64,000 nucleotides of DNA from Prorocentrum cordatum (Eukaryota; Sar; Dinophyceae; Prorocentrales; Prorocentraceae): assembly GCA_963575745.1 (NCBI GenBank), contig CAUYUJ010020524.1, positions 91,206 to 155,205 of the forward strand, read 5' to 3'. Of the stretch, positions 1 to 64,000 are shown one piece after another. The position numbers were made by a program, and so were the translations under genes. The notes beneath the pieces are model-generated. The model worked only from the letters and a program-made list of their open reading frames with translations, ran no database searches and was not told the DNA's origin. Within the stretch, counting starts at the first letter, position 1, and each line of letters begins with the position of its first letter.

Positions 1-1054
1 CCTTGTGTAATGCTTGTCGAATCCCAGCAGGGCCTCTCTCCTCGAGGTTAGGCGCGCGGAGGCTCCCATCCTGGTCGTCCCGATGCGGGGAGGTCTCTTC
101 ATACCAGCCCAAGCGATGGCGATGACAGTCCTGCTCCCGCCTCCTTTTTGCAGCGTCCGAAGCAGAGCGGAGGCCAGCAGGCATCGCAGGTCTACTTGAG
201 GCTGGCCGCGGGCACGCAGCATCGGTGCTGGAGCAGCGCCGCCTCCCCAGGTCCAGCCAGCACCGACCCACTGGAGAGGGGCGACGGAACCGCTGACTCG
301 GCGCACGATTAAGTGTGACCCTCTGGGCTGGCGCCGCTCCTCGACTGCGAATTCCCCGCGAGTCTGCACAGGCCAACTGCACCAGTAGTAACGCGGCCGA
401 CGGGCAGGAACAAATATAGCCGAGCATAGCTTGACTGGCGGGACTCCAAGCTCCTTCGCGGTAGCATCTCTCGCCTGCAAACTCACCGAGGCAACGTTCT
501 CCACAAAGGTGGCTAGCTTCTCCTCGAAGTGCTTACGAAGGGGACCGTGGACCCGCGGGATCTCACAGAAGAGCTTCGAGCTGGGGCCCACCAGGCCTGC
601 CCGCGGCAAACTGACCGCGCTGAGGTCCTGACCAGGGCTGCCCGCTCAACGGACGCAGACGTCGCCCAGGCTGTAGTAGGTGTCAGCCAGCTTAGCGACG
701 TCCGTCTCGGAGATCGATCGGATATCACCCCAGTCTGCGGTTCCAGGCCATCGGAGGCGCGACTCGTCTAGCAGGCTTGCCAACCTCGCTGCGCACCATG
801 CCGATGATGTCGACTGGCAGCCTGGACATTGCCACAGCCAGCGCGGCGATGCCGTCGAAGAGGCTCACGATGAGCACCCTGGGCCGCGGCCGCCCACCTG
901 GCAGCAACGGGGAGCTGCGTGCGGGCTGCAGGTCGCCGGCCGCGGCCTGGCCCCAGCACCGGCCTAGCTCCCTGGCGGGCGGCCCTGAGCTGCTGGACTG
1001 CCAAGGGCGTGAGGCCAGTGGAAGCGCACACTCCACCCCCAGCCTCCGAGGCAT
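1..1054 (-). pseudogene. C5 cytosine DNA methyltransferase domain, broken and catalytically dead
   Basis: The family transfers a methyl group from SAM to cytosine C5. In order on the minus strand I see the SAM-binding motif I (SLFDGIAALAVAMSRL, about 840-885), followed by a frame change near 765. Next comes a motif IV equivalent reading GSPGQDLS at 619-642, where the family has PCQ, so the catalytic Cys is Gly. A TGA stop sits just before it at 646-648. Motif VI (FVENVAS, ENV at 493-501), a motif VIII-like RRPRYYW (about 380-400) and a late-domain REALLGFDKHYT at 1-40 follow. The domain lies directly after the RT and continues beyond base 1. Loss of the nucleophile and the in-frame stop argue for a relic. 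The family call is firm. Confidence 0.85.
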
Positions 1055-2869
1055 CCGAGACGGCGGCGACTGGCGACGGCACGGCCCTCAGGTCGGTACC
1101 CGCAAAGGGCAGGCACACCATGCACACGAGCAGCTCCTGGCTTATGCCCATGTTGATGCGCCTACCTCTCGTCCTGGCGGAGAACTCCCAGACCAAGTTG
1201 AGGCAGCTCAAGAGCGGCCGCCTGAACTCCAGGGCCTGAACGGCACGGCCCAGCAGCGTGAGCATGAGCAGCCATGGGCAGTAATCGCGGCCCAGGGCAT
1301 ACAAGATGTAGCGGACCAGCTCAGTCACCTTATTAGCAGGGGCCCTGATCGTACCAGCGCAGCCGTCGATGGACACCCCCATTCTCTCGAGCTGCAGCTG
1401 CCGCGCATGGCTTTTCTCCTCCGCGTAGGCGACCTCTGCCTGGGTGTAGGCGCGCCGCATGGCGAGCTGCATCTCGCCTGGGGTGCCCACGACCCGACAC
1501 GCCTCTGCCGCCTCCAGGACCTCGGGCGCATCAAAATCATCGATGTAGACCTGCCACCACGCATGGGGATGCTGCCTCGCTAGCGGCCAAGGCTGATTTC
1601 GCCCACTCTGCTTCTGCAGGCAAGCCAGCTCCTAAGCGCGGTGCTCGCAGGGCCAGGCGGCAATGCAGGTGTTGGAAGAGGGTGACTGCGGGCACCCTGC
1701 CCATGGGGATGACGCGGAACGCCACGTAGACCAGGTGTTCCCCTGGCAGCCCTGCAGAGCTCGCTGGCACGGGCACCGAGACGGCCATTCTGCCATGCCA
1801 GATTGGCGGTTGTTCCAGACATAGAAGGCGCCCTTCTGGTCGTCGCTGCTCCACACCATGACGCATCCTGCTGGCAAGTGGAGGCTGGTCCATGTGGTGG
1901 AGGCCGCCAAAGTCGACGTGTCCTCAACAATTCTGCGGAGGTAGGCGTTGGAGGGTATCATGTTGAAGATGAGGCGCGTGCATCTCGACAAGGCCTCGAG
2001 TGGCTTGGCCTACCTCTCGCGAGCGAATAGGCCGTTGAAGGCCTTCTGGCCCCGCTGCGCAAACATGTCCGCCTCGTCGACCACGCCCAAGATGCCGAGG
2101 CCAATCAAGTGTTCGGCTACCTCGTACCAGTCCTCGAGCTTCGCGCAATTGATTCGGGCGCGAGGAGGGTGCAACGGCCAGTCCGCATCAGGCAGCGTTG
2201 CAGCATCAGGGTCCATGTGCGACTCCAGGATGTGCCCGTCAACGAACTCCTCCGTCTGGAGCTGCGCAGCATGCTGTTTGTCGGGAAGGCCTGGTATAGG
2301 CTCCGCTAGCTTGATAGGCAAGGCCCCGCCCTGCTCCTCACCAATGTAGTCGACCCTGAGCTTGCTGATCTTCTGGGACCAGTCGATGTCAGGCCGACGA
2401 GTCAGTGGGTCATCCAAGAAGCCGCCGACGTGGGAGATGACGGTCTTGTAGGCGGACCGATGGGCAGGATGTAGCACTGGCGAGTGCCTCCGCAGGCGAG
2501 GGCCACCTCGACCACGTACTCGAAATTGGGAGACAGCACCACTATGTATGACCAAAATTCTCTGGCGACTAAACGCCCCTCCATTCTGAACTTCTGACGC
2601 TCCCTTCTCGATCCGCCCTGAGATGCGACCCAAGCTCGTGTGAGCGTAAGGTCGGGGAGGGCCATCGGCAACAGGTCACGCGTCCTTACCTGCGGCCCTC
2701 CAGTCGTGGGAAGGTGTGGACGAAACTCACGGCAAAACTTTCCAAGGCGGCCTGGGTGCTGCCACTGCAAGGTGACGATAGCGATGACCAAGCCCAGTAA
2801 ATGCGGCGTGGCGGGCGCAGCTCGACGCACAGCTGCCCCCCACGCGGTCAGGTCAGTATAGACTGGCAA
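1055..2869 (-). pseudogene. Reverse transcriptase of the methyltransferase retroelement
   Basis: The coding signal passes through at least four frames. From 2869 to about 2460 it contains RAWVASQGGSRRERQKFRM. From about 2455 to 2010 it reads a finger-like region ending in VVDEADMFAQRGQKAFNGLF. From 1991 to 1780 it has RLIFNMIPSN, an RT region-2-like motif, then DDQKGAFYVWN. From about 1770 to 1640 it has VAFRVIPMG and AVTLFQHLH, resembling the palm region before the active site. The active-site box YIDDFD is at 1530-1547, followed by a long thumb/connection region to about 1055. Both catalytic Asp of the YxDD box are retained, but the frameshifts rule out a functional polyprotein. It sits between the Gag-like block and the methyltransferase. 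Confidence 0.8.
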
Positions 2870-2931
2870 GTGTTCAGTCCAGCGAGGCTGCGCGTCGGTG
2901 TTCGACGCTGCCGCGTGGCCTACCTCGCGGG

Positions 2932-3924
2932 TCAGCCCCGCCGCCCGCGAGCCTCCTGCATGAGCTTCCTGAGGAGCATGCCGTCGGCTCCCCGCGTCTC
3001 GCCCTGCCTCTTCGGGTGGGCGTCCTTGACGGTATTCCAGGAGACCTCCTTCGGCGTCGCCTCCTTCGAAAAGTCCTCGCGCAGCTGCACGATCTGCTGC
3101 GGCCCTGGTGCAGGGCGGCGGGCCGCTGCTGCTGGCGCTGCTGGTAGCGACGGATCCTTGACGAGGTCCGCAGGCATCCGAGGCCCAGACAGCTGGCGTG
3201 CCGCCTTGCCTCGGCTCCCGCCAGTGTGGCCTACAGGAGGGGAGTGACTCCTCGGCGGCCCCCTCTCCCGGTCTGACCCCCAGCCCTGCTTGAGCTTGGA
3301 CAGCAGCTCCTCTAGGCGCAAATCGCCCAGCTCGACGGTGCGCACGATCCCCTCATCCTCCGTTCTGAGCGCAAGCTGCGCGTTCATGGGCGGGATGAGC
3401 TCCAGCCAGCGAGCACCTGACCAAGCCTTGTCGATGACGGAAAGCTGAAGTGCCTTGAACCGTTGACCCAGCACGTCCAAGGCGTAGGCCGCTTTGCCCG
3501 AAAGGATGGCATCCGCGGCCTCGCAGACTGTCCTCATCTCGAGGTAGACCTCAGTCCCGATCGACTTGATGGGGGTCCGAGGGACGGGGGCATTCAGAAA
3601 GTACTTCAGGAAGGTAGACGGGAAATCATCCCCCGTCTTCTCACCATCCTGCGTGGTGACATACTCACTCATCTTGGCCAGCGCCTGCTCAGGGAGAAGC
3701 CCAGGGAACTTGGCGGCAATCTGGCGAAAGTGACCTCGACGAGTGGCGCGACCTCGCGGGACTGCCCAATCACCACTGGCGCTGGCGCCACTGAGAACTG
3801 ACTGCTGTACGTCACCAGGGCCGCTCCTGTTGGCCGCCGCCTCAAGCAACAACTGGAGAAGAGGCCCCTCGGCCCCTGCCCCAGCGCCGCCGCCCGCGGC
3901 ACTCGCAGCCGCCTCTGCTGGCAC
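2932..3924 (-). CDS. Gag-like ORF, downstream half (330 aa, open)
   Basis: This is the longest intact frame of the first retroelement. It opens with an Ala/Gly-rich segment and continues with a moderately hydrophobic, helical-looking central part (about residues 60-200, including FPGLLPEQALAKMSEYVTT). The C-terminus is basic and Pro/Arg-rich (GPPRSHSPPVGHTGGSRGK onward). No zinc knuckle is visible. Its place upstream of the RT, its basic tail and its lack of enzyme motifs suggest a nucleic-acid-binding structural protein. That is inference from position. The true start is probably further upstream, because the frame joins the preceding block across a frameshift near 3955. Confidence 0.55.
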   Translation of the reverse strand: MPAEAAASAAGGGAGAGAEGPLLQLLLEAAANRSGPGDVQQSVLSGASASGDWAVPRGRATRRGHFRQIAAKFPGLLPEQALAKMSEYVTTQDGEKTGDDFPSTFLKYFLNAPVPRTPIKSIGTEVYLEMRTVCEAADAILSGKAAYALDVLGQRFKALQLSVIDKAWSGARWLELIPPMNAQLALRTEDEGIVRTVELGDLRLEELLSKLKQGWGSDRERGPPRSHSPPVGHTGGSRGKAARQLSGPRMPADLVKDPSLPAAPAAAARRPAPGPQQIVQLREDFSKEATPKEVSWNTVKDAHPKRQGETRGADGMLLRKLMQEARGRRG

Positions 3925-4740
3925 CTCGGGCGCGCGCCTCTTGTCGGCCCTGTCTCGCGCGCAGGGGGCGCCACGGCTGACGGGCGGGCGCCTGCCTCCT
4001 CCAGCGGCGAGGCCTGCAGGGCAGCGGGCTGGCGGCCGCCGCCGCGCACTGGCGCCGCCATGGGGGGCGGGCCCGAGGCCGGGGCAGCCGCGTCCTGAAC
4101 CACGCAGCCGTCGAGCGGCATGCCGAGCCCATCCAGCTCGACCTCCGACGACCTACAAGCCGCCGCCTCTCCTGCAGGCTCGGGCCCGAGCTCCTGGGAC
4201 CAGCGGGCCCAAGGGTCCACCGCCTGGCACTCTAGGTAGAACTCCGACGCCTCCGCGGCGTCGACCTCCTCGAGCTCCGAGACGGCGATCAGCGTCCCGC
4301 TGGAGGCGCGCAGCGTGGCGAGGCACATCTCCTCCGCGCAGTAGTGGTAGAGCGGCCGCCCTGCACCCCCCACGCTCCACGGGATGAACCATCCACCAGG
4401 CCCGATAACCGTCGCTGCGGCAAATCTGCTCGGCCCGTGCGAGCTGGCCATCCTCGTCGGGAGTGCAGGCGTCTATCACCTGGATGAAGTACGCACCCTG
4501 CGGCCGCGCCTCCGCGTCGAACGCCGTGCAGCAATACAAGCGGCCGACCTGCACGGGGAGGCGGAGGGCGGCGGGCTCGGACTCCCCCAGCGAGAGGTCT
4601 GCAGGCACCTCCTCCTCCCCAGCTGCGTCCACCATGCCCGAGCGCGTGATACCTGAGAAAGTGGCAAACTGGTCACGCCTAAAACTCGCGGCAAGGTCCT
4701 GCTGACGGAGGGGCGCCTGGACCTCACCCCTCTCTCTCAA
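3925..4740 (-). pseudogene. Gag-like ORF, upstream half, frameshifted
   Basis: A 195-codon frame starts at 4740. It carries an acidic N-terminal half with a compact middle (QVGRLYCCTAFDAEARPQGA, then FIQVIDACTPDEDGQL). At about 4375 the meaningful sequence jumps frame, from GYRAWWMVHPVE to a continuation reading GGAGRPLYHYCAEEMCLATL. It continues to about 3960 before jumping again into the 2932-3924 frame. The jumps look like two small indels in one ancestral ORF. I do not recognise the fold. Position at the 5' end of the element suggests a Gag role. Confidence 0.5.
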
Positions 4741-5041
4741 GAGGGAAGAAACATTTGAACCACAAAGAGATCTACGTAGGGATGCGGCGTTTCTCGGCTT
4801 CCGAGTGTTATGTTACAATCGTCCCGATAACTGCTCAGATCCACCGCGCGCCGAGGCTCTGAAGACTGGTGGTCGTGCATGCACTCCCGCCTCGGAACAG
4901 CGGGCACCCCGGGACCTCGGGCGCGCCCCTGCACAGGCCACGCGGCCGGGGGCCCCCGCGCTGCCCGCGCGTGCCCCGTGGAGGCTGGCCGCCACGGCAG
5001 GGGTGGCCCGTGGAGGGGCAGCGATATTCCAAGTCTCTCAA
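4741..5041. other. Stretch without a recognised gene
   Basis: Between the retroelement start and the first MITE there is a short AT-richer leader (4741-4840) and then GC-rich sequence. I see no gene, tandem repeat or terminal repeat in it. Confidence 0.4.
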
Positions 5042-5223
5042 TACAGTCGGGGTGTTGGCCTGAGGAACCCTAAACAAGGAACGAGGCCCCCTTTTCCCGT
5101 AAGTTAACCTTCGATGTCCCATCGAAAACCTGGGGATAACTCAAGGCAAACTGTAAACTACCTGAGGAACACTGAGCCCCTCCCAAACGAAAATGTTTTT
5201 TTTGAGCGCCCCCCCCGACTGTA
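5042..5223. mobile_element. MITE copy 1, Tc1/mariner-like (TA target)
   Basis: The segment is bounded by TA on both sides. It begins CAGTCGGGGTGTTG and ends with the inverse, GCGCCCC...GACTG. The whole interior is alignable by eye to a second copy at 6078-6257. TA target duplication and termini starting CAGT are typical of the Tc1/mariner superfamily. There is no coding capacity, so it is non-autonomous. A C-run expansion near its right end (5211-5217) makes this copy slightly longer. Confidence 0.65.
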
Positions 5224-6077
5224 AGCCTGGGGGGGGGGGATCCTTTGGGGGGGTGGGAAACCGCTGTCCTTCGGGGGGCGTGGGGAGGTGGGGGAGCGAG
5301 AGGGGGTGGGTCTGGGGCGCGTGGGGGGGCGGGCAGGGGGCGTCGGACAGGTTGGCACGGGGGGGGTGCTGATTGAAGGATGTGGAGTAGGGGGGGGGGG
5401 CTGGCAAAAGGGGGGGGAGAACATCGACCTGGAATCGGCGATGCGTCGCCGATAGCTCGGCGACGGGCCTCCGACCGTGAATCCGCACCCTCCTGGGCGG
5501 GCCGGGGCCATCGGGCCCCCATCGGCGATCAGTGGGCGATTGGGGGTCGCTGCATCCCTCCGGATTACCTGCCAGACCACCCCAACCCAACCCGAAGACC
5601 CGAATTTCGCGTTGGGGGGGGTAAGGGTTCCACATGTGCTTTTGTCGATGTTTCCCGACCCCCCCCCACTGGAAATCGAGGGTAAATCTAAGCCTTCGGG
5701 TTGGGTTGGGGTGGTTTGGTGGGTGGTGACCCCCCTGTGCGGAGGAGGACGAGGAGGAGGAGGAGGAGGAGGAGGAGGAGGAGGAGGGGGAGGAGGAGGG
5801 AGGAGGAGGAGGAGGAGGGAGGAGGAGGAGGAGGAGGGAGGAGGAGGAGGAGGAGGAGGAGGAGGAGGAGGAGGAGGAGGGAGGGAGGGAGGGCCCCCTG
5901 TCGTTGCCCCTGACCCGCGCGGAGATTCATCGGCGGCGAGCCCCGGGCCCGGGGGGGGGGGAAGCGAGGGGGGCAGGCCTGCTCAAAGGGCGGCGGGGCT
6001 TCCCACAAGTCCTCGGGCCTCCTGAGGCTCCGTCTGCACCCTCGGAGAAAGCTCTTCGAAAGCTCCTTCGAAACCGC
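5224..6077. repeat. G-run rich tract, hairpin repeat and (GGA)n array
   Basis: This holds many G runs (5231-5410), a copy of a dispersed hairpin repeat at about 5395-5560, and a purine (GGA)n microsatellite at about 5742-5895 with interspersed GGGA units. The long Gly, Glu, Arg or Leu ORFs here are products of the microsatellite and are not treated as genes. Confidence 0.7.
5418..5500. repeat. Dispersed repeat with ATCGGCGA/TCGCCGAT hairpin, copy 1
   Basis: The sequence TCGACCTGGAATCGGCGATG, then TCGCCGAT, then CTCGGCGACGGG recurs with changes at 7838-7890. Both copies keep the inverted repeat ATCGGCGA...TCGCCGAT and a following GAATCCGCAC. The function is unknown. The conserved palindrome in otherwise diverging copies suggests a dispersed element. 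Confidence 0.5.
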
Positions 6078-6257
6078 TACAGTCGGGGCGTTGACCTAAG
6101 GAACCCTAAATACGGAACGCGGCCCCTTTTTTCCATGAGTTAAACTTCGGTTTCCCATCGAAAACCAACGGAAAGCAGAAGGCAAACTGTGAAACAATTA
6201 AGGAACACGGAGCCCCTCCCAAACGAGAAGGGTTCCTTCTTCAGCGCCCCGACTGTA
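6078..6257. mobile_element. MITE copy 2, Tc1/mariner-like (TA target)
   Basis: This is bounded by TA, with termini CAGTCGGGGCGTTG and CAGCGCCCCGACTG that are inverted complements of each other. The interior matches the copy at 5042-5223 along its length: GGAACCCTAAA, then CCCATCGAAAACC, then GGAACAC.GAGCCCCTCCC. No ORF is credible. The two copies lie about 1 kb apart in direct orientation. Confidence 0.65.
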
Positions 6258-7029
6258 GGGCTTCTGAGAAGCTCCGCCGCCCTCTGAGCAGACGGCTGGT
6301 ACCCTCTGCCTGCACCCTTGGGGCCCTGGGCCCGCCGCCGAATCCAGAGCCGCAGTGGGCACCCCGAACCTCGGGCGGCCCGAGAAAGTCACGGCCGACG
6401 GCCAGCTCTTCCTGCACCTGGGCCTCTGGAAGACCGCTCCGGGTCCCTGGACCATCGAAAAACGATCCGCAACGAAAGAAGTCCCATGGGGGTTCTGAGG
6501 GCCCACGTCCGAAGAAGAGCAGACACACAGCATCGGAGGTCTGGGTAAGACGGCAGTGGTAGTCCAGCTTTGCACTTGCAAGGGCGGCCGGAGGGTGGAT
6601 CCAAGGCTCTGTACAGAATTTGTGACGTGGGCATACATGCGTGATTGGCTATAGCAAGGGATTTGGCCCTGTGTACGATTCGAATCGGCATAACCTCCAA
6701 CGGCTTGCAGACTTGGACGGTCGCTAGCCGTGCTCTTAAACATCCAAGTGTGGCGAGTACCTGGTAGCACGCGATTCTAGATCTTGCCAAAAGACATCTT
6801 GGGACACGTTTTTCGCCGATCTCGGAAAATCCCAACAAGTGCCCCAGAACTACCGTGGGTCCCTGGGGCCATCGGGGGGGGAAAAACTGCCAGTGGGGCA
6901 CCTGCTGGCAAATCGATATCATATTTGATACGCCTGCAGCAGGAGCTCGACCACTAGACACCTTCCACAAGAAACCCAACCCTGAGACCCCAGGACGTCC
7001 ATCGACTGTTGGTGTGTGAGCGTCACGAT
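6258..7029. other. Stretch without a recognised gene
   Basis: Mixed-composition sequence with no convincing coding signal on either strand. The ORFs overlapping it are not supported by motifs or consistent frame. I see no tandem repeat. Confidence 0.4.
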
Positions 7030-7130
7030 TCCCATGGCACAGCCATCGAAGCCCAAGAAGCCCAGGGCATCCTGGAGGCAAGCAGGGTGTTTCTTGGCAT
7101 GGGTCTCCACTGTAAGGAACGAAATCCCCG
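7030..7130. repeat. Dispersed repeat A, copy 1
   Basis: A block containing CAGCCATCGA, CCCAAGAA, CCAGGGCA, CCTGGAGGCAA and GGCATGGGT.TCCACTGT recurs at about 37930-38020 in the same orientation with scattered substitutions. A short upstream part (CAAGAAACCCAACCCTGAGA, 6967-6987) also recurs near 39675. It is noncoding as far as I can see. Confidence 0.55.
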
Positions 7131-7539
7131 TCTTGGCACCAGAAGAGCCTGGGTGCACGAGGAGGGCTGGAGGAACGTCCACAGAATGACCCCAGGAAAC
7201 AGCGAGCCCCGTCCGAGCACAAAGCGGTCCTTACTTCAGCGTCTCGGCTGCACGACAGCTTCGTGTCGTGACGGCCTGGGCGTTGGTTTTCTGACACCGC
7301 GCGGATCGTTCGACCCTCAACGATCCGCGGCTTCTCAATTCGACTGCCAAATCGCTCCGTTGTGGCCGATTCTGGGCAACCAGCGGCGTTCAAGCTCCAA
7401 CGCCCACGCTGGGGCCGCATTCGTGGCGACGCGACGCGACCCTACCGCATGGAAAAGATGGGCACGGCGCCCAACACCACCAAACCGACAGCGGCGCCGG
7501 TGTCTGGCAATCGACTCCTTGCCCCATGTGGACAGAGAG

Positions 7540-7745
7540 TCGGGCCAGGCGACAGGGGGGGATAGCAAAGGGAGGGTCTGAGAATCAGCTCACGCAGCTG
7601 ATTTTCCCGGCGCCTCCCGGCGCCGGAGGCGGCTACGTATCGAGGCGTGGGCCCCTCGGTGGGGCCGAAACCAGCTGCATGCAGCAGATGTCGTGACCCC
7701 CCCTTTCCCAATCCCCCCCTTTCGTCGGGCCCGAGAGAGGCCGCG
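7540..7745. repeat. Dispersed repeat B, copy 1
   Basis: The string GGGGCCGAAACCAGCTGCAT, then GCAGCA, a C-rich run and CGGCCCGAGA-like sequence is shared with 47535-47620. The preceding AGAATCAGCTCAC (about 7580) is shared with about 47303. Copies are in the same orientation. No function is apparent. Confidence 0.55.
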
Positions 7746-7825
7746 GCGACACAGGCAACGAGTCCTTGACAACATGGGGAGGACCTGCTGTCGGTCTTCG
7801 CGGGAGGCAGCGATCGGGGGACCAG

Positions 7826-7925
7826 CTCGGGGGGGGAATCGTCGACCTGGCATCGGCGATCCATCGCCGATGGATCGGCGACGTGCCCCCGATGGCGAAT
7901 CCGCACGTCCTTGGGCGAGGTGGGA
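7826..7925. repeat. Dispersed repeat with ATCGGCGA/TCGCCGAT hairpin, copy 2
   Basis: TCGACCTGGCATCGGCGATC, then CATCGCCGATGGATCGGCGA, forms overlapping inverted repeats and is followed by GAATCCGCACGTCCTTGGGC. It corresponds to the copy at 5418-5500. Confidence 0.5.
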
Positions 7926-7979
7926 GATTGTTGTGGATGCCATGACAGATGTACACTCTAACAATCCGATCTTTGAATT

Positions 7980-8078
7980 GAGCATGTGTTAAAGTTGTGT
8001 AAAACATGTTCTAAACATGTTTCAAACATGCTTTTAACATATTCAGAGCATGTTCGAAACATGTTTCAGACATCTGGA
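7980..8078. repeat. AT-rich minisatellite of AAACATGTTT palindromes
   Basis: About eight tandem, partly degraded units of roughly 11 bp (AACATGTTCT, AAACATGTTTC, AAACATGCTTTT and so on) form an AT-rich island in GC-rich DNA. Each unit is itself palindromic. Confidence 0.6.
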
Positions 8079-9208
8079 AATTCTTTGGCAGCATGCTTCC
8101 TCTCAATTAATCGCCTTCCACAAGGCTATTGGCATCCTATCGGTGCCCCCTGAGCCAATCCCCCCCAAACGTTGCCTCTGAGGTTTCGGATCACATCTCG
8201 GGCCTCCAGCGGCACTGCGTGAAGATCCTGGCGCCCCCGAAGCGGAACGCTCTCGGCGAGGCGCAGCCGCTGCAAGGCATCCTGAGGCTGGGAAGGCGCC
8301 GAGAACTATCCAAAACAAGAGAAAACCTCAGACCTCGAAACCGGGGAAACCAAAAGGGTTTCGAGGCGAATTCAGCGGTGGCGACAAGGGCCGCCCAAGA
8401 GACCCCCCAAAGGGGAAACCGAGGCGATGGTAGCGATATCCGCACTTGTCCCTCCTCCTCCTCCTTTTCCTCCTCATCTGGAAAAACCTTCGTCCCATGA
8501 CTTCCGCACCCGCTTCCATCGTGCCCCCCCCCCGGTCCGTTCCAGCTGTCGCCCTGGGCCCGCCCCCGGTCCCGCTCTCTCGTGTGCAGGCCACGTCTCC
8601 CCCTGGCTTTGTCCCCCGAGGCAAGGATTGGCGGCGCGCGCAAGGGGAGCAAGGGGAAGGGTAAGACGAGGGCATAATCGAGACAGCATCGGACCGATAT
8701 AACTCAGAAGTCTCAGAGCATCGGGGGTTTTGGAGAATTGATCGGGCGCCGCGGCCGTTTCCGAGCGTTCTGGAACGCTCTGGAACGAAGATATCTTGAT
8801 ACTAGACCCGTCAGAAAGGCAAAGGCTTCTCAGAAGGAGGCCGCTTCTACGTCAACAGTTACGGCAGGGGTGCCTCTGAGAAGCGCCCCCCCCCTCCGCC
8901 CCCGACCGCCCTCCCTGCGCGTGGCCGACGAGCGCTGCCCCCCGAAGCAGAGAGGAAGGCCCCCGCCCAAGAGAGCGGCGCCCCGGCCGCCTCCCGGGGC
9001 ACCTCGCCCTTGGAGCCGGCGGCCAGCGCGGGCTGGGGCAGCGAGCACTGCAGCACGGCGGCCCCTGCCCCGAGCGGGCAAGGGGGCGCGGTCGCGGTCG
9101 AGGCGAGGCCCCAGGCGCGGGCCGGGGAGGCCTCCTCATCCCTCCTTCCCTGCCCCCCGCCGCCTCCTCTCCCCTTCCCCTCCTCCCTCCTTCTTCATCC
9201 TCCTCCTC
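8079..9208. other. Stretch without a recognised gene
   Basis: GC-rich sequence with no coding signal I trust. It contains CGTTCTGGAACGCTCTGGAACG at about 8764-8786, an inverted GTTC/GAAC run also seen near 37615-37660 and 38590-38640. It ends in CT-rich sequence abutting the assembly gap. Confidence 0.4.
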
Positions 9209-9308
9209 NNNNNNNNNNNNNNNNNNNNNNNNNNNNNNNNNNNNNNNNNNNNNNNNNNNNNNNNNNNNNNNNNNNNNNNNNNNNNNNNNNNNNNNNNNNN
9301 NNNNNNNN
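9209..9308. other. Assembly gap (100 N)
   Basis: Exactly 100 N bases, the usual convention for a gap of unknown size. It is flanked by complementary CT-rich and GA-rich microsatellite, so the true sequence is probably low-complexity. Confidence 0.99.
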
Positions 9309-9896
9309 GGAGGAGGGGGATGAGGAGGAGGAGGAGGAGGGGGGCCGTGGCACATGACATAGCCGCCGAGAAGACGGGCGGCGGGCATGCGCGATGCTGC
9401 GCGTACGCCCTTGATGAGTTAGCAAAGTCCACGGGGAAACAGACGGGGGGGGGCGCGTGGCCGTCGCCCACCGAGCGCGACGCCACCCGACCCGAAGTCG
9501 TTGCCTTGCGAAGGAAGCGAAAGAGAAGAGGAGGATGAAGAGAGTAGGGGGAGAAGAACAAGGAAGAGGAGAGGGAGGAGGAGGAAAACGACGAGGAGGA
9601 GGAGGAGCTGAGTGGGCGGAGGGAGGAGTGAGGAGAAGGAGGTTGGCGGTGTGAAGCGAGAAAGGCTTAGGGAAAAGAACCAGAGAGGGACCAGAACACC
9701 AGGAGGGAAGCACTATTCGGACACGAGCTTCACTCGTCGACCAGCAGCAGGTGGCTTGGCCCTGGGCAGGGCGGCCGACGCATATAACATGACCATGCGC
9801 CTAGTACGACAGCCACAAATACAAACGCAAAAAAAGGTGAGAGTGGCCCTGTTGCTACTGCTGCCCCTGCTGCTGTTTCTGCTCCTCCTCCTCTCC

Positions 9897-9927
<31 letters not shown>

Positions 9928-11365
9928 TCCTCCTCCCCCCCCCCCCGCCTTCCTTCCTTCGGCCCCCCTCCCCCCCACCCCCCCCCCCCTCCCCCCCCCT
10001 CCCCCTTTTTTTTTCCATCCTCCTCCCCCTTTCCCCTCCCCCCCCTCCTCTTCCAATTCTCCGTTCCTGCCTCGTCTTCGTCCCCCCTCCCCTTCTCTGT
10101 CTTTTCCACCTTCCCTCCTGTTTTCCTTGTCCTCGTCCTCCCTCCCTTTCGCGCCCGCTGCATCTCTATCCCCCCTACCCCCCCTCCTCCTCCCTTCCTC
10201 CTCCTCTCCCCTACCGGATTCTTTGGGCGGTTTGCCTGTTCCTCCTGATTCTTTTTTGTCCTACTCCGCCCCCTCCGCCTTCCTTCCTCCTCCTCTCCGC
10301 CTCCACCCCCCCCCTCCTCTCCTCCCCCTCCTCCTCCTCCTCCTCCTCCTCCTCCACCTCCTCATCGTCATCCTCGCCCTTGTCGGCGCCGGCTCGAACT
10401 AGCGTCATGAGGGTTTGCCCTCGTGGCGCCGCGGCCTTTGGCGGGAAAGCCGCTGGCCGCCCCCGACAAACGGGGGCGTGGGCCCTGAAGAGGAACGGGG
10501 GCGTTGGCCGCTCCCGACAAACGGGGGCATGGCCCCCTCCGCGACATGCTCTTGTCGCGGTGGCCGCGCAGGTTGAAGAATCACGTTTGGAAGCGCCAAA
10601 CACTGACAGTGCGAAACCAAAAACGACGACGTCGACAACGGCAACGAATGAAACGAACGCGACAACCCAAGCGACGACCGAGCCGCGCAAGCTACATGCA
10701 CGACGGTGAAGTCTCGCGCATGCCGCGGCGGCGCCGTGGCTAGCAGCGGCCTCGAAGGAAGTCGCCATGGGATTGTTGAGCGCCCGCGCCCGATGGATCC
10801 TGCCGCCAAGCGCGGGCCACTTGGCAATGCACAGTCGGCGCCGAATGATCGCCTGATCGCTCAGCGGCAAAACCCGAAACGCAAACGTTGGCCGCGGCCA
10901 ACGCAAACGCAAACGCGAATCCGAAACTGATCGCGCGGAAGTGCGCAGCTCATTCGGTTTATCTTCGGTGTCGCTTGCTTCGGGAGTCAATTTCTGGATT
11001 TGTGGCTGGCGATTTTTTAAAGATCGCAAGAAAGTAGTTGTGATGGCATGTCCTACATTTAACATGTTGTCTAAAGAGCCAATTGGGATCGGTTTAGCCT
11101 TGTCTTGGTCATCTTTATCATGCGATCCCAAATCGGGATCGATTGCGCCTCTGGGGACTGCTTAAAACCGTGCGAGCATGTTCGGAGCATCGTCGAGCGA
11201 CGGCTGAAACCGCGCGAGCATTTGTTGGAGCATCGTCAACATTCAACCGAAACCGAAGAGCATGTTTTGGAGCATCGTCAAAAGTTAACCGAAACCGAAG
11301 AGCATGTCTGGAGCACCTGCCTCAAAAAAACCGAAAAGCATTTTGGAGCATAAATACTGTTTCCA
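9309..11365. other. Noncoding stretch with GA/CT tracts and a 42-bp tandem repeat
   Basis: It holds GA-rich tracts (9525-9680), a long C/T tract (about 9850-10380) and a G/C-rich segment with the repeated string CGACAAACGGGGGC (10467 and 10516). At about 11208-11330 there is a degenerate tandem array of roughly 42 bp (GAGCAT..TTGGAGCATCGTCAA, then ACCGAAACCGAA). No ORF here has recognisable motifs. Confidence 0.5.
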
Positions 11366-11966
11366 TCATTTCCCAGAGATGAGCTTAGAGGCGCATCGTA
11401 ACGTTAAGTCACGTTTGAAAGATTGCATGCCTCCCATGCCCTGTAGGAGCATGTCTCTGTCAACGCCCCCCTTGGTGTGACCATCTGCGGTCATGTCACG
11501 AGTGTCACACCACTGACTGCCATGCGCGATTCCTCGCTCCATCATCTGTCGTATCCAACTGATGTGTCCGAAAAGGGCACACCCAGTCGGCTTCTTCAGA
11601 CTTTTGCTTGGCAAGGACTTGCAAAAATATTCCGCATCTATGGTGAAGGTGACCTTGATGCTTAGGCCACCCAACCCAAGTATATCTTTCAACTGACTGG
11701 GGTCAGCGGACCTGTATGGAGTTTGTGCAGAGTCGCGATCGTGGGATAGCAGTCCTCCATGTTGTGAGCTGCTGCGAGTGTCTCTGCTGAATAGATTGAG
11801 CGGCCTGCAAGCGGTGAGACTTGCAGTGCGCATCGATCAAGCGGACGACGGGCTTGCCGAATGGCGTGGTTCCGCGCCGAGGCAGGCTTGCCCCGCGAAT
11901 GCTATAGCCTTTGACTTCATCGTCGGCATCTCCACTCAGGCGTCGATAGCCGTTGGAGTCATCGAT
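11366..11966 (-). pseudogene. Copia-type RNase H (3' end of polyprotein)
   Basis: RNase H removes RNA from the RNA/DNA hybrid during reverse transcription. The final open stretch (11833-11366) has the copia-type C-terminal signature: a helix (ALFGHISWIRQMMERGI), then WCDTRDMTADGHTKGGVDRD, where the family reads DTxDMxADxLTK. Upstream on the same strand (about 11966-11800) another frame reads DDSNGYRRLSGDADDEVKGY and PVVRLIDAHCKSHRL, matching the start of RNase H with its Asp-bearing strand. A frame change near 11830 separates the two. The stop at 11366 is probably the natural polyprotein end. Confidence 0.8.
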
Positions 11967-12283
11967 TGATCGACGATCTTCTTAGGGCAGGCCTGCAACT
12001 TCCTGGTGATCGCGCCCAGTCGTCGCGCTCGTATATTGGTCGGTTCTTGGACACGTTGTAGAGAGACCACATATACCATCAATCACACTTGGGTATTGAA
12101 CGCGTAAGCCAATATGCCTCTGAAGCTGACGAAAATGTCTGCAACCATCCAGGATGCCTTGGCGTCGGCGTCGGCGCCGGTGAATTCAGAATGATGTATC
12201 GGACGGAGCTGCTTGATGTATTCATGTTGGTCCAATGTGACATTGCCGCCCCCGTCCCTTGTGCACCTCGCAGCACAATTGGT

Positions 12284-13301
12284 CTATGTATGTTTGTTGA
12301 GTTTGCACTCACCACAGGTGTCCCCGACGCCCCTGACGCACTGGTCAATGGTGTCCTCAGTGCTGGCCATATTGATATCATCAACATGTCTGGCTGTGAG
12401 CAGGCTGCTGCTTGTCTCGAACTCCTCGTCATAAGGCGTGGGTATGAGACCGAAGCCTCTCGTGGTCCTTCTGAGCTTGGTGCATCCTTGGTGCTGGTGC
12501 CTGGCTTGAGGCACTGCAGGCAGTGCTTCGACTCGTCGCAGTGCTCGAACCCTGGGAGGGATCGAAGCACCGTAGCCGCTGCAGGCGGCAAGGTAAACCA
12601 CGCCACACGTTCCCTCTCACCAGTTGCCTCATCAAGTTCCTGCTGATGTCGAGGGGAGCAATGTTCCATTGCTTCTTGCACGCTGCTGCGCTTGCGAAAA
12701 ATCTCCGGGTAGGCAGCCGCGCTGCCCCTGAGCAGGTTTCCACGTCGAAAGCTTCGCGGCCCATCAAACCCCGAAGCGCCGCGCGCAGTCTGATGGTACG
12801 TTCCATCTCGCCCCTTTCGTTCTTCGCGAACTTCCATGCGTGCACGTACCTCGAAGTCATGATGTTTGACGCTTTAGATATATCTTGCATCTTGAAACAC
12901 ATATTGTCATACCATGTCTTGAGTTCAGTAGATGGGGCCTTTGATACGTCCTCGGGATTCGCCCGGGTGTCGGCCTTCGCGAGGAGGTCGTCTTCCTTGA
13001 CTACCGCGGCTCGTTTTGCGGCGGCTGTGACATATACTCGTATAGTTATTGCACGGCCAGCATCTAATATTCTGCGTTGTCGTTCGGATAGGACTACCTT
13101 TGACATTTCTGCCGCGAAGCAGAGTTCTACATATCGACCATTCTCGTCCGAGTCCAATCCGTAACTGTGGTCTTCGTCCCGAGAGCATAGAGAGCCGTGA
13201 GACGCCTCCTCGATGTCGGAATCGCGTGAGTATCCCCACTTAGGCAGGTGCCCCCGCTGCTCTTCAGCGATTGTGACCAGCGCACTGTTGCCAATAATCA
13301 T
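12284..13301 (-). pseudogene. Copia-type reverse transcriptase
   Basis: From 13301 a 290-codon frame contains NIMTSRYVHAWKFAKNERGE, then RTIRLRAALRGLM and a degraded SGTA-type box (CSGAARLPTRR). It continues into the palm: LDIS carries the first catalytic Asp (12648-12650). The frame then shifts: another reads LRSLPGFEHCDESKHCLQCL followed by KPGTSTKDAP. A third reads ARHVDDINMA with the catalytic HVDD box at 12377-12388, equivalent to the copia YVDD. Order and spacing match copia RTs. Both catalytic Asp positions survive but the frame is broken at least twice. Confidence 0.85.
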
Positions 13302-13807
13302 ATGGGTGGGTACAGTGTAGAGGTCACCTAATAGTGGACTTGCCTCCAGTAGTTCACATTATTCATGTAATTCTGTGTACCACACTTCCATCATATGTGC
13401 CTCGAAGTCCGCTTCTGATTCCTCATATATCGTAGGAAGCCGTCAATCCTCCTGTGGTGGTTCGGCTTCTGGGGCTTCTCTGGCGTCTTCGTCTTGTGTC
13501 GGTATGTCCGCCAGTGCCTCAAACTCTGTGATATCTCGGTCAAAGCACGCTTGCGGTTTCGTGGGCTTTAGGCACTGGATGATTCTTGGACGTGCTGATC
13601 CAGTGCATTATGCTTCATAGTGAAGGAAGCCTGGATTTACATCATTGTCATCATGGAGCAATGTGCAACTGTCAGCGTAAGCCACCGGAGGTAGCCCATG
13701 GATGCTCTGGCCCAACCTAACAGAGACTACATTCTCGATGCGGAAAGAGTTTCGGATGAGGTATTGTATCGCCAGATGTACTTTGGGAGATCATCGGCTA
13801 GCACTGG
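13302..13807 (-). other. Linker between integrase and RT, no recognisable domain
   Basis: In copia elements this position holds the variable region between the integrase C-terminus and the RT. I see only short acidic and Ser-rich open segments and no motif. One sense-strand microhairpin (13244-13257) lies just inside the RT side. Confidence 0.4.
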
Positions 13808-14285
13808 TCATCTGAAGCGCCCCCCTCTTGGTCGGACATAGCCAAATGTCGTAGCAGGTCTCCCCGCAGGTAGACTGGCAACAGATGTCAACACCCTCCG
13901 TAATGCAGTGCTGTCCAAGCCGATGTCTCCGGCTATCAATGCTTCGATGTAAAGTGAATGTCGTGCACCGCCATATTGGACTAGTAAACCGCGGTTTCCC
14001 ATTCGAATGATGCTTTGATCCCATGTCGGGATCATGTCGTACAACTGGGAGCGGGCCATTCCAACCTCCCCAGTCGTCCTTCGTGGTTGCGGGGCGATGG
14101 TAGTCAACCGATTCTCCTTCATCATAAGAAAGCCGACCGGTTATCGTTGTCTTATTACGTGGTGCGCGATTGGTCTTGGCTGCTGCAGTCGCCTGTGCGA
14201 TATCTTCAATGCGTGCCCTGCGAATCTCCTGTTCTCGAGAGTGGTCAGACGTTTCTGTTGGCTGTTCATGGTCCAAAACAGGCAA
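13808..14285 (-). pseudogene. Integrase C-terminal domain
   Basis: Two overlapping frames carry the signal: GESVDYHRPATTKDDWGGWN followed by GPLPVVRHDPD in one, and IIRMGNRGLLVQYGGARHSL in the other. The combination of a VxYxRP..KD..GW.GP stretch and an IRxGNRxLLVQYGxxR stretch matches the small beta-rich DNA-binding C-terminal domain next to the copia integrase core. The frame change lies around 14030. A microhairpin coding AGRPA (13854-13867) interrupts the end of the domain. Confidence 0.65.
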
Positions 14286-14286
14286 G

Positions 14287-14786
14287 TCAGGAGCATTGCC
14301 GGTTGCCGTCCAAACAAAGCATTCTATGGAGACACCTCATTATGGAAGGTGAAGGCATAGGCGGCGAACAGGGCGACACCGCATCATGGAATGTGGACAC
14401 AAGAGGTATGTCTAACCCTTTGTTTTTATTTTCAATAGCGTGGAGTAGATGACGCAATCGGCCACTTCTGGCTTCGATTGTCGCGGCGCGTTGTCCACGC
14501 GCGCGCATCCTCAGCTCAGTGCCCTTTGCCTCAAGGCCTGCCTTTGCAGTGTCGCTATAAGGGCACCCTCCCCATCGGAGTAGAGTACCTTGGCAGGTCC
14601 GAATTGCATCCAGCACTGATGATACACATCTAAGATACTGGCCATTGTCTTATCTGGAATCTCCATTCCTGTAGCATGTCGAATACAACGATGAATGATA
14701 TGAAATATATTGTGTTTCTGTTTGTAGAACATAAGGTCGCATTCAATTTCTTCATTGCACTTGCCAGGTAGTGCAGTGGCTGGCAT
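14287..14786 (-). pseudogene. Copia-type integrase catalytic core (DDE)
   Basis: Integrase inserts the cDNA into the genome. From 14786 the frame reads NEEIECDLMFYKQKHNIFHI with the first catalytic Asp at 14736-14738. It continues through IIHRCIRHATGMEIPDKT to FGPAKVLYSDGEGAL, where the second Asp is at 14574-14576. The frame then shifts, and a second frame supplies GTELRMRARGQRAATIEARS with the catalytic Glu at 14473-14475. Asp-Glu spacing is about 34 residues, close to the DD35E pattern. All three catalytic residues survive although the ORF does not. Confidence 0.8.
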
Positions 14787-15385
14787 AACGGTGTGCCCTG
14801 GCTTGTCCCAAGCCCTGCGCCCCCGACGTGCGTCGCAGACGCCTTTGATCAGGTAGAGCCTGACGCTGTCCAGAACTGATTCGGCGAAGATGAATCTCGT
14901 CTTAGGCTATTTAGCACGGGACCATCGCAACTGTAGCTTCCGCATGTCGGGTGCTACCATTCTTGGATCAAGGCTCCGTAAATTTTGTAGGCTGATTTGT
15001 ACATAGAACCTTGGCCAGTCGGGGGGTCCTGGGTGTGCAGCAGGGTTGCCCGCAGGTGGCGGTGGAGGCGGATCTCCTCCCTGGTGTCGGCCACGTCTGG
15101 CTCTGATGTGGCATTCGGCGGTGGTCGTCCAAGCTACCGGCTCCGCTCGAGGCAGCTTGCCCCGCGGCAGGTTCAACGGCATGTCTGCTTACTGTAATGT
15201 CGTGGCTGCGGGGGCCAGCTGCCAGCTGTGGGGCAGCCCTAGAGCCGGGTCTCGGTGCTCGCAGCCGCACAAGTGGCGGTGCGGCTTGCTTGCGCCTCTG
15301 GCGGTGGCGCTGCCTTTTCGGCAGGAGCTTGCGGTGCATGTCCGTGGTTGTCGGGCGGTTTCCAAGGTTTGGCAAACTTGAATTT

Positions 15386-15445
15386 ACAAAGTGTCCGCGA
15401 GTGACCAGGCTTGTTCTGGCCGTAGTTCTTTCTGCAACTCGGACA
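15386..15445 (-). pseudogene. Second zinc finger (CX2C...HX4C) upstream of the integrase
   Basis: A frame on the minus strand reads WECPSCRKNYGQNKPGHSRT followed by LCKF, giving Cys-X2-Cys-X10-His-X4-Cys. It is followed by a Lys/Pro/Ala-rich tail (FAKPWKPPDNHGHAPQAP). The ligand pattern and basic, Pro-rich neighbourhood fit a nucleic-acid-binding finger. It is not the classical Gag knuckle, because the loop is longer and it lies between the methyltransferase-like and integrase domains. Confidence 0.55.
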
Positions 15446-15523
15446 TTCCCAATGGACATCCTCCTTATCGTACTACTGCAATGTCTAGGGTCTCCGTTAT
15501 GTAAAGGGGAATGCGTAGTCAAA

Positions 15524-16313
15524 TTATATGCACATGCAAGACATCCTAATCCTCCCGATGGTGGCCTCGTTAATGGGCCCGTCGGGCTGTCGAGGGATAG
15601 TTGGGTCGCCCAAATCAAATCCCCGCGTGGTGGTAACAAGGGCGGTGGACGAATATGGGTGAGCATGAAAGGGATCACGGTTTACTTGGAATAGATCGCG
15701 CGCTATCTGAAACTGCATCGGCGAAAGGGGACTACATCTCTGAAACTTAATGTGCACCAATGGACAATTCCTTATTACATCCGAGACATGTTGATGATGG
15801 CCAGTACAACGATTTCGCTCAAAAGGCGTAGGCCGGAAACAATGATTGGCCATGGTCTCGGTCGGTTTCCGTGTCAATGCCCCATGGGAATCACGTGGGC
15901 CAGTAGTGCATTTATCCATGCTTACTGTCCATGTGCCCTTGCATTCGGCCAATGCTGTCCATGGCGGTATTTGCTCAAGGCAAGTACCCACTGGTCGTTC
16001 TCGCAGGTACCCACTGGCGCATGACAACTCCCCACAACACTTGATATGTGGAAGGTCTCATTTATGGTGTTCATGCCACGTGTCGCAATTGACTTGGGAA
16101 AAGAAAGAAGAATATCGTCCAGTCGTTCTGCAGGTAGGTTGTTAGATGACAACGTTGACGAAGCAGGAGTCTAAATAATGCATCGCTGCTTCCTGGACAC
16201 CCTTGTTTTCCAAGGCGAAAGTATGAACGTTTGTCTAAGTTTCCTCCAGAAGACAAACTTCGGCTGACTGCTACCTGCGATATTCCCCCGCTTCCTCCAC
16301 ACAGTTCCAACAT
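15524..16313 (-). pseudogene. Conserved methyltransferase-like domain of the copia element
   Basis: The domain begins MLELCGGSGGISQVAVSRSL then SSGGNLDKRS, a Gly-rich loop like the SAM-binding motif of Rossmann methyltransferases. In another frame it reads VNVVI, a TAA stop (16142-16144), then QPTCRTTG (16118-16141), FFSQVNCDTWHEHHK and CGELSC. A third frame gives YLRERPVGTCLEQIPPW, MDKCTTG, KPTETMANH and RCTGHHQH. The methyltransferase assignment is inference from the Gly-rich loop and the QPxC box. That it is a real conserved domain is supported by the same late motifs in the second copia element (54922-55278). Two stops and two frame changes make it non-functional. Confidence 0.55.
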
Positions 16314-16683
16314 ATCGACCTTATTGTGTCGTCCCCAACATAAGGTCGGGATTATGGAGAACGAATCTGCATGTGCATCCGCAGGTAGCCTCGCAGGTAG
16401 CGTGATGAAGGGCTCTTCTTCGTCATCGCTCTCAGTGTCGGAGTCGAGGAGAAAGTCGGTGTAGTGGGCGCTGCATTCGAGACCCTTTAGGTCGTCACCG
16501 CAGTCGCCGCTGCCTTCTTCGACTACTTTGGGTATCTTGCGTGGCTCGATGCCCGCTTCTTTGTCGGCTTTCTGCGTTTCTGTTTGTTTGATCTGGGCCT
16601 ATGTCGGTAGTTCTGTCGGTTGTTCAGTATCGGATGAATTCAGTGTCGGAAATGCGGGAATAGAGGGGGGCGCGCAGCCACGC

Positions 16684-17795
16684 TCAATCGAAGGGGGGGG
16701 GGAGGCGATCGTCATCGACGAACGCAACTCGCCTTGGGCGCGGTCGCTGGTCCTCGTCTCCGATGAGAACCGGTTCCGGCGGTTCCCAGCACAGTCGAGC
16801 ACGAATATTTGTCGCACCATTCGGTACCAGCGCATTGTAATTGCACCCGGTAGGCTGATCCTGAAACTTGATATCTTGTATAACCGTATGGCCGTCCAGG
16901 TTCCTATTTGCCCGTCTCACGACATGGTCCCATTCAGGGCCATTCTTAGAAAACTGAACGTAAGCTCGAGCTCCTTTATCCACTCCTGTGTGGATGCTAG
17001 GATGCGCAGCGCTCGTGTGGGTTCTCTTTGTTTTATGCAAATCAATTTGGCCGATCAGCCTTGCAGTCATCATAGCCAATGTCTTGTTGCGCCATTATGC
17101 CCTCTGAGCGCCTTGGCCATGCCAGTCCAATTCATGCTTGGCAAATTGTGCAGTTTCCCCTGCAGTTTGGCACGTGCATCTCCACAGGTTAGTTGGGATG
17201 CGCGTGTAGGTAGTTGCCACCTGCAGATACGACCCGCTAGGCAGCTTACTTGAACGGTCATATTTCAAACAGAAGTGGCAGCATCGCACGCGCATGACCT
17301 GCAAGACTAGATCTTCAATAGCATCTGGTAAGGGACCTTGTTTCTAGAAATAACATGGCGGTCCCACATGCACGATAGACATGCGTAGAGCCCGAGCATT
17401 GATCATCAATTCAAGATACGTTGATAATGTGGCCCTGCCCGCTTTACAGGCAATCCAACGTGCCAGTCGGCGGGCGTTGCCACCCATAACATTTGATAAC
17501 CCCCCGAGAGAAAGGCACCCAAATACTGTGTACCTGTAGAGGTCATAACCTCTGTATGTGTGATACGGTCGACCATGTAACCGCGAGCTCGGAGTTCAGC
17601 GCAAGCTGTCCGCATGTCCTCACTGACAAGCGCACGAGAACCATAATAATGCGATAAGCGTTCACTTGCTGCAGCGGCCAAGCAGCCGGGTCCACTGCTG
17701 TCTTTGGCAGCCGCGCAGCCGGGCTTGCCAGTGTCCCCGGCGCGCACGGCCGGCGCCTGGGTACAATTTGCAGGTTCCCCCGCGCCAGACGACAT
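16684..17795 (-). pseudogene. Conserved polyprotein region before the methyltransferase-like domain
   Basis: Two open pieces carry protein-like sequence. The first (17795-17406) has a helix-rich part then ELRARGYMVDRITHTEVMTS, GTQYLGAFLSGGYQMLWVAT and WHVGLPVKRAGPHYQRI. The second (17079-16684) has GPEWDHVVRRANRNLDGHTV then IQDIKFQ and a hydrophobic VPNGATNIRARLCW. They sit between the protease and the methyltransferase-like domain and keep a protein-like residue pattern despite lost frame. I recognise the style from dinoflagellate copia polyproteins but cannot assign a fold. Confidence 0.5.
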
Positions 17796-18287
17796 GTCCT
17801 CGGTGTTCAGCCTGTCGGAGCAAGCGCGAATGGCCGTGGCGCGCGCCTGCCCCCGTCACTCGTTTTCAAGCGATGGGGGCGTCCAAATGCCCGTGCCATG
17901 CTGCGCTGCTGAGCCACTGCTCGAAGCGAAGATATCCAACTTCACAGCGGCATCATCTCCTCCTAGAGGCGTCCCTGCATTCACGTCGGGCGGCGTCCAC
18001 TTGCTTCCCTCCTCGTAGATGGCCTGATGCACCTTCGCCTGAAGTTGCGCAAGGCGAATGCCTGATCGGCCGGCGCGGGGACATTTCCGAAGGACGCGTT
18101 CCTGCGATGCCAGGTCTTCAAGGTGTTATTCACCAAGGACTGGATCGTAAAGCAAGCGTCTCCTCGTTTATGGAGAAGCAGATGCCCTTGGCATCCTGAG
18201 ACATCATATATGCATGGGCGTCGCTAGTAGCGGGTGTCCCCGCGCTGCTCGATGCAAGTTGTCCTGCAGTTGGCTCTGCGTCGCCTC

Positions 18288-18990
18288 TTAGACAAGTAAC
18301 GGGGCATCTTCACCGGGAAGATTTGCAGTGATAGTACATGACATTGAACCTATATCCTCTGTTGGAGCCCCGTACTCGTCGACATGGACCGCCAGCGAAG
18401 GCGTCTTCATTGAATCAAGTACCCTGGCGCCTTTCCCCAGGAGGAGCTCGTGCATCTCAGAGCCGGGGATGGCCATCTTCTCGTGCCCCTGCTCCAGGAC
18501 CAGGACAGTCCTCATGTTGAACATATTCCACAGACCCATGATAGCAGGGAGATTTTCACCTGAGCCCTCAGCCACCCTATCTGAGTATGTGTCCAGTCTT
18601 GACATAGCGGGCTTCCCTGCAGGATCTCCTGTCTCCTTGCGCGCGATTCTGCAATGCAAAAACTTATCGCAGACAGCGGCGCCCTGCCCTACATCCGACG
18701 CGCAAAAATGCTTCGTCAAATTCCGCTTCTTGATGTCGCGCCCGTGGGAGCGGGGGCGCGCGCTCGAATGTCTGTGCCGTTTTCACACCGATGATATTGA
18801 TGTTGCTGCCGATGTCCAACAGGATCGTCAGCATTCCGCCCGCCATGGTCCCGCTGTTCGCAGCCAGGGCCAATCCATGGCGTTTTCCGAATATACATGG
18901 CACTTCGGACAGCGTAGTTGCATACAGGCCCTTACGACGCCTCTGCTCTACCACCCAATCGTTCCTCGTCAGGGACGTCAAAACATTCAT
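18288..18990 (-). pseudogene. Retropepsin-like aspartic protease
   Basis: The protease would cut the polyprotein. The first frame (18990 down to about 18740) carries MLTILLDIGSNINIIGVKTA, a catalytic loop with D at 18814-18816 (D-I-G where the family has D-T/S-G). After a frame change, the 18719-18288 frame carries DTYSDRVAEGSGENLPAIMG, the second hydrophobic-hydrophobic-Gly strand typical of the fold, followed by VLVLEQGHEKMAIPG. The catalytic Asp is present. The Thr/Ser to Ile change in the loop and the frame break argue against activity. Confidence 0.65.
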
Positions 18991-19640
18991 GCACCCGCGG
19001 GCCTCTTCCTCAATGATGTGGTTCTACTCGAAGATCCAGGCCGACGGGTACTCGTCATGCATGTGAGGGTGTTGTGCAGATGCGAGCGGCATATTCATGA
19101 ACGAGTCCTCATCGGCGCGCATGGCTACATGTCCGTCTGTTTTCACCATCGACACAAAAAGTAGCACGTCGCGCTCTGATATGGCACTGTTGCCGCTGCG
19201 TGCGCTCGCCGGGCTTTCCGCCCTACGCTGGCTGCGCGGGGGGATGTCACGCCCGTAGGGCATGCGTGCATGAGAGAGACTTGGAGCCAATGCGCACTTC
19301 TCCCAGTGGCTCTCTCCATGCGCACCAGCCATCCATCATTGGCAGGTAACGCCGCAGGTGCCGTCGCAGCATGTACCCCTGCAGTGTTAGCTGGTTCAGC
19401 TACTAAAGGCATAGCTGGTTCAGCTTGTAAAAGCATAGGCGTATCTGTGACAGGCGCGATGGCTGCTGTCGCCTGCGCCGCACTGGATGATGACGCAAAT
19501 TGCTCCGCAAGTGTCGTTGCGGCAGCTGCCGTGTTGTTCGTCGCCATCGCCGCGATGCGGTTGAGCTCTTCGCGAAGGTCCCTGAGCTCGTGAGCCCCGA
19601 GGGGGATCTCTTCACGACGAGCTGCTGCATCTTATCTCCG
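18991..19640 (-). other. Low-complexity Ala/Thr linker
   Basis: An open minus-strand frame (19547-19143) rich in Ala, Thr and Ser (ATNNTAAAATTLAEQ onward) with degraded microhairpin-like sequences at 19342-19385. It joins the RING and protease blocks. I see no domain. Confidence 0.4.
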
Positions 19641-19641
19641 G

Positions 19642-20037
19642 CTAGGGCGTAATGAACTCAGCTGTGATAGGACCGACCCCCCTGCAACTAACACAGGGGG
19701 CCTCACTCGCAGCACCTTCTAACGTGCCTGTCAGCTGCCGATCCACATGCGCATGGGCCACTCGATTCCAGCATTGCGCATGAAATGTGTGGCCGCACTG
19801 AAGCCTCCAGAACTTGTCGTGATTGACGAAGTTGCCCAGGCATCTGGCACACTTGTTGAAGTCACCGTCACTGATGATCGGTGGTGTTGCCGATGGCCTG
19901 ATGCGCGTCTGGCGTTCCAGCGTGGAATCACCAATCTCGCACTGGATCGGTGGCGCTGGCTGTGGCTGCATGGCTGCAAGCGAAGCCATGTTGAAAGCGT
20001 ATGTCCCCGCAGTTTGGAGTAGCGGGTTGCCCCGCAC
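19642..20037 (-). CDS. RING-H2 zinc finger domain of the copia polyprotein
   Basis: RING-H2 domains bind two zinc ions and usually act as E3 ubiquitin ligases. In an uninterrupted 131-codon frame the ligands fall at 19684-19851: CARC, fourteen residues, CGHTFHAQC, twenty-five residues, CVSC. That is C-X2-C-X14-C-X1-H-X2-H-X2-C-X25-C-X2-C, all eight ligands intact. The usual Trp/hydrophobic residues flank it (FWRLQCGHTFH, CW). Upstream, in another frame, a basic helix (LARQRRNQERQARRL) leads into it. All ligands survive in a heavily decayed element, so loss is either recent or this part is constrained. Ligase activity is inference. Confidence 0.75.
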   Translation of the reverse strand: MRGNPLLQTAGTYAFNMASLAAMQPQPAPPIQCEIGDSTLERQTRIRPSATPPIISDGDFNKCARCLGNFVNHDKFWRLQCGHTFHAQCWNRVAHAHVDRQLTGTLEGAASEAPCVSCRGVGPITAEFITP

Positions 20038-20043
20038 GGCCCA

Positions 20044-21100
20044 TCAGTCGGCGTGCCTGCCTCTCCTGGTTGCGACGCTGGCGGGCCAACTGCATGGCGA
20101 GGTTGGCCTGCTGCGCCTCGTGGATGGCCAGGATCTCTGGGCGCAGCTCTCCCGCGGACGCGATGGCACCTCCAAGCCAGGGGCCTGCTGCGTCGCATCA
20201 AGATCCATGGGGGTGGCCAGACAACCGCAATGAGGTATCTGGCCCAGTACTCCAGACTCATATCCAGAGCCGCGTGTCAGCTGAGACTGGTAGAAGTCTT
20301 CGGCGGTCGCCCGAACATGCGGGTTATCCGGCTGCGATCCCACGCGAAGATTGCCCGTCACCTGAGCATGGTAGTCACTCAGCAGCCGTTGGATCGCATG
20401 TCGGGTGGCTGAAAAACGCTGGAACATACCCGTGCCTATTGGGATTCTCCGGCGACGGATTTGGATCCGGAGTAGACTCCCATGGGGGTGTCCAGCTGGC
20501 GTTCGGGAGGTCGATGCCCCCCCAAAGCATACTCTGCACGGCCTCGCGCATCTGTCTGTGCACCCACTTTTGCTGACCTATCAAGATTCCAATCCTCTGG
20601 GCAGCTTCGCGGTCAGAGAAAGCAGGTTGCCCCGCAAGCGGACGCGGCCATGCGAACGGCGATGTCGCATGTATGGCCTGGCAGAGCTGTGGGTCCATCC
20701 GAATGCTCTGGAGCCTCGACTGCAGGCTATTGGTGCCCCCAGCGCTCTGTGGAGTCCCAAATGAAGCTGCAGCCCTGCTCACGGGCGCGAACGAAGCAAG
20801 TTGCCCTGCAAGCACTGGCAACGGTTGCGTCTGAGCACGCCACGGGTCGTCGGCATGTAACCCGTTGCTGGGTGTGGTCCTATTGGACGTCCTACCAGAC
20901 GCGTCCGCGCTCTGGGCCTGAATGCATGATCCATCTGATCCCTCTGCAGGTGCCCCCGCTTGGTAACCCTCTTGCATCATAGATACCGCAGTGCGCTCGA
21001 CTCCCTGCGTGGGCGTCGGTTTGGGGACCTTCAGGTTGTAGGGAGTCTTAAGTATAAAAAATCTTCGACGACGATGCATCATATGGAATATCTGATACAT
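20044..21100 (-). pseudogene. Polyprotein region upstream of the RING finger
   Basis: From 21100 a 241-codon frame starts with a basic N-terminus and Ser/Thr/Gln-rich low-complexity sequence. It contains FSDREAAQRIGILIGQQKWV followed by HRQMREAVQSMLWGG, which looks helical. A second frame continues with FSATRHAIQRLLSDYHAQVT. Three microhairpins lie in it (20622, 20796, 20946), coding AGQPA, AGQLA and AGAPA in frame. No enzyme motif. Probably a structural or linker region. Confidence 0.45.
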
Positions 21101-21342
21101 CGGCTGGAAGGAAGTTGCCAGCGCGCAGATTTCTCTGCTCGTTGTCCTTTATGTAAAGAGGATTGATCCACGCGAGTCCCGCTCGATCATATACACACTG
21201 AGTCGCTATCGGCAGGATGCCCATGAGCTGGACGATGTGGCGCGGAGGGATTCTGCCTGCCCGACCTGCCGTCGCAATGATATCGCCTGCTGAACGCCAA
21301 ATTGCAGTACTGTCGCGAAGTAGGTTTTCAAACTTACCATAA

Positions 21343-21895
21343 TTAATGCTTCGGAATCAACGCGAAGGCCGGACTAAATCCTGTTATCTCCAGGACAAAC
21401 TGTCTGCCCCTTTCATTGGCAGTGTCATCAGCAAGGCACGAAAGCCCGACATGATGTGCATTCGGGATGTTAACCCATTTGGTATCATGAATAGAATAGC
21501 AATGTCCCCCTGGATATGTCAAATCAGCTACCCTTTTTGATGAGGACTCAGGACACTTTATGCCAGGGCTGCTATGCCCATTGCTTGGGCGCAGAAAATA
21601 CGTCGGATGAGTTTCGCTCGCGAACTTGCACGTCTTCACCTGGGGCCTGTTCTTCTGCGTGCCGGTGCTGTCGACCATGCCAATCAAATCCGGCACCGCC
21701 GATGCCTGATATGCCTGATGGCGGTCACTGAGGCGCCGCTGGACAGTCCTCAGGTGGTGTTTGTGCCAGTGCTCGTGGCCCTTGGGCGGCCAGTTGTCGA
21801 GCAACTCCGAGAGCTCCACCCAGCCGTCGCGATCGTCGAAGGAAAGCACCGCTGAGAAGAACCTAACAGAAATATGGTTGCGATGAAACGGCTTC
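21343..21895 (-). pseudogene. Possible KptA/Tpt1-like (RNA 2'-phosphotransferase) domain
   Basis: KptA/Tpt1 removes an internal 2'-phosphate from RNA using NAD. The 168-codon frame starts near LSFDDRDGWVELSELLDNWP, resembling the N-lobe motif (D.GWV.v.eLL). About 85 residues later it has FLRPSNGHS, like the family's R-x-x-GHS. Further on HCYSIHDTKWVNIPNAHHVG then LSC recalls the C-lobe H.T....W..I...GLS. The key Arg and His of the GHS motif are present. No perfect alignment is possible by eye and the segment could be an unrelated winged-helix-like domain. The assignment is tentative. Confidence 0.35.
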
Positions 21896-22167
21896 TAACG
21901 AGTATCTGTGGTGAGCCATGCTGAAGAGTGGCGCTGCTCCTCGGTGTGTAGTGTTGCTGCAACAACGCTCAACTCCTTGAGGATATTCTTCAGAGAATTC
22001 TTTTTAAGCCGCGTAGCCGAGAGCAGGCAGTTTCCGCAAGATGTTGCGTGCAACCTGACGTGCGTGAGCTGATAAGCAGCAATTGCGGCAATATCCATGA
22101 TGTCGCGCCGCGCCACAATATCGATCATACCCGTCATCGATGAAAGGCTGATTCGTTGGGTTGATCT

Positions 22168-22851
22168 TCATCGATTTGCAGAAGCTGCATCTGGCTCGCC
22201 AGGCCCTCTTGCTGGCTCGACTGCTGCAGGTGCTGCCGACGAGCTGGCGCCTGCAGGTCCCCTAGGAATTCGAGAAGTACGAATGTCGAAGTCCTGGCGC
22301 TCCTTCTCACCAATGTCGTAGCACTCGCATTTACTGATCTTGGGAGCTGCCCCTGATGCCTTTGATATAGTTCCCCATATCTTCTGCTTGGCACCATCCT
22401 TTGATGAAGAAGCACCCCTTGATGATCCCTCCAGTGCTGGCGTCCAGCCTGCCCTGTGCGCCCGGCCAAGTGTAGGGCCACGACGTGCCGCGGGCTCCTT
22501 TGGAGTAGGCGTGCTGGCACCCTGGCATGCAGCTGCGGCGGCCGCTGTTGGTCCTCTGGATCGATGTCGCTCAGCAGGTCGCCCCGCAGATCGCTGATGC
22601 TTGCTGCTACCAGGATTGGGATCACCTGGGCTGTTTCTCTTCTTCTGGTTAGGCGGTGGCGCAAGTTGATCAGGTCCTGGCGACTCCGGGTGGCCTAGAG
22701 AATTCGAAGATGGAGAAAGAACTATAGGCTGACCTGTTCTCGACCCAGGAGGAGATGCCTTTGGCGTTGCCCCTGCAGGTGTGAACGGCTGAACTGCGGG
22801 TGCCCACGGCTGAAAACGCATGGGCCCTCTGCCAAGGTTTAATTCCTCCAA
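22168..22851 (-). CDS. Pro/Ser/Arg-rich disordered region of the polyprotein
   Basis: A 227-codon open frame dominated by Pro, Ser, Ala, Gly and Arg, ending in GAAPKISKCECYDIGEKERQ then DFDIRTSRIPRG. It contains microhairpin 22574-22587 in frame (AGRPA). It lies between the RG-rich Gag part and the KptA-like candidate. It has the look of an intrinsically disordered linker. Confidence 0.4.
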   Translation of the reverse strand: MEELNLGRGPMRFQPWAPAVQPFTPAGATPKASPPGSRTGQPIVLSPSSNSLGHPESPGPDQLAPPPNQKKRNSPGDPNPGSSKHQRSAGRPAERHRSRGPTAAAAAACQGASTPTPKEPAARRGPTLGRAHRAGWTPALEGSSRGASSSKDGAKQKIWGTISKASGAAPKISKCECYDIGEKERQDFDIRTSRIPRGPAGASSSAAPAAVEPARGPGEPDAASANR

Positions 22852-23385
22852 TTCACATTAGAATCAACTGCGACCCTCCTTACATTAAAGGGTTTAATCC
22901 AATCGGTCCTTGGTTCGCGGTGAACGACCATCCTGCCTTTTTCGAGATTCATATTCCGTGTAATCCGGTCAGCGGGCTCTATTTCTGGGTCAACGTCGTG
23001 AGTGTAGTCCGCGTCGTGAGGTCCGTGCCGGAGTAGTCCGAGTCGGACCCCGAAGGGGCCGCGGCTGTGGGGCCCACTGCCAAAGCGAGGACCTGATTGC
23101 CTGCGGCTTCACCTCCTTCTGGCTGGTCGGCATCTTCTTCTTTGGGCGAGGCGGGTCTCCCCGCATGCTACTCACGATTGAATGCCTTCAGGTAATGATT
23201 GGGAATAAGATTCTCCCATCTCTTTGGTGCGAGCTATTTCGTGGTCTTCCACTGGCTGATAGTCGATTCGCGTCAGCTGCTCTGCGCGCGGGACTTTGTT
23301 CGGATCTGCGACGCGACCCCGACCGTCGCCGCGAAACCGGACCCATGGTGTTCATTTCCGAAGTTGGGGCTCCTTGATGGGCGCC

Positions 23386-24339
23386 TCATGGGGCAGCTGG
23401 GTCTGCGGTCGGCATAATCTGAGCACGCGCGCGGAAATCCTCGGTAAGTCTTCCGTTATTCGACGATGGCTCTCTTGAAGACCCGCTCGCGAAGAGACTC
23501 CTGTGATTTGACGCCCCCCCCCCCCCCCCGCGGGGGCGAGCGATCTTGCCTTCGCCATTTCGTTCAACATTGCGAAGATAAGACCAGTGACGAATCTGGT
23601 GCTCGGACCAACCTTGGCCCAGCCAGCGTTGCATTGCATCGGGAAGTATGTGGTGACGAGCTATCCCATGAGAGCCATGGCTGGCAAGTCGCTGCGCCTC
23701 GCCTTCTGGGTGCTCTTCTGGCTGGTCCTCCCTCTGAGGCGGGCCCCCCCGCGCGCGCCCCCTCCTTGGTGGGGCGTCAAGTCTGGCACCCCTCCTTGGC
23801 GGGGTCCTTGGGGCCCTCGCATCAGGAGGGTGAGGGCGCTGATCGCCGCTGGGGCGAGCGCCGCTGGAGCCCGCGCGCGAATGCCCGCGTGAATAACTGC
23901 GGGCGCGACCGCGGCGTAGCACGCGTTGGTCTTCAGCTTCCCACTCGTCGTCGTCATCGTCCGAGCGGTTCGCGCGCCTCCAAACTTGGCGGCTCGTCGA
24001 TCGCCCCTGGCGGCTCGGGGACCGCCTCGCGGCCGCGAAAGTAAACTGATGTCCTTCGTCGCGTCCAAGATCGCGCCGGATGCGGTCTGACAGATCGTCG
24101 ACATCTCGCGGCTTCCCCCGCAAAGGATCATCATCGCATACTTCCATGTTTGTCGGATTGCCAATTGCCTGAGGATGGGGCATCATTTGCATTTCCTCGC
24201 CGGTCGCGCGGAGCGTGGCTTCTGAATCCGCGGGTGCCCCCGCCATATCTTGATCTACTTCGGCGGGCACATGTAAATGCTCGAAAAATTCGGAATGTGC
24301 AGGTTGCCCCGCAATGGGCATGCCTAGCCAGTCTGCCAT
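23386..24339 (-). CDS. Arg/Gly/Ser-rich Gag region (317 aa, open)
   Basis: A long open frame with an acidic N-terminal part (ADWLGMPIAGQPAHSEFFEH onward). A strongly basic, low-complexity centre follows (RSPSRQGRSTSRQVWRRANR, then an Asp run, then repeated RG, PR and DA stretches). The C-terminus includes RHHILPDAMQRWLGQGWSEH and a Gly run coded by a C homopolymer at 23514-23529. RG/SR-rich sequence suggests RNA binding. Two microhairpins lie in frame near its start (24299-24312, 24230-24243). It is downstream of the zinc knuckle in element order. Confidence 0.5.
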   Translation of the reverse strand: MADWLGMPIAGQPAHSEFFEHLHVPAEVDQDMAGAPADSEATLRATGEEMQMMPHPQAIGNPTNMEVCDDDPLRGKPRDVDDLSDRIRRDLGRDEGHQFTFAAARRSPSRQGRSTSRQVWRRANRSDDDDDEWEAEDQRVLRRGRARSYSRGHSRAGSSGARPSGDQRPHPPDARAPRTPPRRGARLDAPPRRGRARGGPPQREDQPEEHPEGEAQRLASHGSHGIARHHILPDAMQRWLGQGWSEHQIRHWSYLRNVERNGEGKIARPRGGGGGASNHRSLFASGSSREPSSNNGRLTEDFRARAQIMPTADPAAP

Positions 24340-24507
24340 ATTGATCTCATTGTGGCCAGTAAATGTATCCTCGATGAGCTCGGCGGCGTAATTCTGAAGG
24401 ATACACTGGCACTCTAATATCCGGCATCCATTAAGTTAACAACTGTAACTGAGCTGTCGGCAGGGTCGGCCACTAGCGTTTCCCAGTCGACATACTGTAT
24501 GTCCGAG

Positions 24508-25300
24508 TCAGTTTGAGCCAAATGTATCGACGGATCTCTGCCTCCCCCATCGCCCCGATGGACACTCGCGGCGAAAATGTTGCGTGCTATGGCAGATGTC
24601 ACATTCCATTGTTGTGCCGTTCGCGTCTTCCGGTTTGCCGCCGCGCCCCTTACCTTTCCCTGAAGTGCGCCTGCGGTTCCTGCCTGCATCCATGAACTGT
24701 TCTTCATATTGCGGTCCAGTCAGGGAATGTTAGGAAAGCTAACATACCTCCGCCATGCAGTCGCCGTCGCATTCCCTTGCCCTTGCCTCGACCCTTGCCC
24801 TGCCCCTTAAGTGCCCGTCGGATAGTACGTCGTACATTGCGACGTGGCGTCTTCATGAATGGTCTCCATCTGCGTTTATGCTTCTGATATCCTAGAAGCA
24901 GCCATTGAGCCTGCTGTTCTTCCGTGAGATACGCGGGCAGGTCGGAAACGTCTAGGGCGTTCGCTTCGTCGCACGATGACGCGTCGGCGTTGGTTCCAGG
25001 GTCGACGTCGGACTCTGCGGGTTGCCACGTTGAGCCTACAAGGGTAGTGGCTAGTGTAGGAGCCGCCGTTGCCGGCGGCCCCTGATACCTGGCCCAAGAG
25101 TCTTGCGGCCCCGCGGTCGAACCGCCACTGTGCGCTAATGGCGTATTGGTTTCCGTTGGTTGTTGATCTCCGTTCCAGACGTTCGTGGCAGCATGCCCCG
25201 CGTTGACTTCAGCATTGCAGGTTTCGGCGCGGTGACCGCGGCTGAAGGTACCACCAATATTGCCAGGAGTTCGTTCAGCGATGCGAGCATATGATCTCAT
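24508..25300 (-). pseudogene. Gag C-terminal region with CCHC zinc knuckle
   Basis: The nucleocapsid part of Gag packages element RNA. From 25300 the frame has DVSDLPAYLTEEQQAQWLLL, then GYQKHKRRWRPFMKTPRRNV and a Gly/Lys/Arg-rich stretch (KGQGKGRGKGKGMRRR). In the next frame (24693-24508) a perfect retroviral-type knuckle follows: CDICHSTQHFRREC at 24562-24603, Cys-X2-Cys-X4-His-X4-Cys with all ligands present. A frameshift near 24700 separates basic region and knuckle. The order (basic region, then knuckle) is normal for Gag. Confidence 0.75.
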
Positions 25301-25460
25301 GCGTTCACGCAGAGAGTCGAATTGCTGCTGGTCCCTCTGCGCGTGGCGGTTAAGTGGATGTAGAAGTTATTGTGCACGCGACGCCCCCGCTCCAAAGGCT
25401 CTGAACAGAATATCCGTTAGAATGTGGAAGTTGGGGACGCTAGAACCTGCCGCTTCAGCT

Positions 25461-25983
25461 TCATAGCGGGCTATCTCGAAGCGTGCCAAATGTCTGGTCG
25501 ATCCGCTCTCCCGCGAGGACTCGGCCATCGATGAGAGCAGTGCCCGAGTTGAGTTGGCGCTCCTGTTCTGAATTCTCAGACTTCGTGCTCAGGAGGGACA
25601 TAATGTAGGTGGCACCAGCAGTGCGGCGGTCACCTATGTTGACGACAAAACCTATGGTCCGTGCGAGGCCTCCCAGACCACGCTGTAATGCTGCGGCTTG
25701 ATGGGGGGGGGGCGTCATAGTGCCTGTGGTCACGTTGATCCAGGCATGTACCTCTCGAGCGAATTCGCGGAAATGGTACTTGACCGGCCGGGTCCCACTG
25801 GGGGCCGGCTGTTCTTGCATCGTCTCCGCCACGCATGCGACCCACAGCGCACCCGATAGCAACCCATATGGGACAAACATAGCAACACCAATCCAGTGGC
25901 CCCGCAGGTCGTGGTCGGATGTGGTTTGCTGAGGTTTGTGGTGTTTGCTGTAAGCCTGCGAAAAGGTAGAAGCGGCGCAACAT
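25461..25983 (-). pseudogene. Gag capsid-like domain of copia element 1
   Basis: The frame from 25880 reads YHFREFAREVHAWINVTTGT, then a helix-rich segment (ALQRGLGGLARTIGFVVNIG), YIMSLLSTKSENSEQERQLN and RVLAGERIDQTFGTLRD. Repeated amphipathic helices and the E.I......R.D ending are typical of copia Gag. The second copia element has a parallel stretch (ASAVSVLMNFNGLPQERIDN then FLTRFDILR, 60592-60780), which supports the assignment. It is the first coding block of the element; a start codon is not certain. Confidence 0.65.
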
Positions 25984-26000
25984 CGTATCGCATGTTTACA

Positions 26001-26619
26001 CGCATGGTATCTTCAAAGAAGTTCTCAATCCGAGTAGGTGGGTGGACTTCAGGATTGTAGTAGCGCAGGGATGTAGGACTCGAGTAAGAGGCCTATGCGA
26101 GAGCAGAGGTAGCGCTGCAAGTGTCCTTTGCGGGTGTGCGTAGTTATGTACATTCCTCTGCGCAGACCCACTGCACCCTGATGTTCCACCATGTCACTAG
26201 CCCACTAGACAGTGCCGTGGATGATGAGGAATAGAGCTAGAGCTGACCACCATAAGCAAGCCCCGCCACCAAGTTTGAAAGAGGGAAACTACGCCTTAGG
26301 CGAAGCAGAGCTCCAGCTCTGCTATATCGTAGTAGCGATAGTCCCAGTCGCGGGGGATCGTCGCGGGAGCGACGGGCCATTTCAAGCGAAGGCTGTTTTC
26401 AGTCTCGATGGCGAAATGTACACTTCGCACTGAAGTGTCGTCAGATATGGGCGGCCGGCCGCTTGAGCACAAACGGCCACGGACAAACGCTCGTTACCTC
26501 TCGCCCCTGTCCCAGCTCATTTTTGAGTCTGCCCACCCTCCCCTGGATTCCCGCAGCGCAGTGCCAAGACACAGGCAAAGACACTGCGAATACCACTGCA
26601 ACCAAAAAACCGACATCAC
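26001..26619. other. Stretch upstream of copia element 1, no gene
   Basis: This should hold the 5' LTR if one exists. I found no direct repeat of it near 10.9-11.4 kb. It has a small inverted run (GCAGAGCTCCAGCTCTGC at 26305-26322) and no credible ORF. Confidence 0.4.
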
Positions 26620-28500
26620 AACATCTGCCGACCCCTTGAGGGGCTCTAGGCGTGTGAGATTCTCCCTCCCCCATACCCCCCCCCCAAAGACCCCAAACCG
26701 GCAACTTGACCCCCCCCCGGGCCGAGCGCGACCCCGGACCGAACGCGCCACGGGGGAGCGGAGGGCTCCCAAACTAGCCAAAAAGGTACCAAAACGCTCC
26801 CCAAACCGTCCCAGGGGGCCACGATTCGCCGACATATCGCCCCTGGACGCCCGCGATGGCCCCCAGGCGGCCTCCGAAGCTGCCAAAACGCCCTCAAAGG
26901 CACCCAAGATGCGCCCCAAGAGGGTCCCAAGAAACAGAAATCGGCCCGTTCCCTTTCGACAAACAAGGCTTTTTCGCATGCTCGCCTATTTTGCTTTCGC
27001 AACGTAATATTGCCCCCAGACGGCCAAAGGGGCCCCCAAGAAGGGTCGAAGAGGGTCCAACGACAGCCCACGAAGCCCCCAAGACAGCCCGAGAAGGCCA
27101 CCAGACGGCTCCAAGATGGAGTCCAGAGGGCACCTTTTCGAGCCTTCGGCCCCAAGACGCCCCCAGCCTGCTCCAAGAACACCCCAAAAGACCCTGAGGG
27201 ACCTCCAAGAAAACCTCAGAGGCCTCCAAGAAGCCCCAAGGAAGTCCCCAAGAGGCCCCCGTCAGGCCTCCAAGACGGCCCTGGAGCACCCCAAGAGGGC
27301 CCCAAGTCGGCCCAGAGAGGCCCCCAAGACGGTTTCCGACGGGCCAAGAGACCACCAAGACGGCCCAAGATGGTTCCAAGAGGCCCTAAACGGCCCAAGC
27401 GTCCCGCAAGCGGTCTCCAAGACGGCCCAAGACGCCTCCCAGCAGGCCTCCAACTAGACGCCACGAAGAAACCAACATCACTTATTTTTGAAGGAATCCG
27501 GGGTTTGTATATTTCGGCCTCCCGACGGCCCGAGGCGGCCAAAGAACCCGCGAGGATCGCCCCAATATCGCCCAAGAAGCTTTCAAGATGGCCCCAGACC
27601 TGCGAAGAGGCACCCACGACAGCCCCAAAAGGGCCACAAGATGGCCCAAGAGGCATCCGAACCGCCCAAGATGGCCTCCGAGACGGCCCAAGTTCGCCCA
27701 AGAGGCCTCCAAGGAGGGCCCAGAACGGCCCAAGAGGCTCCCGAAACGGCCCCAAGAGGGCCCCAAGACGGCCCAAGAGGTCTCTATAACGTCCAAGGTG
27801 GCCTCCAAGACAGCCCTTGAACACCCCAAGAGGGCCCCAAGTCGGCCCAGAGAGGCCCCCAAGACGGTTTCCGACGGGCCAAGAGACCACCAAGACGGCC
27901 CAAGATGGTTCCAAGAGGCCCTAAACGGCCCAAGCGTCCCGCAAGCGGTCTCCAAGACGGCCCCAAGACGCCTCCCAGCAGGCCTCCAACTAGACGCCAC
28001 GAAGAAACCAACATCACTTATTTTTGCAGGAATCCGGCGTTTGTATATTTTCGACCTCCCGACGGCCCGAGGCGGCCAAAGAGCCCGCGAGGATCGCCCC
28101 AATATCGCCCAAGAAACTTCCAAGATGGCTTGAGAACCGCGAAGAGGCACCCACAACAGCCCCAAGAGGGCTACACGATGGCCCAAGAGGCCTCCAAACC
28201 GCCCAAGATGACCTCCAAGACGGCCCTGGAGCGCCCAAAGAGGGCCCAAAGTCGACCCAGAGAGGCCCCCAAGACGGCTTCAGAACGGCCCAAGATGGTT
28301 CCAAGATGGCCACAGACGGCCCAAGAGGCTCCCAAGAGGGCCCCAAGACGGCCCAAGAGGTCTCCATAACGTCCAAGGTGGCCTCCAAGATGGCCCTAGA
28401 GCACCCCAAGAGAGCCCCAAGTCGGCCCATAAAGGCTCCCCAGACAACTTCCGACGGACCAGGAATGTCCTGAGACGGCCAAACAGAACACGAAGAAGTT
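26620..28500. repeat. Degenerate Pro/Lys/Arg-coding array with a 536-bp tandem duplication
   Basis: The block opens with GCCGACCCCTTGAGGGG (26617 on), a string also found near 30498 and inverted near 34789. It consists of decayed units of the type CCCAAGACGGCCCCAAGAGG, which give PKRPPRRPK-like ORFs in several frames. Within it, about 27280-27815 and 27816-28350 are a tandem duplication of about 536 bp (GAAGAAACCAACATCACTTA at 27465 and 28001), with a third partial copy from about 28400. The AT-rich core shared with other arrays is at about 26938-27000. I do not believe any ORF here is a gene. Confidence 0.65.
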
Positions 28501-29400
28501 CCCCAAAGCCCCCAAGAAGCCAAGGATGCCCCACATATGCCTTCAAGAGGCTCCCCAATAAGCTCCCAGCAGGCACCAAAGAGTGCCCCCAGGGGCTCCG
28601 AAGATGCCCCCTCCTCCTCCTCCTCCTCCTCCTGATTTTCCCCACCATCCTCCCCCAAGTGCTCCCCGAAAGGTGTCCACAACGGCTGGGGGAACACATG
28701 GCCCGACAGCTTTGCAGAGCTCTTCTCGCAGCGCTCGGCCGCAGGGGCGATTCCAAGAGGCAGGGGGCGGCGGTGATTCGCCGTAGGAAACCTGGATCTG
28801 GGCTGGACCCCTCTCGTCCCTCGCGCGGAGCGCACAAGGGGTGGCGCTGCTGGCGCCGCCAGGGGGGCCCATGGCGCTCCCCAGCGCCTTTTCGCAGAGC
28901 TGGCGGCATTCTGGGCGACCCATTCGCGCAGAGAGCTGTCGCGAGATGGGCAACCAGGCAGGCGTTGCGCGGGCGATATGAGTCTCCCGGGGATAATGAA
29001 GTTCGGGGTTCGGGCGGGGATACTAAAATATTCCCCCGGGGACGAGGAAAATGCTGATGATGATGGCGATGACGATGATGATGGTGATCCTGGGCGCTCG
29101 GCAGAAGGCTGACTCGGGAGATCTCGAGGCCCGTGGCAATACAATTTGCCAGCAGGCGTTCAACACAAGACTGACTCGAGAGATCTCGAGGCTCGTGGCT
29201 ATACAGCTTGCCAGCAGGCGCTCGGCACAAGAGATGGAGAAAAAGGGTGGGAGAAGGAAGTGGGATGAGGATAGCCCCACGATCGATTTCCCAAAAAGTC
29301 TTGGATTCGGGACCTTAGGTTTTTAATTTGCATGTAGGGGTGTCCATGGTGGGACCCAGCGGGAGCTAAAAACAACTGGGGATACAGAAGTTCGGACCCT
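28501..29400. other. Mixed noncoding stretch with short repeats
   Basis: Contains a (CCT)n run (28606-28632), GATGATGATG-type repeats (29050-29090) and a near-duplicate pair AGGCTGACTCGGGAGATCTC (29105) and AAGACTGACTCGAGAGATCT (29166), each followed by CGAGGC.CGTGGC.ATAC and CAGCAGGCG. The latter is a tandem pair of roughly 60 bp. No gene. Confidence 0.45.
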
Positions 29401-30480
29401 GGGGGGGGGGGAGGAGGACAACGAGAAGGAAGAGAAGGAAGAGGAAAAGGAAGAGGAAGAGGAGGAAGAAGACAAAGGAGAGGAACAGGAGGAGGCGAAG
29501 AGCGTTTTTGAAACTGTTGCTAGACAGCATGAGATGACAGCAACTTCGATTCGTAATACAACAAGGAAAAAGGACAATACTACTACTGCATAAGAGGAAG
29601 AGGAAACCAAAGATGGTGATGAGGTATCATCACATGGCCCTGCCGCGCGTTCGTAACTTGGGCAAGCTGAACTGGTGAGAATCCCACAGCCTTGCCAAAC
29701 GTTCGTGATTGCGGACGCTGGTGTGGTGAGACCACCATGGCCATGCTCAGCGTTTTTGATGCTATGTCTGATCATCATGAGATGATCGCAACTTCGATTC
29801 GCAAGTACCCCCGTATATTATAAAGATCGGCCTCCGCGCCTATCTCCATATTTAAATCCTGTTGGACGGGGAGTTAAAACATAGAGGGGGAAAGGGGGGT
29901 ATTTTATAATCGCCCGCACTCGGTTAGCATATTCTTTGGTCGGGGTATCACGCAGTTTCGAAACATGTTCCGATACTGCTATGACTACGATGTTGTATGT
30001 TTCATCAAATACACACATGTATGTATGTATGTATGTATGTATGTATGAATGTATGTATGTATGTATGCATGTATGTATGTATGTATGTATGTATGTATAT
30101 ATATATATATATTCCGATGCTGGTCCGATGCTGGTGTGGTGGGACACGTGAATAACATACTGTTCCGACCGTGGTCTGGTAGTGTCCAGATAATGGCGAC
30201 GTGCCGATCCAAAACCTGAATGTGCTTCGATTGTGGTCCTGTGCCCTGGTGGTCCACTAATACTGTGATAGCTATCGTCGATCATAATATGCTCAAATCG
30301 CCCAACCTTGATGTATGATCAAGTTGATGGGGTCGGAAACAGTCTTACACCGTCCGTGGGCGCGTGGCTGAAGTAGGGTTTCGCTGCGCGGATTCATATT
30401 GTTGCTGCTGTTGTCGCCCCGTCAATGACCTGTCGCGCAACCCTCCTCGACAATCCCTTCCAAAGCACCCACTGTGTCTA
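29401..30480. repeat. GA tract, 56-bp direct repeats and (ATGT)n/(TA)n microsatellite
   Basis: A GA-rich tract covers 29400-29500. A 56-bp repeat begins AGCGTTTTTGA at 29501 and again at 29749, both ending CAACTTCGATTCG. A (TATG)n array with a (TA)n end lies at 30014-30112. The sequence is more AT-rich than its surroundings but has no coding signal. Confidence 0.55.
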
Positions 30481-30489
30481 AAGGCGTTT

Positions 30490-32240
30490 CGAAATCCGCC
30501 GACCCCTTGGGGTCACGGCGTGTGAGATGCTTCTCCTTCCCCAAACCCTTCCCCCGGGGGCCCGGTCCAGCTGGTTTGGAGGGGGGGTACGGGGTGGGGA
30601 GCAAAGGTGCCGGCCGCGCACCTGGAGCCTCAGGAGGCCCCACAACGGGCCAAAAAGGTTCAAAAGGGTCCCGGAACGGTCCAAGAGAGCTACGAGTCGA
30701 CGAAAGATCGTTCCAAAACGCCGAACATTGCCTCCAGGCGGCCCCATCAGCCCCCAAGACTTTTGAACAAATTCTACGAGGCGCCCCGCGAAGGCCCCCC
30801 AGAAGCAAACATCGTCCCATTCCCCAGGGAAAACGTACATTTTCTGCACATTCGCCTTTTGGGCTTCCACGCGGCCCACAACGGTCCAAGAAGCCTCCAA
30901 GATCGACCCTCCACAGCCCGAGAGGCTCCAAAAAAGGCCACACGACGGCTCTCAGGCGATCCACGAAGGCTCCAGAAACCATAACAACGGCCCGGGAGAG
31001 CCGCTGGACGGTCCCAAGAGGGCTCCAAAACGGGCCAACAAGGTTCCCAAAGGCTGCCCAGACGGCCCACGCGGGGGACGACTCGGTCCAAGCCGCCCAA
31101 GATTGCCTCCAAACGGCCCCAATAGGCCCCCAAAACGTTTGAAAACGCGTCCACGAGGCGCTCCAGGAGGGCGTCCAAAAGTAACAACCGTGTCATTCCC
31201 GTAAGAAAGCGTACATTTTCAGTGCATTCGCCTCTTGGGCTTCCACGAGGTCTACAACGGCCCAGTAAACCTCCAAATTCGACCCTCGACACCCCCTGAG
31301 GTTCTCAAAAAGGCTCCACGACGGCTTCTGGGTGCACCACGAAGGCCTCAGAAACCACAGCAACGAACGGCCCAGGACGGTCCCACGAGAACCCCACAAC
31401 GGGCCAAGAGGGTCCCAAAGGCCTTCTGGACGGCCCACGGGGGGGACGATTCGGTCCAAGCCGCCCCAGCTTGCTTCCAGAAGATCCCCCATAGGCCCCC
31501 GATACGTTTGAAACAACTACTACAAGGCGCTCCACGAAAGCCTCCAAAAGCAAAAATCATCCCATTCCCTGGGGGAAATAGTCATTTCCAAAACATTCGC
31601 CTCTTGGGCTCCGACGAGGCCCACGACGGCCACAGAAGCATCCAACATCGACCCTCTACAGCTCCAGAGGTTTTCAAAAAAGGTTCCAAGACGGCCTCCG
31701 GAAGCCCCACGAAGGCCCCAAAAACAACCACACGGCCCAGGAGAGGACGGCCTCAAGAGGGCCCCAAAATGGGCCAAGAGGGTCCCCAAAGGCCTCCTGG
31801 ACGGCCCACGAAGGCTAAGAGTCGCCGAGACATCGCAAAAAGACGCTCCAAATCGCCTCCCGGCGGTCCTACAGGCCCCCAAGACGGCCCAACAAACCGT
31901 CCGAATACGTCCCATGAGGATTTCCAAAAGCAAGAGATGTATCATTTTCTATGGACAACATACATTTCCAGCACGTTCGCCTCTTCGGCTTTCACGACGC
32001 CCACAGCAACCCAAGAAGCCTTCCAGATCGACCAAATACGACCCAAAAAGGCCCCCACAAGGACTCCAAGACAACCCAAATAAGCGCCAGGAGGCCCCGT
32101 TAACGACTCGTGGGGAGATCGCTCCCGGACGCCCGTCATTGCCTCGAGCTGGCCCCAGGAGGCCCCCTAGACGCCCCAACGCGCAACCAAGACGCGTCCC
32201 AAGAGGCCCGGCAGAACCAAGTCTCGGCCCCTTCCTGAAG
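30490..32240. repeat. Tandem array of 370-380-bp units with AT-rich core
   Basis: Four units are marked by the core CCATTCCC.., GAAAACGTACATTTTC-like, then CATTCGCCTCTTGGGCTTCC. Core anchors (ACATTCGCCT) are at about 30849, 31224, 31593 and 31973, so the period is about 369-380 bp. Between cores the sequence is the same degenerate CCAAGACGGCC/CCAAGAGG filler as at 26620-28500. Plus-strand ORFs of 112-282 codons come from the filler. Confidence 0.65.
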
Positions 32241-32280
32241 GGAAACGTCTAAGTTTAAAACATTCGAAAGAGCGTGTTCT

Positions 32281-32520
32281 ACCGCTGCTGGCGGAAAACC
32301 GGGGGGGGGTCACTACCGGTTCGAACCCCACCCCTCCCCCCCCCCCCCCCCCCGGAGAAAACCGGGGGGGTCACTACCGGTTCGAACCCTCCCCCCCCCC
32401 CCCCCCCCCATGAAAGGGGGGGGGGGTCACTACCGGTTCGAACCCCTCCCCCCCTCCCTCCGGATCGGAAAACGGGGGGGTCACTACCGGTTCACTACCG
32501 GTTCGAACCCCCCCCCCCCT
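32281..32520. repeat. Four direct repeats of GGTCACTACCGGTTCGAACCCC between C/G homopolymers
   Basis: The unit TCACTACCGGTTCGAACCCC recurs with GGTTCGAACCC at 32318, 32379, 32435 and 32500, each preceded by a G run and followed by a C run. In the last unit the TCACTACCGGT part is doubled. GGTTCGAACCC fits the tRNA T-arm/pol III B-box consensus. No full tRNA can be folded around it. Confidence 0.65.
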
Positions 32521-32529
32521 CGAAAACCG

Positions 32530-33135
32530 AGTGGGGGTGCGGACAGTGGTGGGGACGGTGTTGGTGGGGACAGTGGTGAGGGGTTAGCGGGACAGTGGTG
32601 GGGACAGTGGGACAGTGGGACAGTGGTGGGGACGGTAGTGGTGGGGACAGTGGTGGGGACAATGGTGGGAACAGGGGGGGACAGTGGACAGTGGTGGTGA
32701 CGGTGGTGGTGGGGACAGTGGTGTGGGGACAATGGGAATGAGGTGGAAACAGTGGGACAGTGGAGGGTACAATGGTGGTGGGGACAGTGGTGAAGGCGGT
32801 GGCGAGGACGGCGGTGGGACAATGGGACAGAGGTACAGTGGGGACAGTGGTGGGGACAGTGGGGACAGTGGTGGGAACAGTGGGACAGCTCAGTGGGACA
32901 GCGGAGGAGTCAGTGGGACAGTGGGGACAGTGGGGATAGTCGGGCAGTGGTTGGGGCCGTGGAGACAGTGGGGAGAGTGGAACCGTGGTGGGAACAGTTC
33001 TGGGGACAGCGGGGACAGTGCGACAGTGGTGGGGGGGCCACTGTAGGGACAGTATGGGCGGTGGTGGAACCAGTGGGGACAGCGGTGGTGAGGACAGTGG
33101 CGCTGGGAACACCAGTGGGGGATGTGATGCGGACG
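32530..33135. repeat. G-rich minisatellite (GGGGACAGTGGTG)n
   Basis: About 600 bp of degenerate 9-13-bp units (GGGACAGTGG, GGGGACAGTGGTGG). One strand is almost free of C, so strong G-quadruplex potential is expected. It is flanked by the T-arm-like repeats at 32281-32520 and by their inverted forms at 33200-33290. Confidence 0.75.
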
Positions 33136-33189
33136 GTGGTGGGGACCGGGAGTCGTTTGCTGGCGGTGAGTAGGGGGGGGGGGGAAAGG

Positions 33190-33440
33190 GGAAGGGGGGG
33201 TGCGAACCGGTAGTGGCCCCCTCCAGTTTTCCGGATCCGGAGGGTAGGGGGGGGGGGAGGGGTTGACCGGTAGTGACCCCCCCCGGTTTTCGAGCGGGAG
33301 GGGGGGGGGGGAGGGGGTTAGGGAGGGGGGGGTTTTGCCGAGGGAGGAGGGGGGGGGGGGGGGGGGGGACTGGGGGGGAGGGGAGGGTTCCAGCAGGGGG
33401 GGGGATTTTCGGAGGGGTGGGGGGGGCGACACCCGGGTTC
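33190..33440. repeat. Inverted copies of the T-arm-like repeat plus poly-G runs
   Basis: Two inverted forms are present: TGCGAACCGGTAGTGGCCCC near 33201 and GGTTGACCGGTAGTGACCCC near 33261. Both are preceded or followed by long G runs, including an almost pure G tract at 33350-33368. Together with 32281-32520 they make an inverted-repeat frame around the minisatellite. Confidence 0.6.
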
Positions 33441-34870
33441 CGGAGGAAAAAGTTGGCAATTTTCCACAGTAAAGCGGCGGTGGATCACGCTCTCTCAAAC
33501 ATTCGTTTCTTGAGTTTTCACGAGTCTCACAGCAGCCCAAAAAGCCACCAAAATCAACCCAAAAACCCCCGCATGCTGCCCAAAAGGCTCCCGGACGGCA
33601 CAGACGGGCCCCAACAGGGCCCCCGAAGCCACCAGGGGGAGCCCTGGGACGGCCCCAAGAGGAGGGTAAGAAGAGTAACCTGAATTGGGAATTCGAGCAC
33701 TTCGCCCCGAGAAAACATGAAAGGGCGCGAACATGCACCCAAAAGGCCCTGACGGGGATCCACAATGCCCCCGATCGACCCCGGGGCCCAGAGGCGGCCC
33801 TTCGACGACGAAAACAACGAAAAAACTGAACATACTAAGACTCAGCGGCAAAATTATTTTCTTTCCCCCACGCAGAAATCGTTCGCCATGGGCCCCCTGG
33901 ACCCGTCTGGGAATCCAGTCGCAATCGTTTTCCCAAATGCATCCGGCCGCGGCGACAGGGGAAGGGCCTGAACCCCCCAACCACAATAAACCTCCCGAGT
34001 CCGACGGGCTACTCCGCAAAGGCTCGTTCCCCGAACCTCTCCCCGGGTCCGCTGATGCAGTTTCTCGCTCCAGGTCCGTCCGGTTTGGAAAACCCTGGGG
34101 CCAAGCAGCGGCACCCAGAGACCGAAACATATCACAAATCTCTGGAAGTGCCGCGGGCATCTACCTCGATCTAGAAGAAAAAAAGGACGAGGAGAAAGGG
34201 AGGAAGAAGAGGAAAAAAGAAGAAGAAGAAGAAGAAGAAGAAGAAGAAGAAGATTTCGTCGTCGCCGCCGATGTCTCGCATATTTTCGCGATCTTGCGAC
34301 CACCCGAGGCATCTCCTCGAATTCGGCCTCCAGGAACCGTTTTCGGTGCCCGGGACCACCGCCGAGGGTCTGGGACGAGGATCGACCTCCCTGGCCAGTG
34401 CCACCCCTTCGCAAAGGAAGGAACACGGGGTGGATCGAGGCTCGAGGCATGAGACTCCTAGTTTTTGGGCGCTCTCCGCCCCCTCTGGGCCTTCAGGAAG
34501 CTCCTCGTCGACACAGCTGGGTCCACTCTTGAGCTTTTGGCCGGACGCACCCCCAGCTGGGTCTCAACGATCCCCGAGTCTAACCAGAGGGTGGAAAAGG
34601 AGGCCTGGGACAGGCCCCGCGGAGGCCCCAAGAAAGCCACACAAAACCACGAATAACTTCAAAACAATCGCCTACAAGCTCCCCCCTTGAACCCCACACG
34701 CTACGGAAGACAAGCCGAAACCCCAAGATTGCCCAACGATCGCGCGCGTTCTGCGAATTCCGTCTTTCACTGTTGCTGCCGCCCCAAGGGGTCGGCGGTG
34801 CGGCGTAAGCCAATGAATCCACGTCCGGAGGTGACGTGCTGAGCGGCAGCGTTTTTCGGCGAACGCCGCG
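33441..34870. other. Noncoding stretch with a (GAA)n run
   Basis: A weak copy of the array core lies at about 33486-33535, a (GAA)n tract at 34217-34252, and an inverted copy of the GCCGACCCCTTGGGG boundary string at about 34783-34799. ORFs of up to 239 codons cross it but show no motif and no consistent frame. Confidence 0.4.
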
Positions 34871-34879
34871 CGCGTGGTT

Positions 34880-36300
34880 CTAGCTAGGAGGCGAGCTTGA
34901 GTCAACGAAAGTCGCAGGGAAGGGGGCAGGGGGAAGAAGGCCAGAGAGCGCTGAAGGATACAAATACTGGAACCCTCTTGTGATTTTGTGGGGGGCCTCG
35001 TCCGGCCGCTCGCTGGGAGTTTGACGTAGCTTCTCGGGAGCCTCTGAACCTGTCGGGGGCCTCCTGGAAGCAGGTTCGAAGCATTTGGGGGGCCGATTTG
35101 GGGCTTCTCGGGGCCTCCTTTGGGCCTCTTGGGGGTCTCCTGGGGCCTCTTGAGGGGCCTCCTTGGGGCCTCCTGGCGGCCTCTTGGGGCGGAAGGCTCG
35201 AGCTTGCGGTTCGTGGTCCCCCTCTGGGCCCCCTCTTGGGCCCGTCTTGGGGCCCTCTTGGGCCATCTTGGGCGCCTCTTGGGCCGTCTTGGGGCCCTCT
35301 TGGGCTGTCCTGGGGCCCTCTTGGAAGCTTCTTGGGCCGTCTTGGGGCGGTCTTGGAGGCCTCTTGGGCCGTCTTGGACGCGGTGAAAGCCCAAGATGCG
35401 AACATGCGAAAAATATACGTTTTCCCATAGGAATGGCACGATTTTTGTTTCTTGGACCTCTCTTGGGGTGCCTCTCGGAACGTCTTGGGCTGATTTTGGG
35501 AAGCCTTTTGGCGCCTCTGGGCGGCGTTTTGGCGCCTCCTGGGATATGTTGGGCCGGAAGCTCGGAATTCGAGAGTGGCTTTCTCCTTCTGGGACCCCTC
35601 TCGAAGTCGTCTTGGGGTTCTCTTGGGCCGTCTTGGGGCCGTCCTGAGCCACTCGTGCGCAGCCTTGGAGCGCTCCCGGAGGCCTCCTAGGCCGTCTTGG
35701 AGGCCTCTTGGGCCGTCTTGGACGCGGTGAAAGCCCAAGATGCGAACATGCGAAAAATATACGTTTTCCCATAGGAATGGCACGATTTTGTTTCTTGGAC
35801 CTCTCTTGGGGTGCCTCTCGGAACGTCTTGGGGTGCTTTGGGGAGCCTTTTGGCGCCTCTTGGCGGCATTTTGGCGCCTCCTGGAGCCTCTTGGGCCGGA
35901 AGCTCGGAATTCGAGGTTGGCTTTCTCCGTCTGGGACCCCTCTCGAACTCGTCTTGGGGCTCTCTTCGGCCGTCTTGGGGCCGTCCTGGGCCACTCGTGC
36001 GCAGCCTTGGAGCGCTCCCGGAGGCCTCGTAGACCGTCTTGGGCGCCTCTTGGGCCGTCTTGGACGCGGTGAAAGCCCAAGAGGCGAACATGCGAAAAAT
36101 ATACGTTTTCCCATAGGAATGGCACGATTCTTGCTTCTTGGGCCTCTCTTGGGCTGCCTCTCGGAGCGTCTTGGAGGCTTCTGGGACCTTCTTGGTGTCA
36201 TGACAGGCGTCTTGGAAGGCATCTGGAGCCATCGGAGCGCGTTCCGAAGCCGCCTGCGAACGATCTTGGACGGCGTCCGGCGGTCCGACGAGCCTCCGGG
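34880..36300. repeat. 343-bp tandem array, minus orientation of the same repeat family
   Basis: The anchor GCGAACATGCGAAAAATATA, then CGTTTTCCCATAGGAATGG, occurs at 35398, 35742 and 36084, giving periods of 344 and 342 bp. The anchor is the reverse complement of the core in the 30490-32240 array. The rest of the unit is TTGGGCCGTCTTGGGG filler. A 547-codon minus-strand ORF (36315-34672) spans it with Pro/Arg-rich repeats (MGKRIFFACS..LGLSPRPRRPK). I regard it as a by-product of the repeat. Confidence 0.65.
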
Positions 36301-36479
36301 CCCCCCGGGGCCCACATTTGTGGTCGGGGTCCCGGCCCCGGGCCCCCGGACCCGGTGCGCCGTTATATGTATATGTCTCCCCCCCTAACCCCCCCTGGGA
36401 GCTGCGCCACACCGCCGGACCAAAGTGGCCCCCCCCCTCCTTGGGCTCAAAAACCTACCACAACCTATAGAAAATCTAT

Positions 36480-37275
36480 GATTTCGACCTTTTGGGCCTC
36501 ATGGAGGGCCAAGAGGGCGCCAAGACGGCTCAAGATGGCTCTGTGCGGGCCAAGACGGCCCCGAGACGGTCCAAGATGGCCCCAAGAGGGCCCCAAAAGT
36601 TCCAATGACAGCCCAAGAGGGCTCCAAGAGCGCCCACAACTGCGCCTTCAGAGGCCAAAATCATTGATTTCCCTATGGTTTGGTAATCTTTTAGCGTTCT
36701 CGCCTTGGCGGCCCAAGCAGCTTCCTAAATCGCTCCAGAACAACCCAAGAAGCCCCCAAGAGGGCCCCAATACGGACCAACAGAACCCCAAGACGGCCCC
36801 AAGAGGCCCCCAGGACGGTCCAAAAGGCCCCTATGACGGCCCAAGAGAACCCCAAGACGGTCCCAAGGCGGCCGCGAGAGGCCCCCAAGACGGCCTCCGA
36901 AGGGGCGAAACGGTGCAAAAACGCCCCAATACGGCCACAGACGCCCCCAAGAGGCCCCAAGAGGCCCCCAAGAGGCACCCAAAGGGCTCCAAAAAGCCCC
37001 CAAGAGGCATCCAAGAGGTCTTCAAGAAGCCTCCCAAAGGCTCCAACGAAGCCCCCCAAAGGCCACAGAACGACTGGAGTGTAATGCCATTTTTTCAACC
37101 TGGGCGAATTGCGGCGCAGCGCCGCCCATGATTAGAGCCGGCGCTGGAAGGAAATATGAGGAGGGAGTATAAAAAGGAGGGAGGGGGTAGAGGCCCCAAA
37201 GAAGTCCCCAAGAGGCCCAAGGAAGCTCCCAGGAGGCATCCAGGAGGCCCCCAAGAGGCTCCCAAGAGGCTCCGC
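36480..37275. repeat. Further degenerate CCAAGACGGCC array
   Basis: Same filler as 26620-28500, plus orientation, with one AT-rich core at about 36655-36710 (ATCATTGATTTCCCTATGG). A short break at 37080-37190 contains a non-repetitive insert before the filler resumes. Confidence 0.55.
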
Positions 37276-38060
37276 GACGACGTGACTGTACGTGCTCCGG
37301 ACGTACACCCCGCGAAGCGAGAGAAATCATAGAATGCCCTGCAGCCGGCGCCGCCATATTCTGATGTACCTTGTACATGACCCTACAAAATCATGCAATC
37401 CCACTAGCCACCCTGAGCGTAAACAGTCTACGGATACGCCTCTCTTATCGGGAAGGCCCCTCGAGGTCCTCTTGGCGGTTCGAGGAGAGGGTACCGAGGT
37501 CTCCTTGAGGTGCCAAATCGGGCTCTACACTGGGGCCCCGAAACGCGCTGGGGTTGCGAGAACCAGGTCGCTGGAAATCTGGGGGTAGGACGGTGCTAAG
37601 ACGAAGATGAATCCGTTCCAGAGCGTCCCCGAACGCGCTCAGAGCGCTCCAGAACGCTCTGAGAAGGCCGCGGCGCTCGAGACATCCTCGAGAACCGCCA
37701 GGTCACAGAGATTCTCGATGTATCCCCACCCAATCTTAACCTCGTCCTGACTTTGTCCTAGGGGGGCTCTCGTCGTGATAACATTGTGCAAACAAGCGTC
37801 TGTGGAGCGGGTTCTGCACTGCCGCACTGCGAATTAAAAAGAAGCCTCGCGAGGGAGCGAGCCTGGCGGTCGACTGGTCCAGTCCTTGCCAGCCAGGCAG
37901 GCCCCCGTCGTTCCAAGGAGGAGCTCGACTCCACAGCCAAGCCATCGACACCCAAGAAACCCAGGGCACCCTGGAGGCAACCAGGCTGTTTATCGGCATG
38001 GGTTTCCACTGTTCCCCAATCAGAGCGTGCCTCTTTATGGGGTCCTAGCTGATTCATGTG
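37276..38060. other. Noncoding stretch including dispersed repeat A copy 2
   Basis: A GTACGTGCTCCGGACGTACA imperfect palindrome lies at 37288-37307, GTTCCAGAGCG/CGCTCCAGAACGCTCT inverted runs at 37615-37660, and the second copy of repeat A at about 37930-38020. No gene. Confidence 0.45.
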
Positions 38061-38068
38061 GTGAGGTT

Positions 38069-38340
38069 AGCTGCGCCACCGCTTTTGGCGGCCCGCCCGG
38101 GTGCCTGGGAGCTGCGTCGCCGATTTCGGCGGCCCGCCCGAGTGCCCGGTTGCCCAGGTGCCCCTTAGCCCTATAGCACTAGTATAGCCCTATTATAGCC
38201 CTACAACCCTATAGCCCTATAGTCTTATAGCCCTATAGTCTTACAGCCCAACAGCCCTATAGCCCAACAGTCCAATAGCCCTATAGCCCTCGAGCCCTAT
38301 AGCCCCATTGCCATATAGCCACACAACCCCAAACAAATTA
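38069..38340. repeat. 41-bp tandem pair and TATAGCCC minisatellite
   Basis: AGCTGCGCCACCGCTTTTGG, then CGGCCCGCCCGGGTGCCTGGG, repeats once with changes (38069 and 38110). It is followed by a degenerate array of CCCTATAG/CCCAACAG units from about 38164 to 38330, ending in a duplicated CCACAACCCCAAACAA (38313 and 38350). Confidence 0.65.
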
Positions 38341-38731
38341 TGATTAGCCCCACAACCCCAAACAAGACTATGATTCCGTGATCATAGGCCAAGCTCGACG
38401 AAAATAGGGCCGCGCCGCTCAGAAGCCGCGGCCTCCGCGTCCATTGATGACGAAGTCTCCGTGTCCTCCGGATGCACGCGCCACACCCGCCAATCCAATC
38501 CCGTCCTCCCCTGAGGCGATGCCAAGACCGGGAGGAAATCGGACTGGGACAAATCAGCGACCTCTGAGATCCGGATGTGTCGGGCGCCGCGGCTGTTCCA
38601 GAGTGCCCCAGAACGGTCTGAGAGCGCTCTGGAACGCTCAGGGGCGATTTATCCCAGTCCTGGCCCCGCCCGATCCCAGCTTCCTTCTAGACGGGTGGGC
38701 GAGGCGAAGCAGGGAGGGGCGAGGGACTGAG

Positions 38732-39169
38732 CTATTGGGCGTTGCGAGGTCTCCCATCCTTGTCCGACTCAATGTCGGCACCCTCCACCGACGGGTCCTC
38801 CGTGTCCGTGTCCTTCTCTGACAGCGGCGCCTGCCTTCTCTTGCCGCCCGGCACAAACACGGCGGCGGCGGACCTCAGCGGCGTCCGAAGCCCAGGAGGC
38901 GGCGGCATCATGACGGGAACCCTCATCGCGCTCACGACAGGGGCGAAGGGGCCCGCCAGCCTGGCATCCCTCGTGCCGCGCGCGTTTGGTGACGCGTTAC
39001 AGTTTAGAAGGTCGGCTAGGCGGATGGTCTTCGCGGCCAAAGCCTGCTCTGCAGCTGTGCGCTCCCGAGCAGCGGGTCCATCGAAAACCAAATCACACAA
39101 AGATATCGTTGCCGCGATGGTGGCTGGGCCTCGCCTCGCCATATGCGATGTCGGAGGGAGGAAAGTCAT
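38732..39169 (-). CDS. Hypothetical ORF (145 aa), uncertain
   Basis: This is the one ORF outside the retroelements with a fairly balanced composition. It has an Ala-rich helical middle (REARTAAEQALAAKT-like) with IRLADLLNCNA, a Pro-rich segment (VMMPPPPGLRTPL) and a charged C-terminus (SEKDTDTEDPSVEGADIESD). No family recognised. The opposite strand is also open (38742-39335), which weakens the case. It could be an exon of a host gene whose other exons lie elsewhere, or chance. Confidence 0.2.
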   Translation of the reverse strand: MTFLPPTSHMARRGPATIAATISLCDLVFDGPAARERTAAEQALAAKTIRLADLLNCNASPNARGTRDARLAGPFAPVVSAMRVPVMMPPPPGLRTPLRSAAAVFVPGGKRRQAPLSEKDTDTEDPSVEGADIESDKDGRPRNAQ

Positions 39170-39399
39170 GAATGTCTCTAATGTGTGCGATGTGCGCGAT
39201 GGCGCAGAGGCGGAAGGCTCTCTCGCCAGAGCAGCTGCGGGCCTCTCCCTCCCTGCCCTCTATCCTCACTCCTCCTCTCCGAGTCGCCCCCCTCGTCCTC
39301 GTCCCGCAGAGGCCACCCAGGCGAGGCCAGAGTGACTCGTAGAGCTTCACGAAGACTCACGCGGCGAAGAGTAACTCGAACTGTAGATCTACAGAGCTG

Positions 39400-40850
39400 A
39401 CAGGCACACTAAATCAACATTAAAAAATCAGAATCGCTCGTCTAAAGTATCTAGACGCCTGAGATCGGTCTGCTACCAGAGCTGCGACCAAAAACCTATT
39501 TGGGTGGGGTCTGGAGGCCTGGACATGGGCACCAGAACCAAAACACGGGGGTGCGTCCACCGAGAGTCGCGATCGGGTGGGGTCGGAAGGTCGCCCCGCA
39601 TCGCCGATGCACCTGGGGACACCAAAAGATACCCACACGGCTACAGTGTGGGCGCTGCCGCAAGAAACCCTCGCAAGAAACCCAACCCTGAGAACCCGTG
39701 CGCGAGGTGCACCTGAGGGGAAAGCTGGAGCACCCTGAACAACGGCTGCGGGAAGTCACCGCGCAGCGCGAGGAGAGAAGAAACCCAGGCTACCCTGACG
39801 AAACTCAGATGGTTTCTTGATGGGCGCCCTCACTGTACTCCCTGGACCTCTTCTGGGGTGCGCTCTGACTTGGAACACCATGTGATACCTGCTCTGGAAC
39901 AAGAACATACCGCAAACGGATGTACCCTTTCTCCGACCCTGTACTGCGCCGAACGTAAGGGCCGAGCTGTCCATAGACGTATCCCCCCCATGCGTTTGTA
40001 GACGTCACGGCACCCAATGTTCCCATACATGATTTTGGCTAGAACGTGAGAGCGGTATTTGGCAAAGGCCCCAGAGATTCGTCTCCTAGAAGCCAATGGA
40101 CTTGGCCCTCCAAACGCCCTCCCCAAAAATTCCTCGCCCCCCCGCGCCAGCATGTCGGACAAATCCCAACCGGCTGGGACCAATTACGACCGACTGGGAC
40201 AATTCTCAACCGGCCAAAAAAAACGAACCAATATCAATTACAACCAGCCATGTGAACGTTGTAAGGGTGCGAATTCATTCTGGGAGCCAACATGGGCGCC
40301 CCAGTTGGAAGTGGTACCAACGTTCTTGTTGGGATGTAGGAACTGTTTTGTTTTGCCAAAACAACCCACGACAACACATGTCACCTCAATCCAACAACAT
40401 ACATCCAACACAACATATATTCCCAACACATACACACACACACACGTCCCACAACAACGCGTGTCGAAAACACTACTTCTCATACGCCTCTTCCTCCGCT
40501 GTTATTTCCCTACCTCTTTCTTGCCTCATCACTTTTCCTCTTCCTCTTCTTCGTTTCCTCTTCTTCCTCCTCCTCCTCATCCTCGCTTTCCTCGTACCGC
40601 CTTCATCATTTTCCTCCTCTCTCATCCCCTCCTGCTTCTCTCTTGTGCCTCGTCCTCCTCCTCCTCCCACTTGAGGTCCTCCTCTGCCTTTCCCTCGTTG
40701 TCCACCTCTTCCTTTCTCTCCTCCTCCTCCTCCTCCTCCTTTTCTATTACTCTCTCCTCCTCTTCCTCCTCTGCCTCCTCCCCCTCTCCCTCTCTGCTTC
40801 CTACACCAGTATGATTCCAGGAGGTCTAGCGTGGCTCAAACAAGCTTCGG
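39400..40850. other. Noncoding stretch with repeats and C/T-rich tract
   Basis: Fragments of repeat A occur around 39660-39690. A CCGGCTGGGAC-type short repeat lies at 40165-40210, an A/C-rich segment with (CA)n at 40380-40450, and a C/T-rich tract at 40540-40800. No gene. Confidence 0.5.
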
Positions 40851-40929
40851 GATCGAGCAAGATAGCTTAACATGGCCGACGACACCTCCCGACAACCTGG
40901 CCGAGCAGGGCCGAACAGGGCTGAAAAAC

Positions 40930-42640
40930 GACTCGGCGGCGGCGGCAAAGGGACAGGGCGACTGTTCGGCCGCGCCCCCCCCCCCCCCCCCCCGATGGGT
41001 TCGGGCTCTCCCGAAATGCCATGAGGAGCGCCATCCCCTCGGAGCCAGGGGGACTCCCGCGCCCGCTGGACCAGGGAGGCGGGGGGCGAACGACTCGGCG
41101 GCGGCGGCGGAGGGCAAAGTGAACAGTTTGGCCACGCAGTCCCGCCCCTCTGGGCTCCGGGGCCCCCCGAGCCCCCGACTCGCCATCGCTCGGACGTCCA
41201 TTCCCTGTGTTTTTTTCGGTTTCGTGCGTGGCTTTTTCGCCAAGTGATCAAGGATGCTCCTCGAGGGTTCTCGCCGAAGGAAAAATGCACACGTCCGAGC
41301 GATGCCAGGCCGAGTGCACGACACGTTTCCACTGGAAGCGTCGCCCTCGGGGGCTTCGGGGGTCCGCGCCCGCGGGGAAGACGTCGGGGGCCGAACGGCT
41401 CGGCGGCGGCGGCGGGGGTCGGGGCGACTCGATCTCGGCCACCCTCCCCTTCCCCATGGGCTCAATCTCGTCGAACCCCCGAGAAGGCGAAACGCGTCCG
41501 TTGGAGGAGTCGCCTTCCTTTGTTTGGGGAATCCCGCGCCCGCAAGAAAGGAGGCGGTGACCGAACGACTCGGCGGCGGCGGTGCTAGGCCAAGTGGTGC
41601 TTCGCGCCACCTCTCCCGCCCCCATGGGTCCGGGGGCTCACCGAAGAACCCGAAGGCGCGAGACGCTTCTCTTGGAAACGTCGCCCTCGGAAACCGGGGA
41701 ACCCCGCGCCTGCGGGAGAGGAATCGGGGGCCGAGCGGTCCAGCGGCGGCGGCGGCGGAGGGCAAACTGAATCGTTCGGCCACGCTCTCCCCCCTCCGTG
41801 GGTTCGGGGGCCCCCCGAACCCCCGAAAGCACGAAACGCTCCCATATGGGAGGCGTCGCCCGCGAAGGTTCGGGGATCCCGCGCCTTCAGGAGAGGAGGC
41901 GGGGGCCGAACGGCTCGGCGGCGGCGTGGGGCAAGGCGACTCGTTCAGCCGCGCTCTCCCTCCCCGCGGGTTCGGGGGTCTCCCGAGCCCCCCCCGGGGC
42001 GCGCGAAACGCTTCCACTGGACGCGTCGCGCTCGGGAGCCCGGAGGGCCCCGCGCCCGCGGGGAAGGCGGCGAGCGGGGGCCGAGCAGCTCGGCGGCGGC
42101 GGCGGGGGGCAGGGCGACTCGGTCGGCCACGCTGGGTTCGGTCCCCCCGCCCCGTGGCCCAAACGTCAGGCCCTCCCCCTCCGCCCCCCCGCCCAGCCGC
42201 CGCTGGGACTGGCCAGAGGGCGCCCAGCCGACCTCCTCACCGATCGTGGGCGGGCCCGTGCTGGGCGCAGCTCCTCCTCCTCCCGCTGCTGCTGCTCCTC
42301 CTCCTCCTCCTCCCCCTCCTCCTCCTCCTCCTCCTCCTCCTCCTTCTCCTGCTCCCCCCCCGTGGGTTCAGTCCCCCCGAACCCCCGATGGGGGGAAACG
42401 CTTCCATCCGAGGAGTCGCCCTCGGGTGTTTGGGAGATCCCGCGCCCACAAGAAAGGAGGCGGTGACCGACAGATTCGGCGGCGGCGGTGCTGGGCCAAG
42501 TGGCCTCCCCCCCCCCGCTTCCACCCCCATGGCTCGGGGGCTCACCGACGCCCCGAAGGCGCGAGACACGTCTTTTGGAAACGTTGCCCTCGGAGCCCGG
42601 GAAGCCCCACGCCCGCGGGAGAGGAATTCTTCATGAGTCC
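40930..42640. repeat. Tandem array of about 170-bp GC-rich units
   Basis: Units are marked by CGACTCGGCGGCGGCGG-type boxes near 40933, 41093, 41396, 41562, 41738, 41907, 42084 and 42475. Spacing is 160-177 bp, except for two longer gaps that hold non-unit sequence and a (CTC)n run. Each unit also has GGGTTCGGGGG.CCCCGAA, GAAACG.TTCC..TGGA and CGTCGCCCTCGG. Both strands are largely open (460 codons plus, 393 codons minus) because the unit length and composition avoid stops. I do not call a protein. Confidence 0.7.
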
Positions 42641-42649
42641 TCTGGGGGG

Positions 42650-43125
42650 CCCCAAGCTTTTCTGAAGAATCCTCGAGGATCCTCAGGAATCCAAAGGGCA
42701 CCGGAGGGATCCTCAGAAATCTTTCGGAATCCAGAGGAACCCGCAGACATCCTTCAGGAATTGCGCAGGAATCCTATTATAATCCCTCAGGGATCCACTA
42801 GGAATCCTCCAGGAATACTTAAGAGATCCAGAACACCTGGACGAATCCTTGACTTCTTCACGAGTCCCCTGGTCTTCTCAGAAATCCTTCGGACATCATG
42901 CAAGAATCCTCAGAAGCAATCCTACACACATCCTATGGAGCCTCCAAAGAGCTTCCAAGGAGCCTCTAAGGAACCACCTCTAATGAGCCTGAGCCTCAAA
43001 GTAGCCACTGAGGAGCCAAACTAGCCTCTAAGGAGCCTCTAAGGGACCTCAAATCAACATCTAAGGAACCCCTCAGGAACTTCTCAAGAACCTCTAAGGC
43101 ACATCTAAGGAACATCTGAGGAAAC
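42650..43125. repeat. GGAATCCT and CTCTAAGGA short-unit arrays
   Basis: First comes a degenerate (CAGGAATCCT)n array (about 42660-42910), then (CTCTAAGGAACCT)n units (about 42950-43125). The second type recurs at 45885-46100 on the far side of the microsatellite region. Confidence 0.65.
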
Positions 43126-43132
43126 TCTAAGG

Positions 43133-43991
<859 letters not shown>

Positions 43992-44474
43992 AGTAGACGT
44001 GTGTATGTGGGTGTGAAAGGAGGAGGAGGAGCAGCAGCAAGGGATGCAGCAGGAGCATGAGGAGCAGCAGGAGGGGGAGCAGGAGGGAGGGAGGAGCAGG
44101 AGGAAGAGGAGTGCAGAGCACGAGTGAACCTCTCGGTTGCCACAGAGGTTTTGCCTCGCAGGGAGAAGAGCGGTGGTGTACATGCAGAGATAAGGGGAGT
44201 TCGGGCGGGCAGAGTGAACAGACCGAAGAAGAAATGAAGTGTAGGAAAAGGAACGCCCTGGTGGCAGTCCTCCTCCTCCTCCTCCTCCTCCTCCTCCTCC
44301 TCCTCCTCCTCCCGGTCCTCCTCAAACTCCTCCTCTTCGCCGCAATGCGAATAGACGGGCGGGGCCCTAACGGGCTTACGGGCGGCGGGTCAGACGGGCG
44401 GGGCATTAAAGTATGACGCATGATCAAAATAGCACGCGCGTCGCCCCCACGGGCGGGCGACGAGTCGGGCGTCA
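43992..44474. other. Noncoding stretch with AGG and CCT tracts
   Basis: An AGGAGCAG-type tract lies at 44015-44110, mixed sequence follows, and a (CCT)n run covers 44270-44311. No gene. Confidence 0.6.
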
Positions 44475-45340
44475 CACTAACACCCTAACACCCTAACACC
44501 CAAACACCCTAACACCCGAACGCACATACGCCCTAACACCCGAACACCGTAACAACCGACCACGCGAACACCCTAACGCCCTAACACCCTAACACCCTAA
44601 CACCCTAAAGCCCTAACACCCTAACGCTCTGATGCCCTAACACCTAGCACCCGAACACTGGAACACCCTAATACCCTACTACCCTAACGCCATGACAACA
44701 TACCACCCAAACACCCAAACACCCAAATACCCTAACATCCCAACACCCTAACACCCTAACACCCTAACACCCTAACGCCCTAGCGCACTAACGCAAGAAC
44801 GCCCTAGCACCCTGACAGCCTAACAGTCTTACACCCGACCGCCCGAACACCCGAACGCCCGAACACCCTAACACCCTAACGCCCTAACACCCTAAAACCC
44901 TAAAACCCTAACACCCTTACACCCTAACACTCTAACGCTCTAGCGCACTAACGCCCGAACGCCCTACTACCCTAACGCCCTAACACCCTAACACCCTGAC
45001 ACCCGAACACCCTATCACTCTCACACCTGAACACCCTAACAGCCAAACACCAGAACACCCTAACACCCTAACACACAAGCACCCCAACACCCCAACACCC
45101 TAACACCCTACCACCCGACCACCGTAACATCCTGCCGCCCTAGCACCCGAACATCCTAACACCCTAGCACCCTAACACCCTAACACCCTAACACTCACAC
45201 CCGAACACCCGAACGCCCTAACACCCTAACACCCTAACACCCTAACACCCTAACACCCTAACACCCTAGCACCCTAACACCCTAACGCCCTAACACCAGA
45301 ACATCCTAACACCCTAGCAACCTTACACCCTAAAACCCTA
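44475..45340. repeat. Telomere-like 8-bp satellite (ACCCTAAC)n
   Basis: About 865 bp of 8-bp units, consensus ACCCTAAC (TTAGGGTG on the other strand), with many point variants (ACCCGAAC, GCCCTAAC, ACCCTAGC). It resembles telomeric TTAGGG/TTTAGGG but is one or two bases longer. It is interstitial here, followed by GC-rich CGGGCGGGCGG repeats. Confidence 0.85.
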
Positions 45341-45560
45341 ACGGGCGGGCGGGTCGGGCGGCAGGCTGCACCCTAACGGGCGGGCGGGCGGCGGGTCGGG
45401 CGGGTTGACCCGAACGGTCGGGCGGGTCGGGCGGCGGGCGGGACCCTAACGGGCGGGCGGGCGGCGGGTCGGGCGGGACATTGAAGTAGGAAGCATAATC
45501 GAGGTAGCACGCGTGCTGGCGGGCGGACCCCAACGGGCGGGGAGGCGCCTCGGCGGAACC
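45341..45560. repeat. CGGGCGGGCGGCGGGTCGGG short tandem repeats
   Basis: Degenerate units of GGGCGGGCGGGTCGGGCGG and CCCTAACGGGCGGGCGG extend from the end of the telomere-like array. A related string lies at 44350-44460, on the other side of that array. Confidence 0.65.
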
Positions 45561-45564
45561 TGCA

Positions 45565-45885
45565 TTGCGGGTCTGTTGGGTTCCGCCGAGGCCTGGTTCT
45601 GACGAGGCCTGGTTCCGCCGAACCCCGGTTCCGCCCAAGCCCGGTTCCGCCGAAGCCGGGTTCCGCCAAGAGAGTACCCCCGCATAAGACGTCACGACCG
45701 CGGAACAGGGGCGGGCGGAACAGGGCGGGCGGAACAGGGTCGGCGGAACAGGGCGGGGCGGAACAGGGCCTCGGCGGAACAGGGCCTCGGCGGAACAGGG
45801 CCGGGCGGACCAGGGCCTCGGCGGAACAGGGCCTCGGCTGAACAGGGCCGGCGAAACAGGGCCTCGGCAGAAGAGGGCCGGTTCC
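45565..45885. repeat. 16-bp minisatellite that flips strand (inverted array 2)
   Basis: The left half (45575-45670) has GTTCCGCCGAGGCCTGGTTC units. The right half (45695-45880) has GGCGGAACAGGGCCTC units. It repeats the composition and orientation switch of 43133-43522. The switch region (45671-45694) contains AGAGTACCCCCGCATAAGAC. Confidence 0.7.
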
Positions 45886-46110
45886 TAAGGTACCTCGAAG
45901 GAACCTCTAAGGAACCTGTGAGGCACTTCTAAGGAAAATCGAAGGAACCTCTAAGGAACCTCTAAGGAGCCTCCGAGGAGCCTCTAAGGAGACTCTAGGG
46001 AGCCTCTTAGGAGCTTCTGAGGAGCCTCTAAGGAACCTCTAAGGAGCCTCTAGGGTGCCTCTAAGGGACCTCGTAGGGGCCTGTAAGGAGCCTGCAGGAG
46101 AAACCCCAAA
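45885..46110. repeat. CTCTAAGGAACCT array, second block
   Basis: Degenerate 12-13-bp units (AACCTCTAAGGA, GCCTCTAAGGA). Matches the units at about 42950-43125 and so closes a symmetric layout around 43.1-45.9 kb. Confidence 0.7.
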
Positions 46111-46229
46111 GAAATCTTCCAACGTACAAGACACTTGAGAAGCGGTTGTGATGAATTCCCGTTGGTTGGGATTCGGACCGAAATGGTTGGGATCCGTCCT
46201 AGTTGGTTGTACGTGCTCCCCATCTTCCT

Positions 46230-46450
46230 CCGCGCCCCTTCCTCATTCCTCCTCCTCCTGCTCCTCCTCCTCCTGCCTGCTCATTCCTCCTCCTCCTCCT
46301 CCTCCTCCTCCTCCTCCTTGCTCATTCCTCCTCCTCCTCCTCCTCCTCCTCCTCCTCCTCCTCATTCCTCCTCCTCCTCATCCCTCCTCCTCCTCCTCCT
46401 CCTCCGCCTCCTCCTCCTCCTCTCCTCCTGCGCCCCCCCCCCCCCCCCAG
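46230..46450. repeat. (CCT)n microsatellite with CTCATT interruptions
   Basis: Nearly pure (CTC)n or (CCT)n from 46250 to 46440 with regularly placed CTCATTCCTC interruptions, ending in a C run (46433-46449). Confidence 0.9.
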
Positions 46451-46626
46451 GGCACCGAGGAGCACGGCCGCCGCCGCGCGGGACACGCCGGCCCCCATCG
46501 TGGCTGCTCGGCGGGGGGGGGGTCAGCGGGCAGCGGCGGCACAGCGGGCACCAGGCGGCGAAGTGCGGGGGGGGGGGGGCGAAAATGATGTTGCATCCTT
46601 GGGGGACCTTGTCTGTCCCGTCGCTG

Positions 46627-46745
46627 TCCTACCCGCGTCAAGTCCGTGTCGAATCCACGTCGGGCTCGTCGGATCCGTGTCGGATCCGTGTCGAATCCGC
46701 GTCGAGTCCATGCCAAGTCCGCGTCGAGTCCGCATCAAGCATGCG
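46627..46745. repeat. 11-bp minisatellite GTGTCGAATCC
   Basis: About ten tandem units with consensus G(T/C)GTCGRRTCC. The array is short and moderately diverged. Confidence 0.7.
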
Positions 46746-48045
46746 TCGGACACAAGAACAGACACCAATTTTGGGGACAGGCGAGGTCCCCCGAAGATGC
46801 AACGTAACGAAAGGTACTCCGGGTTTCTCAATTCAGAGGGCAGAACATCGACCCCGATGAGAACCACCCCGACACGCGAAGCCGTTTCGCAAACGCACCC
46901 ACAGAAGGGGCAGGGCTGTCTGGTAAACGCCCAAGGCCGTTTAGTAAACGCCAATTGTCTGGTCGGGATAATTCGTCCTCCCTTGATAATAAGCGTCGGG
47001 GGGGTACCCCCCCGACGGGAGTCAACCTCGCCTCGTCGCCGCGCCGCGACTGGGTCGGAGCGGGATCGATGTAGGGCTGCCGACGCTTATCAAGAAATTC
47101 GGAGTAGGATTAAGTCGGGCATGTCCTCCTACAGGCGGATCTCGGAAGAGAACAATGAAACATAGTCGCAATCATCAAACCATCTACATAAAAATAGCAC
47201 GACAAAATGGCCCCAGGCTATACAAAACTGCTCTTGGCGAATGCTCCTGTAGAGGGACATGCCCGACTTGAGGGTAGGGGTCGGATAGCACAGGGCAGGG
47301 TAGAGAATCAGCTCACCCAACTGGGAGGTGCCCATGTCCATATGTAGGAATGTGAACGCATGAAAAACGCCCCCCGCCGGCCACATGAGAAACTTTAGAC
47401 CAAGTGTACGGCAATGGCCTCGCTTACAGGGCGCCTAAACTCAGTTACGCACCTTCGCCACAGCTGCAAAACGTTAGCATATCAAATCAACAACTGTGGG
47501 GGCTGGGGTCGGTTTCCCACTGTCCAGAATGGGCCCCGGGGCGGGGCCGAAACCAGCTGCATGCAGCAATTTTCGTCCCCCCCCTTCCCGTATCCCTCCT
47601 CTCGTACGGCCCGAGAAACGATGGGCATGGCCGCCGTCGCTCGGCGACGCGGCGTCGGGGCGACGCGCGCGAGAACGGGGGGCATCGGCATCTAGACAAC
47701 CGCGCTCCACGACTCGCAAAGTAGCTAACTGCTCGCAAACGGCCTGGATCCATTGCATCGAGGCAGACAAGCTCCACTGCGTCGAACAGCATCTGTTTTT
47801 GGGACGCCTGCGAGTAGGCACTCTGCGAGTAATGGAGCGCGCTCGGTGAATGCCGCTAGCATGGTAGACGCGGGTCCCGAGGGAAACGGGTCCTGGGCCT
47901 TGGGGCCTTCCCCCAGGACGGCATCCTCATCCCGAATCGCCTTCGGTCCCGGGGCGCGAGGAGGGCCCCGGAAAGCCGGAGGCGGCGGAGCACCTCAGGA
48001 CCCGGTTTCCCCAGGACCCTTGCTGACCCCATAGCGAATATCACC
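46746..48045. other. Noncoding stretch with two inverted repeats and repeat B copy 2
   Basis: TTGATAATAAGCGTCGG (about 46981) faces CCGACGCTTATCAA (47079). AAGTCGGGCATGTCCTCCTA (47113) faces TAGAGGGACATGCCCGACTT (about 47248). Repeat B copy 2 is at about 47303-47620. No credible gene. Confidence 0.5.
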
Positions 48046-48050
48046 ATTGG

Positions 48051-48191
48051 TTAACGGGCGAAGAAAGGTATAACATAAACTTTTTCGCTACCCTTACGGT
48101 GGCACCGTAGGGGTATAAACTTTCCAGCCGCCCAGGGGCAGGCACCCCCGACAACGAAAACAATTATGTTATACCGTTCTTCGCCCGTTAA
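48051..48191. mobile_element. 141-bp MITE with 28-bp inverted ends and ATTGG target duplication
   Basis: The left end TTAACGGGCGAAGAAAGGTA, then TAACATAA (48051-48078), is the inverse of the right end (48164-48191) with one mismatch. ATTGG flanks both sides directly (48046-48050 and 48192-48196). The interior has a second palindrome (CTTACGGTGGCACCGTAGG). No coding capacity. If the terminal TTAA is taken as the duplication instead, a piggyBac- or Kolobok-like origin is possible. The 5-bp ATTGG repeat argues for a different integrase. Confidence 0.8.
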
Positions 48192-48199
48192 ATTGGTGA

Positions 48200-48975
48200 G
48201 GTGCGGCTCGCGGCCGGCTCGGGGAGCCGAAGGCGCCATCGGCTCCCCGAGAAGCAGCACGGGCGAACGGCTTCCCCCCTAAGGTCGGGCAGGCCAGGAG
48301 CGAGCATGGGCCTGGAGCAGTGCCGGGCCCCCGGGCAGGTCTGCATCGATGCCACCTGCGCTGCTCGGTCTGTTCCCTCCCTCCGTGGATTAGAAGTCTC
48401 GATTCAGGAGGCAAGGCAGGCACAACAAGGGGGGACGGGGGGGGGGGGCGGGGGAAGGTCGGGAGGCCCTCCCAGGTCGCGAGGTTCCCAAAATGGGGGG
48501 GAGGGCAAACCAGGTACGCCCGCGACACATCAGGAATCCTGAGCCCCTTCCCCGCCCACCCTGTCCCGTCGTGTTCGGTCTGCCCGTCCCGTTCGCCAGC
48601 TCATGTGCGTCGAATCAGACTTTGATCCCTGAACGGCAGTTGAAGCGCAAGGGGGCCGGGCCAAGGATGGAGGAAGAAGAAGGACGACGGGAAGGAGGGA
48701 CGGAACGGAAAAGGGTGGGTGGCAGGATGGCGCGCTCATCGACGTGGTGACTTAACGCCAGCTTGAAAGTGAAAGACAGTACGTTGCTATCGCGACTGAG
48801 GGGGCAAATTCAAAAACGCGCCACCTCTGTTCGAAAAGCGTGCCCAACTATGGAATATCATAGCGCTGGAGATGCGATGGCCGCGGGGTGCACGAACAAA
48901 AGCAGCGCACCCCAGCCCGAAACTACTGTGTCACATGCTCGCCGAACCTAATGTCCTAAGAATGCGGGGCTCCGC
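48200..48975. other. Stretch without a recognised gene
   Basis: GC-rich sequence with a G run at 48429-48448. I see nothing coding or repeated within the window. Confidence 0.4.
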
Positions 48976-48979
48976 AAAC

Positions 48980-49405
48980 TGAGTCGCGCAGGTCGCACGG
49001 GGATCCTGGAAAATCCGCGCCATCCAATCTAAGAACTTACACACAGTCTCGCGGGGATCACGGGAAAAGCTGCGGCATCCAGCCGAGTACCTTGAAAGTG
49101 GAAACGGCCGAAAACAAAGGCTGCTGCTTGCGATGGAAGCCTGGGGAAAAGGATCACAAGGGGTGAAGAAGGAGAACAACCCAGCAGGAGGAGGAAAATG
49201 AGAAATGAGAAAACCGATTGAAGGCGGATGTGTTTTCACGCGAACGTGGGAAGGCGGATCACTAAGGCGACTAGAAGGCGGGCGCGGTAAGGTCGATCTT
49301 GAGCCCACATGGCCATGCTCGTACCCTCTGCCGCGCCCAACAACGACTGGAAGTTGACAGGCAGATGGGATGGCCAAGGCAGGGCATACAGGAGAAACTA
49401 TAACG
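48980..49405 (-). repeat. Candidate 3' LTR of copia element 2
   Basis: The best part (49215-49400) aligns by eye with 61798-61980: GGATGTGTT.TCACG, GAAGGCGGATCA.TAA, TAGAAG.CGGGCGCGGT.AGG, GATCTTG, then GACAGGCAGATGG. Over the first 73 bases I count roughly four fifths identical. Weaker similarity continues toward 48990. Position just beyond the RNase H supports an LTR. A SINE-like dispersed repeat is the alternative. Confidence 0.5.
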
Positions 49406-49789
49406 TTGGAATCTTGAGTTCAAGCGAATATGTTGTGCGCCATCGGTCGGAACATGCAGACCATGTGCCAACCAACGAAGCATCCATTGCAGACGGCAGA
49501 CAATTATATGGAGCAAGCTTTACCCACGCCTCTGGCCTTCCTTCGGCTTGCTGTGCCACGGACATAGTTCGCGGAAGCAGCCCCCTAACTTGCACGCACT
49601 GCGTTGTCATACTTGTGGCCGTGGGATGCAATGACAGAGTCATTGCGAATCCATGCCATCGATGCCCATAGTTAGTGTTGGATGATCCGTTGACTTTGTC
49701 GCGGCTGCGTATAAAAATGCTCGCCCTCACTGGCTCAATCTCACGTTGAATTTGCGAACGCAGTCCAGGCGATTCGTGCGCCTGTTGAT

Positions 49790-50640
49790 TCAATCCTTCG
49801 AACCGCTATTCGCCATGATGATGAGGTCACTGCGTTGGAAGCTGGGCACAAATTCCTGCGCCGCTTGTCGCTCAGCTTGAAGTTGCCGGGGCCGTAGCTG
49901 AGCTAGCCGCTCATGCTGTCTAGGATCAACACTCGGCCCGCGCCGCCGCCCCTGCCATTCATGGAGCCGCCCCTCATGGCGCGAGTGTCGCACCAAAACG
50001 TGTCCGCAATCTGCTGGGCGCAGAGTTGGTCTGATACCACCGCAAGCGGCCGGCCATGCTGTTCTCGGGCGGCGGCCGAACAAGATCCACGGCCAATGCC
50101 GCGAAGGCGGACGCGCCGTCCGCGACCAGCGTTGTAGGCCCTGCGCAGCCCTTCTCTCCCCCCAGCCCCCTGACATCCTCAGCGGAGGCGGGCCCGCGGA
50201 TTATCTCGCGCGGCGCGAGGAGGTGCGCCCGCAGGCCGTCCGCTGCTCCGCGGGCAGCGAGCAGCTCCGAGCCGAATGGTAATCTGGCGCCAGCTTGTGC
50301 GATCGGCTCACTGCGTCGAACACGCGGCGCGCCCCCATGCCGGCGCTGCGGCGCTTGCCCAGACGCACGTGCGCGGCTCTCCTCTCCGCGCGCATCCTGT
50401 CTCCTCCTCCCTCTTGAAGGGCCCGTCGCTGTGCGCGCGGGCTTGGCCGGCGCATTCCATTGCGGGTAATGCGACGCGCGCCTTGATCTCCTGCGCGGCC
50501 AAGACCGCGGGGTTGAGTTGTATCCCGTGGCGCATGGGCAGCTTGTTCTCGGCCCTCTGCAGTGCAACAGTGTACGCGGCGACGCGGCGCTGGGCGAGCT
50601 GGGCGTGCGCTGCTGCTCCCAGCAAAGCGAGAAAGCGGTC
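49790..50640 (-). pseudogene. Copia-type RNase H of element 2
   Basis: The frame from about 50330 contains SEPIAQAGARLPFGSELLAA and ADGLRAHLLAPREIIRG, like the EllAA..AAe.L helix of copia RNase H. Later a frame reads TFWCDTRAM, equivalent to the CDTRDM of element 1, followed by a degraded segment where ADGLTKG is expected. Frame changes near 50380 and 49990 break it. Terminal residues after 49830 are not recognisable. Confidence 0.6.
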
Positions 50641-50849
50641 TGGAAGTTGACATTATGCCATCTCGTCGGCCTTCGCCTTGACCAGGTCGACGTGCCATAT
50701 CCAGTCTGGGCGTCGGCGTGCTCGTCCTGGTCGAGCGTCGCCGCTCCATCGGCGCCGCGATGCTGATGTACTCCGCAAGTGGTGAAATCGTCGTAATCGC
50801 CCTTCACCTTGCAGAAGGCGCTCTCGATGTGGCCGATCAACCACTCCGC

Positions 50850-51272
50850 GTGTTTGTGTCCGACGATCATCTGATCGTCGACGCGTTCGAACAACTTGAA
50901 CACTTGCTTCGAGTCGCCAGCGCCAACAGCACCGGACGCCTCGCGCTTGACCTCGAGCTCTGGGCCCCGCCCGGCAGGCTTGACGCCGCGCCCAGACGAG
51001 CGCGCGACCGGGGCGAGCATCGTAGAAAAGGCTCGGAGTCCTTGCAGCCCGTGCCAGGCTTGATGCAGCGCGCTGCTGGGCGGCCGGATGAAGTCTGCCT
51101 CGCGTGGTGCTTCACCTTGCGCCTGCATTTCGGCGTGGTTCATGCGTCATGCCCTGCAGGAAGGCCTCCTCGACGTCCGCGGCGACGTAGACCCCGCCCG
51201 GGCGACGCGCCGCCTCCGAGGACAGCGCGCGCCTTGAGGCGCGTTTCGATGTCCCCCCGCGAACGTCTCCAG
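50850..51272 (-). pseudogene. RT palm of copia element 2 (3' part, after the insertion)
   Basis: In element order a frame gives GTSKRASRRALSSEAARRPG then VYVAADVEEAFLQGMTHE, the palm strand A with its catalytic Asp (about 51185). Then comes CIKPGTGCKDSEPFL (about 51040-51080) and, in a further frame, FERVDDQMIVG (about 50875-50905) with the VDD of the active site. It continues DFTTCGVHQHRG, like the copia connection. The N-terminal fingers lie beyond the insertion at 52261-52833. Confidence 0.75.
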
Positions 51273-51475
51273 TAGGACGAGACGAATCTAGTGACGCAAC
51301 GTGCTATTGATACGTTCTGGGAACAGCATTCGCGCGGGGTACATTTTGCGTCGAGTATTGTCTACCCTGCCTGGCGCCGCTGGTCGGTCACCCATTCGCA
51401 ATCGCGTGGTCGTCCGTGGGGGGCTATATGGCACTTGCTGATCACCCTTTTCGTTGCCGAGCGCGGGGGGGGGGT

Positions 51476-51508
<33 letters not shown>

Positions 51509-52255
51509 GGGGGCGGTGGCGCGCCGCCCCGTCGCGCGCCGCCGCGCGCCGCGCACCTCGGCGGACCCCCGCGCACCTGGCAAGGCAAATCACGCGCGAC
51601 TCTGGAAAATTCACCGGGGCAAAATTGACAAATCCGGAAACGTCCTTGCGAATGTCTGGCCTACTTTTTGAAAACATCCCAGAGCCGAATTTGGCAAATT
51701 CCGGAGCCGACTTTGAAAATTCCAAAAGATAATCGGGAAAATTCTGGATTTCAGAAATCTTCAGATGCCCCTCGCGGCGGGCGCACTCCACCCCTCAAAA
51801 CTTGTGTTATTTTGAAATCGCCCGGCCTCCTTTTGGAAAAATATGAAACCGCTTGCGCCAAAAAGCGCCAAAAAACGGGAGCGTTTGTCGGAACATTCTA
51901 CAAGCCAGAAATACTTCCCGGGCGTCCGACGGGCGCGGCCGGCTGACTCGCGCTCCGCGCCGCGCGCGACTGGGCGCAGCGCGCATCGCGCCCTGCGCCC
52001 GCGCGCAGCACTCGAAAGGGGTTGCCTCGAAAATCGCGCCACGGCAGCTGCGACCCGCGGACCCCCCAAGAGTAGAACATACTGCAGCTTGGAATGAATC
52101 TCCGAGGACGCGAAAAATGCACCGCGCACTTCGCGCAAATAATCTGCGCGACGGAATGCGCGCGACCATTCGTCCCTGGGGCCCGCGCGGAAAAACAGGA
52201 AAACCTGGAAACCTTGAAGAAAATATTATCAATATCATTACTTCATGCCCTCCGA
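51273..52255. mobile_element. 983-bp insertion inside the RT with TCCAG target duplication
   Basis: The RT reads continuously up to 52261 and resumes at 51272. Everything between lacks RT similarity and is flanked by TCCAG at 51268-51272 and 52256-52260. Without the insert and one TCCAG copy the RT frame would be continuous. The insert has a long G run (51466-51508), AT-rich degenerate repeats (51600-51760, AAATTC/GAAAATTC) and no coding motif. Ends (TAGGACGAG and CCCTCCGA) are only weakly inverted. A 5-bp duplication fits a solo LTR or a non-autonomous element. Confidence 0.7.
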
Positions 52256-52260
52256 TCCAG

Positions 52261-52833
52261 GGCTCGGGCGCCCATGTCGCGAAAGCCGCTGAGCGTGATG
52301 CGGCAATGGATGATCCTCGCGCTCTTGCCGTCTGGCCCTTTCTGGTGCTTCCACTTGAAGACGCGCCTGGAATCCGCGGCGTCTCGGGCGCCTTTGAGCG
52401 GTCGCTTCTCGAAGCACTTGCGCTTGACCCAGATGGTGAGCTTCTCGAGGGTGGCTGCTGCCACTTCCTTCGACAGCCCAGAAGCGCCCTCCTTAGCAAG
52501 GAGATCGGCGTCGTGCTCGACGTCCGCAGTCCGAGCAGCGGCACGCGCGTCAAGCGCGGCGGTCCGGGAACCGCGCGCAACGTTGTTGCTGGGCGTTTCC
52601 TTGTCGAAGCGAAGGCATGCTTCGCGCGCCCCCGGGTCGAGATGCAACTCGGTATGTTTTCCTCTTCGTCTGACTTCGTAGCCCCGGCGCAGTCGCCCAG
52701 GGCGGCGCCGCGCAGGTAGTGGTGGTGCTGAGCGTAGATTCCGCCGCGCTGGCGTTGTCTCGAGGCGCTGGGGCCACTCGCGTGGCTGGCGACCAAGCCT
52801 GACCGCGGCGTGCTCGACGGCAGCGTGGACCAT
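52261..52833 (-). pseudogene. RT fingers of copia element 2 (5' part, before the insertion)
   Basis: The 196-codon frame contains LTIWVKRKCFEKRPLKGARD then SRRVFKWKHQKGPDGKSARI and IHCRITLSGFRDM. This matches element 1 NIMTSRYVHAWKFAKNERGE and RTIRLRAALRGLM, and copia RT fingers generally. It is cut off at 52261 by the insertion and continues at 51272. Confidence 0.75.
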
Positions 52834-52910
52834 CTGCTGGCCGTCGTCGCTCTCCAGCTCTTCCAGCTCCTGGTTCAGATATTCTGCCTCTTCGACTTCG
52901 CGCCGAGCGG

Positions 52911-54117
52911 CTAACGTCGCCTGCTGGGCGTGACCAGAAGTCGCTGCTCGTCTGCTCTGGCACAGCCGTCAATGCCGATGGGCCCCCCCCCCTCCATGGC
53001 GCTGGCAGCGTCCTCCAGAACGCCGGTGGCATGGTCATCGAGCGCTCCATCTAGATCTCGTTCTGCGTCTGCTACCATAAGCGTCGCCACCCAGAATGAA
53101 CTGGATGATGCGAGCTCCCTTCCGCTGCTCGCCACTGAGGGCGCGGTGTGTCGACCCTGACGCCGTCGAAGAAGATCTGTCGAATGTCGCCGGGGCTCTG
53201 ATGGGGCCCACCAGATGGCCAAGCTGCGGGCGCAGCCCAGCCAGCCGCCCGCAGACTTCTGGTCGCGCAGAAGAAGCATGGCACGAACGTCTGGCAGCTG
53301 GAAGCGTCTGCGGGATACTCGCGGCAGTACCTCGAGGATGCCTGGGCGTTGCCGCGTCTGCGCGGTTGTCTGCGCGCCCCCCGCCTCCTCCCAATGGCCG
53401 AAGGTCCTGGTGCCAGAGCCTCGTATGATGTGCTCCAGCAAGTCCTCCACCCTGTCCCAAGCCAGGCCAATTCGCGCCAGGCCAGTGCCCACTTCGCCGA
53501 CGACGGTGCCGATGGCGGGCCGAACGCCCTGCAGTCTGCAGACCACGTCGGCTCGTCGGTTCATGACCGCCACCATGCCTCGAGCTGGTTGGACAAGCGT
53601 GGCAACCCCAGGGCCCGCCCAACCTGGCGCGCCCTTCGTGCTCGGGGGCCCGTGGATCTTCACCTTGTCGCCACATGGTGGCAGCATGAATGGCTGCCTT
53701 CCGCGGACGACGTTGCATGGCGGAACGCCGCCAGATTGGGCTGGGCTGTTGCTCGCGGAGATCGCATGCGCAAGCATCGCCGCAATTGGCTGCGATACCT
53801 TCGCGGTCTAGCTGCTCCTCCGCGGCGTGAGTTGCGCCGCGCCGGAGCATAATCCCACGTCGCTCAATGATGCGAGCGTGCTGTCGCGGAGCGCTGGTAT
53901 GCACCTGGGCCCCTCGCCTCTTCATCTGCTCCACGAGGTGCTCTGAGGTCACGCCGCCCTCGCCGTCCACGACAGACGTCTCCATCGCGCCGAACAGCTG
54001 GGCCCGCGATCGATCGATTGCAGCAAGCAGCGCAGAGTCATGCCTTGAGTCGATATACTGGCCGTCGTGGCTCCATGAAGCGCAACGGATCAGGCGCTTG
54101 ATCATGCGCCCGTGGTG
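52911..54117 (-). pseudogene. Integrase of copia element 2
   Basis: The core frame (54105 down) has IDSRHDSALLAAIDRSRAQL, FGAMETSVVDGEGGVTSE with catalytic Asp at 53965-53967, and RQHARIIERRGIMLRR with catalytic Glu 34 residues later. A second frame (53777 down) carries RGRQPFMLPPCGDKVKIHG, the conserved segment after the core, and VGTGLARIGLAWDRVEDL. Further downstream the C-terminal DNA-binding part is present in fragments. Catalytic residues survive; the frame is broken. Confidence 0.75.
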
Positions 54118-54921
54118 AATGGATGTCGCGCTAGGGATGGTTTGGTGCTGGTGATTGCCAGGCGCGGCTTTCCCTACTGTTGTTGGCCGCTGTGCGCGCG
54201 TAGTGCTCGTGTCACATTGTCACTAGTGGCGCGCCACCGCTGGAGGAGTAGCTTGCGTGGTTCTCGCGTGCGTGCCTCATGCAAATGGCCGCGCGGTGCT
54301 GTCAATAGCGTGGCCGCGTCAAAACGAGTCCAGTCGGAGGGGGTCGAGTTGCCCACCGCTGCGCTGGTGGCGCGTAATCGGCGCTGCCCCCGCTGCTGGG
54401 CTGGCTCGCAGTCCTGGTCCGACAACCAGACCAGCGAAACAGCCGCCGGAACCGCCGCCCTGAACCCCGGCGCTAGACGATGAGCCCGCTCCGGATGTAC
54501 CTGTGGGCGCCGATGGCAGAGCAGCCTCGTCTGATGCTCCCACGTCGGCGCCGCCCGTTAGCTGAGCCGGTTGGTCGCTGAGTGGCGTGGTCCTCCAGGT
54601 CGCTCTGGTTCTCGTGGGTGCTGGCCAGCGCGCGGTCGCGGCCGTGCGTCAGGGCTGGCGAACCTGCACTTGCTGAACTCGCGAGCGCGTGAAAGATGGT
54701 TGCGCGCCTTCTCCTCGCGGCAGCCTGGGCGCTCACAATGGGTGGGGGCGCTGCGGGGGTGTCGGCGCGTGGCCGGACCCCTGGGGCGCATGGGCGAAAC
54801 AGCCCGTGCGTTGCGCTTGCACGCTCTGCACGTGTCGCGCGCACTCTGCGGCCATCTCACTCCAGATGTCGCCCTCGCCCACAGCTGGGGAGGCTGCGGC
54901 GCGGTCGTCGCATTCGTGGGC

Positions 54922-55300
54922 TTAGTTCGCGAGATGAGGGCGCCGAAGGCGGCGACGTGGCTCCACAGTGCCTTGGGCGAGACGTTCGGTCATCCTCCAT
55001 GGCCACAGTTGGACGTCGAAGCTGTCATGGCCCTCGACTTGGAGGCGCGCGTGCTCGCGCAAGCACTTGGAATTGCCGAACTGCGCAATGATCTCCGGGG
55101 CGTTAATGACCAGGCCCGCGCCTCTCCTTAAGATGTCCCCGCGACGATCACGGTGTCTGTGCGTGCGCTGGTCGAAAATAACCTTGCCCATGCCAGGTGC
55201 CACCGGCACGTCTGGCCAGGGCGGTTCATCGCACGGCCGCGACGGGTCGGGCTGCTCGCTGACAAAGTAGCCGCCCAACTTGTGTAGTAATTATACTTTG
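54922..55300 (-). pseudogene. Methyltransferase-like domain of copia element 2 (C-terminal part)
   Basis: The frame reads YFVSEQPDPSRPCDEPPWPD, then KVIFDQRTHRHRDRRGD, INAPEIIAQFGNSKCLREHA and VQLWPWRMTERLAQGT. These match the late motifs of the element 1 domain at 15524-15950 (RERPVGT, IPPW, DKCTTGPRDSHG, TMANH, RCTGHHQH) in the same order. The upstream Gly-rich loop is not found in a readable frame (55300-56900). Shared between two divergent elements, so it is an old component of this copia lineage. Confidence 0.5.
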
Positions 55301-57050
55301 TGGCCGCAGAATCGGCCGCGTGGGGCCGAGTCCTCGCAGGGGCACAGCCAGGTGCTGCACTCCCGCTTGTAGTAAATGAAACGTAGCCCAACGACCGATT
55401 GGCTAGCACATCGGATCCGTAATGGCCACTTCGGGCCGGCATTGTCGCATGCACCTTTCTACGGCTCGTTGTTGGCCCTCGTCGTTGCGGTCGCAACTGG
55501 TGACCAAATCAAAACTTTCACCAACTCTGAGGTGGCGTCGGACAGCAAGCCAGCCAGTCAGAGACTCCTACCGTGAACCTGAATGTCGGCGCCGTAGTCG
55601 AGAGAGGTGAGGTAGGCTGGGTGGTGGTGACTGGAATCGAACCCAGCGTGCTGCGACGTCGTTGAAGCACTCGTCAGATGGCGGTCGAAATCATGCCAGG
55701 ACCGACGATCCCTAGTGCCACCGCGTAGGCAAACCTGAAGTGAAGTTGCCGTGCGACTCGCCCTTGTCGCACTCGTCGCGGACCTAGCTGGCCAAAGGCT
55801 GGAGCTCCGAGAAGATAGGGGGCGAGTTCCGAGACTCAGGCGCGAAGCCCTCTTCTATCCGCTTCTTCTGACTTGTGCGCCCTGCCGTGGTTAGGCGCTG
55901 GCAGCATAATCACCACTTGCATCCCGTCCTGTCCTGAGTGCGCTGCGTGGTGTCACGTTTGCCAGCGGCTAGCAGGAAGGTGTCCGAGTCTGGTGCTGAA
56001 GCTGCTGTTGTGCCTCGTCGAATGCGCGCCCCTCTCGGCGCGCCCCTGCTCTGGAGTGCGACTGCAATAGGGCGCAGTGCATCAGGGCCCAGTGCACACG
56101 TCGGTTAGTGGTCGTCCAGTCGTCAATGTGCTCCCCCACCTTGATCTTGCACCTGAAGTGCTCGTTGTTGACGGGTGCCCAAGTCAACGCCACGAAGACA
56201 ACGTTGCTGTGATCGGCTCCTGAGGCCGAGGCTTGCAGCGAGCCCGGTGCGCACTGGGGCAGAGCGCGTTGGTGCCAATAGCTTGCCGCGCTGCTGGCGG
56301 TCACCACTGTTGGCCGTTCCGGCCGACGACCACTGCGCCGGCGCTGGCCGGCATCGTTGATCCTGGAGCATCAGAGAGGCAGGCAGTCGAGGATGAGGTG
56401 TGCCTGTTCTGGTGGGCGTCGCACGTGATCAAACAAGTATGTAGCTGGTGGTTGGAAACGTTGCGCTGGAAATCAACTCGCCTGCATTCTTGAAATTGGC
56501 GGTGCTGATGACGTCGAAGCCGTAGTCTTGCTGTGGCTGATATGTACCGCCCCCGTTCCAGGGCCCGGGCGGGGCGCCCTGGTTCTGCTACATATTCCTG
56601 GGACGCACAGAGACAGGCAATTGCTGCGCGTCCTCCCAAGAGGCACGCGTTGAACCCGAACGTGTAGCATGGCCATCTAGCGATGCATCGTTTCCCGAGC
56701 AGCGTGGCCAAAAAGCGCCCGCCACGACGCACGCGCCGTGAGATTTCTCGACGCGCGCGTCGCCCTTGGGAGGGGGGTTGGGCGGCGCGCGCGCGGCATT
56801 CGTTGGTGGCGTCGAATCTGCTGGGAAAGATTGTTTGGGCCAGCCTGGCGGGCCGACCAGGCATTTTCCTAGCGCGCCAAATCTCGGGGCCGTCGGCACC
56901 GCGGGTGCCGAGCGGACCCTCGGAAGTCGGATCGTCCGAATCGCTCGGGATGGCGTCGCGGCAGAGGCGCGCCACGCCTGCGCGGCCGACGCCGCCCGAT
57001 CCCGGAGACGACGACGGCAGCTTCGAGGCGACGGCAATTTCGGCGTCGCT
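55300..57050 (-). other. Decayed polyprotein region, no domain assigned
   Basis: Only short open stretches with protein-like composition, for example NVVFVALTWAPVNNEHFRCK then IKVGEHIDDWTTTNRRV near 56100-56230. It corresponds by position to 16.3-18.2 kb of element 1. No motif I can name. Confidence 0.35.
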
Positions 57051-57056
57051 GGTCTA

Positions 57057-57300
57057 TCATTCAAGGATGAGCTGGGCAATGCGATGGCCCTGCTCGACCA
57101 CGTAGGTCTGCGGACTGGCGTTGTGCACGATGACCTCGGTATCTCCGCGGTCGTCGGGGCCCGCCGCGCAGCCGGCGATGTCGACGGCCTCGAGGGCGAG
57201 GCCCGAGCGGGGGGCAATGCGCATGTAGGTGCCCCGTGGTGCCATTGCTGCTGCTACATAGCTGATGCCGATTCCCGACCGTAGGTCGCGACGCTGGCGT
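57057..57300 (-). pseudogene. dUTPase domain in copia element 2, catalytic Asp lost
   Basis: dUTPase hydrolyses dUTP and keeps uracil out of DNA. The 62-codon frame from 57245 reads RGTYMRIAPRSGLALE (motif 2, PRSGLA), IAGCAAGPDDRGDTEVIVHN (motif 3 region) and VVEQGHRIAQLILE (motif 4, GDRIAQLI in the family). In motif 3 the family reads GVIDxDYRG. Here the catalytic Asp is Gly (57159-57161) and the Tyr is Asp, so the enzyme would be inactive. Motif 1 is out of frame upstream and the Gly-rich motif 5 is not seen. dUTPase is known in some retroviruses and LTR elements. Confidence 0.8.
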
Positions 57301-57397
57301 CAGAACACGCAGGCGCGGAGGGGTCGCAACCGGCAGAGCCGGAGATGATCGGGGAGGTGCTCTCGCATTCGGACTGAAAAATTGGAGCTTCAGCCCG

Positions 57398-58020
57398 TTA
57401 AATTCTCGTTCGTCGGCGTCGCGGTGGCCCTGGTTGTCCACCGCCAGCGGCGTAAGCAGCTTGGGCGGCAGGCCCCAGGAACGCGGCTAGAACTTGCCGA
57501 AAACGTGCATGTGCTGAAGTGCATAAAAGTCCGCTGCGCGCCGACTCCAACATGGAATAGATGGCGATGGGGCTCCAGGTGATCTCGTTGCCGCCTGGTC
57601 CGGGGAAGGTGACGCGTTTGCGTTTCGCGCCTGTCTCCGCCGCCACGTCGTTGGACTGCGTGGATTCCAGACCGCGTAGGGCAGGGAGGTCAGCGCCATC
57701 GGCCTCCGCGGCCAGAGAGCGCATGCTATGCCGACTGTTCACGCCGTCGCGCGATGCCGTCGCGATGAGGCAGTGAATCTCAAGTCGCTACCGGTGGTCC
57801 ATTGCCATCTCCTGCCGCATGGCATTGACATGACAACTTCCCCATCGAGGGCTGAACTTTCGCCCGCTGGACCCCCCAGGCCAAATTCACAGCGAATTGC
57901 ATGCCCTGGGTGGGCCCAGCCGCCAGCGTCGACGATGACGTCCAACCAGCCACCTGATAGGCAAGCACTGACCCGGTATCATGATGAGTGGTTGTGCGAG
58001 CTCGAACCTGCGCCGACGAA
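57398..58020 (-). pseudogene. Retropepsin-like protease of copia element 2
   Basis: One frame reads LDVIVDAGGWAHPGHAIR (about 57890-57945), a D-A-G catalytic loop preceded by hydrophobic residues. A later frame (57742-57398) reads ADGADLPALRGLESTQSNDV then RVTFPGPGGNEITWSP. The latter matches element 1 EGSGENLPAIMGL and MAIPG. Order, spacing and position before the dUTPase agree with a polyprotein protease. Confidence 0.6.
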
Positions 58021-59830
58021 GTCGGCCACCGCGGGGGCGTCGGCCTAGATGGAGGCGCGCGCAAGCCTAAGCGAGCGTCGCAGGGCACTGCTGTGTCTAC
58101 AGCTGACACGAAACTGGATACACTGGCTAGGGATCGCATGGGATCTGGCCGCGGTGCCCCTGGACCAGGGCCAGGCGAGGAGACTGGGCGGTCTTGTTGC
58201 GGCGGTGTCTCCTCTGGCGCGCCCCCGTCTGGCACCGCACAAGCCGGCGCCGCGGTCGCCGGACTCGTCGGAGAACAGGCCACCGCGTGGGCCGGCGCCA
58301 TAGGCGTCGGACCCGCGGGCGTGCGATCTGCACCAGTGAAACGGGGAAGTCGGCGATGGCGTCGGCTGGTCCTGCGCAGGGGCCGACTGCCCCGACGTTC
58401 CAGCGGGCCTACTGGGGGCTGTTCTTACAATGCCCAAATGCCCCCCAAAATGCACTTAGCGCAGAAGCCCGATGCGGCGAAACAAACTAGCTTCAGCCAG
58501 AAATGCTCTCATAACATTTCGTGCTGACAACGAGTTTCTCAACGCATTATTTGGCGGGCCTGTCGGCAAGCCCGGGCGCTTCGCCGCTGCTTGAAGGTCC
58601 GCGGCGCGCCATGCAATGCATCGAGCTGGTGTCGGTGTTCCCCATAAGTTCTAGGCGGCATGCAGGGCGCAGAATGCTTCGGCACTGCGGGCGCACAGCC
58701 CTCTCGGCGCGCGCGGAGGCCTCAAGACAGATGGGGGAATGCCTGTCGTCGCGAGACAGCATTGGGCGGGTGCGCAGCGGGCGCCGCAGCCAGCGCATGA
58801 GAAGGATTAGTAAGGGGTCATGTCCAACTCCGCACGGCTCGGCACAGCTGCTCGCCTTGCTGCCGCAGTTACTTCTGTGCGAGCCGCGCGCTATGGAGCT
58901 CGTCGCGGTGTCGTCGTTGGGCGTAGCCAAGAGCATCGCGCGTCGCGCTCGCATCGGCCGCCGCCGGGCATCCATGTCTCGCGGCAGGCAAACCGCATGG
59001 CCACGCTGCCATGTGGTTGGCTCACGTCCACTGGCCTGTCTGAACTGAACAATGCCAATCCAAAGGGGGACTCTGGCACTGGCGACAACGTGGAGCTCGA
59101 TCCATATGGCGTGCTGATGCCAAGTGAGGTCGCGGCGACATGTGCGCCCAGCTCAGGAACTGCGCGTCAGCAGCTCGTGGCGTGGTAGCGGCGGCTTGTG
59201 CGTTGTGCGTTGGGGCCCCTGGGCGTGGTCCAGAAGGAATGCACTGCTAACGCGTGTCCGTTGCGGTGGTTGCGGTGATGCTGTGGAAGCTGCGGGTGCC
59301 GCGGGCGCGGCCGGCGCTGGCCCCCCCGCAGCGGTCGCGCGGGCCCGCGGCGTGGTCGCAGGGCCCGAAGGCTGAGCAGAGGTTTGCGCGCGGCCCGTGA
59401 GGTCGACCATCTCGTGTCGCAGTCGTCGTAGTTCGGCGTCGCGTGGATGGGGCGATGGCCATGGGGCCGATGCTGTTCCATCCCGTCACATGGCCACTGG
59501 CTGCGGCCAACTGGCTGAAGCGAGCTGTCGGGCGACGAACTTGGAAAGGCGGCTGCTGCCGCTGGCCGCCGCGCAGCTGATGCTGGCGTTGGCTGGCCGC
59601 CGTTCACAGGGTCGGCGCTCCTCATGGGATCGCTCGCGCCGGGGCTCGCAGTCGCGCGCCGAGAAGTTCCGGAGGTGTCCTTGGTCATCCAGGCCGCGCA
59701 TGCACCAGTCAAGGGTCGCCGCTCAGCTAGGTTCGGTGGCCCTCGCCGCCCAAAGCGCGAGCGGCGCGGGCGCTGGCGGCGGGGCGCAGGCGTCGAGAAA
59801 GGAAGCGCGCGCCCAGCCGTGGCGCCGGGG
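58021..59830 (-). other. Decayed region between Gag and protease, low-complexity coding
   Basis: Ala/Arg/Pro-rich open fragments in all frames. Nothing equivalent to the RING finger or KptA-like domain of element 1 is visible here. Confidence 0.35.
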
Positions 59831-59832
59831 GG

Positions 59833-59874
59833 CAATCGCTCGCGAGGTACTCTTCTGACTCGCGCTCGCAGCAT
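59833..59874 (-). pseudogene. Degenerate CCHC zinc knuckle of Gag, element 2
   Basis: Within the 60557-59727 frame, CCERESEEYLASDCP keeps the knuckle spacing but reads Cys-X2-Arg-X4-Tyr-X4-Cys, so the second Cys and the His are lost. A basic stretch (KGEGKRTRGVRTIGAGAGRR) precedes it, as expected of a nucleocapsid region. It cannot bind zinc in the usual way. Confidence 0.5.
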
Positions 59875-60176
59875 GCGAGACGCGCCCCGCCGGGCCCCGT
59901 AGATTTGCCGCGTCGGCCCGCACCCGCGCCGATGGTCCTGACCCCCCTTGTCCGCTTACCTTCGCCCTTCCCGAAACAACGTCTCTTGGAAGTCATTTTC
60001 GGACATGTCGGCCAGGGGGGCGCGGTAATTCTCGCCGTGCCCTTGCTTTCTCGTGCGATGGCCCTCTGTGCGCGGCGCGCGAACTTGCGGCTGTTGAAGC
60101 GTCGCCAGCGTGCCTCGGCGCAATCGGGAGCTCGCAAAAAGGGTGCGCCGCGCTGTCGCGCGGGAATGTCGCTGAG

Positions 60177-60235
60177 TTCGGGGTCGTCGGCGGCCGCCGA
60201 ATGAGCGGGGTCGTCGGCGGCCGCCGAATGACCTG
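60177..60235. repeat. 27-bp tandem duplication coding HSAAADDP twice
   Basis: CGGGGTCGTCGGCGGCCGCC, then GAATGA, is repeated once without change in its core. It contains the palindrome CGGCGGCCGCCG and in the Gag frame gives two copies of HSAAADDPxx. Confidence 0.7.
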
Positions 60236-60591
60236 AATCAACGCCTACTGCTGGGAAGGCCTCCTGCGCTGCTGGCGCCGGCGCAAGCGGGCTCGGCGTC
60301 GCTCCAGGCGCAGCCGGGCCAATGCCGCCCCAGCTCGACCCAGCCGCGGTGCCGCGGGCGCTCTGAGCCTGATCTCGCGCGGGCGCGCCCGCGGGGAAGG
60401 TCTGCCGTTGGCCCGAGTGGGCCGCTGAGGCGAGATTGCCGGGCTCTGCGAAAGTGCACTGCAGCTGCCCAAAGTGTCGCAGCTGCCGTATCAAGTGCGT
60501 GAATTGCGCTGCGTTGGTCGCGTCGGCCAAGCCGTAGTACTGCAAGGTCATAGTCAATTGGATGTTTCACGCTCCAACCGCGAGCGAGGAA

Positions 60592-61600
60592 TTATCTCAC
60601 GCCATCGCGCCCCAACATGATATGACCAGTTTGTTGCGCGCAGTTGCGGAGGATGTCAAAGCGCGTTAGGAAGTTGTCGATGCGTTCCTGCGGCAGCCCG
60701 TTGAAGTTCATGAGCACTGAGACTGCCGAGGCGCGCCCCTTCTCGCCCAGTTGGCCCCGTCGCTCGGCCAAGCTGTGCATTCAGTGGGTCATCGTCGGCA
60801 CTGCGTTGCCGTTGCTGTGCCCTCCTTGACATCGGCTTTCCATCCACGAACTCCCGCGCTATGCGCCTGAGTCGTGATGATGCGAAGGCTGTCTGGCGAA
60901 TTGCGGAAATTAGGCCCGCTCTGACGGCTTTCCATCCAGAGTGGAGGTCCCTCCGTAATTCTAGGACATACTGGATGACAGGGGGGCAGCGATGGCGCTG
61001 CTCTGACCGTGAGCTTCGGAGCCGCCGTGGGTTCCTGCCCCGAATGTGTTCCTCCTCGCCAGCGTGCTGGGCGCAATCTTCCGTCGTGTCGTTGCGGCGT
61101 TCCTGGCGGTCGGGGCATCCCGCAATATGAATGTGGGAATGTCCTCGTGCGTCGTGTCGCCATTGTGCTGAATACCACCAACTGCGCGACCGTCGAGTAC
61201 TGCGCATCGGGATCTCGCCCTACCAAGCTGAAGGGAATGCGTGGGTGTGGTGATAATTCATGTTCCAAGAAATCGAAGACAAATCGTCCCAAGTTTGTGT
61301 CGCTGTCTCTTGGAATGCTGACAACATAGTCGCCAAACCTCCACGGGCTTTCCACCTTTCCGCTGCTCCTCCCAAGGCTCCCGCAACAAATTTGCAAATA
61401 GCTCGGGTCTTTTGGCAATCGCCGCTCACGTGAGCGCTGCATCGGTCAATGGTTCATTACTGATGGTTGGCGGATCCACGAGCGGCCCAGGCAAATACTG
61501 AGCACGCCCAGGACAAAAAGCAGGCGGGAACGGCAGGGCGACGCGGTCCTTGTAGTGGCCTGCGTGGTTGTACTCGTACTGGCGAAACTAGGGGGGGTGC
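60592..61600 (-). pseudogene. Gag capsid-like region of copia element 2
   Basis: The frames give CKFVAGALGGAAERWKARGG and WDDLSSISWNMNYHHT (61429-61220), then ASAVSVLMNFNGLPQERIDN and FLTRFDILRNCAQQTGHIML (60780-60592). The latter has the E.I..FL.RFD..R pattern seen in element 1 (GERIDQTFGTLRD). At least three frame changes occur. It directly follows the candidate 5' LTR, as expected. Confidence 0.6.
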
Positions 61601-61629
61601 TGCTCGCCTGTCACGAATGGAAAGTTGAA

Positions 61630-61985
61630 TAGCATGAAAGCGGTCCAACACGGGGTGCCGGGAAATTGAAGGCGGTGCCGGAAAGATGTCCATGCAATCC
61701 AAGCAGAACGAAGCGAAAACGACGCCATGCGCGCCATGGCCCCAGAGGTGGTGGAACGGATCCGATGATTTGCTACCAAGTAAGATCTGAAAGCGTACAT
61801 TGAAAGGGGATGTGTTCTCACGAAAGCGAATGAAGGCGGATCATTAATGTGAGTAGAAGACGGGCGCGGTGAGGTTGATCTTGGGACAAAGTAGCCATAG
61901 TCGCACCCGCCTGTACCCGGCAACAGTTGAAGGTAGACAGGCAGATGGAACGGCAGAGGTAGAGTAGACAGGAAAACATATACCC
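61630..61985 (-). repeat. Candidate 5' LTR of copia element 2
   Basis: Direct repeat of 48980-49405, strongest at 61798-61980 (details given there). It lies just upstream of the Gag region on the element's strand. Confidence 0.5.
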
Positions 61986-61989
61986 TGCG

Positions 61990-62720
61990 GGTGGGAACAG
62001 GAGGAGGAGGAGGAGGAGGAGGAGGATGGAGGAGAGGAGAGGAGAAGGAGACAAAGAAGAAAGAGGAGGATGAGGATGAGGATGGAGATGAGGATGAGGA
62101 TGGGAGGAGGGAGTAGGGAGGAGGGAGGAGGGAGGAGGGAGGAGGGAAGGAGGAGGAGGGAGGAGGGGAGAGGGAGGAAGGGGAGGAGGAGGGGAGGAGG
62201 AGAGGACGGGAGGAGTGAGGAGGAGGAGGAGGAGGAGGAGGACTCGGTTTCGGGAAGGAGGGGGCGCGGCGGCACGAGCACGACCAGCAAGAGAGGAAAA
62301 CAGAGATCGGGGTCCCAAGAAAAGCGCAGCGAGCTGGACGGTGCAGCGACAGACTGGGACCCGGCGGCAGGGGTGCGCAGCGGGGGCGCGCAGACCTGGA
62401 CGAGACCTCGGGCTGCGTGGGAGGAAGAAGGCCTGCAGAGGAGGAGGAGGGAGGAGGCGGAGGAGGAGGAGGAGGAGGAGGAGGAGGCGAGAGGAGGGAA
62501 GTGAGGAGGAGGGGAGGGAGAAGGGAGAGAATGAGGAGGAAGGGGAGGGGCAAGAGGAGGAGGAGGAGGAGGAGGAGGAGGAGGGAAGGAGATGAGGAGG
62601 GAGGAGGGTGGGGGGTGGGAAAAAAAAAAAAAAAAAAAAAAGGGGCCACGACGACGGACGGGGAGGACGAGGAGGAGGAGGAGGAGGAGGAGGAGGAGCA
62701 GGAGGAAGAGGAGTTCCGCT
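61990..62720. repeat. (GGA)n/GA-rich tract with a 20-base A run
   Basis: Long purine-only stretches (62000-62230, 62430-62600, 62660-62710) with GATGAG repeats at 62068-62102 and an A homopolymer at about 62620-62640. The unbroken poly-Glu, poly-Gly or poly-Leu ORFs are artefacts. Confidence 0.85.
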
Positions 62721-64000
62721 CAGTTCAGTTAGCCCGCGGAGGTCTGGACAGATGCAAGCGTCGCATATTGTCGGGCCTCTGGGCGCCGCATGGCGACAGT
62801 TATGGAAATCCACTCTCTGCGAGACTGCCCACTGCTGGAACGCGCAGGTGTGCGCTGATCCCATTCGCTCGGCGCCGCGATGTGTGCCTCGACTGATCGC
62901 GGCATGACACGCGCTTGTGCCTGCGGGGCACTCGGGTTGCGCGGTCCTCGGGCGTTGCTCCAGGGGGGAGCCATGCACGGGGATGGACAGTCTTCCCTAT
63001 AGTAAAACGTGGGAATTCACTAATCGACAATTCACTAATCGACGTGTCACTGTTGGGGGTTCTGTCCGGGGGAGGTCCAGAAAGTTGGACCTTCGGGGTC
63101 CCCGCGAAATCCTCAACAGCGCGAAATCCTCAACAGCCATGGCATTGAGGGTTACTTCCGATTCCGTGACGACATTCTTATATTGGGGAGCGGGCTGGCC
63201 TCCAGAACGAACCACTTGTTCAAACGAATGCAGGAAGTGTCGAAGTTTTACCCTCTCACAATATCTAGGGAAATGTGGGGTATGCAGTATCTGGAGGTGT
63301 TTGTGCACAATCGTGATGGGAGATTCGAGGTCTCTCATTTCCGAAAGCCTTCCTCCCTCCTCCCCACGCTCTCCCCCAGCAACGCTCCCCCAGAGCAAAT
63401 ACACAAGTCATGGCCGGGAGCATTTGCCTACAGAGTTCGTAGTCTGTGCAGTAGTGAAATACTGTTCCATGTTGCTACATCATCGGTCAGATAACGCATG
63501 CTTGTAGGATACACCCACACATACACAAGAGCTATGTTTGAGAAGGCCGTTAAAAGTGTGACACGTCATAGATGTGGCACGCCTAGTCAAAGCAGGTTCC
63601 TTTTGCATGGCTCGTCCTCGGATACCATCCTGTGTTGGTCGCCGAGATGCGACGCCTGATTGATTTTCCATTTGAACACGAGTGGAACACTCAGGCTTCT
63701 GTTTGCAAAGGCCTTTCGTTCGCGAATGGGGGAGTGCCAGCAAGCAGTGGGCTTGAGTTGGCGCAACAACGCGCCTTCACTCATATCGATGATCGTTTCC
63801 GCAAGTTTGCATGTATATTAACGGTGTAGTGGATGGGGATGGTGGTGGTGTGCTACTGCTGCACATCCGTAGCCTTTGAGGCTCTAGCTGAACAGATCTT
63901 AAGGCAGGTGGTGAGCACGCAACCGCTCGCCGGCCTCGAAGGAAAACAATCACGCTTTGACCCTTCTCGCTCATTTGTTTGGGGGGCCCTATGGGGCCCC
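62721..64000. other. Noncoding stretch with short tandem pairs
   Basis: AATTCACTAATCGAC occurs twice in tandem (63013-63042) and GCGAAATCCTCAACA twice (63103 and 63120). A minus-strand ORF of 135 codons (63404-62997) has a balanced composition but no recognisable motif. The last 200 bases show nothing I can name. Confidence 0.4.

Follow-up and report, generated by a model that had tools for sequence, protein, structure and literature searches.

Dispersed sense-strand GNNA hairpins in copia-type LTR retrotransposons of the dinoflagellate Prorocentrum cordatum

The window, a stretch of 64,000 nucleotides of contig CAUYUJ010020524.1 from the dinoflagellate Prorocentrum cordatum, contains on its minus strand a decayed copia-type LTR retrotransposon of about 15 kb that carries an array of short hairpins. 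Comparison of the related element E3 with the window by blastn revealed a 5' LTR only, and no 3' LTR was found. LTR pairs in related elements were 98.96% identical in E1 (289 bp), 98.96% in E2 (287 bp), 97.2% in E4 (253 bp), 95.7% in E8 (235 bp), and 86.6% in E3 (254 columns). The reverse transcriptase ORF in the window had no RVT_2 match at E<=0.01. The RVT_2 domain (PF07727) was present in 3 of the 13 protein relatives of this ORF and in the pol of E2 (2.4e-10), as expected of a copia-type reverse transcriptase. RVT_2 and the flanking LTRs thus indicate that the carrier belongs to the Ty1/copia class. No integrase family matched at E<=0.001, and an order of integrase before reverse transcriptase is a tentative reading by eye; a CCHC-like knuckle in the Gag of the element was likewise noted by eye. 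The features in the window are as follows.

11523..26528, minus strand: decayed copia-type LTR retrotransposon with the hairpin array, covered by E3 blastn pieces at 72-79% identity
26268..26528, minus strand: 5' LTR of the carrier, limits approximate; 73% identity to the E3 5' LTR in 240 aligned columns, and a further match of 18 bases
24299..24312, minus strand: hairpin GCGGG-GCAA-CCTGC, frame AGQPA; AGQ[PR]A in protein relatives P0009 and P0010
24230..24243, minus strand: hairpin GCGGG-GGCA-CCCGC, frame AGAPA; AG[TA]PA in P0009 and P0010
23151..23164, minus strand: hairpin GCGGG-GAGA-CCCGC, with a hairpin also in E3
22574..22587, minus strand: hairpin GCGGG-GCGA-CCTGC, with a hairpin also in E3 and E6
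20946..20959, minus strand: hairpin GCGGG-GGCA-CCTGC, frame AGAPA, backed by protein relatives
20796..20809, minus strand: hairpin GCAGG-GCAA-CTTGC, AGxPA/AGxLA frame backed by protein relatives
20622..20635, minus strand: hairpin GCGGG-GCAA-CCTGC, frame AGQPA, backed by protein relatives
20022..20035, minus strand: hairpin GCGGG-GCAA-CCCGC, with a hairpin also in E3, E5, and E6
18254..18267, minus strand: altered hairpin GCAGG-ACAA-CTTGC; GCAGG-GCAA-CCTGC in E5, GCGGG-GCAA-CCTGC in E6
18230..18243, minus strand: hairpin GCGGG-GACA-CCCGC, changed in E3, E5, and E6
17770..17783, minus strand: hairpin GCGGG-GGAA-CCTGC, changed in E3, E5, and E6
15040..15053, minus strand: originally predicted site with loop CAAC, outside the GNNA set
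13854..13867, minus strand: hairpin GCGGG-GAGA-CCTGC, also in E1, E3, E4 (with an A-U pair), E5, and E6
13244..13257, minus strand: hairpin GCGGG-GGCA-CCTGC in another frame (RGHLP); stems here are AA/TT in E1, TC/GA in E4, and GG/CC in E3
16381..16394, minus strand: altered counterpart of the hairpin at E1 12694 and E6 10663
18607..18620, minus strand: altered counterpart GCAGGGAAGCCCGC, with A.C at pair 3, of the hairpin at E3 8323 and E5 17029
25188..25201, minus strand: altered counterpart GCGGGGCATGCTGC of the hairpin at E1 3263

The original prediction placed 14 stem-loops in this element, and all 14 are present at the predicted starts, reading GCRGG-N4-CYYGC on the minus strand. Their single orientation was also confirmed. 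Between positions 13000 and 24999, the minus strand has 13 matches to GC[AG]GG-NNNA-C[CT][CT]GC and the plus strand has 0, compared to 0.05 expected per strand from dinucleotide shuffles (maximum of 2 in 2000). Outside this interval, both strands of the window have 0 matches. The loops had been described as mainly GNNA, which holds for 12 of the 14; the loop is CAAC at 15040 and ACAA at 18254. The stem A is paired with T at 18254 and 20796, as had been remarked. At 20796, GCAGG-GCAA-CCTGC is the most frequent form (15 of 30 aligned sequences).

A general motif, GC-NN-G-[GNNA]-C-N'N'-GC, was derived from relatives in the P. cordatum genome. It has a single extra paired match in the rest of the window (5455, plus strand), in agreement with the earlier observation that the other retroelements there lack the hairpins. 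Four near-complete 16-kb elements (E1, E2, E4, and E8) each carry 32 to 37 paired copies, essentially on the sense strand only. Antisense matches to GCNNG-GNNA-CNNGC numbered 0 in E4 and E8 and 1 each in E1 and E2, both unpaired. Antisense 5-bp Watson-Crick stems with GNNA loops were above chance in E1 and E2 (7 and 8, versus about 1), with no paired match to the GC..G architecture among them. In a fourth lineage (E7), 4 of the 8 sense matches are paired, and antisense matches number 0. Across 30 loci, there were 175 sense matches and 1 antisense match, with the sense strand defined as the one with more matches, which biases this count towards one-sidedness. Motif and covariation counts for E5 refer to the joined stretch 13700-24750. 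Loops differ by lineage, being mostly GCCA or GTCA in E1 and E2, GCAA in the window family, and GAAA in E4.

The element families comprise hundreds of candidate copies, and the proposed check for genome-wide enrichment gave 45,218 matches to GCGGGGNNACCYGC versus 4,899 to a reversed-pattern control. Three isolated genome matches were inspected; one (L003) is a distant fourth lineage, and the other two (L001 and L002) have no element protein nearby and look like background. A search of Rfam at the gathering score returned 0 matches in 73,004 bases from eight element loci, a 14-nt hairpin being hard to detect in any case. Two queries against viral contigs yielded no relatives, phage records searched with a single 901-base piece gave nothing, and we found no prior description of such an array in the literature searched.

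For the covariation analysis, sense matches to GCNNG-GNNA-CNNGC were collected irrespective of pairing and then scored for Watson-Crick pairs; the pattern GCNNGGNNACNNGC allows 256 middle-pair combinations, of which 16 are complementary. The check for compensatory changes was clearly positive in E4, where 35 of 39 matches were Watson-Crick paired versus a permutation expectation of 5.3 (0 of 20000 permutations reached this level). Pair counting over 25 distinct E4 hairpins gave a score of 0.513 versus 0.098 when shuffled (0 of 500). Paired matches also exceeded permutation in E1 (30 of 32 versus 21.4) and E2 (34 of 36 versus 25.2), and E8 had 33 of 39 in a count made without permutation. Orthologous places with different matched stems were seen at three E4/E8 sites and at window sites 13244 and 13854. 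The window copy alone showed no covariation (12 of 15 paired including G.U, versus 11.6 expected) because its stems scarcely vary. Genome-wide, the fully different paired stem GCTCG/CGAGC was found 6752 times (control, 1552), and the unpaired A.C form 2951 times (control, 938), about three times the control; these paired and unpaired figures cover these two forms only, and the A-T form is GCAGGGNNACCTGC. The A.C excess counts against the structural reading, although decay of old copies might explain it. The proposal of sense-strand pairing that tolerates G.U and is retained upon stem change is supported.

Protein relatives support the earlier reading of the surrounding frame as Ala-Gly-X-Pro/Leu-Ala at five sites (20622, 20796, 20946, 24230, and 24299), but site 13244 reads RGHLP, and the motif is therefore not bound to AGxPA. 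At this place, [RQ]GHL occurs in 4 of the 13 protein relatives (P0011, P0012, P0013, and P0017) and GGRLP in P0018, and the remaining relatives differ or do not show it. A peptide linker or protease site of the form AGxPA, encoded with codon bias, was one explanation considered. E2 indeed has 31 exact hairpins, of which 26 use the AGxPA frame, and the peptide is mostly retained in relatives, with AGQPD, AGQAA, ARQPA, SGQPA, and AGQRA as exceptions. However, 24 of 34 framed hairpins in E4 are in another frame (xGNxP-like), so that the dominant frame depends on the lineage. Hairpins occur in all three reading frames; they extend from close to the 5' end through the element body and continue past the last long frame. 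There is also little variation at silent positions: a count of every AGx[P/L]A peptide in the E2 frames gave 28, of which 26 are encoded GCG GGG NNA CCY, compared to 24% GCG among Ala, 15% GGG among Gly, 40% CCY among Pro, and 21% NNA among all codons outside the hairpins. Frame differences and stem covariation contradict the linker as the main cause, and we give it almost no credence. AGxPA-type repeats in such proteins should be viewed with caution, as they may be by-products of RNA folding.

The hairpins are conserved relative to their surroundings in two element pairs. Between E1 and E2, 0 of 312 core bases differ versus 105 of 1372 flank bases, and between E4 and E8, 5 of 288 fixed bases differ versus 489 of 2116 comparison bases; gapped sites were dropped from these counts (1 of 27 in E1, 3 of 31 in E2, and 1 of 37 in E4/E8). 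Against this, 5 of the 37 hairpins that are paired in E4 have lost their match to the motif in E8. In 30 aligned sequences of the window family (29 copies from 40 scored plus the window's own), variability was 0.046 in the cores and 0.082 in the surroundings, a difference that is not strong.

The original prediction further raised the possibility of a 15-nt in-frame mobile unit and cited Rickettsia palindromic elements, which are mobile inserts, as a parallel. A mobile 14- to 15-nt hairpin landing in frame could account for the gaps of E2 versus E1 (extra tandem copies in E2 that fill a 30-base and a 48-base gap, and one 21-base in-frame gap covering a hairpin) and for the E5 hairpin at 16165, which is covered by a longer gap in E6. 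However, lineage-specific hairpins aligned gap-free to plain sequence in the cases examined: E4 3064, 16211, and 11990 against E1; E1 8800 against E5 and the window copy; E1 13160 against the window copy and E4; and E8 596 and 2915 against E4. Orthologous stems also differ. A mobile insert as the main cause is contradicted at the sites aligned and seems to us extremely improbable. Where they could be traced, new hairpins arose by substitution inside conserved frames or by tandem duplication, gaps at hairpins being few. The array resembles Rickettsia palindromic elements in having hairpin sequence inside reading frames, but clean mobile insertion was not found at the sites examined, and most traced gains are substitutions or tandem duplications. 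The parallel is misleading, since neither the insert nor the linker reading is supported. We are highly confident that the repeats represent one selected sense-strand structure in which pairing and loop anchors are kept, because stems covary, stems and anchors persist while flanks drift, gains occur by substitution, and frames differ. This array is an unusually clean natural example of a repeated RNA structure selected within coding sequence, with lineage-specific loops.

In 100-base contexts, the mean pairing probability was higher for sense than for antisense in E1 (0.47 versus 0.32), E2 (0.57 versus 0.32), the window copy (0.45 versus 0.34), and E4 (0.79 versus 0.59), and the hairpin is present only part of the time, which counts against the structural reading. 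Sense-strand pairing with G.T is equally possible in DNA, and plus-strand cDNA would look identical, so that single-stranded DNA hairpins could serve integration, recombination, or strand transfer. The tandem copy-number differences and the 21-base indel between E1 and E2 would fit such a role. attC sites and REP/IS200-type hairpins are palindromes read as a folded strand, and the array is like them in this respect, but we saw nothing that ties it to a cassette or a transposase. Dozens of sites lie over the element body and not at the ends, making a DNA role improbable.

We return to the selected sense structure acting as RNA; among the roles raised in the original prediction, a packaging signal is the one still in play. 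The hairpins would be multicopy recognition sites for an element-encoded protein, most likely Gag, whose binding would lead to selection, condensation, or packaging of the element's own full-length RNA, and the loop dinucleotide would track each lineage's own binding protein. From the sequence evidence, a putative use in Gag binding or packaging has an even chance of being correct, and the whole explanation, a selected sense structure recognized by an element-encoded protein, is one that we favor slightly. Another sense-RNA role, such as host-factor binding or tuning of the stability, silencing, export, or translation of a long transcript, is compatible with the same structural data and with hairpins along the body, near the 5' end, and past the last long frame. 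It appears less probable, though well worth considering; loops vary among element lineages that share one host, as would be expected of a partner specific to each lineage rather than of one host factor.

Viral dispersed packaging signals are short hairpins with common loop motifs. In single-stranded RNA viruses, multiple dispersed packaging signals promote assembly (PMC6281560). The array similarly has many shared-loop hairpins across the element, as read in element DNA rather than RNA. It differs in belonging to an LTR retrotransposon and in its near-invariant architecture, more than 30 copies, explicit matched changes, and putative binding. Known retroviral and Ty1 packaging or dimerization hairpins occur in small numbers, for the most part close to the 5' end. 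They serve as a second comparison system here (PMC8396678). By analogy, the array would share with them sense-RNA hairpins of a retroelement with Gag as the expected partner; unlike them, the P. cordatum array spans the whole element. A more tentative extension, less likely than not, is a previously undescribed address code, in which each lineage tags its RNA over the full length with dozens of private GNNA hairpins read by its own Gag, preventing cross-packaging in a shared nucleus, with hairpin density dictating amino acids in the proteins of the elements. The system makes it testable how a retroelement distinguishes its own RNA and how RNA structure forces protein sequence.

Spacing of the hairpins was no more regular than random in E1 and E2, a point against the favored explanation, and fell inside the random range in the window copy. 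In E4, spacing was slightly more even, with a CV of 0.721 versus a random 95% range of 0.725-1.28.

All 14 hairpins of the original prediction, which have the sense form GCRGG-N4-CYYGC, are present in the window as claimed. Their carrier is a decayed copia-type LTR element, here called W:

26528 to ~11523, minus strand: decayed element W
~26268-26528, minus strand: 5' LTR of W

Between 13000 and 24999, a relaxed form of the pattern matched 13 times on the minus strand and 0 times on the plus strand, against an expectation from shuffles of 0.05 per strand. The claimed confinement to one element also held, as there were 0 matches elsewhere in the window. Adjoining W (window ~26500-27400), the ORF listing contains minus-strand frames with many repeated Gly-Leu-Trp-Ser peptides.

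The host assembly (4.13 Gb, 21,875 contigs) was scanned for GCGGGGNNACCYGC. The expected enrichment was found, with 45,218 occurrences genome-wide versus 4,899 for the reversed control. The first 100 places listed (contigs C1 to C3) fall mostly into dense clusters of one orientation. Six such clusters (E1 to E6), with E7 and E8 added later, were compared with the window element, and all eight fetched elements and W are related to one another. E1 and E2 are 94.3% alike, and the longest pieces of E3, E5, E6, and W agree at about 70-82%. E4 is a separate lineage with a sister, E8, at 80.5%, and E7 is a fourth lineage, whose longest protein matches with E1 and E2 have 34-38% amino-acid identity. 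LTR pair identity is 95.7-99% in E1, E2, E4, and E8 and 86.6% in E3. The family of an E2 piece (L011:7800-8900; 744 candidates in the genome) seems to have been amplified recently, because all 40 scored copies are 99-100% identical. Many protein relatives of W are labelled Pyramimonas sp. in EukProt (P0001-P0010, P0013, P0015, P0017, P0018, P0021, and P0023), which points either to dinoflagellate material among the EukProt data or to transfer.

Watson-Crick 5-bp stems with a GNNA loop lie mainly on the sense (coding) strand of these elements, with sense/antisense counts of 42/7 in E1, 49/8 in E2, 39/1 in E4, 10/0 in E3, 14/2 in E6, and 7/1 in W and a Markov-model expectation of about 1. A small number of GCGGA/TCCGC stems with a GNNA loop also occur in E1 and E2. 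The middle two pairs vary freely in E4 (GG/CC, GA/TC, TC/GA, AG/CT, TG/CA, CT/AG, CG/CG, CA/TG, AC/GT, GC/GC, and others). We counted every GCNNG-GNNA-CNNGC match, paired or not, and permuted the 3' halves for the expectation. In E4, 35 of the 39 matches are Watson-Crick paired versus 5.3 expected, and 37 are paired versus 8.8 when G.U is counted (0/20000 permutations as high). Watson-Crick pairing was found for 30/32 matches in E1 (21.4 expected) and 34/36 in E2 (25.2 expected). With G.U counted, the values were 15/17 in E3 (12.1 expected; 141/20000 permutations as high), 15/17 in E6 (11.6; 13/20000), and 12/14 in E5 (8.9; 109/20000). E8 has 33 Watson-Crick and 4 G.U stems among 39 matches. 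In W, 12/15 were paired versus 11.6 expected, and therefore the window copy alone could not have revealed covariation. Across 25 distinct E4 hairpins, pair counting gave 97.6% of cells paired versus 77.2% when shuffled, with a covariation score of 0.513 versus 0.098 (0/500 shuffles as high). Judged from sequence, the repeated motif is a structure.

Matched changes were also seen at corresponding sites. Window site 13854, aligned without gaps, has A-U in E4, G-C in E1, and G.U in W. Site 13244 is less firmly aligned, as gaps lie nearby; its counterparts are GCAAG-GCCA-CTTGC (E1), GCTCG-GAGA-CGAGC (E4), GCGGG-GAGA-CCCGC (E3), GCGGG-GGCA-CTTGC (E5), and GCGGG-GACA-CCTGC (E6), and the encoded peptide changes along with the stem (QGHLP in E1, LGDEP in E4, and RGHLP in W). 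The E1 17339 stem is GT/AC, as in E5; E4 has GA/TC there, and the E3 and W copies are altered. When E4 is compared with E8, E4 sites 4446, 6107, and 9481 show a pair with both of its bases replaced and no indel, pairing was lost at 7900 and 15312, and sites 3064 (one-base insertion), 4119 (loop), and 17783 are off-motif in E8. In 30 loci of a 3.5-kb window-family piece, the window's own included, pair 3-12 of the sense strand was G.U (GG/CT) 68 times, A-U (AG/CT) 53 times, G-C (GG/CC) 27 times, and A.C (AG/CC) twice (Fisher p = 9e-5 for related copies that are hence not independent). The A.C form GCAGGGNNACCCGC occurs 2951 times genome-wide, above its own control of 938.

The hairpins are better conserved than their flanks, a sign of selection. 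From E1 to E2, all 12 core bases are kept in 26/26 ungapped hairpins (0/312 differ) versus 105/1372 differing flank bases (p = 3e-10); with E2 as the reference, 26/28 are intact (core, 2/336; flanks, 115/1439). From E4 to E8, differences number 5/288 at the eight fixed positions, 8/144 in middle pairs, 8/72 at free loop bases, and 489/2116 in flanks, and 32/37 paired E4 hairpins are still paired motif members.

The suggestion that the hairpins are mobile inserts does not account for their main origin. Among ten hand-picked sites, and in the E4/E8 comparison, the following lineage-specific hairpins line up, with no gap inside the hairpin, with ordinary sequence in a different lineage:

E4 3064 vs E1: gap-free gain, LARTLAM vs LARRIAM
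E4 16211 vs E1, reverse transcriptase region: gap-free gain, ATGEETRMVCF vs ATGEKERVVCF
E4 11990 vs E1: gap-free gain
E1 8800 vs E5 and W: gap-free gain
E1 13160 vs W and E4: gap-free gain
E8 596 and 2915 vs E4: gap-free gains

At the sites aligned, such gap-free alignment in conserved proteins contradicts insertion as the main route. Differences between E1 and E2 include tandem copies of 30 and 48 bases as well as one 21-base gap, and a longer gap in E6 spans hairpin E5 16165.

A peptide linker, AGxPA, was likewise raised as a possibility. This phase holds 26/31 exact E2 hairpins (5 are outside it), but 24/34 framed E4 hairpins use a different phase, which argues against the peptide as the main cause. 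Codon choice is a further sign of selection: the E2 frames contain 28 AGx(P/L)A peptides, of which 26 are encoded as GCG GGG NNA CCY, although none of these codons is especially common elsewhere and some are rare; the other two (AGAPA and AGLPA) use other codons. One phase dominates within each lineage (p = 1e-5 and 2e-6), which may in part reflect linker constraint and in-frame duplication.

Fixed in the motif are the outer GC pairs, the G-C that closes the loop, and the G and A of the loop itself; the middle pairs need only pair, and the loop dinucleotide is specific to each lineage. Such a division into fixed and free positions is as expected if a partner recognizes GNNA hairpins. The array starts 144 bases past the 5' LTR (E1), runs through pol, and includes a few hairpins beyond the last long frame:

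E2 17848
E4 17605 and 17783

The best fit is that the hairpins would serve as binding sites scattered along the RNA of the element itself. We infer that Gag is the likeliest reader of these putative sites because the E2 Gag has a CCHC-like knuckle, identified by eye. Among the literature found, the nearest concept is that of packaging signals dispersed through viral RNA (PMC6281560). No description of such an array was found in literature searched at the title/abstract level, a word search of the main text of the P. cordatum paper (PMC10666404) gave 0 occurrences of "hairpin," "palindrom," or "LTR," and an Rfam search of the elements gave no match.

In E2, an open frame of 3131 codons (1853-11245, start codon not assigned) ends at a single UGA, after which a 2199-codon frame follows in unchanged phase. 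Sequence comparison placed the gag/pol stop UGA at:

Window 17856-17858, minus strand
E1 11314
E2 11246
E3 9062
E5 17802

The UGA is followed by CGGGGGCAGG in E1, E2, E3, E5, and W, and in E1 and E2 pol reads on without a change of frame. This arrangement resembles a stop-codon readthrough signal of the type UGA-CGG plus a downstream stem. In Candida Tca2, too, a UGA separates gag from pol (PMC2194720). The E2 Gag frame (L011:1853-9499) carries unusual cargo for a retrotransposon: a RING finger and a domain of the RNA 2'-phosphotransferase family (Tpt1/KptA; PF01885, 1.5e-15). Window 21346-21894, which by eye seemed to match the Tpt1 part of E2, gave no Pfam match, and a RING remnant lies at window 19645-20043 (minus strand). 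A second short tandem repeat, CCGCAGCGGATC..., occurs at about 12420 in E1.
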